In this document: piece after piece, positions 1 to 52,033 of the stretch
Layout of the letters: the number at the start of each line of letters is the position of its first letter
How positions within the stretch are numbered: the stretch's first letter is position 1
Assembly (NCBI GenBank): GCA_028715415.1
Contig: JAQURX010000003.1
Location: 121,903 to 173,935 of the forward strand
Direction: 5' to 3'
DNA length: 52,033 nucleotides
Source of the DNA: Candidatus Omnitrophota bacterium
GTDB lineage: Bacteria; Omnitrophota; Gorgyraeia; Gygaellales; Profunditerraquicolaceae
Notes under the pieces: generated by a model
What the model saw: the letters and a program-made list of their open reading frames with translations, nothing else
The model's database searches: none
What the model was told of the DNA's origin: nothing
Position numbers and translations under genes: made by a program

Positions 1-1344
1 CTTTTTCCTGTAGTTGTGGGTTCTGCTTTAACTGATAAGGGCATTGCGGATTTATTGGATGATATCCTACAGTATATGCCGAATCCTTCTGAGAGGCCGC
101 AGGTCTTAGTAAGCACTCCGGCAAAGCCTGATGAGAAAATTAATCTGGATTTAAAACAGAATGGCCCTTTTGCAGCTTTTGTCTTTAAATCAATTTCTGA
201 CCCTTATGTTGGGCAGTTAACGCTTTTGCGGGTTTTTTCCGGGAGCCTATCTTCAAATACCTCTTTTTATAACGTTAACAGGAAACTTAAGGAAAGAATA
301 GGTTCAGTTTATATCTTGCAAGGAAAAGAACAAAGGCCGGTTGAGAGTGCTTCTTGTGGAGATATAGTGGCAATTGCTAAGCTTAAAGACACTTTGACAA
401 ATGATTCTCTTGCCGATGAGAAGCAGCAGGTATTATTTGATTCGGTTGTTTTTCCGGAACCCGCGATATCAGCTTCTGTAAAACCAAAATCACGGCAGGA
501 CGAAGATAAGATTTCTCAAGCATTGCATAAACTTACAGCTGAGGACCCGACATTTAAAGTTACGCACGACCCGCAGAGCAAGGAACTTATTATTTCCGGA
601 TCTGGCGACCAGCATCTTGCGGTTATGGTTAACCGTATTAAGAAGAGATTTAATGTTGAGGTTGAGTTAGGTACTCCCAAGGTTTCATACAAAGAAACAA
701 TTACAAGGCCTGCTAAGGTTCAGGGGAAGTTTAAGCGTCAAAGTGGCGGCCGAGGGCAATATGGAGATGTTTGGATTGAAATTCAGCCTTTGGAAAAAGG
801 AAAAGGCTTTGAATTTGTAGACAAGATTTTTGGTGGCGCAATCCCGAGAAATTATGTGCCATCCGTAGAAAAAGGCGTGCGTCAGGCTTGTCTGGAAGGG
901 GCTGTTGCAGGTTATCCGGTTGAGGACATCCGGGTTACTCTTGTTGACGGATCTTATCATGAAGTTGATTCTTCTGATATGGCTTTTCAGATTGCAGGTG
1001 CAATGGCTTTAAGAAAAGCCGTCCAGGAGGCAGGCCCTGTGCTCCTTGAGCCGGTAATGAATGTTGAAATAGTTATCCCGGAGGAATATCTGGGAACGGT
1101 TTCCGGGGATATTAATTCCCGCAGAGGCCACATGGCAGGTATGGAGGTTAGGGGGAACTCTCAGATTGTAAAAGCGACTATACCTCTTTCAGAGATGTTT
1201 ACTTATGCAAATGATTTGCGTTCAATGACAGGCGGCAGAGGTATGTATACTATGAGGTTTTCTCATTACGCGGAAGTCCCGCATAAAATCGCCTCAAATA
1301 TTATTGCCCAGTATCAGGCCACCAAAAAGCATCAAGAAGAATAA
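1..1344 (+). CDS. Elongation factor G-type translational GTPase, C-terminal part (5' end outside window)
   Basis: The reading frame is open from base 1, so the N-terminal GTPase domain lies upstream of the window. The visible 447 residues begin with the end of the G domain (PVVVGSALTDKGI, the EF-G GSA box). Domain II, domain III and the EF-G domain IV follow; domain IV contains GGRGQYGDVWIEI and a loop around YHEVDSSDMAFQ. The domain V-type C-terminus contains MTGGRGMYTMRFSHY. EF-G promotes ribosomal translocation or ribosome recycling in the cytoplasm. Some bacteria carry a second EF-G-like paralogue (FusA2), and without the N-terminus I cannot tell canonical fusA from that paralogue. The next gene follows after 41 bp. 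Family assignment is secure; the exact subtype is not. Confidence 0.93.
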   Translation, partial: LFPVVVGSALTDKGIADLLDDILQYMPNPSERPQVLVSTPAKPDEKINLDLKQNGPFAAFVFKSISDPYVGQLTLLRVFSGSLSSNTSFYNVNRKLKERIGSVYILQGKEQRPVESASCGDIVAIAKLKDTLTNDSLADEKQQVLFDSVVFPEPAISASVKPKSRQDEDKISQALHKLTAEDPTFKVTHDPQSKELIISGSGDQHLAVMVNRIKKRFNVEVELGTPKVSYKETITRPAKVQGKFKRQSGGRGQYGDVWIEIQPLEKGKGFEFVDKIFGGAIPRNYVPSVEKGVRQACLEGAVAGYPVEDIRVTLVDGSYHEVDSSDMAFQIAGAMALRKAVQEAGPVLLEPVMNVEIVIPEEYLGTVSGDINSRRGHMAGMEVRGNSQIVKATIPLSEMFTYANDLRSMTGGRGMYTMRFSHYAEVPHKIASNIIAQYQATKKHQEE

Positions 1345-1385
1345 GCAGCTTATCGTAGTAACCAGTTTATAAAGGAAGGATAATA

Positions 1386-2087
1386 ATGAAAATCAGTATT
1401 GTTTCAATTGCAGAAATTCCCTTAGGAAAGCGTAATATCAAAGACCATCGTTTAGATGAGGTTGATAAGATAACCAAGGCTAAGAAAAAAACATACATTC
1501 AGGTTGATTTAGTTGATGAAGATGCAGCTTTAGATGCTGATGCGATTCTAGTAGCAGCGGAATCACGCGCAGATTTAATTTTAAAGGATTTGGAATTTGT
1601 AGAAACTCGCCTTAGCCGTAATCCTCCAGCTGAAGAAAAAACAATACTTGAGAAATTCAAAAATAGTTTAGAAAAAGAGGAATTAGCATCAAATGTGGTT
1701 TTAAGCGAAGATGAAAAGAAAGTCATATCGGGTTATGGACTCTATACGATTAAACCGGTGGTTGCAGTAAAAAAGGAAGAGCTGGAAGATGTGGATGCCT
1801 TATTAGCCAGAGCACTTAAAGAGAGTAACTACATTAGTTTTTTTACCACTGGCGAGAAAGAGACCCGAGCATGGCTTATAAGAAAAGGAATAAGTGCCTG
1901 GGAAGCAGCCGGTGCAATACATTCTGATATCCAGAAGGGTTTTATCAGAGCAGAAATAATCAGTTTTGCGGATTTTATTTCTTGCGGCGGTGAGACAGGC
2001 GCCAAACAGGCAGGAAAGTTACGCCTTGAGCAAAAAGATTATGTAATGCAAGATACGGATTTAACAAACTTTCGTTTTAATAAGTAA
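1386..2087 (+). CDS. YchF/DUF933-type protein lacking the GTPase P-loop region
   Basis: This 233-residue protein matches the C-terminal half of the YchF/OLA1 ATPase family. The helical segment around residues 60-110 (DLEFVETRL, EKTILEKFKNSLE) is followed by the TGS-like DUF933 domain at about 148-233, with FFTTGEKETRAWLIRKG, AAGAIHSDIQKGFIRAE and a C-terminal FRFNK. Full YchF proteins have about 360 residues and start with a P-loop G domain. Here only about 60 poorly conserved residues stand in its place and no GxxxxGK motif is present, so nucleotide binding is not expected. A strong SD (AAGGAAGGA) precedes the ATG, so the short start is probably genuine. The role may be ribosome or RNA binding through the TGS fold, which is inference. 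Confidence 0.8.
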   Translation: MKISIVSIAEIPLGKRNIKDHRLDEVDKITKAKKKTYIQVDLVDEDAALDADAILVAAESRADLILKDLEFVETRLSRNPPAEEKTILEKFKNSLEKEELASNVVLSEDEKKVISGYGLYTIKPVVAVKKEELEDVDALLARALKESNYISFFTTGEKETRAWLIRKGISAWEAAGAIHSDIQKGFIRAEIISFADFISCGGETGAKQAGKLRLEQKDYVMQDTDLTNFRFNK

Positions 2088-2088
2088 A

Positions 2089-2147
2089 CGAGGGCATAAG
2101 TTATGGAGCTATCTATTAAGGTAATTGCGACATAACTTATAAGCCCG
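2089..2147. repeat. Imperfect hairpin 1 between the YchF-like gene and purH
   Basis: The left arm 2096-2105 (ATAAGTTATG) is exactly complementary to 2131-2140. After a two-base bulge the pairing continues with GGGC (2092-2095) against GCCC (2143-2146). The loop is about 25 nt. There is no T-tract after it, so it is not a classical Rho-independent terminator. It lies directly against hairpin 2. Confidence 0.65.
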
Positions 2148-2148
2148 A

Positions 2149-2221
2149 GTTTATCCCTGATATTTTTTAAATAAGGGTTGATTTCAAGACACCGTGGGTT
2201 CAAAAAATATCAGGGATAAAC
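2149..2221. repeat. Perfect 20-bp inverted repeat (hairpin 2) upstream of purH
   Basis: Bases 2149-2168 are the exact reverse complement of 2202-2221, giving a 20-bp stem around a 33-nt loop (2169-2201). The element ends 59 bp before the purH start and 43 bp before its ribosome-binding site. It does not match a purine, ZTP or other riboswitch consensus that I can recall. A small palindromic mobile element or an mRNA leader structure are both possible. Confidence 0.75.
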
Positions 2222-2280
2222 TGTAACCTTAACAATATTAAAGATTATTTTAGAGTTATTATTTAAGGAGAATTTGAAAA

Positions 2281-3837
2281 ATGGTTAAGATTAAGCGCGC
2301 TTTGGTGAGTGTATCGGATAAAACAGGGCTTCTTGATTTCGTAAAGGAATTAAATAAATTTGGGATAGAAATTATTTCAACCGGAGGCACAGCAAGGCTT
2401 TTGCGCGAGAATAATATCCCGGTAAAAGAAGTCAGTGAATATACGGGTTTTCCGGAAATGCTTGATGGAAGAGTTAAAACATTGCATCCTAAGATTCATG
2501 CTGGATTACTTGCTCTTCGGGATAATAAAGAACATATGAAAACATTAGAGGAGCATAAAATTGGCCTTATTGATATGGTGGTAGTAAATCTTTATCCCTT
2601 TGAGAAGACAATACAAAAACCAAATGTGCAGATAGAAGAGGTTATTGAAAACATTGATATTGGCGGGCCTTCAATGTTGCGTTCAGCTGCAAAAAATCAC
2701 CATTCTGTCGCAGTAATTTGTAATCCTGATAGGTATGGACAGGTGATAGAAGAATTGAAAAAAAACAAAGGTGCGATTTCCGAAGAATTAATGCGAGATT
2801 TAGGAATTGAAGTTTACGGTAGGACCAGTAAATACGACGCTGCGATCAATAGTTATTTAAGTAATTATTTTAAAGGCAAAAAAGAAGAGGGTGGTTTTGC
2901 TCAAGAAGTAAATTTTAGCTTTGAAAAGATCCAAGAACTCCGCTATGGAGAAAATCCACATCAAAAAGCCGCGTTCTATAAAGAAAAAGGAAAAACCAAG
3001 GGTTTAATTAATTTAAAACAGCTACAGGGTAAGGAATTATCTTTTAATAATATCCTGGATTTAAATGCAGCCTTTGAATTAGTGAAAGAATTTAGTAATC
3101 CTGCGGCAGTAATTGTTAAACATAATAATCCTTGCGGCGTTGCCGAAGATAAATCATTGGATAAGGCATATTTAGAGGCTTGGAAATGCGATACGCTTTC
3201 TGCTTTTGGTGGGATCGTCGCGTTAAACAGGAAAATGGACATTAAAACCGCTAAAGTAGTTGCAAAAAGCGGATTCTTAGAATGCATTATCGCCCCAGGT
3301 TTTGATAAAGATGCTTTAGATATATTCAAAGAGAAGAAGAATCTGCGCATAATTGAATTAGGAGACCTTGAGCCTATTTCTGAGCCGGATCTTAAACGGA
3401 TAAGCGGAGGGTTTTTGCTGCAGGATAAAGATTTGGCCACGTTTGATTCAGCTAACCTCAAGGTGGTGACAAAAGTCAAACCTACGAAGAAAGAAATGGA
3501 AAGTTTGATTTTCGCCTGGAAAGTAGCAAAACATGTTAAATCAAACGCAATAATTTTAACCCGGGGAACAAAAACTGTTGGTATCGGGGCAGGCCAAATG
3601 TCGAGAGTTGATTCGGTATTTATCTCAACAAAAAAAGCAGGTAAGCTTGCTATCGGCTCGGTTATGGCTTCAGACGCATTCTTCCCGAAAGAAGACGCAA
3701 TTCAATTAGCAGCTAAGTATAAGATAAAAGCTATTATTCAGCCCGGCGGATCGATTGCCGATGAAGCAATTATTAAAATGGCGGATAAATATAAAATCGC
3801 TATGGTAACAACCGGAATGCGGCACTTCCGCCACTAA
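2281..3837 (+). CDS. purH: Bifunctional AICAR formyltransferase / IMP cyclohydrolase
   Basis: PurH catalyses the last two steps of purine synthesis: transfer of a formyl group from 10-formyl-THF to AICAR, then ring closure to IMP. Its 518 residues are the usual length. The N-terminal MGS-like cyclohydrolase domain shows ALVSVSDKTGL, STGGTARLL and DGRVKTLHPKIHAGLL. The C-terminal formyltransferase domain contains the catalytic VKHNNPCG motif and AFGGIVALN, and the protein ends in TGMRHFRH, the normal PurH terminus. AAGGAG at 2265-2270 supports the ATG. Folate genes follow directly (folC, then folE), which fits the folate dependence of the reaction. Confidence 0.97.
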   Translation: MVKIKRALVSVSDKTGLLDFVKELNKFGIEIISTGGTARLLRENNIPVKEVSEYTGFPEMLDGRVKTLHPKIHAGLLALRDNKEHMKTLEEHKIGLIDMVVVNLYPFEKTIQKPNVQIEEVIENIDIGGPSMLRSAAKNHHSVAVICNPDRYGQVIEELKKNKGAISEELMRDLGIEVYGRTSKYDAAINSYLSNYFKGKKEEGGFAQEVNFSFEKIQELRYGENPHQKAAFYKEKGKTKGLINLKQLQGKELSFNNILDLNAAFELVKEFSNPAAVIVKHNNPCGVAEDKSLDKAYLEAWKCDTLSAFGGIVALNRKMDIKTAKVVAKSGFLECIIAPGFDKDALDIFKEKKNLRIIELGDLEPISEPDLKRISGGFLLQDKDLATFDSANLKVVTKVKPTKKEMESLIFAWKVAKHVKSNAIILTRGTKTVGIGAGQMSRVDSVFISTKKAGKLAIGSVMASDAFFPKEDAIQLAAKYKIKAIIQPGGSIADEAIIKMADKYKIAMVTTGMRHFRH

Positions 3838-3851
3838 AAGAGTTTTTTGTC

Positions 3852-5162
3852 ATGTCCTTCCCGGAAACTATCAAATATCTGGAATCTTTTATCAATTACG
3901 AAAAGATTGCTGCTTATCCATATAAGGAATCTTTAAAATTAGAACGCATTAGAGAGTTCCTTAGCGCAATAGGCTCTCCGCAGAAAAGCTTAAAAGCAAT
4001 CCATGTCGCAGGCAGTAAGGGCAAGGGCTCTACCTGTGCTTTTATTTCCTATATATTAAGAGAAGCAGGGTATAAGGTTGGGCTATATACTTCTCCGCAT
4101 TTGTCGGATTTTAGAGAGAGGATTCGTATTTTAAGTTTCAAGTCGCAAGTTTCAGGTTTCAAGTGTTTTGAGGGGATGATTTCTAAGCTTGATCTCTCTC
4201 GTTTGGTTAGTAAGCTTAAGCCGGCAATTGAGGAATATAATAAAAGCTCGCAATATGGGCCACTTTCTTTTTTTGAGGTTTATACTGCAGTAGCCTTTGT
4301 CTATTTTAAGGAAAAGAAGGTAGATTTTGTAGTTCTGGAAACCGGTTTAGGAGGGAGATTGGATGCAACCAATGTTGTTGATCCTTTAGCCTGCGCTATC
4401 ACTCCTATTAGTTATGAGCATACGCAGAAGCTGGGAAATACTTTAAGAGAAATTGCCTCGGAGAAAGCAGGAATAATTAAAAGTTTCAAGTTTCAAGTTT
4501 CAGGTTTCAAGTTGCCGGTTGTAACCGCTCCGCAGAAAGAAGAGGCGATGAAAGTAATCAGGAATAAATGCAAAGAAACAGGAGCAAAGCTTTTGGTGGC
4601 AGATAAAAGAATATTTGAGGAAGACCCGGATTTAAAAATAAATCTGTTGGGTGAACACCAGTTAATCAATGCTAGCGTTGCCGTCGGTGTTATTGAAGCT
4701 TTACGTGGTTATGGAATTAGTATCGGGGTTAATTCAATAAGAAGCGGCCTTTTTAATACTGTTTGGCCGGGTAGGTGTGAAGTAATTTCGAAAAACCCGC
4801 AGATTGTCCTTGATGGAGCGCAGAATATTGCGTCCGCAGGCGTACTGAAAGAAACAATAAAGAAGTATTTTAATTATAATAAATTAATTTTGGTTTTAGG
4901 CATTTCGAATGATAAAGATATAAAAGGTATTTGTAGCAAGCTTAATAGCTTGGCCGATAGGGTTATTGTAACAAAAGCCAATAATCCGCGCGCGGCAATG
5001 CCTATTGATTTGGCAAAGAATTTCTCAAACAAGAAAATATTATTATCAGATAGCGTTAAAGAAGCGGTAAAATTAGCTATAACCCAGGCAAAGAATAACG
5101 ATTTAATTTTAATAACAGGTTCTTTGTTTGTGGTTGGAGAGGCGAGAGAGTTATATGCTTAA
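3852..5162 (+). CDS. folC: Folylpolyglutamate synthase / dihydrofolate synthase with two repeat-derived insertions
   Basis: FolC adds glutamate to dihydropteroate or folates using ATP, retaining folates in the cell. The Mur-ligase-type P-loop is HVAGSKGKGSTCAF near residue 52, followed by YTSPHLSDFRERIRI and ETGLGGRLDATNVV. The C-terminal ligase domain has VWPGRCEVI and LDGAQN. Two segments are unusual. Residues about 94-105 and 210-221 both encode SFKxQVSGFK, translated from almost identical 32-nt copies of a heptameric DNA repeat (4133-4164 and 4481-4512). Family members normally have only a short loop at each site, so these look like in-frame insertions into surface loops that leave the motifs intact. 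The gene starts 14 bp after purH and overlaps mnmE by 8 bp. Confidence 0.94.
   Translation: MSFPETIKYLESFINYEKIAAYPYKESLKLERIREFLSAIGSPQKSLKAIHVAGSKGKGSTCAFISYILREAGYKVGLYTSPHLSDFRERIRILSFKSQVSGFKCFEGMISKLDLSRLVSKLKPAIEEYNKSSQYGPLSFFEVYTAVAFVYFKEKKVDFVVLETGLGGRLDATNVVDPLACAITPISYEHTQKLGNTLREIASEKAGIIKSFKFQVSGFKLPVVTAPQKEEAMKVIRNKCKETGAKLLVADKRIFEEDPDLKINLLGEHQLINASVAVGVIEALRGYGISIGVNSIRSGLFNTVWPGRCEVISKNPQIVLDGAQNIASAGVLKETIKKYFNYNKLILVLGISNDKDIKGICSKLNSLADRVIVTKANNPRAAMPIDLAKNFSNKKILLSDSVKEAVKLAITQAKNNDLILITGSLFVVGEARELYA
4133..4164 (+). repeat. Heptameric NNNCAAG repeat, copy 1, inside folC
   Basis: The segment reads as 7-bp units of three variable bases plus CAAG (TTTCAAG, TCGCAAG, TTTCAGG, TTTCAAG). 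It matches copy 2 at 30 of 32 positions. It is translated as part of FolC. Confidence 0.85.
4481..4512 (+). repeat. Heptameric NNNCAAG repeat, copy 2, inside folC
   Basis: Units are TTTCAAG, TTTCAAG, TTTCAGG, TTTCAAG. It lies in the same codon phase as copy 1, so both encode nearly the same peptide. Confidence 0.85.
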
Positions 5163-6543
5163 TCAGGGGTTAAATGATACAATTGTTGCTATTGCTACCG
5201 GCTTAGGTGAAGCCGGTATTGGGATTGTGCGATTAAGCGGTAAAGAAGCGCTTAAAATTGCAGATAGTATTTTTTATTCTAAGAATGGAAAGAAGCCGTC
5301 TACTTTTAAGGCTTACACGATGCATTACGGGTGGATTGTTAAAGGTTCTTCTAACAATATACTCGATGAGGTTATTCTTACAGTTATGCGTGCGCCGAAG
5401 TCTTTTACTAAAGAAGATGTTGTTGAGATTAATTGCCATGGGGGGATAGTAGCTCTTAGAGCGGTGTTAGATTTGGTTTTAGAAAATGGGGCTCGTCTTG
5501 CCCAACCCGGAGAATTTACCAAACGGGCTTTTATAAACGGAAGAATTGATTTGGCGCAGGCAGAGGCAGTGTTGGATATTATTCGTGCCAAAACTGATAG
5601 TGCTTTAAAGATTGGTTCCGAGCAATTAAAAGGTAATTTGTCAAAAAAGATTAATGATCTAAGAGAAGAATTATTGGATGCGCTTACGATTTTAGAAGCG
5701 GATATTGATTTTCCCGAAGAAGAAAAAAATGCAATTAATTTAAAAGAAGTTTCCGAGAAGTTAATTCTTGTCAGTACTCATCTTATAGAAATCTTGGATA
5801 ATTCTCGATGTGGGAAAGTGGCGCGTGAAGGTGTCCATGTAGTTATTTGCGGAAAGCCCAATGTAGGTAAATCATCGCTATTGAACGCTTTGTTAAAACA
5901 AGAGCGTTCCATAGTTACTCCGGTTGCCGGCACAACCCGCGATACAATTGAAGAGATCATTGATATTAGAGGAATCCCGGTAAGGATTGTAGATACAGCT
6001 GGAATTTTGGAACCGCGCGATTTAATTGAAAAAAAAGCAGTAGAACGCTCCAAACAACATATTAAATTAGCGGATTTAGTAATTATCCTTTTTGACGCGA
6101 GCAAGAAATTAACCAAAGAAGACAAAGCGGTGATGGAAAAGCTAAAGAATAAGCAGGTGATAGCAGTTATTAATAAAATTGATTTAAAGCAGGTTATTGA
6201 TAAGGACAAAATAAGTAAAAGATTTCATTATTGTGTTGGAATATCCGCGAAGAAGGCAAAGAATTTAAATTTATTGGAAGATGCAATTGTAGATTTGGTT
6301 TATAAAGGTAAGGTGGTAAGCCCTGAATCAGTGTTAGTAAGCAATGCAAGGCATATAACAGAGTTAAGAGCCTCTCAGAAACTTATTGCACAGGCTCTTG
6401 ATTCATTGGATAATAAAATGTCTCTTGAGTTTATTGCACATGATATCAAAGAAGCAATTTTACGTTTTGATTATATTCTTGGTAAAGGTTTTCAGGAAGA
6501 GTTATTGGATAAGATATTTAATGAGTTTTGTATCGGTAAATAG
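5155..6543 (+). CDS. mnmE: tRNA modification GTPase MnmE
   Basis: MnmE works with MnmG to install the (carboxymethyl)aminomethyl group at wobble U34 of certain tRNAs. From the ATG at 5155 it has 462 residues, a normal length. The N-terminal tetrahydrofolate-binding domain begins DTIVAIATGLGEAGIGIVRL and contains EVVEINCHGG-like DVVEINCHGG. The inserted G domain has G1 GKPNVGKSS, G3 DTAG and G4 NKID. The C-terminal FCIGK carries the family's catalytic cysteine. An in-frame ATG 27 bp upstream would add residues unlike the family and sits deeper in folC, so 5155 is preferred; it is preceded by a purine-rich GAGGCGAGAGAG. The 8-bp overlap with folC suggests translational coupling. Confidence 0.96.
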   Translation: MLNQGLNDTIVAIATGLGEAGIGIVRLSGKEALKIADSIFYSKNGKKPSTFKAYTMHYGWIVKGSSNNILDEVILTVMRAPKSFTKEDVVEINCHGGIVALRAVLDLVLENGARLAQPGEFTKRAFINGRIDLAQAEAVLDIIRAKTDSALKIGSEQLKGNLSKKINDLREELLDALTILEADIDFPEEEKNAINLKEVSEKLILVSTHLIEILDNSRCGKVAREGVHVVICGKPNVGKSSLLNALLKQERSIVTPVAGTTRDTIEEIIDIRGIPVRIVDTAGILEPRDLIEKKAVERSKQHIKLADLVIILFDASKKLTKEDKAVMEKLKNKQVIAVINKIDLKQVIDKDKISKRFHYCVGISAKKAKNLNLLEDAIVDLVYKGKVVSPESVLVSNARHITELRASQKLIAQALDSLDNKMSLEFIAHDIKEAILRFDYILGKGFQEELLDKIFNEFCIGK

Positions 6544-6559
6544 TCGTTCTAATAGTATG

Positions 6560-6618
6560 TACCCCGCCATATTTGATTGGCGGGTATGCCGCTTCTGCGG
6601 CAAATTAGGGCGGGCTGG
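6560..6618. repeat. Cluster of short GC-rich hairpins before folE
   Basis: In the 95-bp gap after mnmE, an imperfect stem of CCCGCCA with TGGCGGG is followed by a perfect TGCCGC-TTCT-GCGGCA hairpin and a GGGC/GCCC pair. No T-tract follows, so a terminator is unlikely. These could be leader structures for folE or a small palindromic element. Confidence 0.45.
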
Positions 6619-6638
6619 TGCCCAGGGAGGTTAGATAA

Positions 6639-7196
6639 ATGGATAAAAAGAAGATTGAGAAGGCGATTAAAGATATTCTGATTGCAATTGGAGACGACCC
6701 GAAAAGAAAGGATTTAATTGATACTCCCCGGCGTGTTGCCGAGATGTATGAAGAAATATTTTCAGGGATAAAATATGATCCTGAGAAAGAGCTGGAGGTG
6801 GTTTTAGACCAAAAGCACAATGAGATTATTCTTTTAAAAGGGATTTCGCTTTACAGCATTTGCGAGCACCATTTTCTTCCTTTTATAGGAAGAGCGCATG
6901 TTGCATATATCCCGAAAAACGGAAGAGTCACAGGCTTAAGTAAATTAGCGCGTGTCGTGGATACTCTGGCACGCAGGCCACAGGTGCAGGAGAGGCTTAC
7001 TACGCAAATTGCAGAAATAATAATGAGGAAGCTTAAGCCTTTAGGAGTGATGGTGGTTATTGAAGCAGAACATCTTTGTATGTCAATGCGGGGCATAAGA
7101 AAGCCTGGCGCTCTTACTATTACTTCAGCGGTCAGGGGGATTTTTAAAGAAAATGAAAAAACCCGCTCTGAAACCCTCTCGCTTATACGTGGATAA
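6639..7196 (+). CDS. folE: GTP cyclohydrolase I
   Basis: This zinc enzyme converts GTP to 7,8-dihydroneopterin triphosphate, the first step of tetrahydrofolate (or queuosine/biopterin) synthesis. The 185-residue protein has the N-terminal [16 protein letters not shown] segment, the zinc and catalytic motif [10 protein letters not shown], and [19 protein letters not shown]. The second zinc cysteine lies in [17 protein letters not shown] and the terminal active-site segment is TSAVRGIF. The SD is AGGGAGG at about 6625. With purH and folC nearby, this forms a folate and one-carbon neighbourhood. The stop overlaps the start of the next gene by one base. Confidence 0.97.
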
Positions 7197-8188
7197 TGAA
7201 AAATAATAATAAAGTCAATATTCTAATTTCGGTTATTTCAATATTATTGGTATTCTCTCTTGCCGAAATAATCATGCGTTTTGCCTGGGAGATGGGAGGA
7301 TGGGTTGACCGGCCGATTTACCGCAGAAGTTTTGATCCTTATGTGCGTTACGAGTTGGTCCCGGATACAAAGTCCGGGCATATCTCCATTAATTCAGAGG
7401 GATTTCGTGGCCCTGAGTATTCTGTCGTAAAACCGAAAAACACCTTTCGTATCTTGATGTTGGGAGATTCTGAAACCTTCTCATATCTATTGCCTTATTC
7501 TGATTCTTTAGCAGCACAATTAGAGAAACTCTTAAATCAAAAAACTAAGTCTAAGCGCTACGAAGTGCTTAATTTCGGCGTAGAAGGATATAATACGCTT
7601 CAAGAGTTGGAAATGCTCAAGAACAAAGGATTGAAATTTGACCCCGATTTGATTATCTTGAATTATGTTTTAAATGATCCGGAGCCGGGTGAATTTTTCT
7701 TTGATAAGTCTTTCCTTATGCGCCATAGCGCATTGGTGCGTTGGTTTAGTTTTCGTTTTAAGAAGAATGCAATAAAAAAGGAAAGAAAGAAATTAAATAT
7801 TCAGACTACTGCCGACCACTATAATTATCTGCATCAACCTAAATATTTTATACATGTTAAAAATGCAATTTTAGAGATGGCTCAGATTGCTCAAAATCGC
7901 GGGATTAAATTGGCAGTAGTGATATTCCCCGATTCAAATGTTGAGATTAAGGGTTTCAAAGAAGATTATCCGTTTTTTCCCTTGCATGCTTTAGTAAAAA
8001 ACATTAAAACCGACAACATTATAACTATTGATTTGATTGAAGAGTTTAACCGGCTTAATTTAACTCCAGAGCTTGTTTCTATTAATTTTAAGGAAAACGA
8101 AAGTCATAAAAATCCCAAAGCACTTGGAGTTTCGGCCGAATATATTTATAATGTTTTAAGTTTCAAGAAGATAATTAAGCAGGAATAA
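7196..8188 (+). CDS. Membrane-anchored SGNH/GDSL hydrolase-like protein
   Basis: The 330-residue protein has one N-terminal membrane segment (about residues 8-28) and an external SGNH-type domain. Block I is RILMLGDSETFSY with Ser92 as likely nucleophile. NFGVEGYNTLQE fits block II (Gly) and ILNYVLND fits block III (Asn). Near the end, ESHKNPKALG resembles the usual DxxHxNxxG block V, but the Asp position is not an Asp, so activity is uncertain. Such proteins in polysaccharide-rich genomes often deacetylate or acetylate glycans; the substrate here is unknown. It overlaps folE by one base, so it is co-transcribed with a gene it probably has no functional link to. Confidence 0.7.
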   Translation: MKNNNKVNILISVISILLVFSLAEIIMRFAWEMGGWVDRPIYRRSFDPYVRYELVPDTKSGHISINSEGFRGPEYSVVKPKNTFRILMLGDSETFSYLLPYSDSLAAQLEKLLNQKTKSKRYEVLNFGVEGYNTLQELEMLKNKGLKFDPDLIILNYVLNDPEPGEFFFDKSFLMRHSALVRWFSFRFKKNAIKKERKKLNIQTTADHYNYLHQPKYFIHVKNAILEMAQIAQNRGIKLAVVIFPDSNVEIKGFKEDYPFFPLHALVKNIKTDNIITIDLIEEFNRLNLTPELVSINFKENESHKNPKALGVSAEYIYNVLSFKKIIKQE

Positions 8189-8226
8189 TAGTTATTCTAT
8201 CCCAAGTAGTTGTGTAAAATCTGTGT

Positions 8227-8308
8227 TCAGCGGGTGACGCCGAGACGGGGCAACCCCGCCGGCGCAGTGGGCGAGCACGGTGGGGTTGTCTCGGCGGCAG
8301 GACCCGCG
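8227..8308 (+). repeat. GC-rich structured repeat, copy A
   Basis: This roughly 80-bp GC-rich island lies in an AT-rich spacer. It shares two exact 19-nt blocks (8227-8245 and 8262-8280) with the reverse complement of 14941-15017. It can fold into an outer stem (GCGGGT/ACCCGC) and an inner stem (GCCGAGAC with GTCTCGGC) around the conserved unpaired core GCAGTGGGCGAGCA. The rest of the 198-bp gap shows nothing recognisable except the start of the next gene. Confidence 0.8.
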
Positions 8309-8386
8309 AACCATTTTTTCATTGCAAATTAAGATTTCCAGTAGTATGATTACTGGTATTAACTTGTAATATAAATAAGGAGTTAC

Positions 8387-9514
8387 GTGAAAAAGATAAT
8401 TTTATTAATGTTTGCTGCATTTTTGCTCTCCGGATGCGCAACCTATAAATTCCAGAAAGGCCTTCCCCCACATGATAAGGGGTATGTTGCCTCCAGGGAT
8501 GGTAAGGTTATCCTTGAGTATACTGTCGGTAAGGATGATTCTGTCCCGGATTTAACAATTGCCAAGCAGCGTTTTAAAAGAAGAAGGGTAACTGTAGAAG
8601 ATTATTGCAAAAAAATTGGTTCTGTTGAAAATAGATTTAAGGAGATGTTTGTTGATTATCCGGTTATGATTTTTAAATTTATTACCGGTGTTTTCCGCCT
8701 GCCTTTCATTGCCGTATCAGAATATAAATATGAACATGATCCAGAATACAGGAAGAAAATCCAGGCTATTGAAGCTAAGAAAGATGTTGAGGAACGAGCC
8801 CGTATTAAAGAAATCAGAGATAAATTGAATGCATATATTAAGGAAGATTTAGCAAAAGAGCCGCCTTTAGCGGAAAAATTACCTGAGAAGGAAGTTTCAG
8901 CTCCGGCAGTTTTATCAGAACCTAAGCCTGAGGCTATCCCTGTTAGCGTCCCTGCACCTGAGCAAGTAGCTCAAGTTCAGCCTCAACAAGAGAAGGCAAA
9001 GGAGGATATTGCACAGGAGCCAGTTGTTGTGCAAAAAGAGGGCAAGGTATCCGAGGAGATAAAAGAAGAATTACCTGTGGAGCCTCAGAAGGAAGAAATT
9101 AAGGTTGACCAGTTGAAAGAAAAATCCACAGAAATAGATTTACAGATACAAGAACAAGAATCTTTAGTTAAACAGCCGGAAGTAAAAGAACCAGTTGAGG
9201 AGTCTCTCAAAGAGGCAGTTCCTAGTAAAAAGATTTCTACACAATCGCCGCATATAGTAATCTCTGCAAAGCCGAATAAAGGATTTTCTCCGTTAAGAGT
9301 GCATTTTTATGCTAAAGCTTATTCGCCAAAGGCAAAGATTGTTTCATATGAATGGGATTTTGGCGATGGGGATACATCTAAATTGCAGAATCCTTATAAT
9401 ACATTTATTAGTTCTAGCTATGGGTCAAAGCTTTATACTGTAACGGTTACTGTTTATGATAATAAGGGTGGGAGCGCTACTGCAAGTACGGTTATTGAAG
9501 TAAAGAATAAATAA
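8387..9514 (+). CDS. Lipoprotein with C-terminal PKD domain
   Basis: A GTG start follows an AAGGAG-type SD. The N-terminus has a lipoprotein signal ending in the lipobox LLSGC (Cys18), so the mature protein should be lipid-anchored in the outer or inner membrane. Residues 20-145 form an unrecognised domain. Residues about 150-285 are rich in Pro, Glu, Val and Lys and probably form an extended linker across the periplasm or wall. Residues 290-375 are a PKD domain with YEWDFGDGDTS and LYTVTVTVYDNKGGSATAS. PKD domains usually mediate protein or carbohydrate contacts at the cell surface. The gene appears monocistronic, and its true partner is unknown. Confidence 0.75.
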   Translation: MKKIILLMFAAFLLSGCATYKFQKGLPPHDKGYVASRDGKVILEYTVGKDDSVPDLTIAKQRFKRRRVTVEDYCKKIGSVENRFKEMFVDYPVMIFKFITGVFRLPFIAVSEYKYEHDPEYRKKIQAIEAKKDVEERARIKEIRDKLNAYIKEDLAKEPPLAEKLPEKEVSAPAVLSEPKPEAIPVSVPAPEQVAQVQPQQEKAKEDIAQEPVVVQKEGKVSEEIKEELPVEPQKEEIKVDQLKEKSTEIDLQIQEQESLVKQPEVKEPVEESLKEAVPSKKISTQSPHIVISAKPNKGFSPLRVHFYAKAYSPKAKIVSYEWDFGDGDTSKLQNPYNTFISSSYGSKLYTVTVTVYDNKGGSATASTVIEVKNK

Positions 9515-9564
9515 AATTCTCTCCAAGCGTTGATTTTCCGACGGGAACAAATCACCAAATAATA

Positions 9565-9592
9565 TTGACAAACCAATGTATTCTGATATAAT
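9565..9592 (+). promoter_or_regulatory. Sigma-70-type promoter for the PilZ gene
   Basis: TTGACA at 9565-9570 and TATAAT at 9587-9592 are separated by 16 bp; both boxes are perfect consensus. The start codon follows 26 bp later with AAGGAG at 9606-9611. Confidence 0.85.
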
Positions 9593-9618
9593 TCTGCCTT
9601 TAGAGAAGGAGATTAATT

Positions 9619-10116
9619 ATGGAAAAGTATTCATTCTTAAAAGATCCAAGAGCACTGGCGGAGATAAGAAAACATAAATGGATTGAGAGCCAAAAAGCAG
9701 GGCGGGAAATTGGTTTTGCTACAGCTGCCTGCGATTGGGTGGATAAATACGGGCAACCCTGGAAAGAAAATCATGTTAAAGAAGGTAAAAACTACAGCGC
9801 TTTTATAGAAAAAAGAAGGTTCCGTAGATTCCGGCTTGACTGCGACATAGAATTAAAAAATGACGCAGCTTCTTTGATGGCTCATCGTGTTGATATAAGT
9901 TATTTTGGAGTCTCTTGTATTACTTCTAATTATCTTAATGCCGGCAGTCGTCTTAATATACATTTAAGATTAAATTCCGATTCCAGTAATGAATTAAACT
10001 GTGGGGCGATAGTAGAAAGAGTGGCTTTCGTTGACCATGATAACTATGAATTATTCCTGAAGTTTGATGAAACCAGCCAGCAGCAAATAGAAAATAGCAA
10101 ATTTTTTAGCAATTAA
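9619..10116 (+). CDS. PilZ-domain c-di-GMP-binding protein
   Basis: The 165-residue protein has a PilZ domain at about residues 64-160 with both c-di-GMP signature parts: RxxxR (Arg66 to Arg70 in EKRRFRRFRLD) and DxSxxG (Asp92, Ser94, Gly97). The N-terminal 60 residues (DPRALAEIRKHKWIESQKAG) are a separate, mostly helical segment that I do not recognise. It has its own consensus promoter and SD. PilZ proteins transmit c-di-GMP levels to motility, pili or polysaccharide export. Candidate targets in this window are the pilin-like genes and the polysaccharide operon, but no direct link is shown. Confidence 0.85.
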   Translation: MEKYSFLKDPRALAEIRKHKWIESQKAGREIGFATAACDWVDKYGQPWKENHVKEGKNYSAFIEKRRFRRFRLDCDIELKNDAASLMAHRVDISYFGVSCITSNYLNAGSRLNIHLRLNSDSSNELNCGAIVERVAFVDHDNYELFLKFDETSQQQIENSKFFSN

Positions 10117-10140
10117 CCTTACCCTTCTTTTAAAAAATAT

Positions 10141-10182
10141 TAGGCATAATCTATCTAAAAGTTATATAATAGATTATGCCTA
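10141..10182 (+). promoter_or_regulatory. Leaderless-type promoter inside a perfect 14-bp inverted repeat
   Basis: TAGGCATAATCTAT (10141-10154) is exactly repeated inverted at 10169-10182 with a 14-bp spacer. The right arm contains the ATG of the next gene (10176). A perfect TATAAT (10165-10170) ends only 5 bp before that ATG, with a weak -35 (TAGGCA, 10141-10146, 18-bp spacing). No SD is present. The dyad could be an operator covering the promoter, or the transcript could begin at the ATG. Confidence 0.6.
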
Positions 10183-11381
10183 AAATCCTTAACTCTTTTA
10201 AAAAAAACCTTATCATACTAATATTGCTGTCGTTGTTTGTTAGGATTATTACCTTTGGCAGTGTTGAGCTCAATGGTTATGATGAGAGAGCGTACAATAT
10301 CTTTATGCAAGCATTACATAAAGATGGGATCAGTGGAATCCGGGATCTCGTTAATTCCTATCCTTCAGATGAATTTCTATCTCAAGGCCCGCTGCCTTTC
10401 AGGATTTTGTTTTATCTCTTGGGTGCGTTAACTTGTAAGGTTTTTGGCCATTGTTCTTTATCCAATCTTGCAATTATTTCCTTTTTTTCCGGATTTGGAA
10501 TAATTATTGCTGGATTTATTCTATTTAGGAAATGGTTTAGCCCGGGAGTGGCATTTCTTTCCGCATTACTTTTAATAACCTCTCCGCTTGCAATTGCGCT
10601 TTCCCGCCGTGCCCTCCAGGATTCTTTTTTTACTTTTATCGTTATTCTATCCATTTTGTTTTTTCATCGGTGCCTTTTTCGGGGGAAGAAAGCAGATTTT
10701 TATCTATTAGGCCTATTTGTCCTCTTAGGTTTGCTGACGAAGGAATCAATGATACTGCTTTATCCTTGTTTCGGATTAATAGCGATATATTATAGGGAAA
10801 ACCTTTCTTCTAAACTTCTGGCTAAATTATTCATCTTTCTTATAATTTCACCAATTCTTTATTTACTTATTAGCGCTTGCCTCGCAGGGGGTTTTGATGT
10901 CTATTTTAAAACTTATTTACAATATTTATTTATGCAGAATAAAATTGCTTATGCAATCAAGTATCAATCCGGAGGTTTGCTTAGGTATATAATTGATTTT
11001 ATGTTAGTTTCTCCATTTGTATTTTTGTTTTCTATCTTCGGTTTGGTAACTTTTTTGTTAAGCAGGATTGCAAAAAGCAAAGCTGATTCAGCGGTAATTT
11101 ATCTTGCCGGTGGTTTTTTAGTTTTTAGTTTGTTACCAATAATGAATTTGAGGCTGGTTTTATTTTTGGATTTGTTTTTAAGGGCTTTTGTTATTTTAGG
11201 GGTAGTTTTTATTGCTAGAAAAATAAAGATAAGAAGATTTAGTTATACAGTTATCATTTTACTTTTGTTGTTCCTAATCTCTGCTGATATCAGCCAATAT
11301 TTCCGCCTATTTATAAAATCAAATATCTACGATCCAGTTACCATAGAGCTAATGCGGGGAAACGGGCTTATTATGAAATGA
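10176..11381 (+). CDS. Multi-pass membrane glycosyltransferase (GT39/GT83-like)
   Basis: The 401-residue protein has about ten hydrophobic segments. An early acidic loop (VELNGYDERAYN) after the first membrane helix resembles the DE-type catalytic loop of the ArnT/PMT family. That family transfers sugars from polyprenyl-phosphate donors on the outer face of the inner membrane. ALSRRALQDSFFTF and KESMILLYPCFG also resemble conserved loops of the family. Acceptor and donor are unknown. It overlaps the following methyltransferase by 4 bp (ATGA). The start has no SD and sits just after a TATAAT box. Confidence 0.72.
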   Translation: MPKILNSFKKNLIILILLSLFVRIITFGSVELNGYDERAYNIFMQALHKDGISGIRDLVNSYPSDEFLSQGPLPFRILFYLLGALTCKVFGHCSLSNLAIISFFSGFGIIIAGFILFRKWFSPGVAFLSALLLITSPLAIALSRRALQDSFFTFIVILSILFFHRCLFRGKKADFYLLGLFVLLGLLTKESMILLYPCFGLIAIYYRENLSSKLLAKLFIFLIISPILYLLISACLAGGFDVYFKTYLQYLFMQNKIAYAIKYQSGGLLRYIIDFMLVSPFVFLFSIFGLVTFLLSRIAKSKADSAVIYLAGGFLVFSLLPIMNLRLVLFLDLFLRAFVILGVVFIARKIKIRRFSYTVIILLLLFLISADISQYFRLFIKSNIYDPVTIELMRGNGLIMK

Positions 11382-12250
11382 AAAGAATAATTAAAAAATT
11401 TCTTAAGGCAAGCAAAGGCGCTTTAAAGAAAATAAATAGTCGGTTGCTTTGGGAATGGCGTTATTCGCTTCTTAGAAAACCAAAGACAAGAAAATGGCTT
11501 CCTCTTGATTGTGAGAAAATAATAAATGAACTAAAGGGCAATAGTTTTAATGTATTAGAATATGAGATAGATATAGATGATTTTAATAGATATAAAAACA
11601 GGGCTGAGTATCAAAATTATCCCGAATATCATTCTGGCGGAAAGAATATTGAAAAAATCCTTGAGCACTATTTAGCAGCAAAATTATTGGATTTATCTAA
11701 AGACGATGTACTTATTGATATCGCGAACAATAATTCTCCCGCACCGGAAATATATCAAAAATTATACGGTTGCAAAGCCTATCGGCAGGACCTGCAATTC
11801 CCTCGCGGGATTAAAGGCAACATAATCGGAGGGGATGCCAGTTGTATGCCGGTTAATGACGGATTTTGTACAAAAATGTCTCTGCACTGTTCTTTTGAAC
11901 ATTTTGAGCAAGATACCGATAGCCTGTTTATTAAAGAAGCGTCTAGAGTTTTAGCCAAAGGAGGAAAGGTTTGCATAGTGCCGCTTTACCTTTTTAATAA
12001 ATACGTGATTGAAACAGACCTTGTTTTTTTGCCAAGAAAAGGATTTGTTTTTGAAAGTGATGCTGAGGTGTGTTGTGTAAAAGATTGGTTCTGCCGGCAC
12101 GGCCGGTTTTATGATATAAATCATTTAATTGATAGAATAAAAAATAATCTAGGTGATTTTAAGTTAACAATCTATGTAGTCAAGAATGAAAAAGAAGTAA
12201 GCCCAACTTGCCACGTAAAGTTTATTGGGATTTTTGAGAAAGGAAATTAA
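11378..12250 (+). CDS. Class I SAM-dependent methyltransferase-like protein
   Basis: The 290-residue protein has a Methyltransf_11-like core at about residues 105-205. VLIDIANNNSPAPEIY occupies the SAM-binding glycine-loop position but with few glycines. GGDASCMPVNDGFCTKMSLHCSFEHFE resembles motifs II-III, and EASRVLAKGGKVCIVPLY is a typical motif-IV region. The weak glycine loop makes SAM binding likely rather than certain. The start codon overlaps the stop of the membrane glycosyltransferase, so the pair may act on the same glycan. The natural substrate cannot be read from the sequence. Confidence 0.65.
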   Translation: MKRIIKKFLKASKGALKKINSRLLWEWRYSLLRKPKTRKWLPLDCEKIINELKGNSFNVLEYEIDIDDFNRYKNRAEYQNYPEYHSGGKNIEKILEHYLAAKLLDLSKDDVLIDIANNNSPAPEIYQKLYGCKAYRQDLQFPRGIKGNIIGGDASCMPVNDGFCTKMSLHCSFEHFEQDTDSLFIKEASRVLAKGGKVCIVPLYLFNKYVIETDLVFLPRKGFVFESDAEVCCVKDWFCRHGRFYDINHLIDRIKNNLGDFKLTIYVVKNEKEVSPTCHVKFIGIFEKGN

Positions 12251-12255
12251 GGATT

Positions 12256-12939
12256 ATGCATATACCAGACGGATATTTGGGCCCTACGACTTGCGGGTTT
12301 TTTTACATTGTCATGTTGCCGATATGGGCACTTGCCTCAAAGATCGTTAAGAAAACATTGAAAGCCAGGCAAGTTCCATTACTTGCAATAGGGGCTGCAT
12401 TTAGTTTTGTTATAATGATGTTTAATGTTCCAATCCCGGGTGGCACAACCGGGCATGCTGTGGGAGGAGTGCTTGTTGCAATATTGTTGGGGCCCTGGGC
12501 AGCATGTATTGCTATAACTGTTGCCTTGGTTATTCAGGCATTGTTATTTGGCGATGGGGGAATTACCGCTATTGGGGCCAATTGTTTTAACATGGGCTTT
12601 GTTCTGCCATTCTCCGGATACTATATCTATAAAGTAATTAGTTTTAATTCTTCGGTATATTCAGCCAGAAGAGTTATTGCTGCTGGCATCGCCGGTTACA
12701 TAGCGCTTAATATTGCAGCTGGGTTAACTGGTTTTGAATTTGGTATTCAGCCATTGCTGCACAAAACTTTAAGCGGGAAAGCATTATATTGCCCTTACGG
12801 ATTAAATGCTGCATTACCTGCCATGTTAGGGGAACATTTGTTGGTTTTTGGATGGGTTGAGGCAATAGTAACGGCTTTAGTGGTAAAATATTTACAGAAA
12901 CAATCCCCTGAACTACTTGAAGAAAGGGAGGTGGCATAA
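12256..12939 (+). CDS. cbiM: ECF-type nickel/cobalt transporter substrate-specific component CbiM/NikM
   Basis: CbiM/NikM is the membrane S-component that captures Co2+ or Ni2+. The N-terminus MHIPDGYL is diagnostic because the amino group and His2 bind the metal, which fixes the start. Six to seven hydrophobic segments follow, with NVPIPGGTTGHAVGG and GDGGITAIGANCFNMG as family motifs. An AAGGAAATTAAGG purine stretch precedes the ATG. It is the first gene of a four-gene operon with PDGLE protein, CbiQ and CbiO. Nickel versus cobalt cannot be settled. No cobalamin riboswitch is possible in the 5-bp gap upstream, and none is seen nearby. Confidence 0.93.
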   Translation: MHIPDGYLGPTTCGFFYIVMLPIWALASKIVKKTLKARQVPLLAIGAAFSFVIMMFNVPIPGGTTGHAVGGVLVAILLGPWAACIAITVALVIQALLFGDGGITAIGANCFNMGFVLPFSGYYIYKVISFNSSVYSARRVIAAGIAGYIALNIAAGLTGFEFGIQPLLHKTLSGKALYCPYGLNAALPAMLGEHLLVFGWVEAIVTALVVKYLQKQSPELLEEREVA

Positions 12940-13271
12940 TGAAAATGATTACTAAATTCTGGATTGGTATTGGCGTATTGATTATTTTGTCTCCTCTTGG
13001 ATTAATCCTTCCTGAATATTTTAAAGCAGGAAGCGCTTGGGGCGAGTGGGGTGCTGATGAAATACAGAAGTTGGTTGGATACGTGCCAAAGGGTTTAGAG
13101 AAATTATCAACTTTATGGAGTTCTCCTATTCCAGACTATGCTTTTAAAGGCTGGGAGGAAAAAGGACTGGGGAATTTAAGCTTATCATACATATTTTCTG
13201 CTATAATTGGGATATTAGCTGTTGTTTTAGTAGCCTTTCTTTTGGGAAAGTTCTTAAGTAGAAAAGATTAA
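12939..13271 (+). CDS. PDGLE-domain/CbiN-like accessory subunit of the Ni/Co transporter
   Basis: The 110-residue protein has two membrane segments (about residues 5-25 and 83-105) flanking an external loop with PDYAFKGWEEKGLGNLSLSYIFSAIIG, a PDGLE-domain style end. In CbiMNQO/NikMNQO systems this small subunit is needed for transport with CbiM. It begins at the last base of the cbiM stop and ends 3 bp before cbiQ, so it is clearly part of the operon. Confidence 0.8.
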   Translation: MKMITKFWIGIGVLIILSPLGLILPEYFKAGSAWGEWGADEIQKLVGYVPKGLEKLSTLWSSPIPDYAFKGWEEKGLGNLSLSYIFSAIIGILAVVLVAFLLGKFLSRKD

Positions 13272-13274
13272 TTA

Positions 13275-14114
13275 ATGAAGAAAAACAATTTTGTTGAGCG
13301 TTCTATTCTTGGTACTTTGTCTTTTTTGAAGGAATCTATTTTTGCTGATGAATATGCTTTGAAGAAGGGATTTCTACAGTCTTTAGACCCAAGGATAAAA
13401 ACAATAATCTTTTTGATCTTCATTCTCCAGATACTTTTTACAGGAAATATATTTGTTCTGTTATACCTGTACGCGTTGTGTTTGTTATTAACATTTATTT
13501 CTAAGATTTCTTTAGGATTCTTTTTGAAGAGGACATGGGTATTTATTCCATTATTTTCGTTTTTTATTGCTATCCCAGCCATCTTTAGTATTTTTACTCC
13601 GGGAGAAGCGCTGGTTGTTTTTCAAATAGCTAATTTCAAATTTATCATTACCCGTCAAGGATTATCCTCGGCATCTTTGTTTGTAGCGCGGGTTATAACT
13701 TCGGTTTCCTTCGGCGTCCTTTTGAGTATTACCACCAAGCATTTTGAATTACTAAAGGTGTTGCGGATTTTTAGAATACCTCAGATTTTTGTAATGACTC
13801 TTGGGATGTGTTACCGCTACATTTATCTTTTTATTGAGGTAATCCAGAATACCTATTTAGGGATTAAAAGCAGGTGCGGAAATGTTTTTTCCGTGAAAAA
13901 AGGGCAGGGGATAGTGGCATGGAATATTGCAAGCCTATGGCAGCGTTCTTATGTCTTGCATCAAGATGTTTATGATGCTATGCTTTCCCGCGGATATACC
14001 GGAGAATCAAAGACGATGGATGAATTTCATGCGACATTTAAGGATTGGTTCTGGCTGGGGTTAACAATTTTAATTTTTGGTTTAAGCTTATGGCAAAATC
14101 ATTATTTGAACTAA
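13275..14114 (+). CDS. cbiQ: ECF transporter transmembrane component CbiQ
   Basis: CbiQ is the T-component that couples the ATPase to the substrate-binding subunit. The 279-residue protein carries LQSLDPRIKTIIFLIFI near residue 35 (the conserved DPR start of the family) and five to six membrane helices. A cytoplasmic coupling region contains RCGNVFSVKKGQG and DAMLSRGYTGES; the latter is the xxxRGY-type motif where the ATPase docks. Its 3' end overlaps cbiO by 25 bp. Confidence 0.92.
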   Translation: MKKNNFVERSILGTLSFLKESIFADEYALKKGFLQSLDPRIKTIIFLIFILQILFTGNIFVLLYLYALCLLLTFISKISLGFFLKRTWVFIPLFSFFIAIPAIFSIFTPGEALVVFQIANFKFIITRQGLSSASLFVARVITSVSFGVLLSITTKHFELLKVLRIFRIPQIFVMTLGMCYRYIYLFIEVIQNTYLGIKSRCGNVFSVKKGQGIVAWNIASLWQRSYVLHQDVYDAMLSRGYTGESKTMDEFHATFKDWFWLGLTILIFGLSLWQNHYLN

Positions 14115-14902
14115 AAGAAATTTATTTTTCCTATCTTGGTAAAATCCCGGCGTTATGCGGGATTAATTTAAAAATAGAAGAGGGTTCTAAGGTCGCGGTT
14201 ATCGGAGCTAATGGGACTGGCAAGCCCACACTTCTTACTATGCTTGATGCGTTGGCGTTTCCGGATAAAGGAAGCATAAAAGCTTTTGATAAAGAATTAA
14301 CCGAAGAACTTTTTACCGATAATGAATTTTCGCGTTTTTTTAGAAGCAAGGTAGGATTTGTATTCCAGAATCCGGAAGTGCAATTGTTTTGCCCGACGGT
14401 TAAAGAAGATATTGCTTTTGGCCCGCTTCAACTGGGGGTTAGCCCGGAAGAGACAAAAAAGCGCCTTGAGGAAGTAGTATCTGAGCTTAGGATAGCGCAT
14501 ATATTAGGAAGGTCGCCTCATCAGCTTAGCATTGGAGAAAAAAGAAAAGTTGCTATTGCATCGGTATTGGCTGTTAAGCCGGATGTATTGCTTTTGGATG
14601 AACCAACAGCTGGCCTTGATCCGCAAACCACCCGCGATATTATTGATATTCTTGTTGATCAAAATAAGGCAGGAAAAACTATTCTGACAGCAACCCACGA
14701 TATGCATATTATTGAAGAGATTGCTGATGTTGTGCATGTTTTTAGCACTGATAAAAAGATAGTCCGCAGCGCAAACCCTTCAGAGCTATTATCCGACCAG
14801 CTATTTCTAGAAACACACAATCTTGTGCATATCCATCGCCATCATCACAAAGAAGTCGTTCATACCCATTCTCACTTGCACAAAGACGAACACCACCATT
14901 AA
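14090..14902 (+). CDS. cbiO: ECF transporter ATPase CbiO with an altered Walker A and a His-rich tail
   Basis: From the ATG at 14090 the protein has 270 residues. A longer in-frame start 45 bp upstream would lie deep inside cbiQ and add non-family residues. Q-loop FQNPEVQLF, signature LSIGEKRK and Walker B VLLLDEPTAGLDP (Asp170, Glu171) are intact. Walker A reads GANGTGKPT (39-47): the Ser/Thr normally after the Lys, which helps hold Mg2+, is Pro46. A single base (CCC instead of TCC) accounts for it, so a sequencing error or a true mutation are both possible. The last 30 residues are rich in His (HIHRHHHKEV, HTHSHLHKDEHHH), a metal-binding tail that supports Ni/Co transport. Confidence 0.92.
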   Translation: MAKSLFELKEIYFSYLGKIPALCGINLKIEEGSKVAVIGANGTGKPTLLTMLDALAFPDKGSIKAFDKELTEELFTDNEFSRFFRSKVGFVFQNPEVQLFCPTVKEDIAFGPLQLGVSPEETKKRLEEVVSELRIAHILGRSPHQLSIGEKRKVAIASVLAVKPDVLLLDEPTAGLDPQTTRDIIDILVDQNKAGKTILTATHDMHIIEEIADVVHVFSTDKKIVRSANPSELLSDQLFLETHNLVHIHRHHHKEVVHTHSHLHKDEHHH

Positions 14903-14940
14903 TTTATTTTTAAAATATTATAAGTTTATTTTAAATCAGT

Positions 14941-15017
14941 GCTTCCTGTCGCCGAGCTTTCCCGCCGTGCTCGCCCACTGCGCCCGGCGGGGTCCCCTTC
15001 TCGGCGTCACCCGCTGA
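14941..15017 (-). repeat. GC-rich structured repeat, copy B (inverted relative to copy A)
   Basis: Its reverse complement shares two exact 19-nt blocks with copy A at 8227-8308, in the same order. One arm changes GGTGGGG in copy A to GGCGGGA here. The GT-to-GC change keeps pairing with CCCGCC, which hints at a conserved fold. Confidence 0.8.
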
Positions 15018-15047
15018 TTTTATAACGAATTTACACACACTTTTGTT

Positions 15048-15076
15048 TTGCTTGAGGATATTTTTTATGATAAAAT
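15048..15076 (+). promoter_or_regulatory. Promoter of the pilin-like operon, possibly leaderless
   Basis: TTGCTT at 15048-15053 and TAAAAT at 15071-15076 are 17 bp apart. The ATG of the first pilin-like gene follows after 6 bp with no SD, so the transcript may start at or next to the start codon. Confidence 0.5.
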
Positions 15077-15082
15077 AAGCCT

Positions 15083-15877
15083 ATGCGGAAGAAGGGATTT
15101 GCCCTGATTGCTGTTATCATTTTGATTCTTTTTGTGGGTATGGCTATTTTAGGCTCAACCCAGTTTATTGGCAATCGTTTTAAAGGATTTGATACTTGGT
15201 TGAGGGTATCGCGTGCCCGTTATAATGCGCAGGCAGGGATATATTACGCTGTATATCAATATAGAAATAGCGGGACAACTTTTGCTTCAGGGACGACAGT
15301 TAATATAGATGCAAATAATTCCTTCCGTTTTACCAGCGTAGGAGGAGGTAGTAGTGGAGCAGCTTCTTCTCTTGTAATAAATGCCACTGCTTCTTCGACC
15401 GGCGGAACCGGGAATAGAGATCTTTTAGGTATTACTCTCCAGAATACTTCTGCAAGCCCAATCACAATTGCCTCAATGAACATAACTTGGAATAATACAA
15501 GATCGCTTAACCAAGTTGTAATTAATGGTGTTACGGTTTTTACTGGGACTGTTGTTTCTCCGGGAGGAAATGTAAATATAACCAATACTACAATTCCTGC
15601 AAGTACAACCCGTCCACTTACTCGTCTTCGCTTTTCAGGTAATATGACTGGTACAACCATTACTATTCAATGTGTTATGACTGACGCTACTTCTACAAGC
15701 GTTTGCACTGTCTTGCCTACACCCGTAACTACCTGTACTACTCCCGGAGGTAATCTTACCATTACTTCAACCGGCAAAACTGCTAACTCCGGATTATATA
15801 AAACTATTCAAGCGACTTATATCGCTTCAACCGGAAACATATCCGCTTATCAGGAGATAAATACAAGTGTTCCTTAA
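15083..15877 (+). CDS. PilX/GspK-like minor pilin protein
   Basis: The N-terminus MRKKGFALIAVIILILFV has the type III (prepilin) signal: a basic leader, Gly5 before the cut, Phe at +1 and a long hydrophobic helix. Residue +5 is Ala instead of the usual Glu, as in GspK/PilX-type minor subunits that cap the pilus tip. The remaining 240 residues are Thr/Ser-rich beta-type sequence with few charges. Three consecutive pilin-like genes overlap here, as is common for minor (pseudo)pilin sets. No assembly ATPase or secretin lies in the window, so pili and type II secretion cannot be told apart. Confidence 0.75.
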   Translation: MRKKGFALIAVIILILFVGMAILGSTQFIGNRFKGFDTWLRVSRARYNAQAGIYYAVYQYRNSGTTFASGTTVNIDANNSFRFTSVGGGSSGAASSLVINATASSTGGTGNRDLLGITLQNTSASPITIASMNITWNNTRSLNQVVINGVTVFTGTVVSPGGNVNITNTTIPASTTRPLTRLRFSGNMTGTTITIQCVMTDATSTSVCTVLPTPVTTCTTPGGNLTITSTGKTANSGLYKTIQATYIASTGNISAYQEINTSVP

Positions 15878-16268
15878 TTTCATTAAAGCAAAACGTTCAT
15901 TTACCTTTATTGAAATTATTATGGTGATAGTCATCTTGGGGATTATCTCTGCAGCAGTAGGCACTTTTGTAATTGAGCTGTCAATTGCTTCCGCAAGGTC
16001 TAGTGAATATACTACTGCCATGAACTTAGCCCGCATGGAAATGGAGGTGGTGAATAATCTTCCTTATGCTAGTATCACCAGCCTTACTACCAATAATTAT
16101 AATGGTTATCTTTACACCGTAGTCAGGACGGTTTCTTTTGTTTTTGGCGATGCTCTTTCCGCAGAAAGCCTTAAACAAATTTTAATTCAGGTAAGAAAGT
16201 CTGGCTCAACGGATAATCTTGCCACACTCTACACTTATATCGCCAAGAATGTAACAGCAGGGCTATGA
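15867..16268 (+). CDS. Prepilin-like minor (pseudo)pilin, PilV/GspI-like
   Basis: A GTG start at 15867 is supported by CAGGAG at 15851-15856. The N-terminus has the prepilin pattern KRS|FTFIEIIMVIVILGIIS, with Glu at +5 and a hydrophobic helix. The residue before the cleavage site is Ser rather than Gly, which is uncommon and may slow processing by PilD. The 133-residue protein is short, with a small globular C-terminal part. It overlaps the first pilin-like gene by 11 bp and the third by 4 bp, which suggests coordinated synthesis. Confidence 0.75.
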   Translation: MFLNFIKAKRSFTFIEIIMVIVILGIISAAVGTFVIELSIASARSSEYTTAMNLARMEMEVVNNLPYASITSLTTNNYNGYLYTVVRTVSFVFGDALSAESLKQILIQVRKSGSTDNLATLYTYIAKNVTAGL

Positions 16269-16822
16269 AGAAAAACAAAGGTTTTAGTACTATTGAGTTG
16301 GTTGTTATAATCTCTATCATCGGAATAATCGCCGCTGTTACCACTTCAATAATTATTTCTTCTCTACAAGGCTTGGTTTATACACCAAATAATCTTAATA
16401 TGGATATGTTAGTGCAAGATGCGCTAGATAAGATTGTTGATGGAGATAATCTTGCAGGAGGATTGCGTTTTTGTAAGAATATCACTGCCTTTTCACCTAA
16501 TTCTATAACTTTTACTGACCAAAATTCAAAAACTGTAATTATTACTTTGGATACCGGTACAAATAAACTTACACGCACCATAAATGCTGTTGCAGACAAT
16601 ACTTTTCTTTACTACCAAGGATCTTCTACTATAAAAATCACTACTGGAAGAAATGGCGCTTTGTTTCTTTATTATAATTCTTCTGAGGGAACCCCTGTTT
16701 CCGCAAGTGCTATTAGAAGAATCGCTATTAATTTAATCGCCTATACAGGAAGCGGCACATTCGTAAACTGGCAAGGTAAGGCAGAATATACTACTTCCGT
16801 CTGGACCCCCCGCTTTATATAA
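16265..16822 (+). CDS. Prepilin-like minor (pseudo)pilin, GspJ/PilW-like
   Basis: The N-terminus MKKNKGFSTIELVVIISIIGIIAAV is a classic prepilin signal, cut after Gly6, with Phe+1 and Glu+5. The 185-residue protein is longer than a GspH/I-type subunit and resembles GspJ/PilW in length. The C-terminal part (TDQNSKTVIITLDTGTNKLTRT and following) is beta-rich. It ends by overlapping the 3' end of comM, on the opposite strand, by 8 bp, so the two transcripts converge. Confidence 0.75.
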   Translation: MKKNKGFSTIELVVIISIIGIIAAVTTSIIISSLQGLVYTPNNLNMDMLVQDALDKIVDGDNLAGGLRFCKNITAFSPNSITFTDQNSKTVIITLDTGTNKLTRTINAVADNTFLYYQGSSTIKITTGRNGALFLYYNSSEGTPVSASAIRRIAINLIAYTGSGTFVNWQGKAEYTTSVWTPRFI

Positions 16823-18347
16823 AGAAATCCCTATCTAGGCTTCTGTATTGAATTGCTTCTGAAAGATGGTCTTGTTTTATTTCTTCGCATCCAGCTAAAT
16901 CCGCGATTGTCCGGCTCACCTTTAAAATCTTGTCATAAGCCCGCGCGCTAAAATTTAATTCAGACATCGCCATTTTAAGAAGCTCATTTTCATCCTTTCC
17001 TAACAAACAGAATTTTCTTACCAGTTTATGGCTCATCTGGGCGTTACACATAATACCTTCTCCTTGAAGCCTTTTTTCTTGAATTTCCCGAGCTTTGTTA
17101 ATTCTTTCCTTAATCTGCATTGAGCTTTCAGCAGGTATGGCGCTAATCAATTCCTGATATTTTGCTGTCGGTACTTCTATATGGATATCAATTCTATCTA
17201 GCAGAGGCCCGGATATTTTAGAACGATAACTTGCAATTTGGGTTGTTGAGCATCTGCATGTAGATTTAAGATCGCTAAAATTCCCGCATTTGCAGGGGTT
17301 CATCGCTGCCACAAGCATAAAGGAAGCAGGGAAGGTTAAAGACTTTACTGCCCGCGCTATATTAATCGTTCCATCTTCCAGCGGTTGCCTTAAAGTTTCC
17401 AAGCAGTCGCGCCGAAATTCCGGAAGTTCATCTAAAAATAAAACACCTTGATGCGCAAGGCTGATTTCTCCCGGAGCAGGAATCGATCCGCCTCCGGAAA
17501 GGGCAACACCGGAAATGCTATGATGCGGCGAACGAAATGGCCTAATTGCCATTAATCCCAAAGCGCAAGGGAGAATTCCTTTAACAGAATGAATCTTTGT
17601 TACTTCAAGCGATTCTTTTAAGCTAAGATCCGGCATAATCGTAGGAATTCTTTTGGCTAGCATAGTTTTGCCGCTTCCCGGAGGGCCGATTAAAATGATA
17701 TTGTGCCTGCCTGCAACTGCAACCTCAATTGCCCTTTTTGCCAAATATTGCCCTTTTACCTCTGAGAAATCAACTTGATAACATTTATTCTGATTTAAAA
17801 AGTCTTCCGGGTTAATTTTGTACGGCATAATTCCTTCCGGATCGCTTATAAGTTGAACAGCTTCCTTCAATGTCTTTATTGGATAAGCGTTAATTTCAGA
17901 TACTACACTTGCTTCTTGAGCATTATATATTGGCAGGATTAAGTTATTTATTTTACTTCTTGCTGCCGCCATGCTTATAGGTAATAGTCCTTGAACCGGC
18001 CTTACATGGCCATCTAATGACAACTCACCGATAATATGGTATTTCCCAAGGCCTTCTTTGTTCAATTGATTGGTTGCCGCGAGAATCCCAATAGCTATTG
18101 CAAGATCAAATCTTGGCCCCTCTTTCTTTATATCAGAAGGAGCAAGGCTAATGGTAATCCTTTCGCTAGGCCAATCAAAGCCGGAATTCTTTATCGCCGC
18201 TTTTACTCGTTCCTTGCTCTCTTTAACCGCTACATCAGCAAGTCCAACGAAATTTACAGCCGGTAATCCTTGCCAGACATCCACTTCAATCTCAATTGGG
18301 TATGCGTCAATTCCCAATATTCCGAATGTGTTGATTTTAGATAACAT
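16815..18347 (-). CDS. comM: ComM/YifB family Mg-chelatase-like AAA+ ATPase
   Basis: ComM is a hexameric helicase that promotes branch migration during integration of DNA in natural transformation; the family is also widespread in species not known to be competent. From the ATG at 18347, directly after a perfect AGGAGG, the protein has 510 residues, the usual length. The N-terminal Lon-like domain shows MLSKINTFGILGIDAYPIEIE. The AAA+ core has Walker A GPPGSGKTMLAKRIP and Walker B HQGVLFLDELPEF. A cysteine cluster AAMNPCKCGNF...TCRCS fits the family, and the C-terminal part is helical. An upstream extension to 18518 is open but lacks family sequence. Its presence beside pilin-like genes is suggestive of DNA uptake. 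Confidence 0.94.
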   Translation of the reverse strand: MLSKINTFGILGIDAYPIEIEVDVWQGLPAVNFVGLADVAVKESKERVKAAIKNSGFDWPSERITISLAPSDIKKEGPRFDLAIAIGILAATNQLNKEGLGKYHIIGELSLDGHVRPVQGLLPISMAAARSKINNLILPIYNAQEASVVSEINAYPIKTLKEAVQLISDPEGIMPYKINPEDFLNQNKCYQVDFSEVKGQYLAKRAIEVAVAGRHNIILIGPPGSGKTMLAKRIPTIMPDLSLKESLEVTKIHSVKGILPCALGLMAIRPFRSPHHSISGVALSGGGSIPAPGEISLAHQGVLFLDELPEFRRDCLETLRQPLEDGTINIARAVKSLTFPASFMLVAAMNPCKCGNFSDLKSTCRCSTTQIASYRSKISGPLLDRIDIHIEVPTAKYQELISAIPAESSMQIKERINKAREIQEKRLQGEGIMCNAQMSHKLVRKFCLLGKDENELLKMAMSELNFSARAYDKILKVSRTIADLAGCEEIKQDHLSEAIQYRSLDRDFFI

Positions 18348-18360
18348 TTTTCCTCCTTTT

Positions 18361-18445
18361 GCCCACAAGGGCACACCCGCGCAATACTTCCCGCGAGGGA
18401 ACACTGGCGCAATTCCAATAAGCGCCAGGTGCTTATAAGCGCGGG
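18361..18445 (-). other. Branched inverted-repeat structure in the comM leader
   Basis: CCCGCGC (18376-18382) pairs with GCGCGGG (18439-18445). This outer 7-bp stem encloses a TTCCC/GGGAA hairpin (18388-18401) and a perfect CTGGCGC/GCGCCAG hairpin (18404-18428). A further GCCC/GGGC hairpin (18361-18372) lies just before the comM SD. The arrangement looks like a multibranch RNA or a palindromic element. The 18348-18602 gap otherwise contains only the promoter of the next gene. Confidence 0.6.
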
Positions 18446-18547
18446 GTATTGTACAGTAATCGTATACCGGCTGCCTGATAGACATGGGCTTACTACAATA
18501 GACGTAAAGATAGGCCAAATCTAACGCAAAATTTGCAAGAAAAACAC

Positions 18548-18576
18548 TTGCTTTTTAATTGGCGTATTTATATAAT
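18548..18576 (+). promoter_or_regulatory. Sigma-70-type promoter for the coiled-coil protein operon
   Basis: TTGCTT at 18548-18553 and TATAAT at 18571-18576 are separated by 17 bp. The gene starts at 18603 after AAGAAAGAGG, an adequate SD. Confidence 0.75.
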
Positions 18577-18602
18577 ATAACCTTAAGAAAGAGGTATCTA
18601 AA

Positions 18603-19196
18603 ATGGAAAAAAATAAGCTAATAATTATAGTTTTGGTTATTGTAGCAGCACTAAGCATTCTTTTATATGTTTCTTCCTCTAGGGAGAGGATTGATCTGGC
18701 AAAACAGGTCAATCAGGTAACTGAGCAGTCAAAGGCTTTAGAAATTGAGAAGCAAAACCTCTTGCAGGAATTAGAGAAAGAGAAAGCCTTAGAACAAAAA
18801 CTTTCTCAGGCAAATATCGGAATGAAGAATTATTTAAGAGCTAGCAATAAGAGAATAAGTAAGTTTTTTGTTGATTATGAAGAGGTAAAGGCAAGGTTTG
18901 AGCGTTTAGGCTCGCAGTTTTCTATTTTAAAAGCTGAACACTCAGCTCTTTTAGATAACCGGAACAAGATTGCAAAAGAGAATGAACAATTAAAAGCCAA
19001 AGTCGGATCTGTTTTTGCGCTTAAAGAAGCTATTCGGGAACTTAAAGTTCAGATGCATAAGGTTACAGTCCAGATCAAAGAGAAGGTTAATTTGGACAAG
19101 GTCATAGAAGGTAACCGCGGTTATTTGATAAAGCAAGGAAAGCCCACGACCCCGAGTAAGGTCAAGATAGAAGTTGTTCCCGCCTCAGAAAAATAA
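18603..19196 (+). CDS. Membrane-anchored coiled-coil protein of unknown function
   Basis: I do not recognise a family. The 197-residue protein has one N-terminal membrane segment (residues 6-24, LIIIVLVIVAALSILLYV) and then a long heptad-rich helix from about 30 to 165, full of Glu, Lys, Leu and Gln (KQVNQVTEQSKALEIEKQNL). A short basic C-terminal tail ends in VEVVPASEK-like residues. It is probably periplasmic, anchored in the inner membrane. It is the first gene of a set that includes a DUF212 membrane protein, an L,D-transpeptidase and accA, which hints at an envelope role but no more. Confidence 0.7.
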   Translation: MEKNKLIIIVLVIVAALSILLYVSSSRERIDLAKQVNQVTEQSKALEIEKQNLLQELEKEKALEQKLSQANIGMKNYLRASNKRISKFFVDYEEVKARFERLGSQFSILKAEHSALLDNRNKIAKENEQLKAKVGSVFALKEAIRELKVQMHKVTVQIKEKVNLDKVIEGNRGYLIKQGKPTTPSKVKIEVVPASEK

Positions 19197-19198
19197 TA

Positions 19199-19660
19199 AT
19201 GAGAGAAATCTTTACACAATTTATTAATAATAAAATTCTGGCAATCACTATCTCAGGATGGTTAATTGCTCAAACCATAAAAGTTTTAATCGGGATTATC
19301 CGTTATAAACGATTTGATTTCCGTTGGTTTGTTGGCACCGGAGGTATGCCTTCAAGCCATGCCACAGGGGCTTCTTGTTTGGCTTTTGCTATTGGTTTTG
19401 AATATGGGTTTGATAGCGTATTTTTTGCCCTCGCTGCTTCGTTTGCGCTTGTTGTAATGTTTGATGCTCAAGGTGTGCGCCGTTCATCCGGAAAACAAGC
19501 GAGGATATTAAATAAAATTACTGAGGATATTTATTGGCAGGGTAAATTTGATGAGGGTAAATTACGTGAATTGATAGGGCATACCCCTGTTGAGGTTATT
19601 GTCGGGTTTTTATTAGGGATTGTCATTGTTTTGGCTCAGCGTGCTTTGTTTGGAGCTTAA
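19199..19660 (+). CDS. Divergent PAP2-family (DUF212) membrane protein
   Basis: The 153-residue protein carries the YuiD/DUF212 pattern: GGMPSSHATGASCLAFAIG (divergent PAP2 core) and MFDAQGVRRSSGKQARILN, then an acidic loop and LIGHTPVEVIVGFLLGIV. Four membrane segments are predicted by eye. True PAP2 phosphatases have further Arg and His motifs; the family keeps SSH and a His in GHTP. Its biochemical role is unproven, with lipid phosphate metabolism a possibility. It lies 2 bp after the coiled-coil gene. Confidence 0.88.
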   Translation: MREIFTQFINNKILAITISGWLIAQTIKVLIGIIRYKRFDFRWFVGTGGMPSSHATGASCLAFAIGFEYGFDSVFFALAASFALVVMFDAQGVRRSSGKQARILNKITEDIYWQGKFDEGKLRELIGHTPVEVIVGFLLGIVIVLAQRALFGA

Positions 19661-19677
19661 GCTCAAGGAGGTTTTTT

Positions 19678-20505
19678 GTGAAGAATAAATTGATAGTTGC
19701 TGGATTGATTATTTTCTTTATTGTGGGAATTTTTGCTTTAGCGAGCGTTATTAAAAAGATAAGGGTTTGCCCCGTGCAAAATTCAGCAAGCGGAGTGTCT
19801 TTTTCCGCCTTGATGAGCCAGGCAAAAGAGTTTGAATCAAAAAATAATCTTTTGGAAGCCAAAAACTCATATCAAAAATTAGTAAACGAGTTTCCTTCTT
19901 CCGGAGATGTGATGAATTGGCAGAAAAAAGTTGAAGAGTTGAATATCAAATTATTGTTTTCTCCCGCCATAACTCCCAAGAGTATTTCTTATGTAATAAA
20001 GCCCGGGGATACGCTTGCTAAGATTGCCCGGGAATTTAATACCACAACTGATTTAATAATTAAAAGTAACAATCTCCCAGGAGACAGGATTTCTCCCGGT
20101 AAAAAGATTAAAGTTTGGAATGCGCCTTTTACCATATTCGTTGATAAATCGCAAAATTCTCTTATTTTAAAAACTAAGGATGAAGAAATTATTAAAACTT
20201 ATACTGTTTCAACCGGGGCAAATAATTCAACACCTGTTGGAACTTTCAAGATTGTTGAAAAAATTGCAAATCCACCCTGGTTTAAACCTGGGGCAACCCA
20301 ACCTATACCTGCAGGAAACCCCGAAAATATTTTAGGAACACGCTGGTTGGGACTGAGTATCCCAAGCTATGGGATTCATGGCACGGTAGATCCTCAGAGC
20401 TTAGGAAGACAAGTAACACAAGGTTGTGTACGTATGGCGAACCCGGAAGTAGAAGAGCTTTATATAATTGTTCCTAAAGGGACAGAAGTAACTATTGTTG
20501 ATTGA
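19678..20505 (+). CDS. LysM and L,D-transpeptidase (YkuD) domain protein
   Basis: This periplasmic enzyme probably forms 3-3 peptidoglycan cross-links or attaches proteins to the wall. A GTG start follows a perfect AGGAGG. Residues 5-25 form a membrane anchor or signal. A LysM domain (about 103-147; [20 protein letters not shown]) binds glycan strands. The YkuD domain (about 150-275) has the catalytic motif with His234 (GIHGT) and Cys250 (TQGCVRM). The 275-residue length suits a LysM-YkuD protein. The nucleophile and surrounding residues are intact, so activity is expected. Confidence 0.93.
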
Positions 20506-20519
20506 GTGAGGATATAAAA

Positions 20520-21467
20520 GTGGCCGCTTTAGATTTTGAAAAACCTATTGTTGAGTTAGAGAAGAAAATCCAGGAGTTAAGGAATTTTGTCTCCGATAAG
20601 AAGATAGATCTTTCTTCCGAGGTGAAGCGTTTAGAAGATAAGTTAGAGCATTTAAAGAAAGATACCTATAGTAATTTAACTGCCTGGCAAAAAGTGCAAT
20701 TAGCCCGCCATCCGCAAAGGCCCTACACTTTAGATTACATTAATATGTTTATGACGGATTTTATGGAACTTCATGGCGACAGGTTCTTTGCTGATGATAA
20801 AGCTTTGGTTTGCGGCTTGGCAAGAATAGATAATGAGCAGATTGTCGTGATGGGCCATCAGAAAGGAAGAGATACGAAAGAAAATCTTTGGCGAAATTTT
20901 GGTTGTGCGCATCCGGAAGGATACCGTAAAGCACTCAGGGTTATGCAATTAGCAGAACAATTTAATCTTCCTGTAGTCATTTTTATTGATACTCCCGGAG
21001 CTTATCCCGGCATAGGGGCAGAAGAGCGTGGGCAAGCTCAGGCAATAGCTTTAAATTTAAGAGACATGATGCAGGTAGGTGTTCCGATAATAGCAATTGT
21101 TATCGGAGAAGGCGGTTCCGGAGGAGCCTTGGGTATCGGGATTGCTGATAAGGTTTGTGTTTTAGAGAATGCCTATTATTCGGTTATTTCTCCCGAAGGA
21201 TGCGCTGCGATATTATGGAAAGACGGCGCAAAGGCTCCAGCTGCGGCAGAAGTGCTTAAATTAACAGCCCAAGATTTGTTAAAATTAGGGGTTATTGACG
21301 AGGTGGTTCCGGAACCTTTAGGAGGAGCCCATCGCGATATCTCAAAAATGTCTGAGACCTTAAAGAAATCAATCGTTAATAATCTAAAACAACTTAAAGA
21401 ATTTGAAAGAAATAAGTTATTGAAATCAAGATATGAGAAGTTCAGGGCCATGGGTGTTTTAGGATGA
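20520..21467 (+). CDS. accA: Acetyl-CoA carboxylase carboxyltransferase subunit alpha
   Basis: AccA with AccD transfers CO2 from carboxybiotin to acetyl-CoA, making malonyl-CoA for fatty-acid synthesis. I choose the GTG at 20520 (315 residues), preceded by GAGG at 20508-20511. It gives [20 protein letters not shown], which aligns with known AccA starts. A TTG at 20502 would overlap the upstream stop. The core has NPRQxx-like [33 protein letters not shown] and [12 protein letters not shown]. The C-terminus is normal. It could supply malonyl units for the nearby ketosynthase genes, but every bacterium with fatty acids needs it. Confidence 0.97.
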
Positions 21468-21979
21468 TTGAACAAGAAATAACTTTATTAGGTTTATTAA
21501 AGGAAAGCCCTAAACACGGGTATGAGATAAAGAAGAAGATCAAAAGCCTTCTTTCTCTTTTTGGCGGGGCGGAGATAAAGTCAATCTATTATCCACTTAC
21601 GATTCTGGAGAAAAGGGGCCTTGTTGTAAAAAGAGTTAATAAGCAGGGAAAGCGCCCAGCGCGTTTTGTTTATGAATTAACTCCAAAAGGCCACGCTCGT
21701 TTTGAGGAACTCTTAAATGAAAGTTTTCTTAATTTTAAACGTCCGCAATTTAGCCTCGACCTAAGTTTATATTTTTTACATTATATCAAACCGGAAATTG
21801 CCGGAAAGCGGCTTAAGGTCAGGATGCGTGTTTTAGAGAAATTAAGCATCGATTTAATCCGTACAATCAACCTGCTTAAAAGAAAAAAACAATTTTCTTC
21901 CGCTAATATTTTAGAGCATAACTTGCAAATGGTTGACAGTGAGATAAAGTTTCTTTCTAATCTTATAGCAACTCTTTGA
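21464..21979 (+). CDS. PadR-family transcriptional regulator
   Basis: The 171-residue protein has a winged-helix PadR domain at residues 1-80: [19 protein letters not shown] (the PadR GYE motif), then [18 protein letters not shown] and an [17 protein letters not shown] wing. The C-terminal half is helical, as in PadR proteins that dimerise or bind ligands through this part. It overlaps accA by 4 bp (ATGA). Its targets are unknown; a PadR protein at an operon end often controls transporters or stress genes. Confidence 0.87.
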
Positions 21980-22008
21980 AAGATTTGAAAATTACAAAGG
22001 AGCCGAAA

Positions 22009-22245
22009 ATGAATTATTTAATATCGGTTTTAATCTTATCTGCTGTTATGCCTTTAATTTTAGGGGTTTTTTTAGTTGCTAAGCCTTCTTTGGCAATTGA
22101 GTTGCAAAGGCGTTTCTATGCGCTGATTAATTGGCGAATTGAGCCAATATCCATGAAGAAAGAAATCCGTAACACTCGCTTGATGGGCTTTCTTTTGTTT
22201 GTTGTGTTAATTGCTGCAGTATTGTTTCTGGCCTTCTCAAGATAA
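22009..22245 (+). CDS. Small two-helix membrane protein of unknown function
   Basis: I choose the ATG at 22009 because AAGGAG lies just before it; it gives 78 residues. Two hydrophobic helices (about residues 2-24 and 56-76) flank a basic loop with FYALINWRIEPISMKKEIRNTR. No family is recognised. It is 29 bp after the PadR gene, and such small membrane partners of PadR regulators are common, so it may be the regulated protein, which is inference. Confidence 0.65.
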   Translation: MNYLISVLILSAVMPLILGVFLVAKPSLAIELQRRFYALINWRIEPISMKKEIRNTRLMGFLLFVVLIAAVLFLAFSR

Positions 22246-22262
22246 TTATCATCTGGCTTTAG

Positions 22263-22290
22263 CTTGAGGCTTGAAACTTGTGCCTTGCGC
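22263..22290 (-). repeat. Heptameric CAAG repeat, copy 3, intergenic
   Basis: The + strand reads as four 7-bp units: CTTGAGG, CTTGAAA, CTTGTGC, CTTGCGC. On the minus strand these are NNNCAAG units of the same type as the two copies inside folC. Confidence 0.8.
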
Positions 22291-22315
22291 CTATATTTTT
22301 TGAGTCTTTTAAAAA

Positions 22316-24007
22316 ATGACGGGAATTCTTTTCTTTTTAATCTTCTTGCTGCAGATAACTGCTAATTTTGTATGGTTAAGCTATAACAAGCTTATTCCAG
22401 TATGCGATATTGCTACTGATTTTACAAGCACAATAAAATACCTCGAATTATTACAACATCCCACCATTAATATTTTCAAAGATATATCCCAAGTAGTTGC
22501 GAACGATTATTTCAGGCTACCGTTTGCAAAATTAGTTATATTGCCCTTTCTTTATTTTCTACCTAAGAATATGTTTGTAGCTACAGTGGTAATGGATTGC
22601 GTCTTTTGGCTTATTCTGCTTTTGTCTGTGTTCTATCTGGGCAAGCTCATAAAAGACGAGAAAACGGGATTATTAGCCTGTTTTATTGTTAGTATGTATC
22701 CGGGTTTATTCTCATTATCAAGGGTATATTTAGTAGATTTTCCTTTAGTTGCTATGGTAACTCTTTTTGTGTTTACACTGATCGGATTGCTTAATTCAAG
22801 CAAAAGCTACCTATTCGTTCTATTTGCAATAGGTTTTATTGGCGGCAATTTAACTAAATGCAATTTTTCTGTTTTTATTATCGGGGCTTTAATTTATTTT
22901 TTGTTTAAAATTAACTTCTCAGGCAGTAGCCCAGCTACTCATAAAATAAACCGGTTGCTATTTTTATCTTCTGTTTTCTTATTGATTTATTATTGTTCAG
23001 ATCTTTCTGGTCATTTAACAATTTTACAATGGCAGGGATGGCGAGGGATTTTAGAAGGAGAGCCTTCTTTTACCCAGCTAAGTGGATGGGTATATTATAT
23101 TAAAGCAATAATTTCCGATATTTCAATTTTTTATTCTTTTCTATTCCTTATCGGAGCTTTGTTTATTAACAAGATAAAGAAAGAGTTTAAATGGATCTTG
23201 ATCTTATGGATTATTTCATCGTATGTTATTATGACAATCTTTAGGAATAAAGATTTAAGGTATATTATGCCGGTTTTACCAGCTTTAGCGTTAATTACTT
23301 CTTTTGGACTGCTTTCTATACCAAGATTAGCGATAAAAAGGGTGTTGATTTTTTTAGTGGTTATCTTTGGTTTAACCCAATTATATTTCTCTTCTTTCGG
23401 GAAAGTTTCTTTGCATCCGAGCAGGTTAATTGTGGATATTGAATCGTATGAATGGATAAACTGTATGGACAGGCGCCCTCCCGAGACTTGGAAAGTTGAT
23501 AAAGTTCTTTCTGCGATTGAAGATGATTGGAAGAAATCAGGTGCTAAGGGTTGTCCTTTAGTAATGTCATGTTCTAACCATATTATTTACCAAACACACG
23601 CTTTGAAATATTTTACCTATATTTATAATAAGAAAATTAATTTTTTAGATATTCAATGTTTGGATTCCGGTTTTATTAAAAGATTTGGGAATGATTTGAT
23701 AAAGCAATACGCTGTTTCAAAAGGGATATTTTTTGTGGACGGCAAAGAATCTTGTAAGGTAAGAGACATCTTATTTAAGAAAGAAATGAATATTCCATCA
23801 TATTATCCCAAGGATATAAGTCAGGTAAGCTATTTAATATGCGATACCTCTAAAGTAGATCCGTTTCATTATATCACCGAAGGCCTTGATTTTATTCATA
23901 AGACAATTGAAGAAAATAAGAATAGCCTAGATTGTATTTTTAATGATGACCTGCCTGATGGGGAAAGAGTGTATTGCTATAAATTAATTAATTATTATGC
24001 AAAATAA
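22316..24007 (+). CDS. Multi-pass membrane glycosyltransferase (GT39/ArnT-like)
   Basis: The 563-residue protein has about eleven membrane segments in the first 380 residues and a large soluble C-terminal region. The early loop after the first helix contains PVCDIATDFTSTIKYL, where GT-C enzymes keep an acidic catalytic residue. A PGLFSLSRVYLVDFPLVAMVTLFVF stretch is typical of the ArnT/PMT family, as is NKDLRYIMPVLPALALI. It probably transfers a sugar from a lipid carrier on the periplasmic face. Its stop overlaps the start of the ketosynthase-like gene by 11 bp, so it may head the accessory island. No clear SD was found for the ATG. Confidence 0.72.
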   Translation: MTGILFFLIFLLQITANFVWLSYNKLIPVCDIATDFTSTIKYLELLQHPTINIFKDISQVVANDYFRLPFAKLVILPFLYFLPKNMFVATVVMDCVFWLILLLSVFYLGKLIKDEKTGLLACFIVSMYPGLFSLSRVYLVDFPLVAMVTLFVFTLIGLLNSSKSYLFVLFAIGFIGGNLTKCNFSVFIIGALIYFLFKINFSGSSPATHKINRLLFLSSVFLLIYYCSDLSGHLTILQWQGWRGILEGEPSFTQLSGWVYYIKAIISDISIFYSFLFLIGALFINKIKKEFKWILILWIISSYVIMTIFRNKDLRYIMPVLPALALITSFGLLSIPRLAIKRVLIFLVVIFGLTQLYFSSFGKVSLHPSRLIVDIESYEWINCMDRRPPETWKVDKVLSAIEDDWKKSGAKGCPLVMSCSNHIIYQTHALKYFTYIYNKKINFLDIQCLDSGFIKRFGNDLIKQYAVSKGIFFVDGKESCKVRDILFKKEMNIPSYYPKDISQVSYLICDTSKVDPFHYITEGLDFIHKTIEENKNSLDCIFNDDLPDGERVYCYKLINYYAK

Positions 24008-25211
24008 AAGAATGGTTATAACTGGCTTAGGAGTAATTTCTCCGAGCGGTATAGGAAAGTCAGAATTTTTTAGCAATATTCTATCTGGAAAATCCGGGAT
24101 TAAACCGATTACCTTATTTCAAGTTGCAGGCTTGCGTTCAAGCCTGGCAGGAGAAATTTACGATTTTGATGCAAAGGAAATATTGGGTGATGTTGGTTTG
24201 GTGGATTTGGATAGGGCTAATTTATTCTTAAGCTCCGCAGGAAAATTGGCTTTGGATGATGCGAAATTAACAATTAACGGATATAATACAAACAGAATCG
24301 GAGTTTCAGTGGGTTCAGCTTTTGGGAATTTACATAGTATCTCAAGATTTGACAGGGAGTCTTTAGTGGAAGGGGCGCAATACGTCAATCCATCAATCTT
24401 TCCTAATACAGTAGGAAATTCTGTTGCCAGCCGTTTAAATATTAGATTTGGGATAAAAGGGTTTAGCTCTTCATTGTCAACGGGTATAAGTTCTGCTTTA
24501 GATGCTTTAAATTATGGTTGTGATTTTGTAAAGTTAGATAAGGCTGATATTGTTTTGGTTGGCGGAGTGGAAAGCTTATCAGAAGAATTATTCCTGGGAT
24601 TCAATAAATTAAATTATCTTGCGTCAAATGGCTTAAATTCAAAGGAAATGACTTGTCCTTTTGACAAGAGAAGAAACGGAATTATTTTGTCAGAAGGAGC
24701 AGCAGTCTTGGTTTTAGAAAATTTAAGTTCTGCTAAGGAACGCAAGGCTGATATTTATGCAGAAATTATAGAAATCGGCTCTTGTTTTGGCCGGGGAGAA
24801 GGAATTGCAGAAGCGATGCAATTAGCATTAACGAATTCCGGGTTTAACCCGAATAAAATAGATTGTATTTTTGCCAATGCTAATTCAACTAAAAACGCTG
24901 ATATAGCGGAAACACTGGCGATAAAAAAAGTTTTCGGGGAAGCAGCTTATAAAATTCCAATTACTGCAATAAAATCCATGCTTGGAGAATCTCTGGGCGC
25001 CTCAGGTGCTTTTTCTTTGTCAGCAGCTATCGGTGCATTACGAAACGATTTAATCCCTCCTACTATTAATTATCAGGAGAAAGATGAAACCTGTGACCTT
25101 GATTATTGTTTAAATGAAGCCAGAAATAAAAAGCTTTCCAATATAATGGTTAATTCTTTTGACCCAAGAGGAACAAGCACATCGGTAATTATTAGAAAAT
25201 TCGTAAATTAG
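23997..25211 (+). CDS. Catalytically dead ketosynthase (KS-beta / chain-length-factor-like)
   Basis: The 404-residue protein has the FabF/KAS-II thiolase fold throughout: MVITGLGVISPSGIGKSEFF, PFDKRRNGIILSEGAAVLVLE and IPPTINYQEKDETCDLDY. The three catalytic positions are all changed. The Cys of TACASG is Gly163 (LSTGISSA), the first His (AHGT) is Asn296 (ANANSTKN), and the second His (GHxxGA) is Glu331 (GESLGA). It cannot condense acyl chains by itself. It sits next to an intact ketosynthase of exactly equal length. A paired dead/active KS heterodimer is the layout of KS-alpha/KS-beta type II polyketide and related systems, where the dead partner sets chain length. Confidence 0.85.
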   Translation: MQNKRMVITGLGVISPSGIGKSEFFSNILSGKSGIKPITLFQVAGLRSSLAGEIYDFDAKEILGDVGLVDLDRANLFLSSAGKLALDDAKLTINGYNTNRIGVSVGSAFGNLHSISRFDRESLVEGAQYVNPSIFPNTVGNSVASRLNIRFGIKGFSSSLSTGISSALDALNYGCDFVKLDKADIVLVGGVESLSEELFLGFNKLNYLASNGLNSKEMTCPFDKRRNGIILSEGAAVLVLENLSSAKERKADIYAEIIEIGSCFGRGEGIAEAMQLALTNSGFNPNKIDCIFANANSTKNADIAETLAIKKVFGEAAYKIPITAIKSMLGESLGASGAFSLSAAIGALRNDLIPPTINYQEKDETCDLDYCLNEARNKKLSNIMVNSFDPRGTSTSVIIRKFVN

Positions 25212-25222
25212 AGGGTGTCGTT

Positions 25223-26437
25223 ATGAGTGAAGATAGAAGGGTTGTAGTAACCGGGTTAGGTGTAGTTTCGTCCATTGGAACTGGTAAAGAGGAATTTTGG
25301 AATAATCTTTTACAAGGGGAATCCGGCATAGCCAAGGTTGAATCATTTGATACTACAGATCATTTTACTCATCTTGGCGGAGAGGTTAAAGGTTTTGCAC
25401 CCGAAGAATTCATAGATAGAAGAAAAGTAAAACTGATGGGAAGGGCAACTCAATTCGCTTGCGCCGCAGCAAAATTAGCTTTTGAAGACGCTCGTCTTAA
25501 GTTAGATAAGCCTAGTAAAAATAGAATAGCTGTGTGTTTAGGGACAACGGGTGGCGAAGCTAAAGAAATTGAATCAATCAATGCTGTTTGGGTTAAGGAT
25601 GGTTTGAACAAAGTTGATAAGCGTTCAATATCAAAATATCCAATGAATAATATTTCTTCTAATGTGGCAAGAGAATTAAAGGCAAAAGGGCCCAATCGCT
25701 TGTTTACCACTGCTTGTGCAGCGGGAAATTATGCTATTGGTTATGGTTTCGATCTTTTGAAGCTTGGTAAGGCAGATTTGGCAGTTGTCGGAGGCTCAGA
25801 AGCTTTTTCGTATATTTCATTTACTGGCTTTAACCAGCTTAGGATTACAGCTTCGGAAATGTGCCAGCCTTTTGACAAAAATAGAAAGGGTTTGCTGGTT
25901 GGAGAAGGTTCAGCTATATTGATACTGGAAACTTTAGATCAAGCTATTAAAAGAGGCGCGTATATTTATGCTGAAATTTTAGGTTATGGTTTAAGTTGTG
26001 ATGCTTCTAATATGGTTAATCCGGATACAGCTGGTATGGTTCAAGGTATGAGGAGAGCTTTGGGGGCAGCGAAGATTTCAGCAGATGAGGTTGACTATGT
26101 CAGCGCACATGGCACCGGGACACGGAATAACGATAAAGCAGAATGCGCAGCTATAAAGTCAGTTTTTGATGATAGGAAATTAGCTGTTAGTTCTATAAAA
26201 TCAATGTTGGGGCATACTATGGGGGCTTCTTCAGCAATTGAAGCAATAACTTGTTGCCTTGTAGTTGGTAAAGATATTATTCCTCCCACAATAAATTACA
26301 GGGCCAAAGACTCAGAATGTGATATTGATTGTGTGCCTAACAGAGCAAGAAAACAAAGAGTAAATATTGCAATAAATAATGCTTTTGCTTTTGGAGGGAA
26401 TAATTCTTGTTTAGTCATTAAGAAATTTGTTAGTTGA
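25223..26437 (+). CDS. Beta-ketoacyl-ACP synthase (FabF-like KS-alpha)
   Basis: The enzyme condenses an acyl chain with malonyl-ACP. Its 404 residues keep the full triad: Cys165 in TTACAAGNYAIG, His296 in SAHGTGTRNND and His331 in MLGHTMGAS. The N-terminus VVVTGLGVVSSIGTGKEEFW and the terminal FGGNNSCLVIKKF are normal for FabF. It lies 11 bp after the inactive paralogue, and the positions of His296 and His331 correspond to Asn296 and Glu331 there, so the pair arose by duplication. Primary fatty-acid FabF would usually sit with fabD, fabG and acpP, which are absent; a specialised pathway is more likely. Confidence 0.92.
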   Translation: MSEDRRVVVTGLGVVSSIGTGKEEFWNNLLQGESGIAKVESFDTTDHFTHLGGEVKGFAPEEFIDRRKVKLMGRATQFACAAAKLAFEDARLKLDKPSKNRIAVCLGTTGGEAKEIESINAVWVKDGLNKVDKRSISKYPMNNISSNVARELKAKGPNRLFTTACAAGNYAIGYGFDLLKLGKADLAVVGGSEAFSYISFTGFNQLRITASEMCQPFDKNRKGLLVGEGSAILILETLDQAIKRGAYIYAEILGYGLSCDASNMVNPDTAGMVQGMRRALGAAKISADEVDYVSAHGTGTRNNDKAECAAIKSVFDDRKLAVSSIKSMLGHTMGASSAIEAITCCLVVGKDIIPPTINYRAKDSECDIDCVPNRARKQRVNIAINNAFAFGGNNSCLVIKKFVS

Positions 26438-26493
26438 GTTATAACGATAAAATTATTTTTTTCTTATGAGGCAACAAAGCCTTTTTAATTAAT

Positions 26494-27831
26494 ATGAGAA
26501 TATTGTTAATTAATTTCAGGGATAGCAAGGATTGCTCTTCTGGTTTCAAGGTTTTGTTTCCCAATGGTTTGCTATATGTTGCCGCAGCTTTAGAAAAAAC
26601 AGGCCATAATGTTTCAATTATTGATTTTCTGTATGAAGAAGAATTTTCATCATTAGATGAAGAGCTTTTAAGGGCAGATGCAGTTGGCGTCTCATTCTCA
26701 GGAAATATCAATCATAAATTTAATTCGGTTCTTAAGCACATAAAAACATTAAATCCTAACCTCCCTTGCATTACAGGAGGGGTTGCTGCTACGGAATTAC
26801 CGGGTTTTTTTCTAAATATGGGTTTTGATTTTGTTGTGTTAGGGGAAGCAGAAGAAACAGCAGTTAAGTTATTAGCTAAATTGAAAGAAGGCAATTTTGA
26901 CGAAGTTGAAAACATAGCTTTTACTAAAGAAGGGAAGATTACAATAAATAAAATAAAGCCGCCAGTAGAAGATTTAGATTCCCTGCCTTTTCCTGCGCGG
27001 CATCTTATCAATATGGCTTCTTATGATGAGTTAATAATAACGGTTAGTAGGGGCCAATGCCCTAAGGAATGCACTTTTTGTTTTCGCCGCCAGAATTATT
27101 ATTCAGGTAATAGGCTTAGAGTGAGGTCATTTGTTAATATTTCCGATGAAATGTCAGAAATATATAAGTATTATCCAGATAAATATATTTGGATTACAGA
27201 TGATAATTTTACAATGCTTAGTAACGAATGGTTTAAATCATTTGTTGCTGAGCTGAAAAAGAAGCATTTTTCCGGAAAATGGATTTGTTTTTCCAGAGTG
27301 GATTCTATTGATTATGAAAAACTCTCTATGATGAAAGATGCGGGTTGTGTTTCTTTGCTTTTTGGGGTTGAGAGCGGATCACAAAGAATATTAGACTTCT
27401 ATAAAAAAGGAATAACAATAAAACAAATTAAGAATGCATTTAGAATGTGTAAAGACCTTGGTCTAAAAACTCATGCTTTTTTTATCGTTGGTTCACCCGG
27501 GGAGACGAAAAAAGATTTAAAGTTAAGCCTTAAACTGTTTTGGCAGATCAAACCAGATTCATATGAGGTATCTACATTGCTTCCTATGCCCGGTACGCCA
27601 TTATATGATTACTGTTTTGAGAATAAGCTGTTAAAAGAAGAAATTGCTGATAGAGAAAGAGCCTATATATTTTATCTAGAAAATATCAAGCCCGGGTATT
27701 TTAAGCTGCTCGTAAAGCTTGCTCATCTGACAGAAGAAGATTTATATAATTTTAAGAATGAAATGAGTCGTATTTTCATGCAATTATCCAAAAAAACAGA
27801 AGGGAATGTCACAATAAGCAACCTTGTTTAG
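26494..27831 (+). CDS. B12-binding-domain radical SAM enzyme
   Basis: The 445-residue protein has an N-terminal Rossmann-like B12-binding-type domain (residues 1-135; MRILLINF, GVSFSGN, ITGGVAATELPG, VVLGEAEETAVKLL). A radical SAM core follows, with the 4Fe-4S motif CPKECTFC (Cys189, Cys193, Cys196). LLFGVESGSQRILDFYKKG and HAFFIVGSPGET are typical of the class. The cobalamin DxHxxG motif is not visible, so cobalamin use is uncertain. Members methylate or rearrange lipids, antibiotics and tetrapyrroles. Placed between the ketosynthase pair and an acyl carrier protein, it probably modifies the acyl chain, which is inference. No clear SD precedes the ATG. Confidence 0.87.
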   Translation: MRILLINFRDSKDCSSGFKVLFPNGLLYVAAALEKTGHNVSIIDFLYEEEFSSLDEELLRADAVGVSFSGNINHKFNSVLKHIKTLNPNLPCITGGVAATELPGFFLNMGFDFVVLGEAEETAVKLLAKLKEGNFDEVENIAFTKEGKITINKIKPPVEDLDSLPFPARHLINMASYDELIITVSRGQCPKECTFCFRRQNYYSGNRLRVRSFVNISDEMSEIYKYYPDKYIWITDDNFTMLSNEWFKSFVAELKKKHFSGKWICFSRVDSIDYEKLSMMKDAGCVSLLFGVESGSQRILDFYKKGITIKQIKNAFRMCKDLGLKTHAFFIVGSPGETKKDLKLSLKLFWQIKPDSYEVSTLLPMPGTPLYDYCFENKLLKEEIADRERAYIFYLENIKPGYFKLLVKLAHLTEEDLYNFKNEMSRIFMQLSKKTEGNVTISNLV

Positions 27832-27873
27832 TTATTAAAAAATGTCAGTTCAGTTTATAATTGGGAGATAACT

Positions 27874-28176
27874 ATGGGCAGAGATAAGCCGGATAATTTG
27901 GAAAATGAAATTAAAAAGATTATTGCAGATACCACGGGGATAAGCCGCTCGAATTTAGATGCAGATGCAGATTTATGGAAAGACTTCAGGATAGATTCTT
28001 TAAAAGCGCTTGAGGTTATTATAGTTTTAGAAAAACGCTATAAAATTAAAATTAGGGATGAAAACTTGCCAAAATTATCCAGCGTTAATAAGGCGGTTGA
28101 AATCGTAAGGCTCGCTTTGAAAAAGCAGTCAATAATTAGCAAGCTTTGGAGATTTTTGTTTTCTAAGGGTGAATAG
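27874..28176 (+). CDS. Acyl carrier protein
   Basis: The 100-residue protein is an ACP: helix 1 NEIKKIIADTTG, then the phosphopantetheine site FRIDSLKALE with Ser42, and helix 3 with VLEKRYKIKI. It is longer than AcpP (about 78 residues) by a basic C-terminal tail ending LKKQSIISKLWRFLFSKGE, which might contact a membrane or partner. It should be modified by a phosphopantetheinyl transferase encoded elsewhere. It is the dedicated carrier expected for the nearby ketosynthase pair. Confidence 0.92.
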   Translation: MGRDKPDNLENEIKKIIADTTGISRSNLDADADLWKDFRIDSLKALEVIIVLEKRYKIKIRDENLPKLSSVNKAVEIVRLALKKQSIISKLWRFLFSKGE

Positions 28177-28184
28177 GCTTTAAA

Positions 28185-29612
28185 ATGAATGAAAAATACG
28201 ACTATGATGCAGTAATTATTGGAGCCGGTATAAGCGGGCTTGTTTGCGGTTGTTATTTAGCAAAAGCCGGCTTAAAAACTTTAATAGTTGAGAAGAATTA
28301 TAAGCCGGGAGGGTATTGTTGCTCTTATGTAAGGGATGGGTACTATTTTAAACCAGGAGTGCATGCTTTAGGTGCTTTGCGTCCGGGGGGGAGCCTTAAT
28401 AAAATTCTTTCCGATTTAGGCGTACTAAGCGATCTTGTTTTGACAAGGCATGACCCATCTTATATTATTAAAACTCCAGAATTTGATTTTAATATTTATA
28501 ACTCTATTGATTCTACCATTGATGAATTCTGCAGGTGTTTTCCAAGGGAAAAAGATAATATCCGGGCTTTTTTAAAATATATTGTTTCTGCTGAATTAAA
28601 CTCGTTGCTAAAATTCAGAAGCTTGAATTTTGAGCAATTATTAAATAAATATTTTTTTGATAAAAGGCTTAAAACGGTTATTTCACTTTTTATCCTAGGT
28701 TTTTCGGGGTTACCTCCTTGGCAGGTTCCTTCAATAGTCGGCTGCTTTATTTTAAGAGATTTTGTTTTTGATGGAGGATATTGCCCCTCAAAAGGGATGC
28801 AGGATTTTCCTGATACATTATTAAGAAGGTTTAAAGAACTTAAAGGCGAAACAATTTTTTGCAAAAGAGCTACAAAAATAATTTGTGATGGCAAAAGGGC
28901 AGTTGGCATTACGTTGCAAGATGGCAGGGATATATTTTCAAAATATGTAATTTCTGCTTGTGATGCAAGGCAAACATTTATTGAATTCATACAAAATAAG
29001 CTTGATAAAGGTTTTGAAAATAAATTCAGAAAATATATTCCTTCTACATCGTTGTTTATAGTGCTCTTGGGATTGGATAAGCCTATTGGTTTATCGAGTT
29101 CAAATTACGGGTCAGAAATAATCTTGATTAATACCCTAGATATAAAGAAAATTTATTCAGCAATGCTTAGGTTCCAGAATAATTGTCTTCTCTCCTCTTT
29201 TCTTTCTTTACCCGGAGATTCGGTTCCCGATAAGATTTCAGTCCGTTTGGGCGTTAATACGATATACAGAGACCATGATTATTGGAAAAACGGAGGTGCT
29301 GAAAAACTGTCTTTTAGGATGATAAACATGGCAGAGAAAATTTTTCCGGGGTTGGGGAAAAGCATAAATTATAAATTCATCGCAACCCCAGTTACTTTTG
29401 AGGCTTGGACTGGTAATTATCAAGGTGCTGCTTATGGATGGGCTAGTATTTTTGACCAAATAGGCAATCCGGATATTTCACAAAGGGCACCAGTAGAAAA
29501 CCTTTATTTAACCGGGCATTGGGTTAATAAAAGCAGCGGCATTAGTGCGGTTTCCGTTTGTGGATTTGATACCGCTAAAATGATTATTAAAAACATGGAG
29601 AGCCAAAAGTAA
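28185..29612 (+). CDS. Phytoene-desaturase-like FAD-dependent oxidoreductase
   Basis: The 475-residue flavoprotein begins with an FAD dinucleotide motif (VIIGAGISGLVCGCYLAKAGLKT...VEK) and the CrtI/amine-oxidase-like GGYCCSYVRDGYYFKPGVHALG segment. It ends with LYLTGHWVNKSSGISAVSVCG, the usual C-terminal FAD loop of the family. Members desaturate or isomerise polyene and acyl chains. It starts 8 bp after the ACP and overlaps the GNAT gene by 1 bp, so it is in the same operon. Carotenoid synthesis is unlikely here because no phytoene synthase is present; a carrier-bound acyl substrate is a reasonable inference. Confidence 0.87.
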   Translation: MNEKYDYDAVIIGAGISGLVCGCYLAKAGLKTLIVEKNYKPGGYCCSYVRDGYYFKPGVHALGALRPGGSLNKILSDLGVLSDLVLTRHDPSYIIKTPEFDFNIYNSIDSTIDEFCRCFPREKDNIRAFLKYIVSAELNSLLKFRSLNFEQLLNKYFFDKRLKTVISLFILGFSGLPPWQVPSIVGCFILRDFVFDGGYCPSKGMQDFPDTLLRRFKELKGETIFCKRATKIICDGKRAVGITLQDGRDIFSKYVISACDARQTFIEFIQNKLDKGFENKFRKYIPSTSLFIVLLGLDKPIGLSSSNYGSEIILINTLDIKKIYSAMLRFQNNCLLSSFLSLPGDSVPDKISVRLGVNTIYRDHDYWKNGGAEKLSFRMINMAEKIFPGLGKSINYKFIATPVTFEAWTGNYQGAAYGWASIFDQIGNPDISQRAPVENLYLTGHWVNKSSGISAVSVCGFDTAKMIIKNMESQK

Positions 29613-30607
29613 TGGATAAAATAGATACCACTCTTTTTCGTAAGTACAATAATGGCGATGAGAAGCAGATTGTAGATTTATATAATCGTTGTTTTGTTTT
29701 AACAAGGCCAAGAATGCTTGATGATTGGTATTGGGAATTTAAGAATGGCTTAGATGGTAACGCGGTTATTTATGTAGCAGAGCTTGAAGGTTCAATAGTC
29801 GGGCATTTTTCCGGCGTACCATTTAAATTTAAGCTAGGCAATAATACTTTAACCGCTTACTATGCTTTGGATTTAATGGTTTCTCCCGAATGCCGCAGAA
29901 AAGGAATAGCTACCAGCATTTTAAAAACTTCGATTGGATCGGGAGTGTTAGAAAACAGCTTATCGTATGGAATGGCTAATGATATACATTTAAGCCTTGG
30001 AACACGCAAGTTTAATTATTTGACTTTGGGTTTCATTCCTAGGTTTATCAAAGATAATTCCGGATGGTTTTCCTTCAGCCGCATCAAAAATGTATTTAAT
30101 ATATACAGCAAAAAAAGGATTAAGATTACATCGATTGATTCATTTGATGAAGAAGCAAATGAGTTTTGGGCTAAAGTTTCTAAGAATTATTCGGCAGCAA
30201 CTGTTAGGGATGCGGATTATTTAAATTGGAGATATGTCTCTAAGCCGTATAATAACTATAAGAAGTTTTTGATAAGAGAGAATGGAGAAATAGTTGGATA
30301 CTTTGTTTTGGAATGCAAAACCGTTGTTGGATTAATTGTTGAAATACTGATAGATTGCCGTAAAGATGTTGTTAATGCGGCCTTAGATTTTATCGGGAAT
30401 TTTTTTAAAGAAAAAGGCATTCAGCAGGTTGTTTACTATGGGCTTGATGAGCAGTTATGCCCGTGGCTTAAGAGTAACCGGTTCGTTGTTTCTGGAAACT
30501 CGGAGCTCCAGTTTGTTATCAAGAATACAAATTACTTTGAAGGTTTTAATATTGCATTAGACAAAAAGAACTGGCTGCTTTCCTATGGAGATATGGAATC
30601 TCTTTAA
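29612..30607 (+). CDS. GNAT-family acyltransferase
   Basis: The 331-residue protein has a GNAT fold in the first 150 residues: YVAELEGSIVGHFSGVPF, then DLMVSPECRRKGIATSIL, where the RKGIA loop binds the acyl-CoA/ACP phosphopantetheine. The C-terminal half looks like a second, more divergent GNAT-like unit (FLIRENGEIVGYFVLE), so it may be a double-GNAT protein. The acyl donor and acceptor are unknown. It closes the ketosynthase operon and precedes the peptide gene by 61 bp, so it could join an acyl chain to the peptide, as reported for other lipidated peptides. This last point is inference. Confidence 0.8.
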   Translation: MDKIDTTLFRKYNNGDEKQIVDLYNRCFVLTRPRMLDDWYWEFKNGLDGNAVIYVAELEGSIVGHFSGVPFKFKLGNNTLTAYYALDLMVSPECRRKGIATSILKTSIGSGVLENSLSYGMANDIHLSLGTRKFNYLTLGFIPRFIKDNSGWFSFSRIKNVFNIYSKKRIKITSIDSFDEEANEFWAKVSKNYSAATVRDADYLNWRYVSKPYNNYKKFLIRENGEIVGYFVLECKTVVGLIVEILIDCRKDVVNAALDFIGNFFKEKGIQQVVYYGLDEQLCPWLKSNRFVVSGNSELQFVIKNTNYFEGFNIALDKKNWLLSYGDMESL

Positions 30608-30633
30608 GAAAACAGGGCTAATGCAATTAATTC

Positions 30634-30662
30634 TTGACAAAATAACCAAGTTTGTATATATT
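30634..30662 (+). promoter_or_regulatory. Strong promoter for the small peptide gene
   Basis: TTGACA at 30634-30639 and TATATT at 30657-30662 are separated by 17 bp. The ATG of the peptide gene follows after 6 bp, again without an SD, so translation may be leaderless. Confidence 0.8.
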
Positions 30663-30668
30663 AAATCC

Positions 30669-30797
30669 ATGAATAAAGAAAATAAAGTAGCACAAAAGTC
30701 GGATAAGCAGCAAAAGGATAAGCCGGTTTATAAGAAGCCTTCTTTTGTAAAGCACGGAAATTTACGCTTTATAAATATTAACGTAGGTTTATCTTAA
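30669..30797 (+). CDS. Candidate RiPP precursor peptide with lasso-leader-like motif
   Basis: The 42-residue peptide starts MNKENKVAQKSDKQQKDKP, a charged, soluble N-terminus rich in Lys and Gln. It continues VYKKPSFVKHGNLRFININV and ends GLS. Residues Tyr21, Pro24, Phe26 and Gly30 fit Y-x2-P-x-L-x3-G, the leader motif bound by lasso-peptide PqqD-type proteins, with Phe for Leu. The tail after Gly30 has only 12 residues, with neither the usual Thr near its start nor a Gly-initiated lasso core. The gene stands alone between its own promoter and a Rho-independent terminator, just before two PqqD genes and two radical SAM genes, as expected for a highly expressed precursor. A longer in-frame start at 30585 would lie inside the GNAT gene and lacks promoter support. 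Confidence 0.65.
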   Translation: MNKENKVAQKSDKQQKDKPVYKKPSFVKHGNLRFININVGLS

Positions 30798-30823
30798 TAT
30801 TCTTTTCTCTGTTTCTTAAATAT

Positions 30824-30864
30824 CGCCTATCTTAACTATAAAAAGGCAAGATAGGTGTTTTTTT
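30824..30864 (+). terminator. Rho-independent terminator after the peptide gene
   Basis: CGCCTATCTT (30824-30833) pairs with AAGATAGGTG (30848-30857), 10 bp with one G-T pair, followed by seven T (30858-30864). The 30865-30942 stretch shows nothing else recognisable. Confidence 0.9.
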
Positions 30865-30942
30865 GTCTCTAAACTCTATTCTTTTCTATCCCGCTGATCA
30901 TTAAAGAACTCACCTTTTTAATCAATATGGCCTAAAAAGATA

Positions 30943-30971
30943 TTGCTCGTGTTTTTGCCTTGTGGTAAGAT
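30943..30971 (+). promoter_or_regulatory. Promoter for the PqqD/radical SAM genes
   Basis: TTGCTC at 30943-30948 and TAAGAT at 30966-30971 are 17 bp apart. The first PqqD ATG lies 16 bp further, without an SD. Confidence 0.55.
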
Positions 30972-30987
30972 AATCTAATAGATTTCT

Positions 30988-31296
30988 ATGCCTATAAAGC
31001 CCAAACCCGATGATATATTAAGGCCTTCCAAAGACTTTCTTGGATTAGAGGTGGATGGAGTTTTTGTAATTGCCAGCCTTATCCATGGTAAAGAATATAA
31101 GCAAGATGAAGTATTTGAGTTAGACGATATAAGCAAGCGGATATGGCAATTGCTTGATGGGCGTAGGAGCTTAAAAGAGATAGCAGGTATGTTATCCTCA
31201 GATTTTGGAATATCTCATAATGAATTGCAGGAAGATATTTTAGAACTTACGGAAAAGTTTCTTGAAAAAGACTTGCTGATAAAAGCGATTGAATAA
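30988..31296 (+). CDS. PqqD-family peptide chaperone 1
   Basis: PqqD-type proteins (RiPP recognition elements) bind the leader of a precursor peptide and present it to modifying enzymes. The 102-residue protein has the fold's pattern: beta strands with VDGVFVIASL, the ELDDISKRIWQLLDG turn-helix and a winged-helix SLKEIAGMLSSDFGISHNELQEDI. It starts 191 bp after the peptide gene under its own likely promoter and is followed within 2 bp by a second, different PqqD gene. A stand-alone PqqD is typical for RiPP clusters; a related wing-helix role in polysaccharide loci cannot be excluded. Confidence 0.8.
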   Translation: MPIKPKPDDILRPSKDFLGLEVDGVFVIASLIHGKEYKQDEVFELDDISKRIWQLLDGRRSLKEIAGMLSSDFGISHNELQEDILELTEKFLEKDLLIKAIE

Positions 31297-31298
31297 AT

Positions 31299-31568
31299 AT
31301 GCCTGTTCAATACAAAATTAAGACAGAAGATGTTAGTTATAAATTAGTTGAGAATGAGGTAATTGTCCTTAATCTAAAGACCGGTGAATATTACACTTTA
31401 GATGAAACTGGTTCATTTGTATGGCTATTATTGGAGCAAAAGACATCAATTGATGAAATAGCCGGTAAATTATCAAAAAAATATGGTATTGATAAAAAGG
31501 TTGCCTTTTCTGATACTAAGCTTCTGTTAAAGAATTTCATGAAAGAAAACCTCATATTTATTATATAA
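31299..31568 (+). CDS. PqqD-family peptide chaperone 2
   Basis: The 89-residue protein has the classic PqqD lay-out: VENEVIVLNLKTGEYYTLDETGSFVWLLLEQ, then DEIAGKLSKKYG and a final helix. It is clearly different from PqqD 1 beyond the shared fold. It starts 2 bp after PqqD 1 and ends 40 bp before the first radical SAM/SPASM gene. Tandem unlike PqqD genes could each serve one of the two following radical SAM enzymes, which is inference. Confidence 0.85.
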   Translation: MPVQYKIKTEDVSYKLVENEVIVLNLKTGEYYTLDETGSFVWLLLEQKTSIDEIAGKLSKKYGIDKKVAFSDTKLLLKNFMKENLIFII

Positions 31569-31608
31569 GTTTGTTTTGAAATCTCCGGCATCCAACATTT
31601 CATTGTAA

Positions 31609-32676
31609 ATGATAAATTTATCCCTTCCTCCAGTTAGAGAAATCTTGAAACGGTTGATTAAAGAAAAAAGCGTTAAAAAGGCAGTTGGTTATGCTAATTT
31701 TATGCTTTCAAAGAAGCTGCCGTATTTCTTTTCGCCTCTTAGCATGAGAATTTCCATCACAAATAGGTGTAACCTTAATTGTTTGTTTTGTTCAAACCAA
31801 TATACTAAAGACAAAAAAAAGGATATGAGTTTTGAGGAGTTTAAATATATTTTAGGCCAATTCCCATTCTTAGAAGAAGTAAATTTAACTAGTTTCGGGG
31901 AGAGTTTTTTAAATAAAGATTTTTTTCTGATGTTGGAATACCTTAAGAAAAGGCGGATAAGCGCATGGTGTATTGATAATTTTGACCTGTTGAATGAAAA
32001 AACAGCCCGAGATTTGGTTAATGTCGGGACTATTAAGAAAATCTATGCTTCCATTGACGGGGGTGACAAAGCTACTTTTGAAATGTTAAGAGGAGGCGCA
32101 AAATTTGAAGATGTTGTTGGCAATATAAAATTGCTGGAGCGCCAGAAATTAATTCTTAATAAGAAGTTTCCCGAGATAAAACTAATTTGCACTGTTTCCA
32201 TGAAAAATATCCAAAATATGGGAAAAATAGTGGAATTAGCAAAGGAGCTTAACCTTAAAGAAGTTCTTTTCAGCCCTCTGCTCATAATGGATAATTATTC
32301 TCCGGGCTATGAAGAATTAATTAAGACTATGATGCCATCTATGGGCTTGTATCAAGAAGAGGGTAAGAAAGCGGTTCAGAAGGGTAGAGAGTTAGGGGTA
32401 AATGTTTGCATTACAGAGATAAAACGTTTTGCTACTGATTGCTATAAATGGCTTTGGAATGAAGTTGATATAGGTTATGATGGAGCTGTCTGGCCATGCT
32501 GCCGTATGGATTATGGAGGAGATGAAAAAAAGAATGTTCCTTATGGGAATATTTTTAAAGAGAGTTTTAGAAGAATTTGGCTTTCCGATAGATATAGATT
32601 AACCAGAGAGAAATTATCTAAAGGAGAGCTTGTGGAGGCATGCCGGTATAAAGGATTCTGTGAAGAAGGGGTTTGA
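31609..32676 (+). CDS. Radical SAM/SPASM-like enzyme 1
   Basis: The 355-residue protein has a radical SAM core with CNLNCLFC (Cys54, Cys58, Cys61) after a 45-residue N-terminal extension. Its C-terminal region resembles a SPASM/twitch domain, with Cys278, Cys297, Cys298, Cys345 and Cys351 as likely ligands of auxiliary iron-sulfur clusters. DGAVWPCCRMDYG and YGNIFKESFRRIW are the usual SPASM surroundings. SPASM enzymes often cross-link or epimerise RiPP residues, although some act in carbohydrate or enzyme maturation. It is a tandem paralogue of the next gene; both start with the same xREILxRLIKEK segment, which supports the chosen start. Confidence 0.85.
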   Translation: MINLSLPPVREILKRLIKEKSVKKAVGYANFMLSKKLPYFFSPLSMRISITNRCNLNCLFCSNQYTKDKKKDMSFEEFKYILGQFPFLEEVNLTSFGESFLNKDFFLMLEYLKKRRISAWCIDNFDLLNEKTARDLVNVGTIKKIYASIDGGDKATFEMLRGGAKFEDVVGNIKLLERQKLILNKKFPEIKLICTVSMKNIQNMGKIVELAKELNLKEVLFSPLLIMDNYSPGYEELIKTMMPSMGLYQEEGKKAVQKGRELGVNVCITEIKRFATDCYKWLWNEVDIGYDGAVWPCCRMDYGGDEKKNVPYGNIFKESFRRIWLSDRYRLTREKLSKGELVEACRYKGFCEEGV

Positions 32677-32679
32677 GCT

Positions 32680-33774
32680 ATGGTAAATGTTTTACTCCAA
32701 CATCCAAGAGAAATCCTCAGACGGCTAATTAAAGAAAAGAATCTTAGGAAAACAATCGGGTTTATTAATTTCTTGCTTTCAAAAAGAATCCCCTTCCTAT
32801 TTTCCCCGCTTTGCCTGCAAATCTCGTTAACCAACAGATGTAATTTGAAATGCTTAAGTTGTTCCAATAAGCATTTCAAAGGTGAAAGGTCTGATTTAAG
32901 CTACGATGATTTCAAATATATTATTGGCCAATTCCCTTTTCTTGAGCATGTTGATACCACAAGCTTCGGAGAGTGTTTTTTAAATAAAGACTTTTTTAAA
33001 ATGTTGGAATATTTGAAGAAGAAAATGATTACGGTATCATTTGCCAATAATTTTACTCTTTTAGATAAAGAGATTGCTCAAAGGATTTTATCAGCTGGCA
33101 ATATCACAACAATCGTTGCTTCAATTGATGCCCCAGATAAAGAAACTTTTGAGGCGTTAAGAGTTGGCGCAAAATTTGAGGAGGCCATAGAGAATATTAA
33201 GTATATTGTAGGTTTAAGGAATAAGCATAACAACAAGCTTCTGCATTTTAAAGTCAATTGTACTGTTTCAAGCAAGAATGTTTTAAGCATGGTTAAGATG
33301 GTTGAATTAACAAAGGATTTAGGTTTTGAAGGGATATTTTTCATGCCAGCGATTAGAATGGATGTTTTTCCCGGTACTTATCTAGATCTGTTAGATAGCA
33401 TTAAGCCAGAAGCATCTGTTTTTGCTGAAGAAGGCGCAAAAGCGCTTAAAAGAGGGAGAGAGTTAAATTGTGATGTCATTGTCGGGAATGTAAGGCATCC
33501 GGCTTCTCTTTGTTATTCGCAAAGTTTGCTGTGGGATAAAATAATGATAGAGCTCGATGGTTCTGTTTGGCCCTGTTGTTTTATGAATTTAAATTATGTG
33601 CCTTCCGAAGGAAAGATTTCTGCTTTTGGGAATATCTTTAATGAAAGCTTTCGCTCTATTTGGCTTTCAAAGAGGTATAAAGATTTAAGGTTAAAGATGG
33701 CCCGAGGGGAATTAACAAAGGATTGTTATTTTAAAGGATTTTGCATAGCAGATGGAGAAAAAGCTTTAGCATGA
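32680..33774 (+). CDS. Radical SAM/SPASM-like enzyme 2
   Basis: The 364-residue protein is a diverged copy of the previous enzyme. It has the same N-terminal extension (HPREILRRLIKEK), CNLKCLSC at Cys54, Cys58 and Cys61, and a C-terminal SPASM-like Cys set in VWPCCFMNL and CYFKGFC. The gap to the first copy is only 3 bp. Having two tandem enzymes suggests two consecutive or different modifications of one peptide; redundancy is also possible. Its 3' end overlaps the deacetylase start by 4 bp (ATGA). Confidence 0.85.
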   Translation: MVNVLLQHPREILRRLIKEKNLRKTIGFINFLLSKRIPFLFSPLCLQISLTNRCNLKCLSCSNKHFKGERSDLSYDDFKYIIGQFPFLEHVDTTSFGECFLNKDFFKMLEYLKKKMITVSFANNFTLLDKEIAQRILSAGNITTIVASIDAPDKETFEALRVGAKFEEAIENIKYIVGLRNKHNNKLLHFKVNCTVSSKNVLSMVKMVELTKDLGFEGIFFMPAIRMDVFPGTYLDLLDSIKPEASVFAEEGAKALKRGRELNCDVIVGNVRHPASLCYSQSLLWDKIMIELDGSVWPCCFMNLNYVPSEGKISAFGNIFNESFRSIWLSKRYKDLRLKMARGELTKDCYFKGFCIADGEKALA

Positions 33775-34616
33775 AAGATACAAATAGGCTTTTAATTATT
33801 ACCGCTGATGATTTTGGGATGTGTCCTTCAGTAAATAAGGCTATTAAAGAGGTTGTGGATTTTGGGTTAGTAAAGAATTGCGATTTGATTCCAGTTGCCC
33901 CTGCATTTAAAGACGCAGTCAATATTTGTAAAAACTATCCTCTCCTTGACATAGGCGTGCATATCACACTAACAAGCGAATTCCCCGCTCTTTCTTATCG
34001 CCCAATCTCAAATAGTAATAAAGTAAGTTCTTTAATTGATCCTAAAAGCGGCGCCTTTTTAAAAAATGTTAAATTATTTCAATCAAGAGCTAAACCCATT
34101 GAGGTATATAGGGAAGTAGTTGCCCAGATAGAATATATACTCTCTACCGGCATCAAGCCAACGCATTTAAGTTCGCATATCTTTGTGCTTAATTGTTTCG
34201 GGGCGGAATTATCTGCAATGATAAGGTTTAATAATATGATTATGGAGATTTCAAAAGAATATAAGTTGCCATTTAGGATGCCTTTAAGAATAGCGCATGC
34301 CGGAGTTTACAATGGGCTGGCTGAAATGTATAGAAAACAAGGATATTTAGTATTGGATGATTTAATTTCCGGATACAAGATTGATAAAAAAAGAAAGGAA
34401 TCGTTTTACATGCGCGCCTTATCTGGGCTAAATGAAGGGATTACTGAACTCTTGGTGCATTGTGGTAATCCCGGCGCAGAATTAAAAAAGATTAATCCGC
34501 GCAGGTGGGCCTGTTATAATGAAGAAAAACGTATCTTCACAAGCCAATCTATGAAAGAGCATATAGAGAAAAACAGGATCAAGCTTATTAATTGGAGCGA
34601 TTTAAAAATCCGCTAA
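33771..34616 (+). CDS. YdjC/ChbG-family carbohydrate deacetylase
   Basis: The family removes acetyl groups from N-acetylated sugars such as chitobiose. The ATG at 33771, overlapping the upstream stop in ATGA, is chosen over one 30 bp earlier that reads into unrelated residues. The protein has 281 residues. The metal-site start is ITADDFGMCPSVN, the second site is DIGVHITLTSEF, and SSHIFVLN corresponds to the family's HxH-type metal region with one His retained. Metal binding is plausible but the substrate is unknown. It lies among glycosyltransferase genes, consistent with a role on a sugar. Confidence 0.82.
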   Translation: MKDTNRLLIITADDFGMCPSVNKAIKEVVDFGLVKNCDLIPVAPAFKDAVNICKNYPLLDIGVHITLTSEFPALSYRPISNSNKVSSLIDPKSGAFLKNVKLFQSRAKPIEVYREVVAQIEYILSTGIKPTHLSSHIFVLNCFGAELSAMIRFNNMIMEISKEYKLPFRMPLRIAHAGVYNGLAEMYRKQGYLVLDDLISGYKIDKKRKESFYMRALSGLNEGITELLVHCGNPGAELKKINPRRWACYNEEKRIFTSQSMKEHIEKNRIKLINWSDLKIR

Positions 34617-34634
34617 TTCTTTAAGGAATAACTA

Positions 34635-35750
34635 ATGCCTTTAGAAATATTAACTATTGAGTATCTGGATAAATGTAATCTTAGCTGTGCGCATTGCGCA
34701 GTAAACGCATCTCCTAGTGGAGATAATAAACTAAGCCTTGAGGATGCTTTCTCTTGCATCCTGGCTGCCAGAGATCATGGAGTAAAGTGTATTTCTCTGG
34801 CAGGAGGAGAGCCATTTTTGGTTTTTGAAGAGTTATGTAATATTGCGCAATATTCCAATTCGTTAGGTTTAAAGTTCAATACTTTTACAAATGCTTTCTG
34901 GGCTAAAGATTTGGCTGAAACGAAGAAATTCTTAGAGCCATTGTATAGCAAAGGATTAAGTTCTTTGCATTTGAGCCTTGATTGTTTCCATTTAGAAGAG
35001 GGTATAGGCATCCAGAATTTAATTAATATTGCAAAAGTTGCAAAGAAGCTGGGGCTTAAACTAACGATAAATGTATTGCAGGTGGAACAAGGCAAAATCA
35101 GCTATTCTTATGTAAAGAAATTATTTAAAGGTTATGACATTATATTTGAATACGAATCAGTAATGCCGATGGGAAGGGCAGCGAAATTAAGAAATAGGTT
35201 AATTAAAGATAATCTTAAAAATTACTCCAGCGGGTGCCGTAGTTTTGGAAGCCCGATCATTTCTCCAAAAGGAGATGTGTTTGCTTGTGATGGAGCGTAC
35301 CTTTTGGCTGGTCAAGGAAACCCTCTTAAAATTGGCAACATACACGAAACTCCGGTAAAACAGATTTTTTCTAAGTTTTGCGGCTTAACATTGGTAAATT
35401 TCATTGCTACTTTTGGCCCGAGTTCAATTTGTGAATTTGTAAACCCCCAGAATATCCCTGTTTATGGGGATAGCAAGCATACCTGTGATTTTTGTAATAG
35501 AATCTTGAATATTAAAGAAAATTCAGACGCAATTATTGAAAAGTTCAAGCTTCCCGATTCTGCTCTAAAAATTAAGCTGGAGTTAACCGAGATATGCTCA
35601 AAGAATGTTTATAGCCTGAGGACGCAAGAGTCTCCTTGGGATTGGAAGATTAAGAAGTTTTGCAGGGCGAAATTGCCTACTTTTTTGTCGATATGGAGAT
35701 TTGCAAGAACAACTGCGGGAAAATTATCTCCCAGGACGATTAAGGATTAA
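34635..35750 (+). CDS. Radical SAM enzyme 3 with C-terminal SPASM-like region
   Basis: The 371-residue protein has the radical SAM motif CNLSCAHC (Cys14, Cys18, Cys21) very near the N-terminus, then SLAGGEPFLVFEEL, the GGEP motif that contacts SAM. The C-terminal region GCRSFGSPIISPKGDVFACDGA and HTCDFCNRI has Cys residues compatible with extra clusters. It is unlike the two tandem enzymes (no N-terminal extension, different GGEP context), so it is a separate acquisition. It is followed 2 bp later by a glycosyltransferase gene. Confidence 0.83.
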   Translation: MPLEILTIEYLDKCNLSCAHCAVNASPSGDNKLSLEDAFSCILAARDHGVKCISLAGGEPFLVFEELCNIAQYSNSLGLKFNTFTNAFWAKDLAETKKFLEPLYSKGLSSLHLSLDCFHLEEGIGIQNLINIAKVAKKLGLKLTINVLQVEQGKISYSYVKKLFKGYDIIFEYESVMPMGRAAKLRNRLIKDNLKNYSSGCRSFGSPIISPKGDVFACDGAYLLAGQGNPLKIGNIHETPVKQIFSKFCGLTLVNFIATFGPSSICEFVNPQNIPVYGDSKHTCDFCNRILNIKENSDAIIEKFKLPDSALKIKLELTEICSKNVYSLRTQESPWDWKIKKFCRAKLPTFLSIWRFARTTAGKLSPRTIKD

Positions 35751-35752
35751 TA

Positions 35753-36886
35753 ATGACGGATAGAAAATTTCCTTTAGTTTCTTTTTGCATGATTGTTAAA
35801 AATGAAGAAAAACTGCTTCCTCAATGTTTGGATTCGATAGAAGATTTGGCAGATGAGATTATCATAGTTGATAATGGTTCAAGTGACTCAACTTGCGAAA
35901 TAGCAGAGCGTTTTGGCGCACGGATTATTCATAGCAATATTAAAGAAGACCTGGCAAGCCTTAGGAATATATATTTGAAGTTAGCTAAAGGGGAATGGAT
36001 TTTAAGTTTGGACGCTGATGAGAGGATAAGCAGTAAAGATATCCCGAAGTTACAGAAAATGTTAAAGGATAAAAAAGTTAATGCCTATGGATTTATCTCC
36101 AGATTATATACAAATTCTTACGACCTGCTCAATGATTGGTTTCTTTGCAGAAAAGAATATCCTAAGGAAGAAAAATTCTCCGGTTGCCGAGGATATATTG
36201 ATATGTATTGGGGCTACAGGTTGTTCCGTAATCATAAAGGGCTTTATTATGAGGGTTTCGGCCATGAGACGATAGACCGATGTATAGTTAAAAAAGGCGG
36301 TAAAGCCGTTGACACCGACATTTTAATCCATCATTTTAAAGAGCTTAAGCCCAAAAGGACAATTGAGAAAATAGCAAAGGCGTATTTTGAATTAGAGAAA
36401 AGAAAGAATGCAGAGGTTTTTAAAGACCATTATCGCTATTATTATAGGCTTGGAAGAGAGGCTCTCCTTGGAGCCAAAGATTTAGAAGCCTCTTTTAAGT
36501 ATTTAAAAAAGTCTATCCAGCTTAAGCCATCATTTCCTTTTAGCTATTTTCTTCTAGGCCTTGCCTATAAAGAAAACAGGGATTACCGACAAGCAATTTT
36601 ATCGCTTAAAGAGTCAATTAAATTAAAGAAAGATTATTTAGGCGGGCATTATCTTCTGGGTATTGTTTATGATGAAATGGATAAATATGAATTAGCTGAA
36701 AAAAAATTCAGGGAAGCTTTAGTAATAAACCGGGATCATCCTATTGTTTTAAATAGCTTGGGGGTTGTTTTGGTTAAACAGAATAAGATTAAAGAAGGGG
36801 TTAGGTTCTTCAAAAAAGCCCTGGTTATCGACCCGAGGCTAAAGACAGCAAAATCAAATTTAAGAAATTGTTTGCACTATGATTAA
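35753..36886 (+). CDS. GT2 glycosyltransferase with C-terminal TPR repeats (1)
   Basis: The 377-residue protein has a GT-A glycosyltransferase domain: VSFCMIVKNEEKLLPQCLDSI, EIIIVDNGSSDSTCEIA and the metal-binding LSLDADERIS. TPR-type helical pairs follow from about residue 225 (YRYYYRLGREALLGAKDLEASFKYL and later repeats). GT2-TPR fusions are found in SunS-like peptide glycosyltransferases and in many uncharacterised surface loci. The donor sugar is unknown. The gene overlaps the next by 8 bp. Confidence 0.85.
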   Translation: MTDRKFPLVSFCMIVKNEEKLLPQCLDSIEDLADEIIIVDNGSSDSTCEIAERFGARIIHSNIKEDLASLRNIYLKLAKGEWILSLDADERISSKDIPKLQKMLKDKKVNAYGFISRLYTNSYDLLNDWFLCRKEYPKEEKFSGCRGYIDMYWGYRLFRNHKGLYYEGFGHETIDRCIVKKGGKAVDTDILIHHFKELKPKRTIEKIAKAYFELEKRKNAEVFKDHYRYYYRLGREALLGAKDLEASFKYLKKSIQLKPSFPFSYFLLGLAYKENRDYRQAILSLKESIKLKKDYLGGHYLLGIVYDEMDKYELAEKKFREALVINRDHPIVLNSLGVVLVKQNKIKEGVRFFKKALVIDPRLKTAKSNLRNCLHYD

Positions 36887-38021
36887 GAGAATGAAAAAAA
36901 CCTCAATGTTTGAAATAATCATTGTTACTTATAACGCCTTGTCCAAGCTGAAACGTTGCTTGGAATCTGTGCAGAAATATACCAAGGATTTTGATTATCT
37001 TCTTACTATTGTAGATAACCACAGTACGGACGGCACTAAAGAGTATTTAGAAAGACTCAAAAAGATAAAGAAGGTGCAGATTATTAGAAAAGAACAGAAT
37101 ATAGGTTTTTGTAAGGCGGCAAATAGCGTTTTAAAGAAAAGTAGGGCAAAGTTTATAGTCTTACTTGATGATGATGTGGAGGTTACTAGGGAATGGCTTA
37201 AGAAGATGTATGAGCAGATTAAAAGCAATCAACGAGTGGGAATAGTTGGCTGTAAAGTTGTCCTCCCCGATAATCGGATAAATTCTGCTGAATTTAGAAT
37301 TAATACGGTTGAGTTGGTAGGCGTAGGTGAAATAGATAGAGGGCAGCGTAATTACATAAGAGAGTGTGATTCCTTAATTGGCCCGTGCTGGTTGCTGCGC
37401 AGGGATGTTGTTAAAAAAGTAGGTTATTTTGACGAAAGATTTTTCCCTTGTGAATTTGAAGATGTAGATTATTGCTTAAGGGTAAGGCTTGCTGGGTATA
37501 AAATAGTTTACTGTGGAGAAGTTAAGATTGTTCATCACCATCTTCTAAGAAGGATAAAAACCAAATATATGTTTAACAATAAGAAAATGTTTTTTAAGAA
37601 GTGGAAAAATTTGTTATCAAATTTTCCGCTTAAAGACAGTCATCAGGTTGATAAACATATATCTAATGCTTTGTGTTTAATGAAGCATAATGAATTCCGA
37701 AGGTCGTTGGTTGAGTTAAAGAAAGCAGAGAAGATCGATAAAAGGTTCCAGGAGCCTTTATATAAAGGAATAGTTTTTGAGGGGCTTAAATTAGATACAC
37801 ATGCTATCCGGGAATTTAGAAAAGCAGTAAAACTAAATCCGGGTAATTTCTTAGCTTTATTGCGATTAGCTTTTTTGTATCGGAAAAAACGCTGTTTTAA
37901 AGATGCGAAGGTGTTTTCTAAGCAAAGCCTTGATTTAATTCCTAATGATCAAAGCAGCTTGGCGCATTTTATTAATGAAAGCAGGTTAGTTTCCCGAGTA
38001 TGTAATACTCATTTATGCTAA
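36879..38021 (+). CDS. GT2 glycosyltransferase with C-terminal TPR-like repeats (2)
   Basis: The 380-residue protein again joins a GT2 domain to helical repeats. FEIIIVTYNALSKLKRCLESV, IVDNHSTDGTKEYL and FIVLLDDDVEV give the nucleotide-sugar and metal sites, and FDERFFPCEFEDVDYCLR holds the likely catalytic ED motif. TPR-like segments occupy about 265-375. An ATG at 36891 (MKKTS) is an alternative start, with AAGAG before it. It is only loosely similar to the preceding fusion, more like a rhamnosyltransferase-type GT2. Confidence 0.84.
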   Translation: MIKRMKKTSMFEIIIVTYNALSKLKRCLESVQKYTKDFDYLLTIVDNHSTDGTKEYLERLKKIKKVQIIRKEQNIGFCKAANSVLKKSRAKFIVLLDDDVEVTREWLKKMYEQIKSNQRVGIVGCKVVLPDNRINSAEFRINTVELVGVGEIDRGQRNYIRECDSLIGPCWLLRRDVVKKVGYFDERFFPCEFEDVDYCLRVRLAGYKIVYCGEVKIVHHHLLRRIKTKYMFNNKKMFFKKWKNLLSNFPLKDSHQVDKHISNALCLMKHNEFRRSLVELKKAEKIDKRFQEPLYKGIVFEGLKLDTHAIREFRKAVKLNPGNFLALLRLAFLYRKKRCFKDAKVFSKQSLDLIPNDQSSLAHFINESRLVSRVCNTHLC

Positions 38022-38051
38022 AGAGAATCTTTAACCATATTTTACGAATCA

Positions 38052-39239
38052 ATGGGCGAAAAATTAAATAAAATTCTTTTAGTCAGTTATTCTTATAAGC
38101 CGAGAATCGGGGGTTTGGAGTTATTTGTGGAGAATTTAGCCCAAAATCAACTCTTAAAAGGTATTGATGTAAAGATAATCACCTCAAGGTTTAAAAAAGA
38201 TGAAAAAAAATCCGAGAGGATTTCAGGGTTAGTAGTGGAAAGGCTTATGCCGAATTTATTTTGGGGGGAGAATGGGCATTGGTTGAACAATATTCTTATC
38301 TTCCCATTACTGGCTGTTCATTTTAAGTCTGCTCTTAATATTTATAAATCAATTGCTAGATTTAAACCTCAAGTGATAACAATTTGCTATCCTACTCCAC
38401 CTGCTATTTATTTTATTCTTTTCGGAAGATTGTTAAGAATTCCTATAGTTGTGGCTTTGCACGGAGAAATTGTTTTAAATGTCCCAACTGTGTGCATGGT
38501 TGAGAAGATTTTGTTCAAATTTATTTTAAGCAATGCCAACTATGTCACAGCTTGTTCAAAAAGCATCCTTGAAGAAGCCGCTAAGTTTGCCCCCAGATTA
38601 AAGAAGAGTTCTTCTTATATTTATAATGGTGTATCTTTAGGCGGTTCTTCCGGGCCCCCATTAACAAAAGAACGTATTCATAAGAATAATTATATCCTCA
38701 GTATTGCCAATCTATGGCCTTACAAAGGTATTGATATATTATTGATGGCAATGAAGAGAGTTTATGAAAAAGGGTACCAGAGCGATTTGATTGTTATAGG
38801 AGAGGGAGATCAGAGAGATAAGCTGGAAAAGATGATTAGTTTTTTACGGCTTGAAGGAAAGGTTTTCTTAAAGGGCAAGGTAGATAATGAAAATGAAAAA
38901 AATAATTTTCTGAATAATTGTGAGTTTTTTGTCTTGCCATCGCGAGTTGAGCCTTTTGGGATTGTTAACCTTGAAGCTATGGCAGCAGGAAAGGCCATAG
39001 TAGGCACAAGGTCAGGAGGGATCCCGGAGATTGTAAAGGATGGTATAAACGGGATATTGGTTGACCCGTTTAATGATATAGCGCTTTCCGAAGGGATTAT
39101 GCGGCTTTTAGATGATTGCGATTTAAGTTTAAAAATGGGATTGCGCGGGAAAGAAATTGCCCAAGATAAAGCTTTTTCCTGGGGTAGTGTTACTGAGCAA
39201 TATATAGAAGTACAGAAGAAGGTATTGATAAGAGAATAG
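38052..39239 (+). CDS. GT4-family glycosyltransferase
   Basis: The 395-residue protein has a GT-B fold of the GT4 family: KILLVSYSYKPRIGGLELFVENLA at the N-terminus with the IGG loop, ILSIANLWPYKGIDILL for the donor domain, and the diagnostic EPFGIVNLEAMAAGKAIVGT with EPFG and E-x7-E. It transfers a sugar from a nucleotide donor to a lipid or glycan acceptor. It is the third glycosyltransferase in a row, and its 3' end faces the HprK-like gene across only 2 bp. Confidence 0.9.
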   Translation: MGEKLNKILLVSYSYKPRIGGLELFVENLAQNQLLKGIDVKIITSRFKKDEKKSERISGLVVERLMPNLFWGENGHWLNNILIFPLLAVHFKSALNIYKSIARFKPQVITICYPTPPAIYFILFGRLLRIPIVVALHGEIVLNVPTVCMVEKILFKFILSNANYVTACSKSILEEAAKFAPRLKKSSSYIYNGVSLGGSSGPPLTKERIHKNNYILSIANLWPYKGIDILLMAMKRVYEKGYQSDLIVIGEGDQRDKLEKMISFLRLEGKVFLKGKVDNENEKNNFLNNCEFFVLPSRVEPFGIVNLEAMAAGKAIVGTRSGGIPEIVKDGINGILVDPFNDIALSEGIMRLLDDCDLSLKMGLRGKEIAQDKAFSWGSVTEQYIEVQKKVLIRE

Positions 39240-39241
39240 CC

Positions 39242-40183
39242 TTAAGGCGCGAGGTTTTTTATTATTGCAGCTGCTTCATCAATTTTATCAAGGCTGTATG
39301 ATAAGTAATATGATTTGGTGTCCTCGGCAAGTTTTGCTAATACCTGGATTTGTTTTTGCCGGATAGCAATGTTTTTTTCAAAAGACAAAGAGCAATCTTT
39401 ATCCATACAAAGCAAAGAAAAAGCAGTTTCGCTATTCATAGGTTTAAGGGTTACTTTTCCCGCCTTATCTTTCGAAACCGGGAATATGATGATTTTAGGT
39501 TTACAGCTTTGCACGTAGCAACTGGGGAAATATTTTATTATATCAAATGATATTTTTTCTTGCTTACCGATATTGCTTTTCTTTAATGATTTTAGAAAAG
39601 GGAATAATTTAATGGAATTTTCTTCCAATCCAATCTTTAAAGGAAAGGCAAAAAGCTCCCCTTTGTCATAAATAACAAATTCATCGGAAAGAAAACCAAG
39701 CCCATTTTCTGCTAATTTTACAGCCATAGTGCTTTTCCCGGATTTAAAATGCCCGCATATAAGAATTCCGGAATTATTTTTGACTAAAGCAGCAGCGTGA
39801 ATCAGGAAAACGTTCTTGTATTTCAAGATATGGCGTAAGGGATGCAGTATTAAAAGATCAAAGATAGCTTCGTTTGACAGAGTGGAAGGAATAAGGAATT
39901 TCCCTTTTATAAGGTTTGAGTTTGGATAAGCCCGGACATCAATATTCTTCAACCAGCAATCTAGTATTAAATCTTTCTCTTTTGTGTTGAATCCGTCTGA
40001 TCTGTTGAAAGGCAAGGCATTTGTTTCTTCTAATTCAAAATTAATAGTAGTGAGATTTTTAGTTTTGTATAATTTATTTGTTAAATTCAATTGCTCTGTA
40101 GCCAACTTTGCTATAAAATGGCTATTAGTGTTAATGCAGATATTAAATTTGTGTAAGGCAAAGTTCTTAATGTATTTCATCAA
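39242..40183 (-). CDS. HPr-kinase-like protein (HprK-related)
   Basis: The 313-residue protein has a P-loop GHFKSGKST (144-152) followed by GLGFLSDEFVIYD, which matches the catalytic-site style of HPr kinase/phosphorylase and of HprK-like peptide kinases in lasso clusters. There is no recognisable N-terminal HPr-binding domain. Similar proteins often accompany PqqD, an NTP_transf_5 protein and an ABC exporter, exactly as here. It is translated after, and overlaps by 17 bp, the third PqqD gene on the minus strand. Confidence 0.78.
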   Translation of the reverse strand: MMKYIKNFALHKFNICINTNSHFIAKLATEQLNLTNKLYKTKNLTTINFELEETNALPFNRSDGFNTKEKDLILDCWLKNIDVRAYPNSNLIKGKFLIPSTLSNEAIFDLLILHPLRHILKYKNVFLIHAAALVKNNSGILICGHFKSGKSTMAVKLAENGLGFLSDEFVIYDKGELFAFPLKIGLEENSIKLFPFLKSLKKSNIGKQEKISFDIIKYFPSCYVQSCKPKIIIFPVSKDKAGKVTLKPMNSETAFSLLCMDKDCSLSFEKNIAIRQKQIQVLAKLAEDTKSYYLSYSLDKIDEAAAIIKNLAP

Positions 40184-40472
40184 TGATGTTTTCTTTTTTT
40201 AGGTTTTTAATCAATTCTCTAAATTCAATGCTTATTTTATCTTTATGTTTTGGGTATCTGTTGTAAAGTGTATTAAGTATTTTATTCTGGCTAAAATTCA
40301 ACGTGAGCATTTTCCAGATTTTTAGGCTTATTCCATTTAATTCAAAAATACTAATCTCCGGGGTAGTTAATTTGAAAAGCAGGTTTTTCTTGTTGATGCA
40401 TCCCCAGATAACCTTATAGAGGTCTATCCTGTATTTTTTATCCATTTTGTTATTTATTTCTTTAAAAGCCAT
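40167..40472 (-). CDS. PqqD-family protein 3
   Basis: The 101-residue protein fits the PqqD fold: LLFKLTTPEISIFELNGISLKIWKMLTLN, then a helix-turn-helix ILNTLYNRYPKHKDKISIEFRELIKNL. It is the most divergent of the three PqqD proteins in the window, with the normal ELNG-x-xxIW turn. It is on the opposite strand, together with the HprK-like kinase, and is divergent from the ABC exporter. It may therefore be the leader-binding partner of the kinase. Confidence 0.75.
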   Translation of the reverse strand: MAFKEINNKMDKKYRIDLYKVIWGCINKKNLLFKLTTPEISIFELNGISLKIWKMLTLNFSQNKILNTLYNRYPKHKDKISIEFRELIKNLKKENIIDEIH

Positions 40473-40478
40473 GATAGA

Positions 40479-40507
40479 ATTATATTATAGAAAACCAATA
40501 ATTGGAA
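40479..40507 (-). promoter_or_regulatory. Divergent intergenic region with minus-strand promoter and small palindrome
   Basis: On the minus strand a TATAAT (40479-40484) ends 6 bp before the PqqD 3 start, again leaderless in style; the -35 (TTCCAA, 40502-40507) is weak. A perfect palindrome CCAATAATTGG (40495-40505) overlaps it and could be an operator shared with the divergent ABC gene. Confidence 0.45.
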
Positions 40508-40548
40508 GTATTAAAGGGTTTTATACATTTGCTAACATAAGGGAATAA

Positions 40549-42327
40549 ATGGAAAGTTTGATTATCAAAATAAAAAAATCTGTTAAAGAAGTCGGTTTAA
40601 GCCTTAAATTGTTAGGCAAATTTAAGAAATATATCTTTCGCTATTGGAAACAGCAGTTGTTAATGTTTGTTTTGTCAATTATTTTTGTAATCTTTGAGCT
40701 AATCAACCCCTATCTTCTTGGAAGGGAGGTTCTTGATAAAGGTATTTTATCAAAAAACACAAAGGCTTTCCTCATGTTTTCTCTTATTGGAGCGCTGATT
40801 TATATTGTTAATATGGTGCTTTCCAGTATCCATAGGTATGTAAAGAATTATATTATAAGAAGGATACATTTGGATTTGTCAAAAGACGTTTTGAAGTGTG
40901 TGAACGAGTTTTCTTTGGCGACTTTGCAAGATAGGGCTACCGGAGAACACCTTTTTAGAAGTACGCAGGATGTGTCAGCGGTTTCCAATGTTATAAATGA
41001 TGTTTTGCATAATTTGTTCCTTTCCGTTTTTAAGATAATCCTTATCGCTTCTATTATAATCTTTATTAAATGGGAAATAGTTGCCTTTATGTTTGCTTAT
41101 CAAATAGCTGTGGTAATTTTGATTAATCCATATATCAAAAAGATCCAGAATTTAATAGTTTTAAATTCTGAGAAATCCGAGGATTTATTTAAAAGATTGG
41201 TTGAAATTTTCTCGCATCTTTACATAATTAAGTCTTTTGGCACTATGTCAAAAGAGTTAAAAAGATATTTCAGGGAATTAATTTCAAGGACGAGAGTTGA
41301 AATTGATGAAACAAAATCTAAGATTACCTTTGACTTCTTGCAAACCATAACCAATAAGCTATTCTTCGCAAGCGTGGGTTTCTTTGGTTTGTTTCTTGTT
41401 ATTAAGGATAAAATGACGTTAGGTATCCTAGGCGTTATTATGATTTATATTTCCAAGGGCCTAGAATCATTCACAGAGTTGGTTACTTCTTTTAATCAGG
41501 TTATCATAAACCGTGTTTCTTTGGAAAGAGTGGAAGAAATCTTTGATACAAAGATAGAATTAAAAGAACCCCACGATGCTAAAACTTTATTAATTGAAAA
41601 AGGAAAAGCCGAGTTTAGAAATGTTACTTTTGGTTATAAAAAGGACTACTATGTATTTAAGCATGCCAATTTTTTTATCATGCCGAGTACTCATATAGCT
41701 TTGGCAGGAGCTTCTGGATGCGGCAAAACAACAATTCTTAACTTAATTTTAAGATTATATGATGTTAATGATGGAGCTGTATTATTGGACAATCACGATG
41801 TAAAAAGCCTAAAACGCAGAAGTTTATATGATCAGATAAGCATTGCTTCGCAGAACCCTTTGCTTTGGGATAGTACTATTTTTGCCAATATCGCATATCG
41901 TAAAAAGAATATGAAGATGGAAGAATTGATCGAAGCGGCAAAGTTAGCTGAAGCGCATGATTTCATTATGGAACTGCCTCAACAGTATTATACAATAATC
42001 GGAGAAATGGCTTGTAAGATTTCTGAAGGGCAAAAACAACGCCTAAGCCTTGCGCGGGCTATACTAGGAAACCCAAAAATCTTATTATTGGATGAAGCAA
42101 TGTCGTCTCTTGATTCCGCAACTGAAGACAAAATAATTGATAATATAAGAAATAGATTTGTAAAATCTACTGTAATACTTGTGTCGCATCGGGTTTCTAG
42201 TATAAAAAAAATGGATTTAGTTTATTTCATTGAAGGCCCTAACAAGATAGAAATTGATACCCACTCCAAACTTATAGAGAAAAGCCCGAAATACAGGTCT
42301 TTGTTTGCCAGCCAGCTAGGCGTCTAA
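40549..42327 (+). CDS. ABC exporter (fused membrane and ATPase domains)
   Basis: The 592-residue protein has about six membrane helices in residues 30-320, then an ATPase domain: Walker A GASGCGKTT (387-395), signature ISEGQKQRLSLARA, Walker B ILLLDEAMSSLD and switch His in LVSHRVSS. It works as a homodimer exporter. It lacks the N-terminal C39 peptidase domain found in leader-cleaving peptide exporters, so any peptide leader would need another protease. AAGGGA before the ATG is a usable SD. Placed with PqqD, the kinase-like protein and NTP_transf_5 genes, it is probably the exporter of the locus product. Confidence 0.92.
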   Translation: MESLIIKIKKSVKEVGLSLKLLGKFKKYIFRYWKQQLLMFVLSIIFVIFELINPYLLGREVLDKGILSKNTKAFLMFSLIGALIYIVNMVLSSIHRYVKNYIIRRIHLDLSKDVLKCVNEFSLATLQDRATGEHLFRSTQDVSAVSNVINDVLHNLFLSVFKIILIASIIIFIKWEIVAFMFAYQIAVVILINPYIKKIQNLIVLNSEKSEDLFKRLVEIFSHLYIIKSFGTMSKELKRYFRELISRTRVEIDETKSKITFDFLQTITNKLFFASVGFFGLFLVIKDKMTLGILGVIMIYISKGLESFTELVTSFNQVIINRVSLERVEEIFDTKIELKEPHDAKTLLIEKGKAEFRNVTFGYKKDYYVFKHANFFIMPSTHIALAGASGCGKTTILNLILRLYDVNDGAVLLDNHDVKSLKRRSLYDQISIASQNPLLWDSTIFANIAYRKKNMKMEELIEAAKLAEAHDFIMELPQQYYTIIGEMACKISEGQKQRLSLARAILGNPKILLLDEAMSSLDSATEDKIIDNIRNRFVKSTVILVSHRVSSIKKMDLVYFIEGPNKIEIDTHSKLIEKSPKYRSLFASQLGV

Positions 42328-42344
42328 AAGATTTCTTTACAAGA

Positions 42345-43502
42345 ATGTCAAAGAGCAATTGCATAGAAAAGAATATCCTTGTTTGCGAGAAGTTGCTTCT
42401 TTTATGTGCCAATGTTAAATCCCACCAAAAGCAGAATGAAATAAGTCAATTAATAAACCAAGGTATCAACTGGCAAAAATTCTTGCAGCTTGCTTATGAT
42501 AACGCAGTTTCTTCACTAACATTTAATTCACTTAAATTTTATCTGCCCATAAATGATATTGAGAGAGAGGCCCTCCAAAGGCTTAAGATATCTTATCAAG
42601 CTTGCACAGTTAGGAATATCTATTATAAGGAAGAACTAAAAAAGATAATTTCTTTATTGATGGATAAGGGAATAAAGGTTATCCCGCTTAAAGGGATCTT
42701 CTTGTCCGAGAGGCTTTATGGAGATGCCTCTAGCAGGGATGAGAGTGTTGATTTGGATTTATTAATAAGGCAAGAAGATAGAGCTAAAGCAAGGCCATTA
42801 ATAGAAAGAACAGGGTATGTTTGCGAAGGTTCTGGAGAGATTAAAGAATGGGAGTGGGTTGATATTTATTCAAGGCCCAAAAGAAAGATTATTGAGTTGC
42901 ATTGGGACATAACAATGATGGCCAGAAGCAAGGAGCGTATAGAGGGTTTTTGGCAAGGCGCCCAATTAGTTGAGCGAGAAGGGATTAAGTATTATGATTT
43001 CCTGCCAGAGGAGCTCTTGCTTTATTTATCCGCGCATTTAACAAATAGCGATTCATTCCGTAAACTCAGGTCTATGTGTGATATTGACCGTCTTTTAGAA
43101 AAGTATGGCAGACAGATTAATTGGGATAGCGTTGTTGAAAAATCCGGAGATTGGCATCTGCGTAGTTCGCTTTATGCCGCGTTAAAACTGCAGGCAGAAT
43201 TATTTGAACCAAAATACCCCCGAAGTATTGTCCGTATGCTCGGTATCTCGTTACCTAAGCGTTTGTTTATCAATACATTTGCTAATAAAGGAGTCCTGTT
43301 AAAAAGCAATTTAAGGAGGCGCATTCTGGATAATTTTCTAGCGTATACTTTTTTTGAAATAATTGAGGCATCTAGCTTTAATGATTATTTGGCTATAACT
43401 AAAAGAATATTTTTCCCTCCAAGAGATTCTGTAAGCACTAACTATATCTTAAGGATTATCAATGGGATATCAAAAATTCTCCGTAAACGTGACTGCACTT
43501 GA
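42345..43502 (+). CDS. NTP_transf_5-type nucleotidyltransferase-like protein
   Basis: The 385-residue protein carries the family pattern: MDKGIKVIPLKGIFLSERLYGD, DLDLLIRQEDRAKARPLIERTGY with the D-x-D metal pair, and IIELHWDIT followed by LPEELLLYLSAHLTN. The family is uncharacterised but widely co-occurs with PqqD, HprK-like and ABC exporter genes in lasso and other peptide loci. It might add a nucleotide to a peptide or lipid carrier. It begins 17 bp after the ABC exporter and ends the accessory island. Confidence 0.83.
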   Translation: MSKSNCIEKNILVCEKLLLLCANVKSHQKQNEISQLINQGINWQKFLQLAYDNAVSSLTFNSLKFYLPINDIEREALQRLKISYQACTVRNIYYKEELKKIISLLMDKGIKVIPLKGIFLSERLYGDASSRDESVDLDLLIRQEDRAKARPLIERTGYVCEGSGEIKEWEWVDIYSRPKRKIIELHWDITMMARSKERIEGFWQGAQLVEREGIKYYDFLPEELLLYLSAHLTNSDSFRKLRSMCDIDRLLEKYGRQINWDSVVEKSGDWHLRSSLYAALKLQAELFEPKYPRSIVRMLGISLPKRLFINTFANKGVLLKSNLRRRILDNFLAYTFFEIIEASSFNDYLAITKRIFFPPRDSVSTNYILRIINGISKILRKRDCT

Positions 43503-43518
43503 ATTTTTAAAAAAAAAC

Positions 43519-43546
43519 TGGACTTTTGCGGATTTTTATTTATAAT
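43519..43546 (+). promoter_or_regulatory. Likely promoter of the polysaccharide operon
   Basis: TGGACT at 43519-43524 (4 of 6 matches) and a perfect TATAAT at 43541-43546 are separated by 16 bp. The first operon gene starts 49 bp later, with an AAGGA SD. Confidence 0.5.
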
Positions 43547-43595
43547 GAAAATCGTTAAATAGCAATTATTATAATTAACTTAATTTAAGGATGCG

Positions 43596-44396
43596 ATGAA
43601 ATTAAAGAAAATTTCCATTACATCTGCAATTGTTTTTTTCTGCTTGTTGTTCCCATCTCAAAATTCTAATCTTGTTTTTTCTGCTTCTCTTGAAATCGGC
43701 CGGACAAGATCCGGCTCTGCTGCAGCTACATCCAAAGAAGGTATGGGTTATGTGGTTGAAGGCGGTTCGGGTGTATCTACTGATCAGAACGTAGAATATT
43801 ATATTGCGCCTGAAGATGAAATGGAGATTTTCGTTTGGCAAAACCCTGATCTTACAGCTACCGTTATTGTCGGGCCGGACGGATACATATCTTATCCTTT
43901 GGTCGGAAGGATCAAAGTTTCCGGTTTTACTGTAAGCAAGCTGGAGAACATCCTGAGAGATAAGCTAACTGAGTATGTTAAAAATCCCCAAGTTTCCTTA
44001 ATTATGAAAAAGTTTGCCGGTAATAAAGTTGTTGTTTTGGGGGAGGTTACATACCCGGGGATTTATACATATAAAGGGTCTTTGGATCTGACGGATGCAC
44101 TTGCTTTAGCAGGAGATTTTACCGAAGAAGCGCATAAGGATAGCGTGCTTATTGTGCATAATATTGGGACCAAAGAAGCAAAAGTAAAAAGGATTAATTT
44201 TGTAAAATTATTTACTGGCAGCTCTTTAAAACCTGAAGATTTGCTTTTAAGACCCAATGATGTTATTTTTGTGCCAAAAACATTTATTGCTAATTTTAAC
44301 AAGGCTATGACAGATCTAAACATGGTTGTTAATAATGCTAACACAGGATTGCAGGTTAGGAAAGAAATCAGGCGGTTAGGTAGGCATGACCGTTAA
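43596..44396 (+). CDS. Polysaccharide export outer-membrane protein (Wza/SLBB type)
   Basis: The 266-residue protein has a signal peptide (residues 1-30, ITSAIVFFCLLFPSQ) with no lipobox Cys. A Poly_export domain follows (YYIAPEDEMEIFVWQNPDLT, GPDGYISYPLVGRIKVSG), then an SLBB domain (VVVLGEVTYPGIYTYKGSLDLTDALALAG). Wza-like proteins form the outer-membrane channel of Wzy-dependent capsule or exopolysaccharide export. Its neighbours (Wzc-like kinase, ExeA-like ATPase, Wzy and Wzx) complete the system. With a 266-residue length it is shorter than E. coli Wza and more like the Proteobacterial EpsA/ExoF type. Confidence 0.9.
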   Translation: MKLKKISITSAIVFFCLLFPSQNSNLVFSASLEIGRTRSGSAAATSKEGMGYVVEGGSGVSTDQNVEYYIAPEDEMEIFVWQNPDLTATVIVGPDGYISYPLVGRIKVSGFTVSKLENILRDKLTEYVKNPQVSLIMKKFAGNKVVVLGEVTYPGIYTYKGSLDLTDALALAGDFTEEAHKDSVLIVHNIGTKEAKVKRINFVKLFTGSSLKPEDLLLRPNDVIFVPKTFIANFNKAMTDLNMVVNNANTGLQVRKEIRRLGRHDR

Positions 44397-44423
44397 GGTT
44401 ATTTAACATTTCCCTTTTATTCT

Positions 44424-46379
44424 ATGGAACAAGTAAACGAATTTAACCTAAGAGATTATTGGGCTACATTTTTAAAAAGAAAATGGGAAGTAATAATTTC
44501 TACAGGCATCGTTCTTTTCGCAACCTTTATTTTTACCTCTTTCCAAACTCCTCAATACCTAGCGATAGTTACTCTAAAAGTTGACCATACAGCATTAAGC
44601 CCCACCCAGTTTATGTTCCCGGGAAAAGAATATTTTTTTGGCGGACAGCGCGATGAATTTGAAATCCCTGATTACATAAGGCAAATTTGCAGCCGTCCGA
44701 TTACAGAGAAAACCCTTGTAGAATTAGGATGGCTAACTGATAAGGTTAAAGGCAAGGAACGGGAAGATTTTATTTCCAGTTTTAATGGTGGTATTTGGGG
44801 TGTACCCGTAGAAAATAGCAATATGATCCGTATTAACATCGGTTATGAGGATCCTCAAAAAGCCGTTACTTTTATAAATAAACTTGCAGAGGTTTTTATA
44901 AGGGAAAACGCTTTACAGAAAAGCGAGCAGGCGCGTAATGTCCGGCAGTTTATTGAAAAAGCGTTGACAGATGTTTCAGATAAATTAAGAGTCCAGGAAG
45001 AAAGAATCCGGGTGCTTACAACTCAAGGGGCTGTTGGTTCTGGAGTAGCAATTGTAGAGAGAATTGCTGAATTAGAGAAGAAATTATCAGATCTATCCGG
45101 CAAATTTACCGATAAGCATCCCAATGTTATCAGCATAAAAGAAGAAATTGCATTATCAAGGCAGCAGTTGAAAACTTTGCCTAAGGAAGAATTTGAATAC
45201 GGCGTGCTTAAAAGAGATGTCAGCGTAAATGAGGGGCTATATTCTTCTTTAAAGCAGCAATTACAGGAAGCGCAGATTAAAGAAGCAGAGAAGGTCAGTA
45301 ATCTTATTTTGGTTAATCCGGCAGTTCTGCCAAAGGGCCCTTTTTATCCTGATAAGCTGAAGAATTATTTAATCGGGCTTTCTCTTGGTTTAGTTTTAGG
45401 TGTAGTCCTCGCTTTTATTACTGAACATTTGGATACTTCAATCGGCAGAGTTGATGATATAGAGAGCTTTATAAAGACGAGTGTAATCGGAATAATTCCT
45501 TATTGTAGCGAATACTATACCCAGCAGAGAAAAAGGAAGTATAAGCGCGGTTTCTTCAGTAGGAAGAGTTCCAAGACGGAAGAAGAAATCAAGCCAACGC
45601 ATATTCTAGAAATTGAAAGGTCTACTTCCAATGCTCTTTTCTTGGAGGCTTTTCGTCTTTTAAGCGTTAACCTGCAGGTGTTGTTTGGTAAGGGCGGCAG
45701 GATTCAGAATAAATTGATTATGATTACAAGCTGTAAGCCCGAAGAAGGGAAAACTCTTATTATTTCTACGCTGGCTGTTGTAATGGCTCAGATGGGGCAC
45801 AGAGTTTTATTGATTGATTCAGATATCAGAAGGCCGAGGATGCATAAGATTTTTGGGCTTAAAGATAAAGAGAAGGGGCTAACGGATATTCTCCGAGGGG
45901 ATATGACAGTTGATGCGGCAATAAGGACAGCCACGGATATAATGCTGGGAGCTTCCGATATCGATAAGGTTATAAATAAACCATGGCTTAATAATCTTAA
46001 TTTGCTTACTGCAGGGTCAAGCCTTTCTAATGATTTAACCCTTTTTAATTCCAGCAAACTTGACGAGATACTTAATTATTACAAAAATAAATATGACGTT
46101 GTCCTGGTTGACACTTCGCCTATATTAGCAGTCAGCGAACCATCAATACTTTTGCCTAAAATGGACGGAGTATTGTTATTATACAGGTCCGGATATGCTT
46201 CCCGTTTGGCGCTGCGCAGGGCCAAGATGCAGATTGAAAGCATAAGAGGAAAAGGTTCTTTATCCGGAGTTATTATTAATAATGTAAGGCCTGAAGTCGG
46301 CGTTGAAGTTGATTATTACTATAATAAAAAATATTATAGTGAAGATACAAAAGATCAATTAGGCGGAAAACAGGGGTAA
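44424..46379 (+). CDS. Wzc/CapB-type chain-length determinant and tyrosine autokinase
   Basis: The 651-residue protein has an N-terminal Wzz domain (two membrane helices at about 30-50 and 305-330, with coiled coil between) and a cytoplasmic BY-kinase domain. Walker A is CKPEEGKTL (near 436-444), with Glu instead of the usual Gly before the EGK. Walker A' is VLLIDSDIRRP and Walker B is VVLVDTSPIL. A C-terminal Tyr-rich segment (DYYYNKKYY) is the expected autophosphorylation cluster. It controls polymer length and export with the Wza-like protein upstream (27 bp). Confidence 0.92.
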   Translation: MEQVNEFNLRDYWATFLKRKWEVIISTGIVLFATFIFTSFQTPQYLAIVTLKVDHTALSPTQFMFPGKEYFFGGQRDEFEIPDYIRQICSRPITEKTLVELGWLTDKVKGKEREDFISSFNGGIWGVPVENSNMIRINIGYEDPQKAVTFINKLAEVFIRENALQKSEQARNVRQFIEKALTDVSDKLRVQEERIRVLTTQGAVGSGVAIVERIAELEKKLSDLSGKFTDKHPNVISIKEEIALSRQQLKTLPKEEFEYGVLKRDVSVNEGLYSSLKQQLQEAQIKEAEKVSNLILVNPAVLPKGPFYPDKLKNYLIGLSLGLVLGVVLAFITEHLDTSIGRVDDIESFIKTSVIGIIPYCSEYYTQQRKRKYKRGFFSRKSSKTEEEIKPTHILEIERSTSNALFLEAFRLLSVNLQVLFGKGGRIQNKLIMITSCKPEEGKTLIISTLAVVMAQMGHRVLLIDSDIRRPRMHKIFGLKDKEKGLTDILRGDMTVDAAIRTATDIMLGASDIDKVINKPWLNNLNLLTAGSSLSNDLTLFNSSKLDEILNYYKNKYDVVLVDTSPILAVSEPSILLPKMDGVLLLYRSGYASRLALRRAKMQIESIRGKGSLSGVIINNVRPEVGVEVDYYYNKKYYSEDTKDQLGGKQG

Positions 46380-46391
46380 GAGGGGTTTTAA

Positions 46392-47222
46392 ATGTATGAA
46401 AAATATTGGGGATTATTGGAAAAACCGTTTGAGAATACTCCGGATCCGCGCTTCATGTATTATTCAAAGAAGCACGAAGAGGCACTCACCAGATTATTAT
46501 ACGCCATAAAAGAAGAAAAGGGCGCTGCAATGCTTTCCGGAGAATATGGCTCCGGTAAGACAGTCTTAAGTAGGATTGTAATTGATGAACTTATAAAAAA
46601 TAAAATCTACGAAGTAGCTTTAGTTATCCATCCTCAGTTAACTCCCGTCCAGTTTATGCAAGAAATTATTTACCAGTTAAAGAATGAACACATTAAAGGA
46701 ACAAAGCCGCAGCTTTTACATACAATGCAGGATGTTATTTATAAGAATTTTAACGAAGGGAAAAAAACGGTTATTTTGATTGATGAAGCGCAGATCATTA
46801 AGAACCTTGAGACTTTTGAAGAATTAAGATTGTTTTTAAATTTCCAGCTTAATGAAAAATTCCTGCTTACTCTCGTTTTAATTGGCCAACCCGAGCTATT
46901 AAAGAAGGTTCAGGCAATTCCGCAGCTTGAACAGAGATTGGGAGTAAAGTATCATCTTACCGGCCTTGATGAAAAAGAGATGGGGGAATACATAAAACAT
47001 CGTTTAGAGGTAGCAGGGGCCAAAACAGAGATATTTACCAAGGATGCGATTAAAGAAATCTACGAATATTCAAAAGGGGTACCCAGAAAAGTGAACAATA
47101 TTTGCGATATGTCGCTTTTGATTGGTTTTGGGCAGGAAGCAAAAGAGATTACCCGCGAATTAGCTCAAAGAGTTGCCATGGATTTAAGTAAGGAGGCTCC
47201 TGTTTATGCCAAGAATGTTTGA
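46392..47222 (+). CDS. ExeA/XrtA-associated type AAA ATPase
   Basis: The 276-residue protein starts YEKYWGLLEKPFENTPDPRFMYYSKKHEEAL, the typical beginning of ExeA/GspA-type and exopolysaccharide-associated ATPases. Walker A is GEYGSGKT (50-57) and Walker B is VILIDEAQII. It lacks the peptidoglycan-binding C-terminal domain of ExeA. In exosortase-linked polysaccharide clusters the same type sits after the Wzc gene. It overlaps the HD-GYP gene by 17 bp. Confidence 0.9.
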   Translation: MYEKYWGLLEKPFENTPDPRFMYYSKKHEEALTRLLYAIKEEKGAAMLSGEYGSGKTVLSRIVIDELIKNKIYEVALVIHPQLTPVQFMQEIIYQLKNEHIKGTKPQLLHTMQDVIYKNFNEGKKTVILIDEAQIIKNLETFEELRLFLNFQLNEKFLLTLVLIGQPELLKKVQAIPQLEQRLGVKYHLTGLDEKEMGEYIKHRLEVAGAKTEIFTKDAIKEIYEYSKGVPRKVNNICDMSLLIGFGQEAKEITRELAQRVAMDLSKEAPVYAKNV

Positions 47223-48354
47223 TATCTTAAGGGGCAGCGGAGATAATGAGAATATTGAAGGGAAAAAAGAGAATCCTCAGGAAGATGTTCAAAATAAACC
47301 GCAAGATTCCCAGTTAAAGCCTGTCCCGAAGAACATAGAAAAACCAGTCGTGCCTCCGGTAAGTTATCCAAAAGGAATTTTTAAAGTTGAAAAGAAGAAA
47401 AAAGAAATAATCAAAGAAGAAGATGCTTCCTTGGTTTCTCAGAAGCTTATTAGTGCAGTCAAGACTCATGGTGTTGATGATGCAAATAAATCCAAAGAAA
47501 TTTATGATAATGCTGTAAAAGCAGTGCGAATTTTATTACAGCGGATAAGGATTAAAGAAGATATTTCTTCAAGCGTAGACCAAATTCAGGGAGTTTTAGA
47601 GGATGTTTTCAATCAGTTGGTTTTCGGCGATAGTATTTTAGATAATATATATATCAAAAAGACAGAAGAGTATTATCTTCCGCATCATATAACCAAGGTG
47701 ATGATTTTATCTTCTGTCATTGGTATGAATATGGGTTTTAATAAGTCTAGGCTTAATCATCTTGGTTTAACGGCGGTTTTTTACGACTTAGGCATGGATG
47801 AATTAAGGACAATTGTAGACACCCCAAGAAAGCTGAGTTTTGAAGAGTTTGAATTAGTCAAAACACATATTTCAAGGAGTATGGAGATTGTAAAGAAGGT
47901 TGATTCAATAGATGACATAGTAAAAGAAGCTGTCCTTATGCACCACGAACGGATTAATGGTAAAGGGTATCCTCACTATGCGAGCTCAACAAGCATTAAT
48001 CCTTATGCGAGGATTATAGGTTTGATAGATACTTATGAGTCTGTTACAAATGACCGTGCTTTTCGCGAAGGGATGAATGGGCACAAGGCAATAAAATACA
48101 TTATCGGGTCATTAAGAGATTATTTTGATTCTGATGTGATGAAGGCTTTCATCAATAAGATGTCAATTTATCCTATCGGATGCGTAGTAAGATTAGATAC
48201 TCAGGAATTAGCTAAGGTTATCAGTGTCAGCCCCGGATCTCCGCTTAAGCCGGTGGTGGCAGTGCTGCAGGATGCCTCAGGGGAACCTGTTAAAAAAGGT
48301 AGCATTATAGATTTGTCCAAACAGGATACACCCACAATACTTGATACTATTTAA
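47206..48354 (+). CDS. HD-GYP-domain protein with degenerate HD site
   Basis: The 382-residue protein has a Pro/Lys-rich N-terminal 75 residues, a helical region, and an HD-GYP domain at about 155-320. The GYP part is intact (HHERINGKGYP, His246, His247, Glu248). The HD pair, however, reads Tyr193-Asp194 in FYDLGMDE, where active enzymes have HDIGK. Loss of this His probably removes part of the metal site, so phosphodiesterase activity on c-di-GMP is doubtful; a c-di-GMP-binding or scaffold role is possible. The C-terminal 60 residues (VVRLDTQELAKVISVS) resemble the usual HD-GYP-associated extension. It is co-transcribed with polysaccharide genes. Confidence 0.85.
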   Translation: MPRMFDILRGSGDNENIEGKKENPQEDVQNKPQDSQLKPVPKNIEKPVVPPVSYPKGIFKVEKKKKEIIKEEDASLVSQKLISAVKTHGVDDANKSKEIYDNAVKAVRILLQRIRIKEDISSSVDQIQGVLEDVFNQLVFGDSILDNIYIKKTEEYYLPHHITKVMILSSVIGMNMGFNKSRLNHLGLTAVFYDLGMDELRTIVDTPRKLSFEEFELVKTHISRSMEIVKKVDSIDDIVKEAVLMHHERINGKGYPHYASSTSINPYARIIGLIDTYESVTNDRAFREGMNGHKAIKYIIGSLRDYFDSDVMKAFINKMSIYPIGCVVRLDTQELAKVISVSPGSPLKPVVAVLQDASGEPVKKGSIIDLSKQDTPTILDTI

Positions 48355-48390
48355 TAACTCCAATAAATATAAGGCAAGCCAAACAATATT

Positions 48391-49764
48391 GTGGAAAGAA
48401 ATAAGCTTTTAGTTTATTTTGCTGTTTTGCTCGCGGGCCTTATTTTAAGTTTTTTTGCCACAAAAAGAGAACTTAGCGTAAAAGATATTGAAATCCTGAT
48501 TTTTCTCCTCGTTTTTCTCCCCACCTTAATTAAACCTGATATAGGGCTTGCGATTATTATTATTTCCATGCTTTTTTCTCCCGAAGTTGTCTTGGGCAAG
48601 ATTTCCTCAAGGACTGTTATTTTAAGGATTGAAGATATATTTTTAGTAGTAGTTGTTTTGGCGTCATTAATAAGAATAGCTTTAACAAAAGATATAGGAA
48701 AATTTTTTAAAACAAGGCTTACGTTGCTTTTTTTCTCTTATATCGGAGCCTGTGTCATCTCAATCATTATAGCTCTTACTTTTAACAGCCAGATTAATGT
48801 CCCAAAGAGCATTTTTATTACTGCAAAATACTTCGAATACTTTCTGTTGTTTTTAATCGTCAGAGATAACCTAACCAGCCTGCGGCAATCAAAGATTTTT
48901 ATCGGGATTTTCCTTATTACTGCTTTGTTTGTTTCCATGCATGCCAATATTTTTGTGCAGCAAAAAAAAGAAGCAGGGTCAACTTTTTTTAGGGCGTCAT
49001 CTCCTTTTCAGACGAAAGAAGGAGGGGAGCCGGGGACTCTGGGAGGATATTTGATATTTATGATTGCTGTTACCGGAGGCTTATTGGTGTTTGCCCGTTC
49101 TTTGGGTATGAGGGTTTTTCTTGTTGTACTTTTAGCTTTAATGTTTAGAGGTTTAGTTTATACTCTTTCCCGCGGGTCATACGCGGCTTTATTCCCAATG
49201 TTATTTTTCTTAAGTTTTTTTACAAGGAAAAAGATTATTTTGTATTTTACAATAGCATTTATGGTTTTATCGGTGCTATTTATGCCGAAAATTGTAAAGG
49301 AAAGACTAAAAGAAACTGTTGTGCAGATTGGAGCTTCGTTTATTTTAGAGACTTCTCCCAAGGAACGATTAGACAGCTGGAAGTTAGTTATTACAAAAAG
49401 GTTTCCAAAGAGCCCAATCTTTGGGCATGGGCCCGGCAGGTATTTTATTGATAGCCAGCTTTTTACAGTAATTGCTGAAACCGGGCTTCTTGGGTTAATT
49501 CTATTTTCCTGGATTTTAATCAGGGTTTTTAGAATGGCTAAACATTCTTTATCTCTGGCAGCTGAAGAAGACGGCTATTCGAGGGGCTTAACTGCAGGGT
49601 TCTTGGCTGGTTTTGTGGGGCTACTTATTCATTCTTTAGGGGCAAATACTTTTATAATCATACGAATAATGGAGCCTTTTTGGTTTTTGGCTGCAGTTGT
49701 GCTTATGCTGCCCAGATTGAATCGTATCCCCCAAACGGAAACATTAGGCAGCAATAATTTATAA
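48391..49764 (+). CDS. O-antigen polymerase/ligase-family membrane protein (Wzy_C type)
   Basis: The 457-residue protein has about eleven membrane helices. A central loop TLSRGSYAALFPMLF has the Wzy/WaaL arginine motif. The large periplasmic loop ERLDSWKLVITKRFPKSPIFGHGPGRYF and DSQLFTVIAETGLLGLILF match the O-antigen ligase/polymerase domain. It probably polymerises repeat units or ligates them to an acceptor. A GTG start at 48391 has no strong SD, so a nearby alternative is possible. Confidence 0.88.
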   Translation: MERNKLLVYFAVLLAGLILSFFATKRELSVKDIEILIFLLVFLPTLIKPDIGLAIIIISMLFSPEVVLGKISSRTVILRIEDIFLVVVVLASLIRIALTKDIGKFFKTRLTLLFFSYIGACVISIIIALTFNSQINVPKSIFITAKYFEYFLLFLIVRDNLTSLRQSKIFIGIFLITALFVSMHANIFVQQKKEAGSTFFRASSPFQTKEGGEPGTLGGYLIFMIAVTGGLLVFARSLGMRVFLVVLLALMFRGLVYTLSRGSYAALFPMLFFLSFFTRKKIILYFTIAFMVLSVLFMPKIVKERLKETVVQIGASFILETSPKERLDSWKLVITKRFPKSPIFGHGPGRYFIDSQLFTVIAETGLLGLILFSWILIRVFRMAKHSLSLAAEEDGYSRGLTAGFLAGFVGLLIHSLGANTFIIIRIMEPFWFLAAVVLMLPRLNRIPQTETLGSNNL

Positions 49765-49778
49765 AAAAAGGAATTAAA

Positions 49779-51119
49779 TTGGTGTCTTTAAAGAAATTCT
49801 CTTCGTATTTTTTCAATTCCTCGTTATCTCTGTTAATCAAGAATTCTTCCCGGCTTTTTATTGCCGATATTTTTGTCCAGGGGATAAGTTTTGTCCAAGC
49901 GCTTATAGTTGCCAGATTGTTGGGTGTCTCCGATTTCGGGCTTTTAGCTTTAATTACTGTTTATGTGGTTATTATTAATCAAGTAGTAGATTTTAGAATC
50001 AGAGAAACAGTAGTTAAATATGTTTCGGAATTCTTGGTAAAAAATGATAAACAAAGGCTTTGGGCTACGATAAGGCTTTGTTATTTTATTGATATTTCTA
50101 CAGGAGTTTTGGCATTCTTGTTGGTTATCTCTACCGCAGGCTTGGCAGCTAACTATTTATTTCATCGTCCGGATACTCAAGGCCTAATTAGTTTTTATGC
50201 TATTATCCTTCTTTTTTCAACAGTGGATGGTACTTGCCTGGGGATTTTGACTGTTTTTGATAAATTTCTTTCTCTTTCCATATATTCAATGATCTCAACA
50301 TTAGTCAAATTTATTCTAGTCATATCATTCCTTAGTTATTCTCGAAGTATCCATAGTGTATTAACTGCATATATAATCGGTTCATTTTTAAGCAGCTTAA
50401 TCTTGATATATATATCTATTAAGACAATCAGAAATTCATTTTGGCACAAAGGGATTAAAGGAGGCTTAAGCCTTCTCTCCGGAAGAAAGGCTGAAATAAC
50501 CAAATTCCTTTTAAATACCAACATTAATGAACTGCTGACTTTATTTACCAAGAATATTGATGTTCTTATTTTAGGCTATTTTCGTATGCCGCTGGAAGTA
50601 GGCTACTACCGTTTAGCTAAAAATTTTGTTGAAGCGATAACTTTAGTAAGTGCTCCCGTTAGCACGGCAATTTACCCGCAGATTTCAAAATTGTGGTCAA
50701 GCAATAAGATTAAGGAGCTCAAGATTCTTATAAAAAGAGCTACAATCCTTTTAGCTGGCATAACTTTACCCATTGCTGTTTTGTTATTTTTCTTTAGCGG
50801 GGTAATTATTCAATATTTCTTAGGAGTTAGTTATTTACCGGCTGCCCAATCAATAAGAATAATGCTTTGGGGGCTTTTAGTCGCGGTAATCTTGCTTTGG
50901 GTCAGGCCATTTTATTTATCTATTGGAAGGCCCGGGGTATTAAGCCTTATAAATGTATTTAATGCATTTACCATGTTTATTTTTTCTTTAATTATAGTCC
51001 CTAAATTTGGGTTTATTGGCAGTTCAATAATGTATGTTTATCCGTATCTTGTGGGACATGTATTGGCGCTATTCTTTCTTTATAGGCTGATAAACAAGGC
51101 TTTGAAATCAGAGGTTTAA
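49779..51119 (+). CDS. Polysaccharide flippase (Wzx-like, MATE/MOP superfamily)
   Basis: The 446-residue protein has twelve or more hydrophobic helices and the Wzx-type N-terminus DIFVQGISFVQALIVARLLGVSDFGLLALI. It moves lipid-linked repeat units across the inner membrane. The start is TTG at 49779 or GTG at 49782, both after AAAAAAGGAA; I cannot choose firmly. It follows the Wzy-type gene by 14 bp and completes the Wzx/Wzy/Wzc/Wza set. Confidence 0.9.
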   Translation: MVSLKKFSSYFFNSSLSLLIKNSSRLFIADIFVQGISFVQALIVARLLGVSDFGLLALITVYVVIINQVVDFRIRETVVKYVSEFLVKNDKQRLWATIRLCYFIDISTGVLAFLLVISTAGLAANYLFHRPDTQGLISFYAIILLFSTVDGTCLGILTVFDKFLSLSIYSMISTLVKFILVISFLSYSRSIHSVLTAYIIGSFLSSLILIYISIKTIRNSFWHKGIKGGLSLLSGRKAEITKFLLNTNINELLTLFTKNIDVLILGYFRMPLEVGYYRLAKNFVEAITLVSAPVSTAIYPQISKLWSSNKIKELKILIKRATILLAGITLPIAVLLFFFSGVIIQYFLGVSYLPAAQSIRIMLWGLLVAVILLWVRPFYLSIGRPGVLSLINVFNAFTMFIFSLIIVPKFGFIGSSIMYVYPYLVGHVLALFFLYRLINKALKSEV

Positions 51120-51121
51120 AA

Positions 51122-52033
51122 ATGTTAGCAACAAAAGGCTGCATTGTTTGTAAAAAAAACCAAGTACAATTGTTGTATCCTTCTTTAAATATCGTTAAAT
51201 GCCAGAATTGCGGTTTTATCTATAGAGATGCCAAGATTGATCCCGGATACTATGTTAAATTTGAGACGTATAAAGAATTTTTGGAAGATTCAGCAAAGTT
51301 AGCTTTTAGAAAACGCAATATCAGCCATCGTTTTGATTTTATAGAAAAGGTTACAACAAAGAAAGGCAAATTTCTTGATATTGGCACTAATGAGGGGTTT
51401 GTTTTACTTGAAGCAAAGAAAAGAGGATTTGAGGCGGTTGGGTGTGAACCGAATATCTATGCAGCTGAGTACGCCAAGTCATTAGGTTTTACTGTATTTG
51501 ATGAATATTTTGAAGGTTGTTTTGAAAACTTAAAAGTAATTGCTCCTTTTGAGTTTATTAGTTTGTTCCATGTTTTAGAACATGTCCCAGATCCGAATGC
51601 TACCCTCCAGATGATTAAAACAATTCTTTCTAAAGACGGATATTTAATAATTGAGGTTCCGGATATAACCAGCCCCAGTGCTAAGATTTATAAATGGGAA
51701 GAATTGCGGATAGGCAAAGAACACCTGTCATATTTTAATAAACATTCATTAGGGCAGCTATTGGAAAATAACGGTTTTAAGGTTGTGTTTTGCAAAAGAA
51801 GGAGTGCCGATGAGTTTAATCGCTCCTTTTGCAATAATTTAATCAGGTTGCCTTTATTTATGCAGGCGTATATTGCGGCAAGAAAAGTTAAAGCATTCTT
51901 AAAAAAACTGTTTGGTTCTCAGCCTCCACCGCGCAAGAGTTTGGAAGACAATAGAGAGTTATGGATAACAGGGAAGATGGAAGATAAGAGGTATTTTCTT
52001 TCTAAGCTTTTGGGAGATCGGAAGAGCGTCGTG
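51122..52033 (+). CDS. SAM-dependent methyltransferase with N-terminal zinc finger (3' end outside window)
   Basis: The reading frame is open from the ATG at 51122, 2 bp after the flippase stop, to the window end, giving 304 residues without a stop. An N-terminal C-x2-C (CIVC) and C-x2-C (CQNC) pair at about 7-33 resembles a zinc ribbon. The methyltransferase core has GKFLDIGTNEGFVLLEAKKRG (motif I), VGCEPN, FISLFHVLEHVPDP and LSKDGYLIIEVPD. Such proteins often modify sugars or lipids in surface loci. The C-terminus is missing, so the full length is unknown. Confidence 0.88.
   Translation, partial: MLATKGCIVCKKNQVQLLYPSLNIVKCQNCGFIYRDAKIDPGYYVKFETYKEFLEDSAKLAFRKRNISHRFDFIEKVTTKKGKFLDIGTNEGFVLLEAKKRGFEAVGCEPNIYAAEYAKSLGFTVFDEYFEGCFENLKVIAPFEFISLFHVLEHVPDPNATLQMIKTILSKDGYLIIEVPDITSPSAKIYKWEELRIGKEHLSYFNKHSLGQLLENNGFKVVFCKRRSADEFNRSFCNNLIRLPLFMQAYIAARKVKAFLKKLFGSQPPPRKSLEDNRELWITGKMEDKRYFLSKLLGDRKSVV

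Follow-up and report, generated by a model that had tools for sequence, protein, structure and literature searches.

A peptide locus resembling phosphopeptide RiPP clusters and carrying radical SAM enzymes, in an exopolysaccharide region of an Omnitrophota genome

Introduction

The linear polyphosphorylated peptides (LPPs), described as restricted to Bacillota, are encoded in capsule clusters by a set of genes comprising a discrete RRE, an HprK-like kinase, an NTP transferase and an MsbA-like exporter, in a polysaccharide context (Popov et al. 2026, PMC13381572). Their leaders follow the consensus YxxPxVLxHQxIxF (YxxPxVLxHQxIxFETxxS in its longer form), the 45-residue core is phosphorylated on Ser3, and the leader peptidase, a hallmark of the system, is an archaeal-type (SpI-type) signal peptidase (PMC13381572). 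A kinase and an NTP transferase of the same kind act at the C-terminal Ser of paeninodin and pseudomycoidin, lasso peptides with a discrete RRE, in which the NTP_transf_5 protein (PsmN) acts on the phosphate (PMC9266682). Orphan RRE clusters have been reported with RRE-Finder (PMC7470986; structure-based follow-up PMC12710340), and the accessible text of these reports names no precursor family, no link with a kinase and no phylum. No paper linking Omnitrophota with lasso peptides was found in the literature searched.

We describe here a locus from a window of 52,033 nucleotides (the whole stretch of DNA analysed) of a Candidatus Omnitrophota genome. The original prediction had proposed a new, lasso-leader-like RiPP family.

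Results

The peptide gene and its signals

The peptide gene (30669–30797, + strand) encodes 42 residues (MNKENKVAQKSDKQQKDKPVYKKPSFVKHGNLRFININVGLS), including the Y21, P24, F26 and G30 picked out in the original prediction. The leader reads Y21-K-K-P24-S-F26-V-K-H29-G30-N-L32-R-F34, and the peptide ends in ...ININVGLS, with a tail of 6–9 residues and Ser42 in last position. The promoter and terminator attributed to this gene were both located: a sigma-70-like site, TTGACA-17-TATATT (11/12 match), lies at 30634–30662 (+), and a rho-independent terminator, with a 10-bp outer stem followed by a T run, at 30824–30864 (+). The terminator has a folding energy of −14.9 kcal/mol (z = −4.5), and none of 200 shuffles was equally stable; promoter-like sites are frequent in shuffled versions of the region (mean of 2.3). 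A transcript initiated at this promoter would begin at the ATG, as a leaderless message.

A short ORF with the lasso-type motif (Y..P.[LVIF]...G) arose in 8% of window shuffles; taken by itself, the motif therefore lacks significance, and it was discarded as sole evidence. The longer LPP-type leader pattern was found in 0/300 shuffles, a somewhat generous value because the pattern was a relaxed version of the published consensus, selected after the peptide was known. The peptide gene is real, because it is conserved in related genomes. No NCBIfam model matches these peptides.

Related peptides in the phylum

A close version of the peptide is encoded in one other sampled genome, Ca. Omnitrophota STB_109 (JAQTPE010000014.1; hereafter G361), bringing the known members to two. 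The two sequences align as YKKPAIVKHGDLSFIKIGLS (STB_109) and YKKPSFVKHGNLRFININVGLS (window); the codon differences are mostly silent, indicating purifying selection, and the C-terminal GLS is kept, both peptides thus ending in Ser. The G361 gene also has its own promoter, TTGACA-17-TATACT plus GGAGGAGG. Around its peptide, a PqqD frame is located at a distance of 22 bp, a GT2 frame at 33 bp, a homologue of the third radical SAM enzyme (rSAM3) at 0.3 kb and HprK at 2.4 kb. The two loci share PqqD, HprK, the GT2-TPR pair and rSAM3; on the short G361 contig, the first two radical SAM genes (rSAM1 and rSAM2), YdjC and GT4 are absent, and NTP_transf_5 and the exporter are not detectable. Conservation therefore does not extend to the full gene set of the window. 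The close version of the peptide and rSAM3 were found in the same two of 384 genomes of the phylum.

A peptide profile, built only from seeds from the window's genome (G000), G138 and G067, newly identified peptides in G325, G141, G361 and G124, each with a PqqD gene no more than 1.1 kb away; G141 and G325 each encode five peptides in tandem. Eight further loci pair a peptide with PqqD; every one of them has GT2 within 8 kb, and seven also have HprK within that distance. The predicted co-occurrence of a Y-P-F-G pattern and a variable tail with PqqD and radical SAM genes held in part: homologues keep the Tyr, the Pro and the hydrophobic residue, nearly all adjoin a PqqD gene, and tails vary between loci and among tandem copies, but the Gly is only partly conserved and a radical SAM gene lies near only about half of them. 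The result that would have refuted the original prediction, the lack of a peptide conserved at this position in related genomes, was not obtained, even though just one other sampled genome encodes the close version. Radical SAM frames are located 0–34 bp from the peptides in G141, G325, G138 and G067, and no radical SAM gene was found close to the peptides in G124, G194, G378 and G309. Fusions at related loci join GT2 to PqqD, GT2 to HprK and SpI to NTP_transf_5, and one PqqD, in G309 (L132, 9027–9452), carries a YEPPAF tail of its own. These loci combine an RRE, a precursor with a conserved leader and variable tail, and modifying enzymes, as is generally required of an RRE-dependent RiPP. Initial peptide matches in G049, G076 and G081 were due to chance (wrong frames or proteins); profile matches in G089 and G306, without PqqD nearby, and in G360, G180 and G400 were judged unconvincing.

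RRE proteins and enzymes of the locus

The two PqqD genes predicted downstream from the peptide were confirmed by Pfam/NCBIfam as putative discrete leader-binding (RRE) proteins. The nearest solved relative of PqqD1 (30988–31296, +) is PqqD itself, and those of PqqD2 (31299–31568, +) are TbiB1 and PbaB1, two lasso RREs with leader-bound structures. A third RRE-like protein, PqqD3 (40167–40472, −), scores just below the Pfam cut-off and is encoded in the same operon as an HprK-related kinase (39242–40183, −), the two corresponding to the PqqD/HprK-like pair of the original prediction. In alignments, the position of LppB D70, the Asp holding the leader Tyr, is occupied by Asp in PqqD1 and PqqD2 and by Glu in PqqD3. 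The kinase retains the P-loop (GHFKSGKS), H129, K150 and D167; the second acidic residue past the P-loop is Glu here and Asp in relatives.

All three radical SAM genes were likewise recovered with Pfam/NCBIfam. rSAM1 (31609–32676, +) and rSAM2 (32680–33774, +) are tandem radical SAM/SPASM enzymes, 50% identical to each other. rSAM3 (34635–35750, +) is 44% identical to its counterpart next to the G361 peptide and, by sequence and predicted fold, is closest to EpeE (YydG), the radical SAM enzyme of the EpeX/EpeE (YydF/YydG) epipeptide system, in which, in contrast, the enzyme needs no leader to act. The donor Cys of EpeE is missing: in sequence alignments, Cys223 and Asp210 appear to correspond to Asp219 and Pro207 in the window and to Gly and Pro in G361. 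EpeE-type epimerisation by rSAM3 is therefore unlikely, and this assignment was dropped. AlphaFold models matched EpeE (rSAM3) and PEPCK/HprK (kinase), but with low confidence (pLDDT 58 and 50, respectively), so these matches count only as agreement with the sequence results. In the genome-collection scan, the sole close relative of rSAM3 was that of STB_109, more distant proteins from Aminicenantes and Clostridia being without such a peptide; no relative was found in the viral contigs searched.

The three predicted glycosyltransferases proved to be GT2a (35753–36886, +; GT2 domain plus TPR), GT2b (36879–38021, +; GT2 domain plus TPR-like C-terminus) and a GT4 enzyme (38052–39239, +), the place of which in the peptide system is uncertain. 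GT2a and GT2b are 59% and 41% identical to their G361 counterparts, respectively, and the GT2 part of GT2a resembles the protein/peptide glycosyltransferases GmaR and SunS, the MftF and SunS matches being weak. An MsbA-like ABC exporter without a peptidase domain (40549–42327, +) and an NTP_transf_5 protein of the PsmN/LppN type with its DxD kept (42345–43502, +) were identified by Pfam/NCBIfam, as anticipated. The locus also contains a YdjC/HpnK-like carbohydrate deacetylase (33741–34616, +), missed in the original prediction; its mechanical TTG start overlaps rSAM2, and the true start probably lies slightly downstream. Beyond the locus lie Poly_export, Wzz, flippase and O-antigen-ligase genes, which place it in an exopolysaccharide setting.

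Comparison with LPP and lasso systems

Alignment of the window leader with the LPP consensus revealed matches at Y, P, the hydrophobic positions (F/I and V), H, L and F, whereas the Q, E, T and Ser at consensus spacing were not matched. The discrete RREs of YxxP-binding type, the HprK-like kinase, the NTP transferase, the MsbA-like exporter and the polysaccharide setting are all common to this locus and LPP loci, and neither has a lasso cyclase. The locus differs from LPP systems in its host phylum and in its radical SAM enzymes, none of which are mentioned in the main text of the LPP paper (PMC13381572). The peptide also has no Ser at the LPP Ser3 spot, its only candidate being the terminal Ser of a 6–9-residue tail rather than Ser3 of a 45-residue core. 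The window encodes no SpI-type leader peptidase; genome-wide, the sole signal-peptidase match was weak (E = 0.01) and lay far from the locus, whereas sister Omnitrophota loci do encode SpI.

The absence of the lasso cyclase and the transglutaminase-like (B2) protease was borne out. Asn-synthase matches in the window's genome lie only elsewhere (contigs C1, C12 and C15), peptide loci having no cyclase, and the B2 protease (PF13471) is missing from that genome and from 10 of 11 genomes in all, with a sub-cut-off match in the eleventh. By leader sequence and gene set, LPP is the nearest system and fits better than lasso. The inference of a RiPP thus stands as regards the precursor, the PqqD-binding-type leader, the short tail, the radical SAM enzymes and the enzymes for phosphorylation and glycosylation, but the claim of a new, lasso-leader-like family gives way to the published LPP family.

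Discussion

The best explanation is probably an LPP-kind phosphopeptide RiPP cluster, extended by radical SAM enzymes and embedded in an Omnitrophota exopolysaccharide locus. A plain LPP-like system, limited to the peptide, PqqDs, kinase, NTP_transf_5 and exporter, with the radical SAM enzymes, deacetylase and glycosyltransferases serving exopolysaccharide or other products, is rather unlikely. It would account for the related loci without a nearby radical SAM gene, the absence of rSAM1 and rSAM2 next to the G361 peptide and the flanking polysaccharide genes, but not for the perfect coincidence of rSAM3 with the close peptide version, the EpeE-like, peptide-modifying fold of rSAM3 or the proximity of radical SAM frames to peptides in four other genomes. 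The latter enzymes could also be read as part of a PQQ/mycofactocin-type pathway, in which a radical SAM enzyme acts on a small number of residues in the tail, glycosyltransferases decorate the product and the remainder is degraded. The very short tail, the short precursor with a PqqD-type RRE and radical SAM enzymes, the GT2 enzymes (as in mycofactocin), the kinship of PqqD1 with PqqD and the weak MftF match of GT2a are consistent with this reading. It is nonetheless improbable, as PqqE- or MftC-level matches were not found and tails vary among loci and tandem copies, unlike a cofactor. Multi-copy variable precursors are foreign to such systems and, to our knowledge, a kinase and NTP_transf_5 belong to neither the PQQ nor the mycofactocin set.

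Lasso-type RREs, a YxxP motif, and a kinase and NTP_transf_5 of the paeninodin type would all be expected of a lasso cluster that had lost its cyclase and protease. However, PF13471 is missing from 10 of the 11 genomes, related loci have no cyclase either, the peptide shares the His and Phe with the LPP consensus and is under purifying selection, paeninodin leaders have WxxP, and the tail falls well short of lasso length, making such a degenerate cluster very improbable. Equally hard to credit is a chance ORF or a small regulator: the frequency of the motif in shuffled windows and the restriction of the close version to two genomes would be compatible with it, but the silent-substitution pattern, the promoters in both genomes, the terminator and the PqqD genes adjoining nearly all relatives argue against it.

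For the LPP-kind cluster with radical SAM enzymes, a working scheme can be proposed, in which leader docking, Ser phosphorylation, decoration of the phosphate and export are extrapolated from characterised relatives. A short transcript of its own would yield the peptide, the leader of which (YKKPSF...H...L.F) would occupy the groove of PqqD1 or PqqD2 as a strand, these proteins passing it to the enzymes. The FI[N/K]I stretch may be modified by rSAM3, perhaps with rSAM1 and rSAM2. Ser42 would be phosphorylated by the HprK-like kinase, its phosphate then receiving a nucleotide or a sugar from NTP_transf_5. GT2a and GT2b might add sugars, and the MsbA-like exporter would pump out the product.

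More tentatively, these loci could constitute a separate, Omnitrophota-wide RiPP class, short-tailed, often multi-copy, radical-SAM-modified, phosphorylated and glycosylated, located in exopolysaccharide loci and with RRE-glycosyltransferase fusions. The window version has no dedicated leader peptidase; the whole peptide may therefore be a surface or polysaccharide component.

If the preferred interpretation is correct, a phosphopeptide RiPP type called Bacillota-only in 2026 would reach an uncultured phylum, joined there with radical SAM chemistry. The compact relatives, with their tandem precursors and RRE-GT2, kinase-GT2 and peptidase-NTP_transf_5 fusions, indicate which enzymes may act on the peptide, and the fusions are single proteins suited to testing. 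With these systems, the role of NTP_transf_5 and the reason for the presence of peptides in polysaccharide loci would become testable.

Conservation of the peptide across the phylum

All the gene calls of the original prediction at the window locus were confirmed, and a YdjC/HpnK-like deacetylase gene absent from its list was found between those of the radical SAM enzymes rSAM2 and rSAM3 (33741-34616). The promoter and terminator proposed for the 42-residue peptide (ORF at 30669-30797) were also recovered: a good promoter-like site is present, with the predicted transcript start falling at the ATG, and the terminator is stable. The lasso-type motif alone is expected in 8% of shuffled windows, and the case for the peptide therefore depends wholly on conservation. 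No further PqqD was found in the window's genome outside the locus.

When 147 relatives were searched with the window peptide, the sole informative match was contig C9 of genome G138, which carries nine PqqD domains; the PqqD region also encodes five peptides that follow the pattern Y-x-x-P-x-L-x-[KR]-[FY]. A sixth peptide of this kind adjoins a PqqD in G067. A first profile, built from the window, G138 and G067 peptides and run over 384 phylum genomes, identified peptides in G325, G141, G361 and G124, each with a PqqD at most 1.1 kb away; a fifth match of similar score, in G089, had no nearby PqqD. Enlarging the profile with the first four yielded firmer matches in G309, G194, G378 and G215. 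In G141 and G325, the peptide is present as five tandem copies, whose tails vary behind a shared leader.

Several of these loci have features of their own. The G138 region (loci L064 and L065) spans ~24 kb, with at least five precursor peptides and some of its nine PqqD domains joined to the C-terminus of GT2 enzymes. The tandem arrays of G141 and G325 (L099, 9389-10334; L100, about 12370-13276) are accompanied by a radical SAM, a GT2-PqqD fusion, HprK, an ABC-2 exporter and an SpI-NTP_transf_5 fusion. On a short contig lacking PqqD (L135 / L121, G351:C53), a peptide beginning MRDEPRPKAKRPYRPPRLVRYGDLYRLTRVKGGASSDGGG adjoins HprK-like and NTP_transf_5-like genes and an ABC-2 exporter.

Shared gene set and domain fusions

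Custom profiles run across the peptide loci defined a common set consisting of PqqD, GT2 and the HprK-related kinase, joined at many loci by NTP_transf_5 and an exporter. Radical SAM enzymes were present at about half of the loci (G000, the window's genome, and G361, G141, G325, G138 and G067), with a distant radical SAM in G215. Fusions were found between GT2 and PqqD and between GT2 and HprK, and an archaeal-type signal peptidase (TIGR02228) was fused to NTP_transf_5 or to GNAT. A PqqD protein in G309:C37 (L132, 9027-9452) ends in SYEPPAFEKYLEIRRGRSVA, and is a natural fusion of a leader binder and a precursor-like motif. All these fusions link the gene set. The GT2-HprK proteins (L103, 17066-19120; L133, 4086-6188; L134, 11975-13657) display an unusual pairing of kinase and glycosyltransferase. 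Among the phylum's other PqqD loci, L070, L072, L073 and L079 contain stand-alone signal peptidases of the TIGR02228 kind; none was found near the peptide locus in the window's genome.

The closest relative and the rSAM3 enzyme

G361 (Candidatus Omnitrophota STB_109, JAQTPE010000014.1) encodes the peptide closest to that of the window. The two compare as YKKPAIVKHGDLSFIKIGLS against YKKPSFVKHGNLRFININVGLS, and about eight codons differ silently between their genes. The G361 gene has its own promoter (TTGACA-17-TATACT) and a strong ribosome-binding site, and is surrounded by PqqD, HprK, another radical SAM and counterparts of rSAM3 and of the glycosyltransferases GT2a and GT2b (44%, 59% and 41% identity, respectively). 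GT2a has a GT2+TPR architecture, and its GT2 portion is close to GmaR and SunS, which are protein or peptide glycosyltransferases. At E < 1e-30, rSAM3 was detected in only two of the 384 genomes, those of the window and G361.

By both sequence and predicted fold, the top relative of rSAM3 is EpeE/YydG, for which Cys223 is the proposed hydrogen donor (PMC8326336). In a profile alignment, with EpeE numbering anchored on the D210A mutant chain (8ai6; Ala at chain position 235, offset 25), Cys223 corresponds to Asp219 and Asp210 to Pro207 of rSAM3, and the G361 homologue has Gly and Pro, respectively, at these positions. Given these replacements, the candidate chemistries are a crosslink, a desaturation, or an epimerisation with another donor. 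Cys117 (SLDCFH), kept in both Omnitrophota enzymes, could speculatively serve as that alternative donor; equally speculatively, the F-I-N (window) or F-I-K (G361) segment would suit a three-residue cyclophane.

Relationship to known systems and possible function

The nearest known system is that of the linear polyphosphorylated peptides (LPP), described by its authors as restricted to Bacillota and defined by an SpI peptidase, a discrete RRE, an HprK-like kinase, an NTP transferase and an MsbA-like exporter in capsule loci, with the leader YxxPxVLxHQxIxFETxxS; the main text of that paper makes no mention of radical SAM enzymes (PMC13381572). Of these defining features, the window locus lacks the peptidase and the final part of the leader motif and shows all the others. 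PqqD1 and PqqD2 both keep the RRE aspartate corresponding to LppB D70, which holds the leader tyrosine in LPP (PMC13381572). In paeninodin and pseudomycoidin, a kinase and an NTP_transf_5 of these types work on a C-terminal serine (PMC9266682); the window and G361 peptides both likewise have serine as their last residue. The lasso cyclase and B2 protease were not found at the window locus, bearing out their predicted absence, and among candidate leader-removal enzymes the locus has no SpI, B2 or C39 domain.

The leader would dock onto PqqD, the radical SAM enzyme and kinase would act on the peptide, the phosphate would be decorated and the product would be exported, probably in this order; docking, phosphorylation and decoration are modelled on characterised relatives.

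Just upstream, a single run of genes (23997-30607) resembles a small cluster for a polyketide or an unusual lipid: it encodes two ketosynthases, a B12-binding radical SAM, an acyl carrier protein, a CrtI/carotenoid-isomerase-like oxidoreductase and a GNAT protein. The locus also adjoins exopolysaccharide genes, encoding Poly_export, Wzz, an XrtA/PEP-CTERM-type ATPase (TIGR03015; 46392-47222), an O-antigen ligase and a flippase, and these surroundings suggest a surface role for the peptide system.
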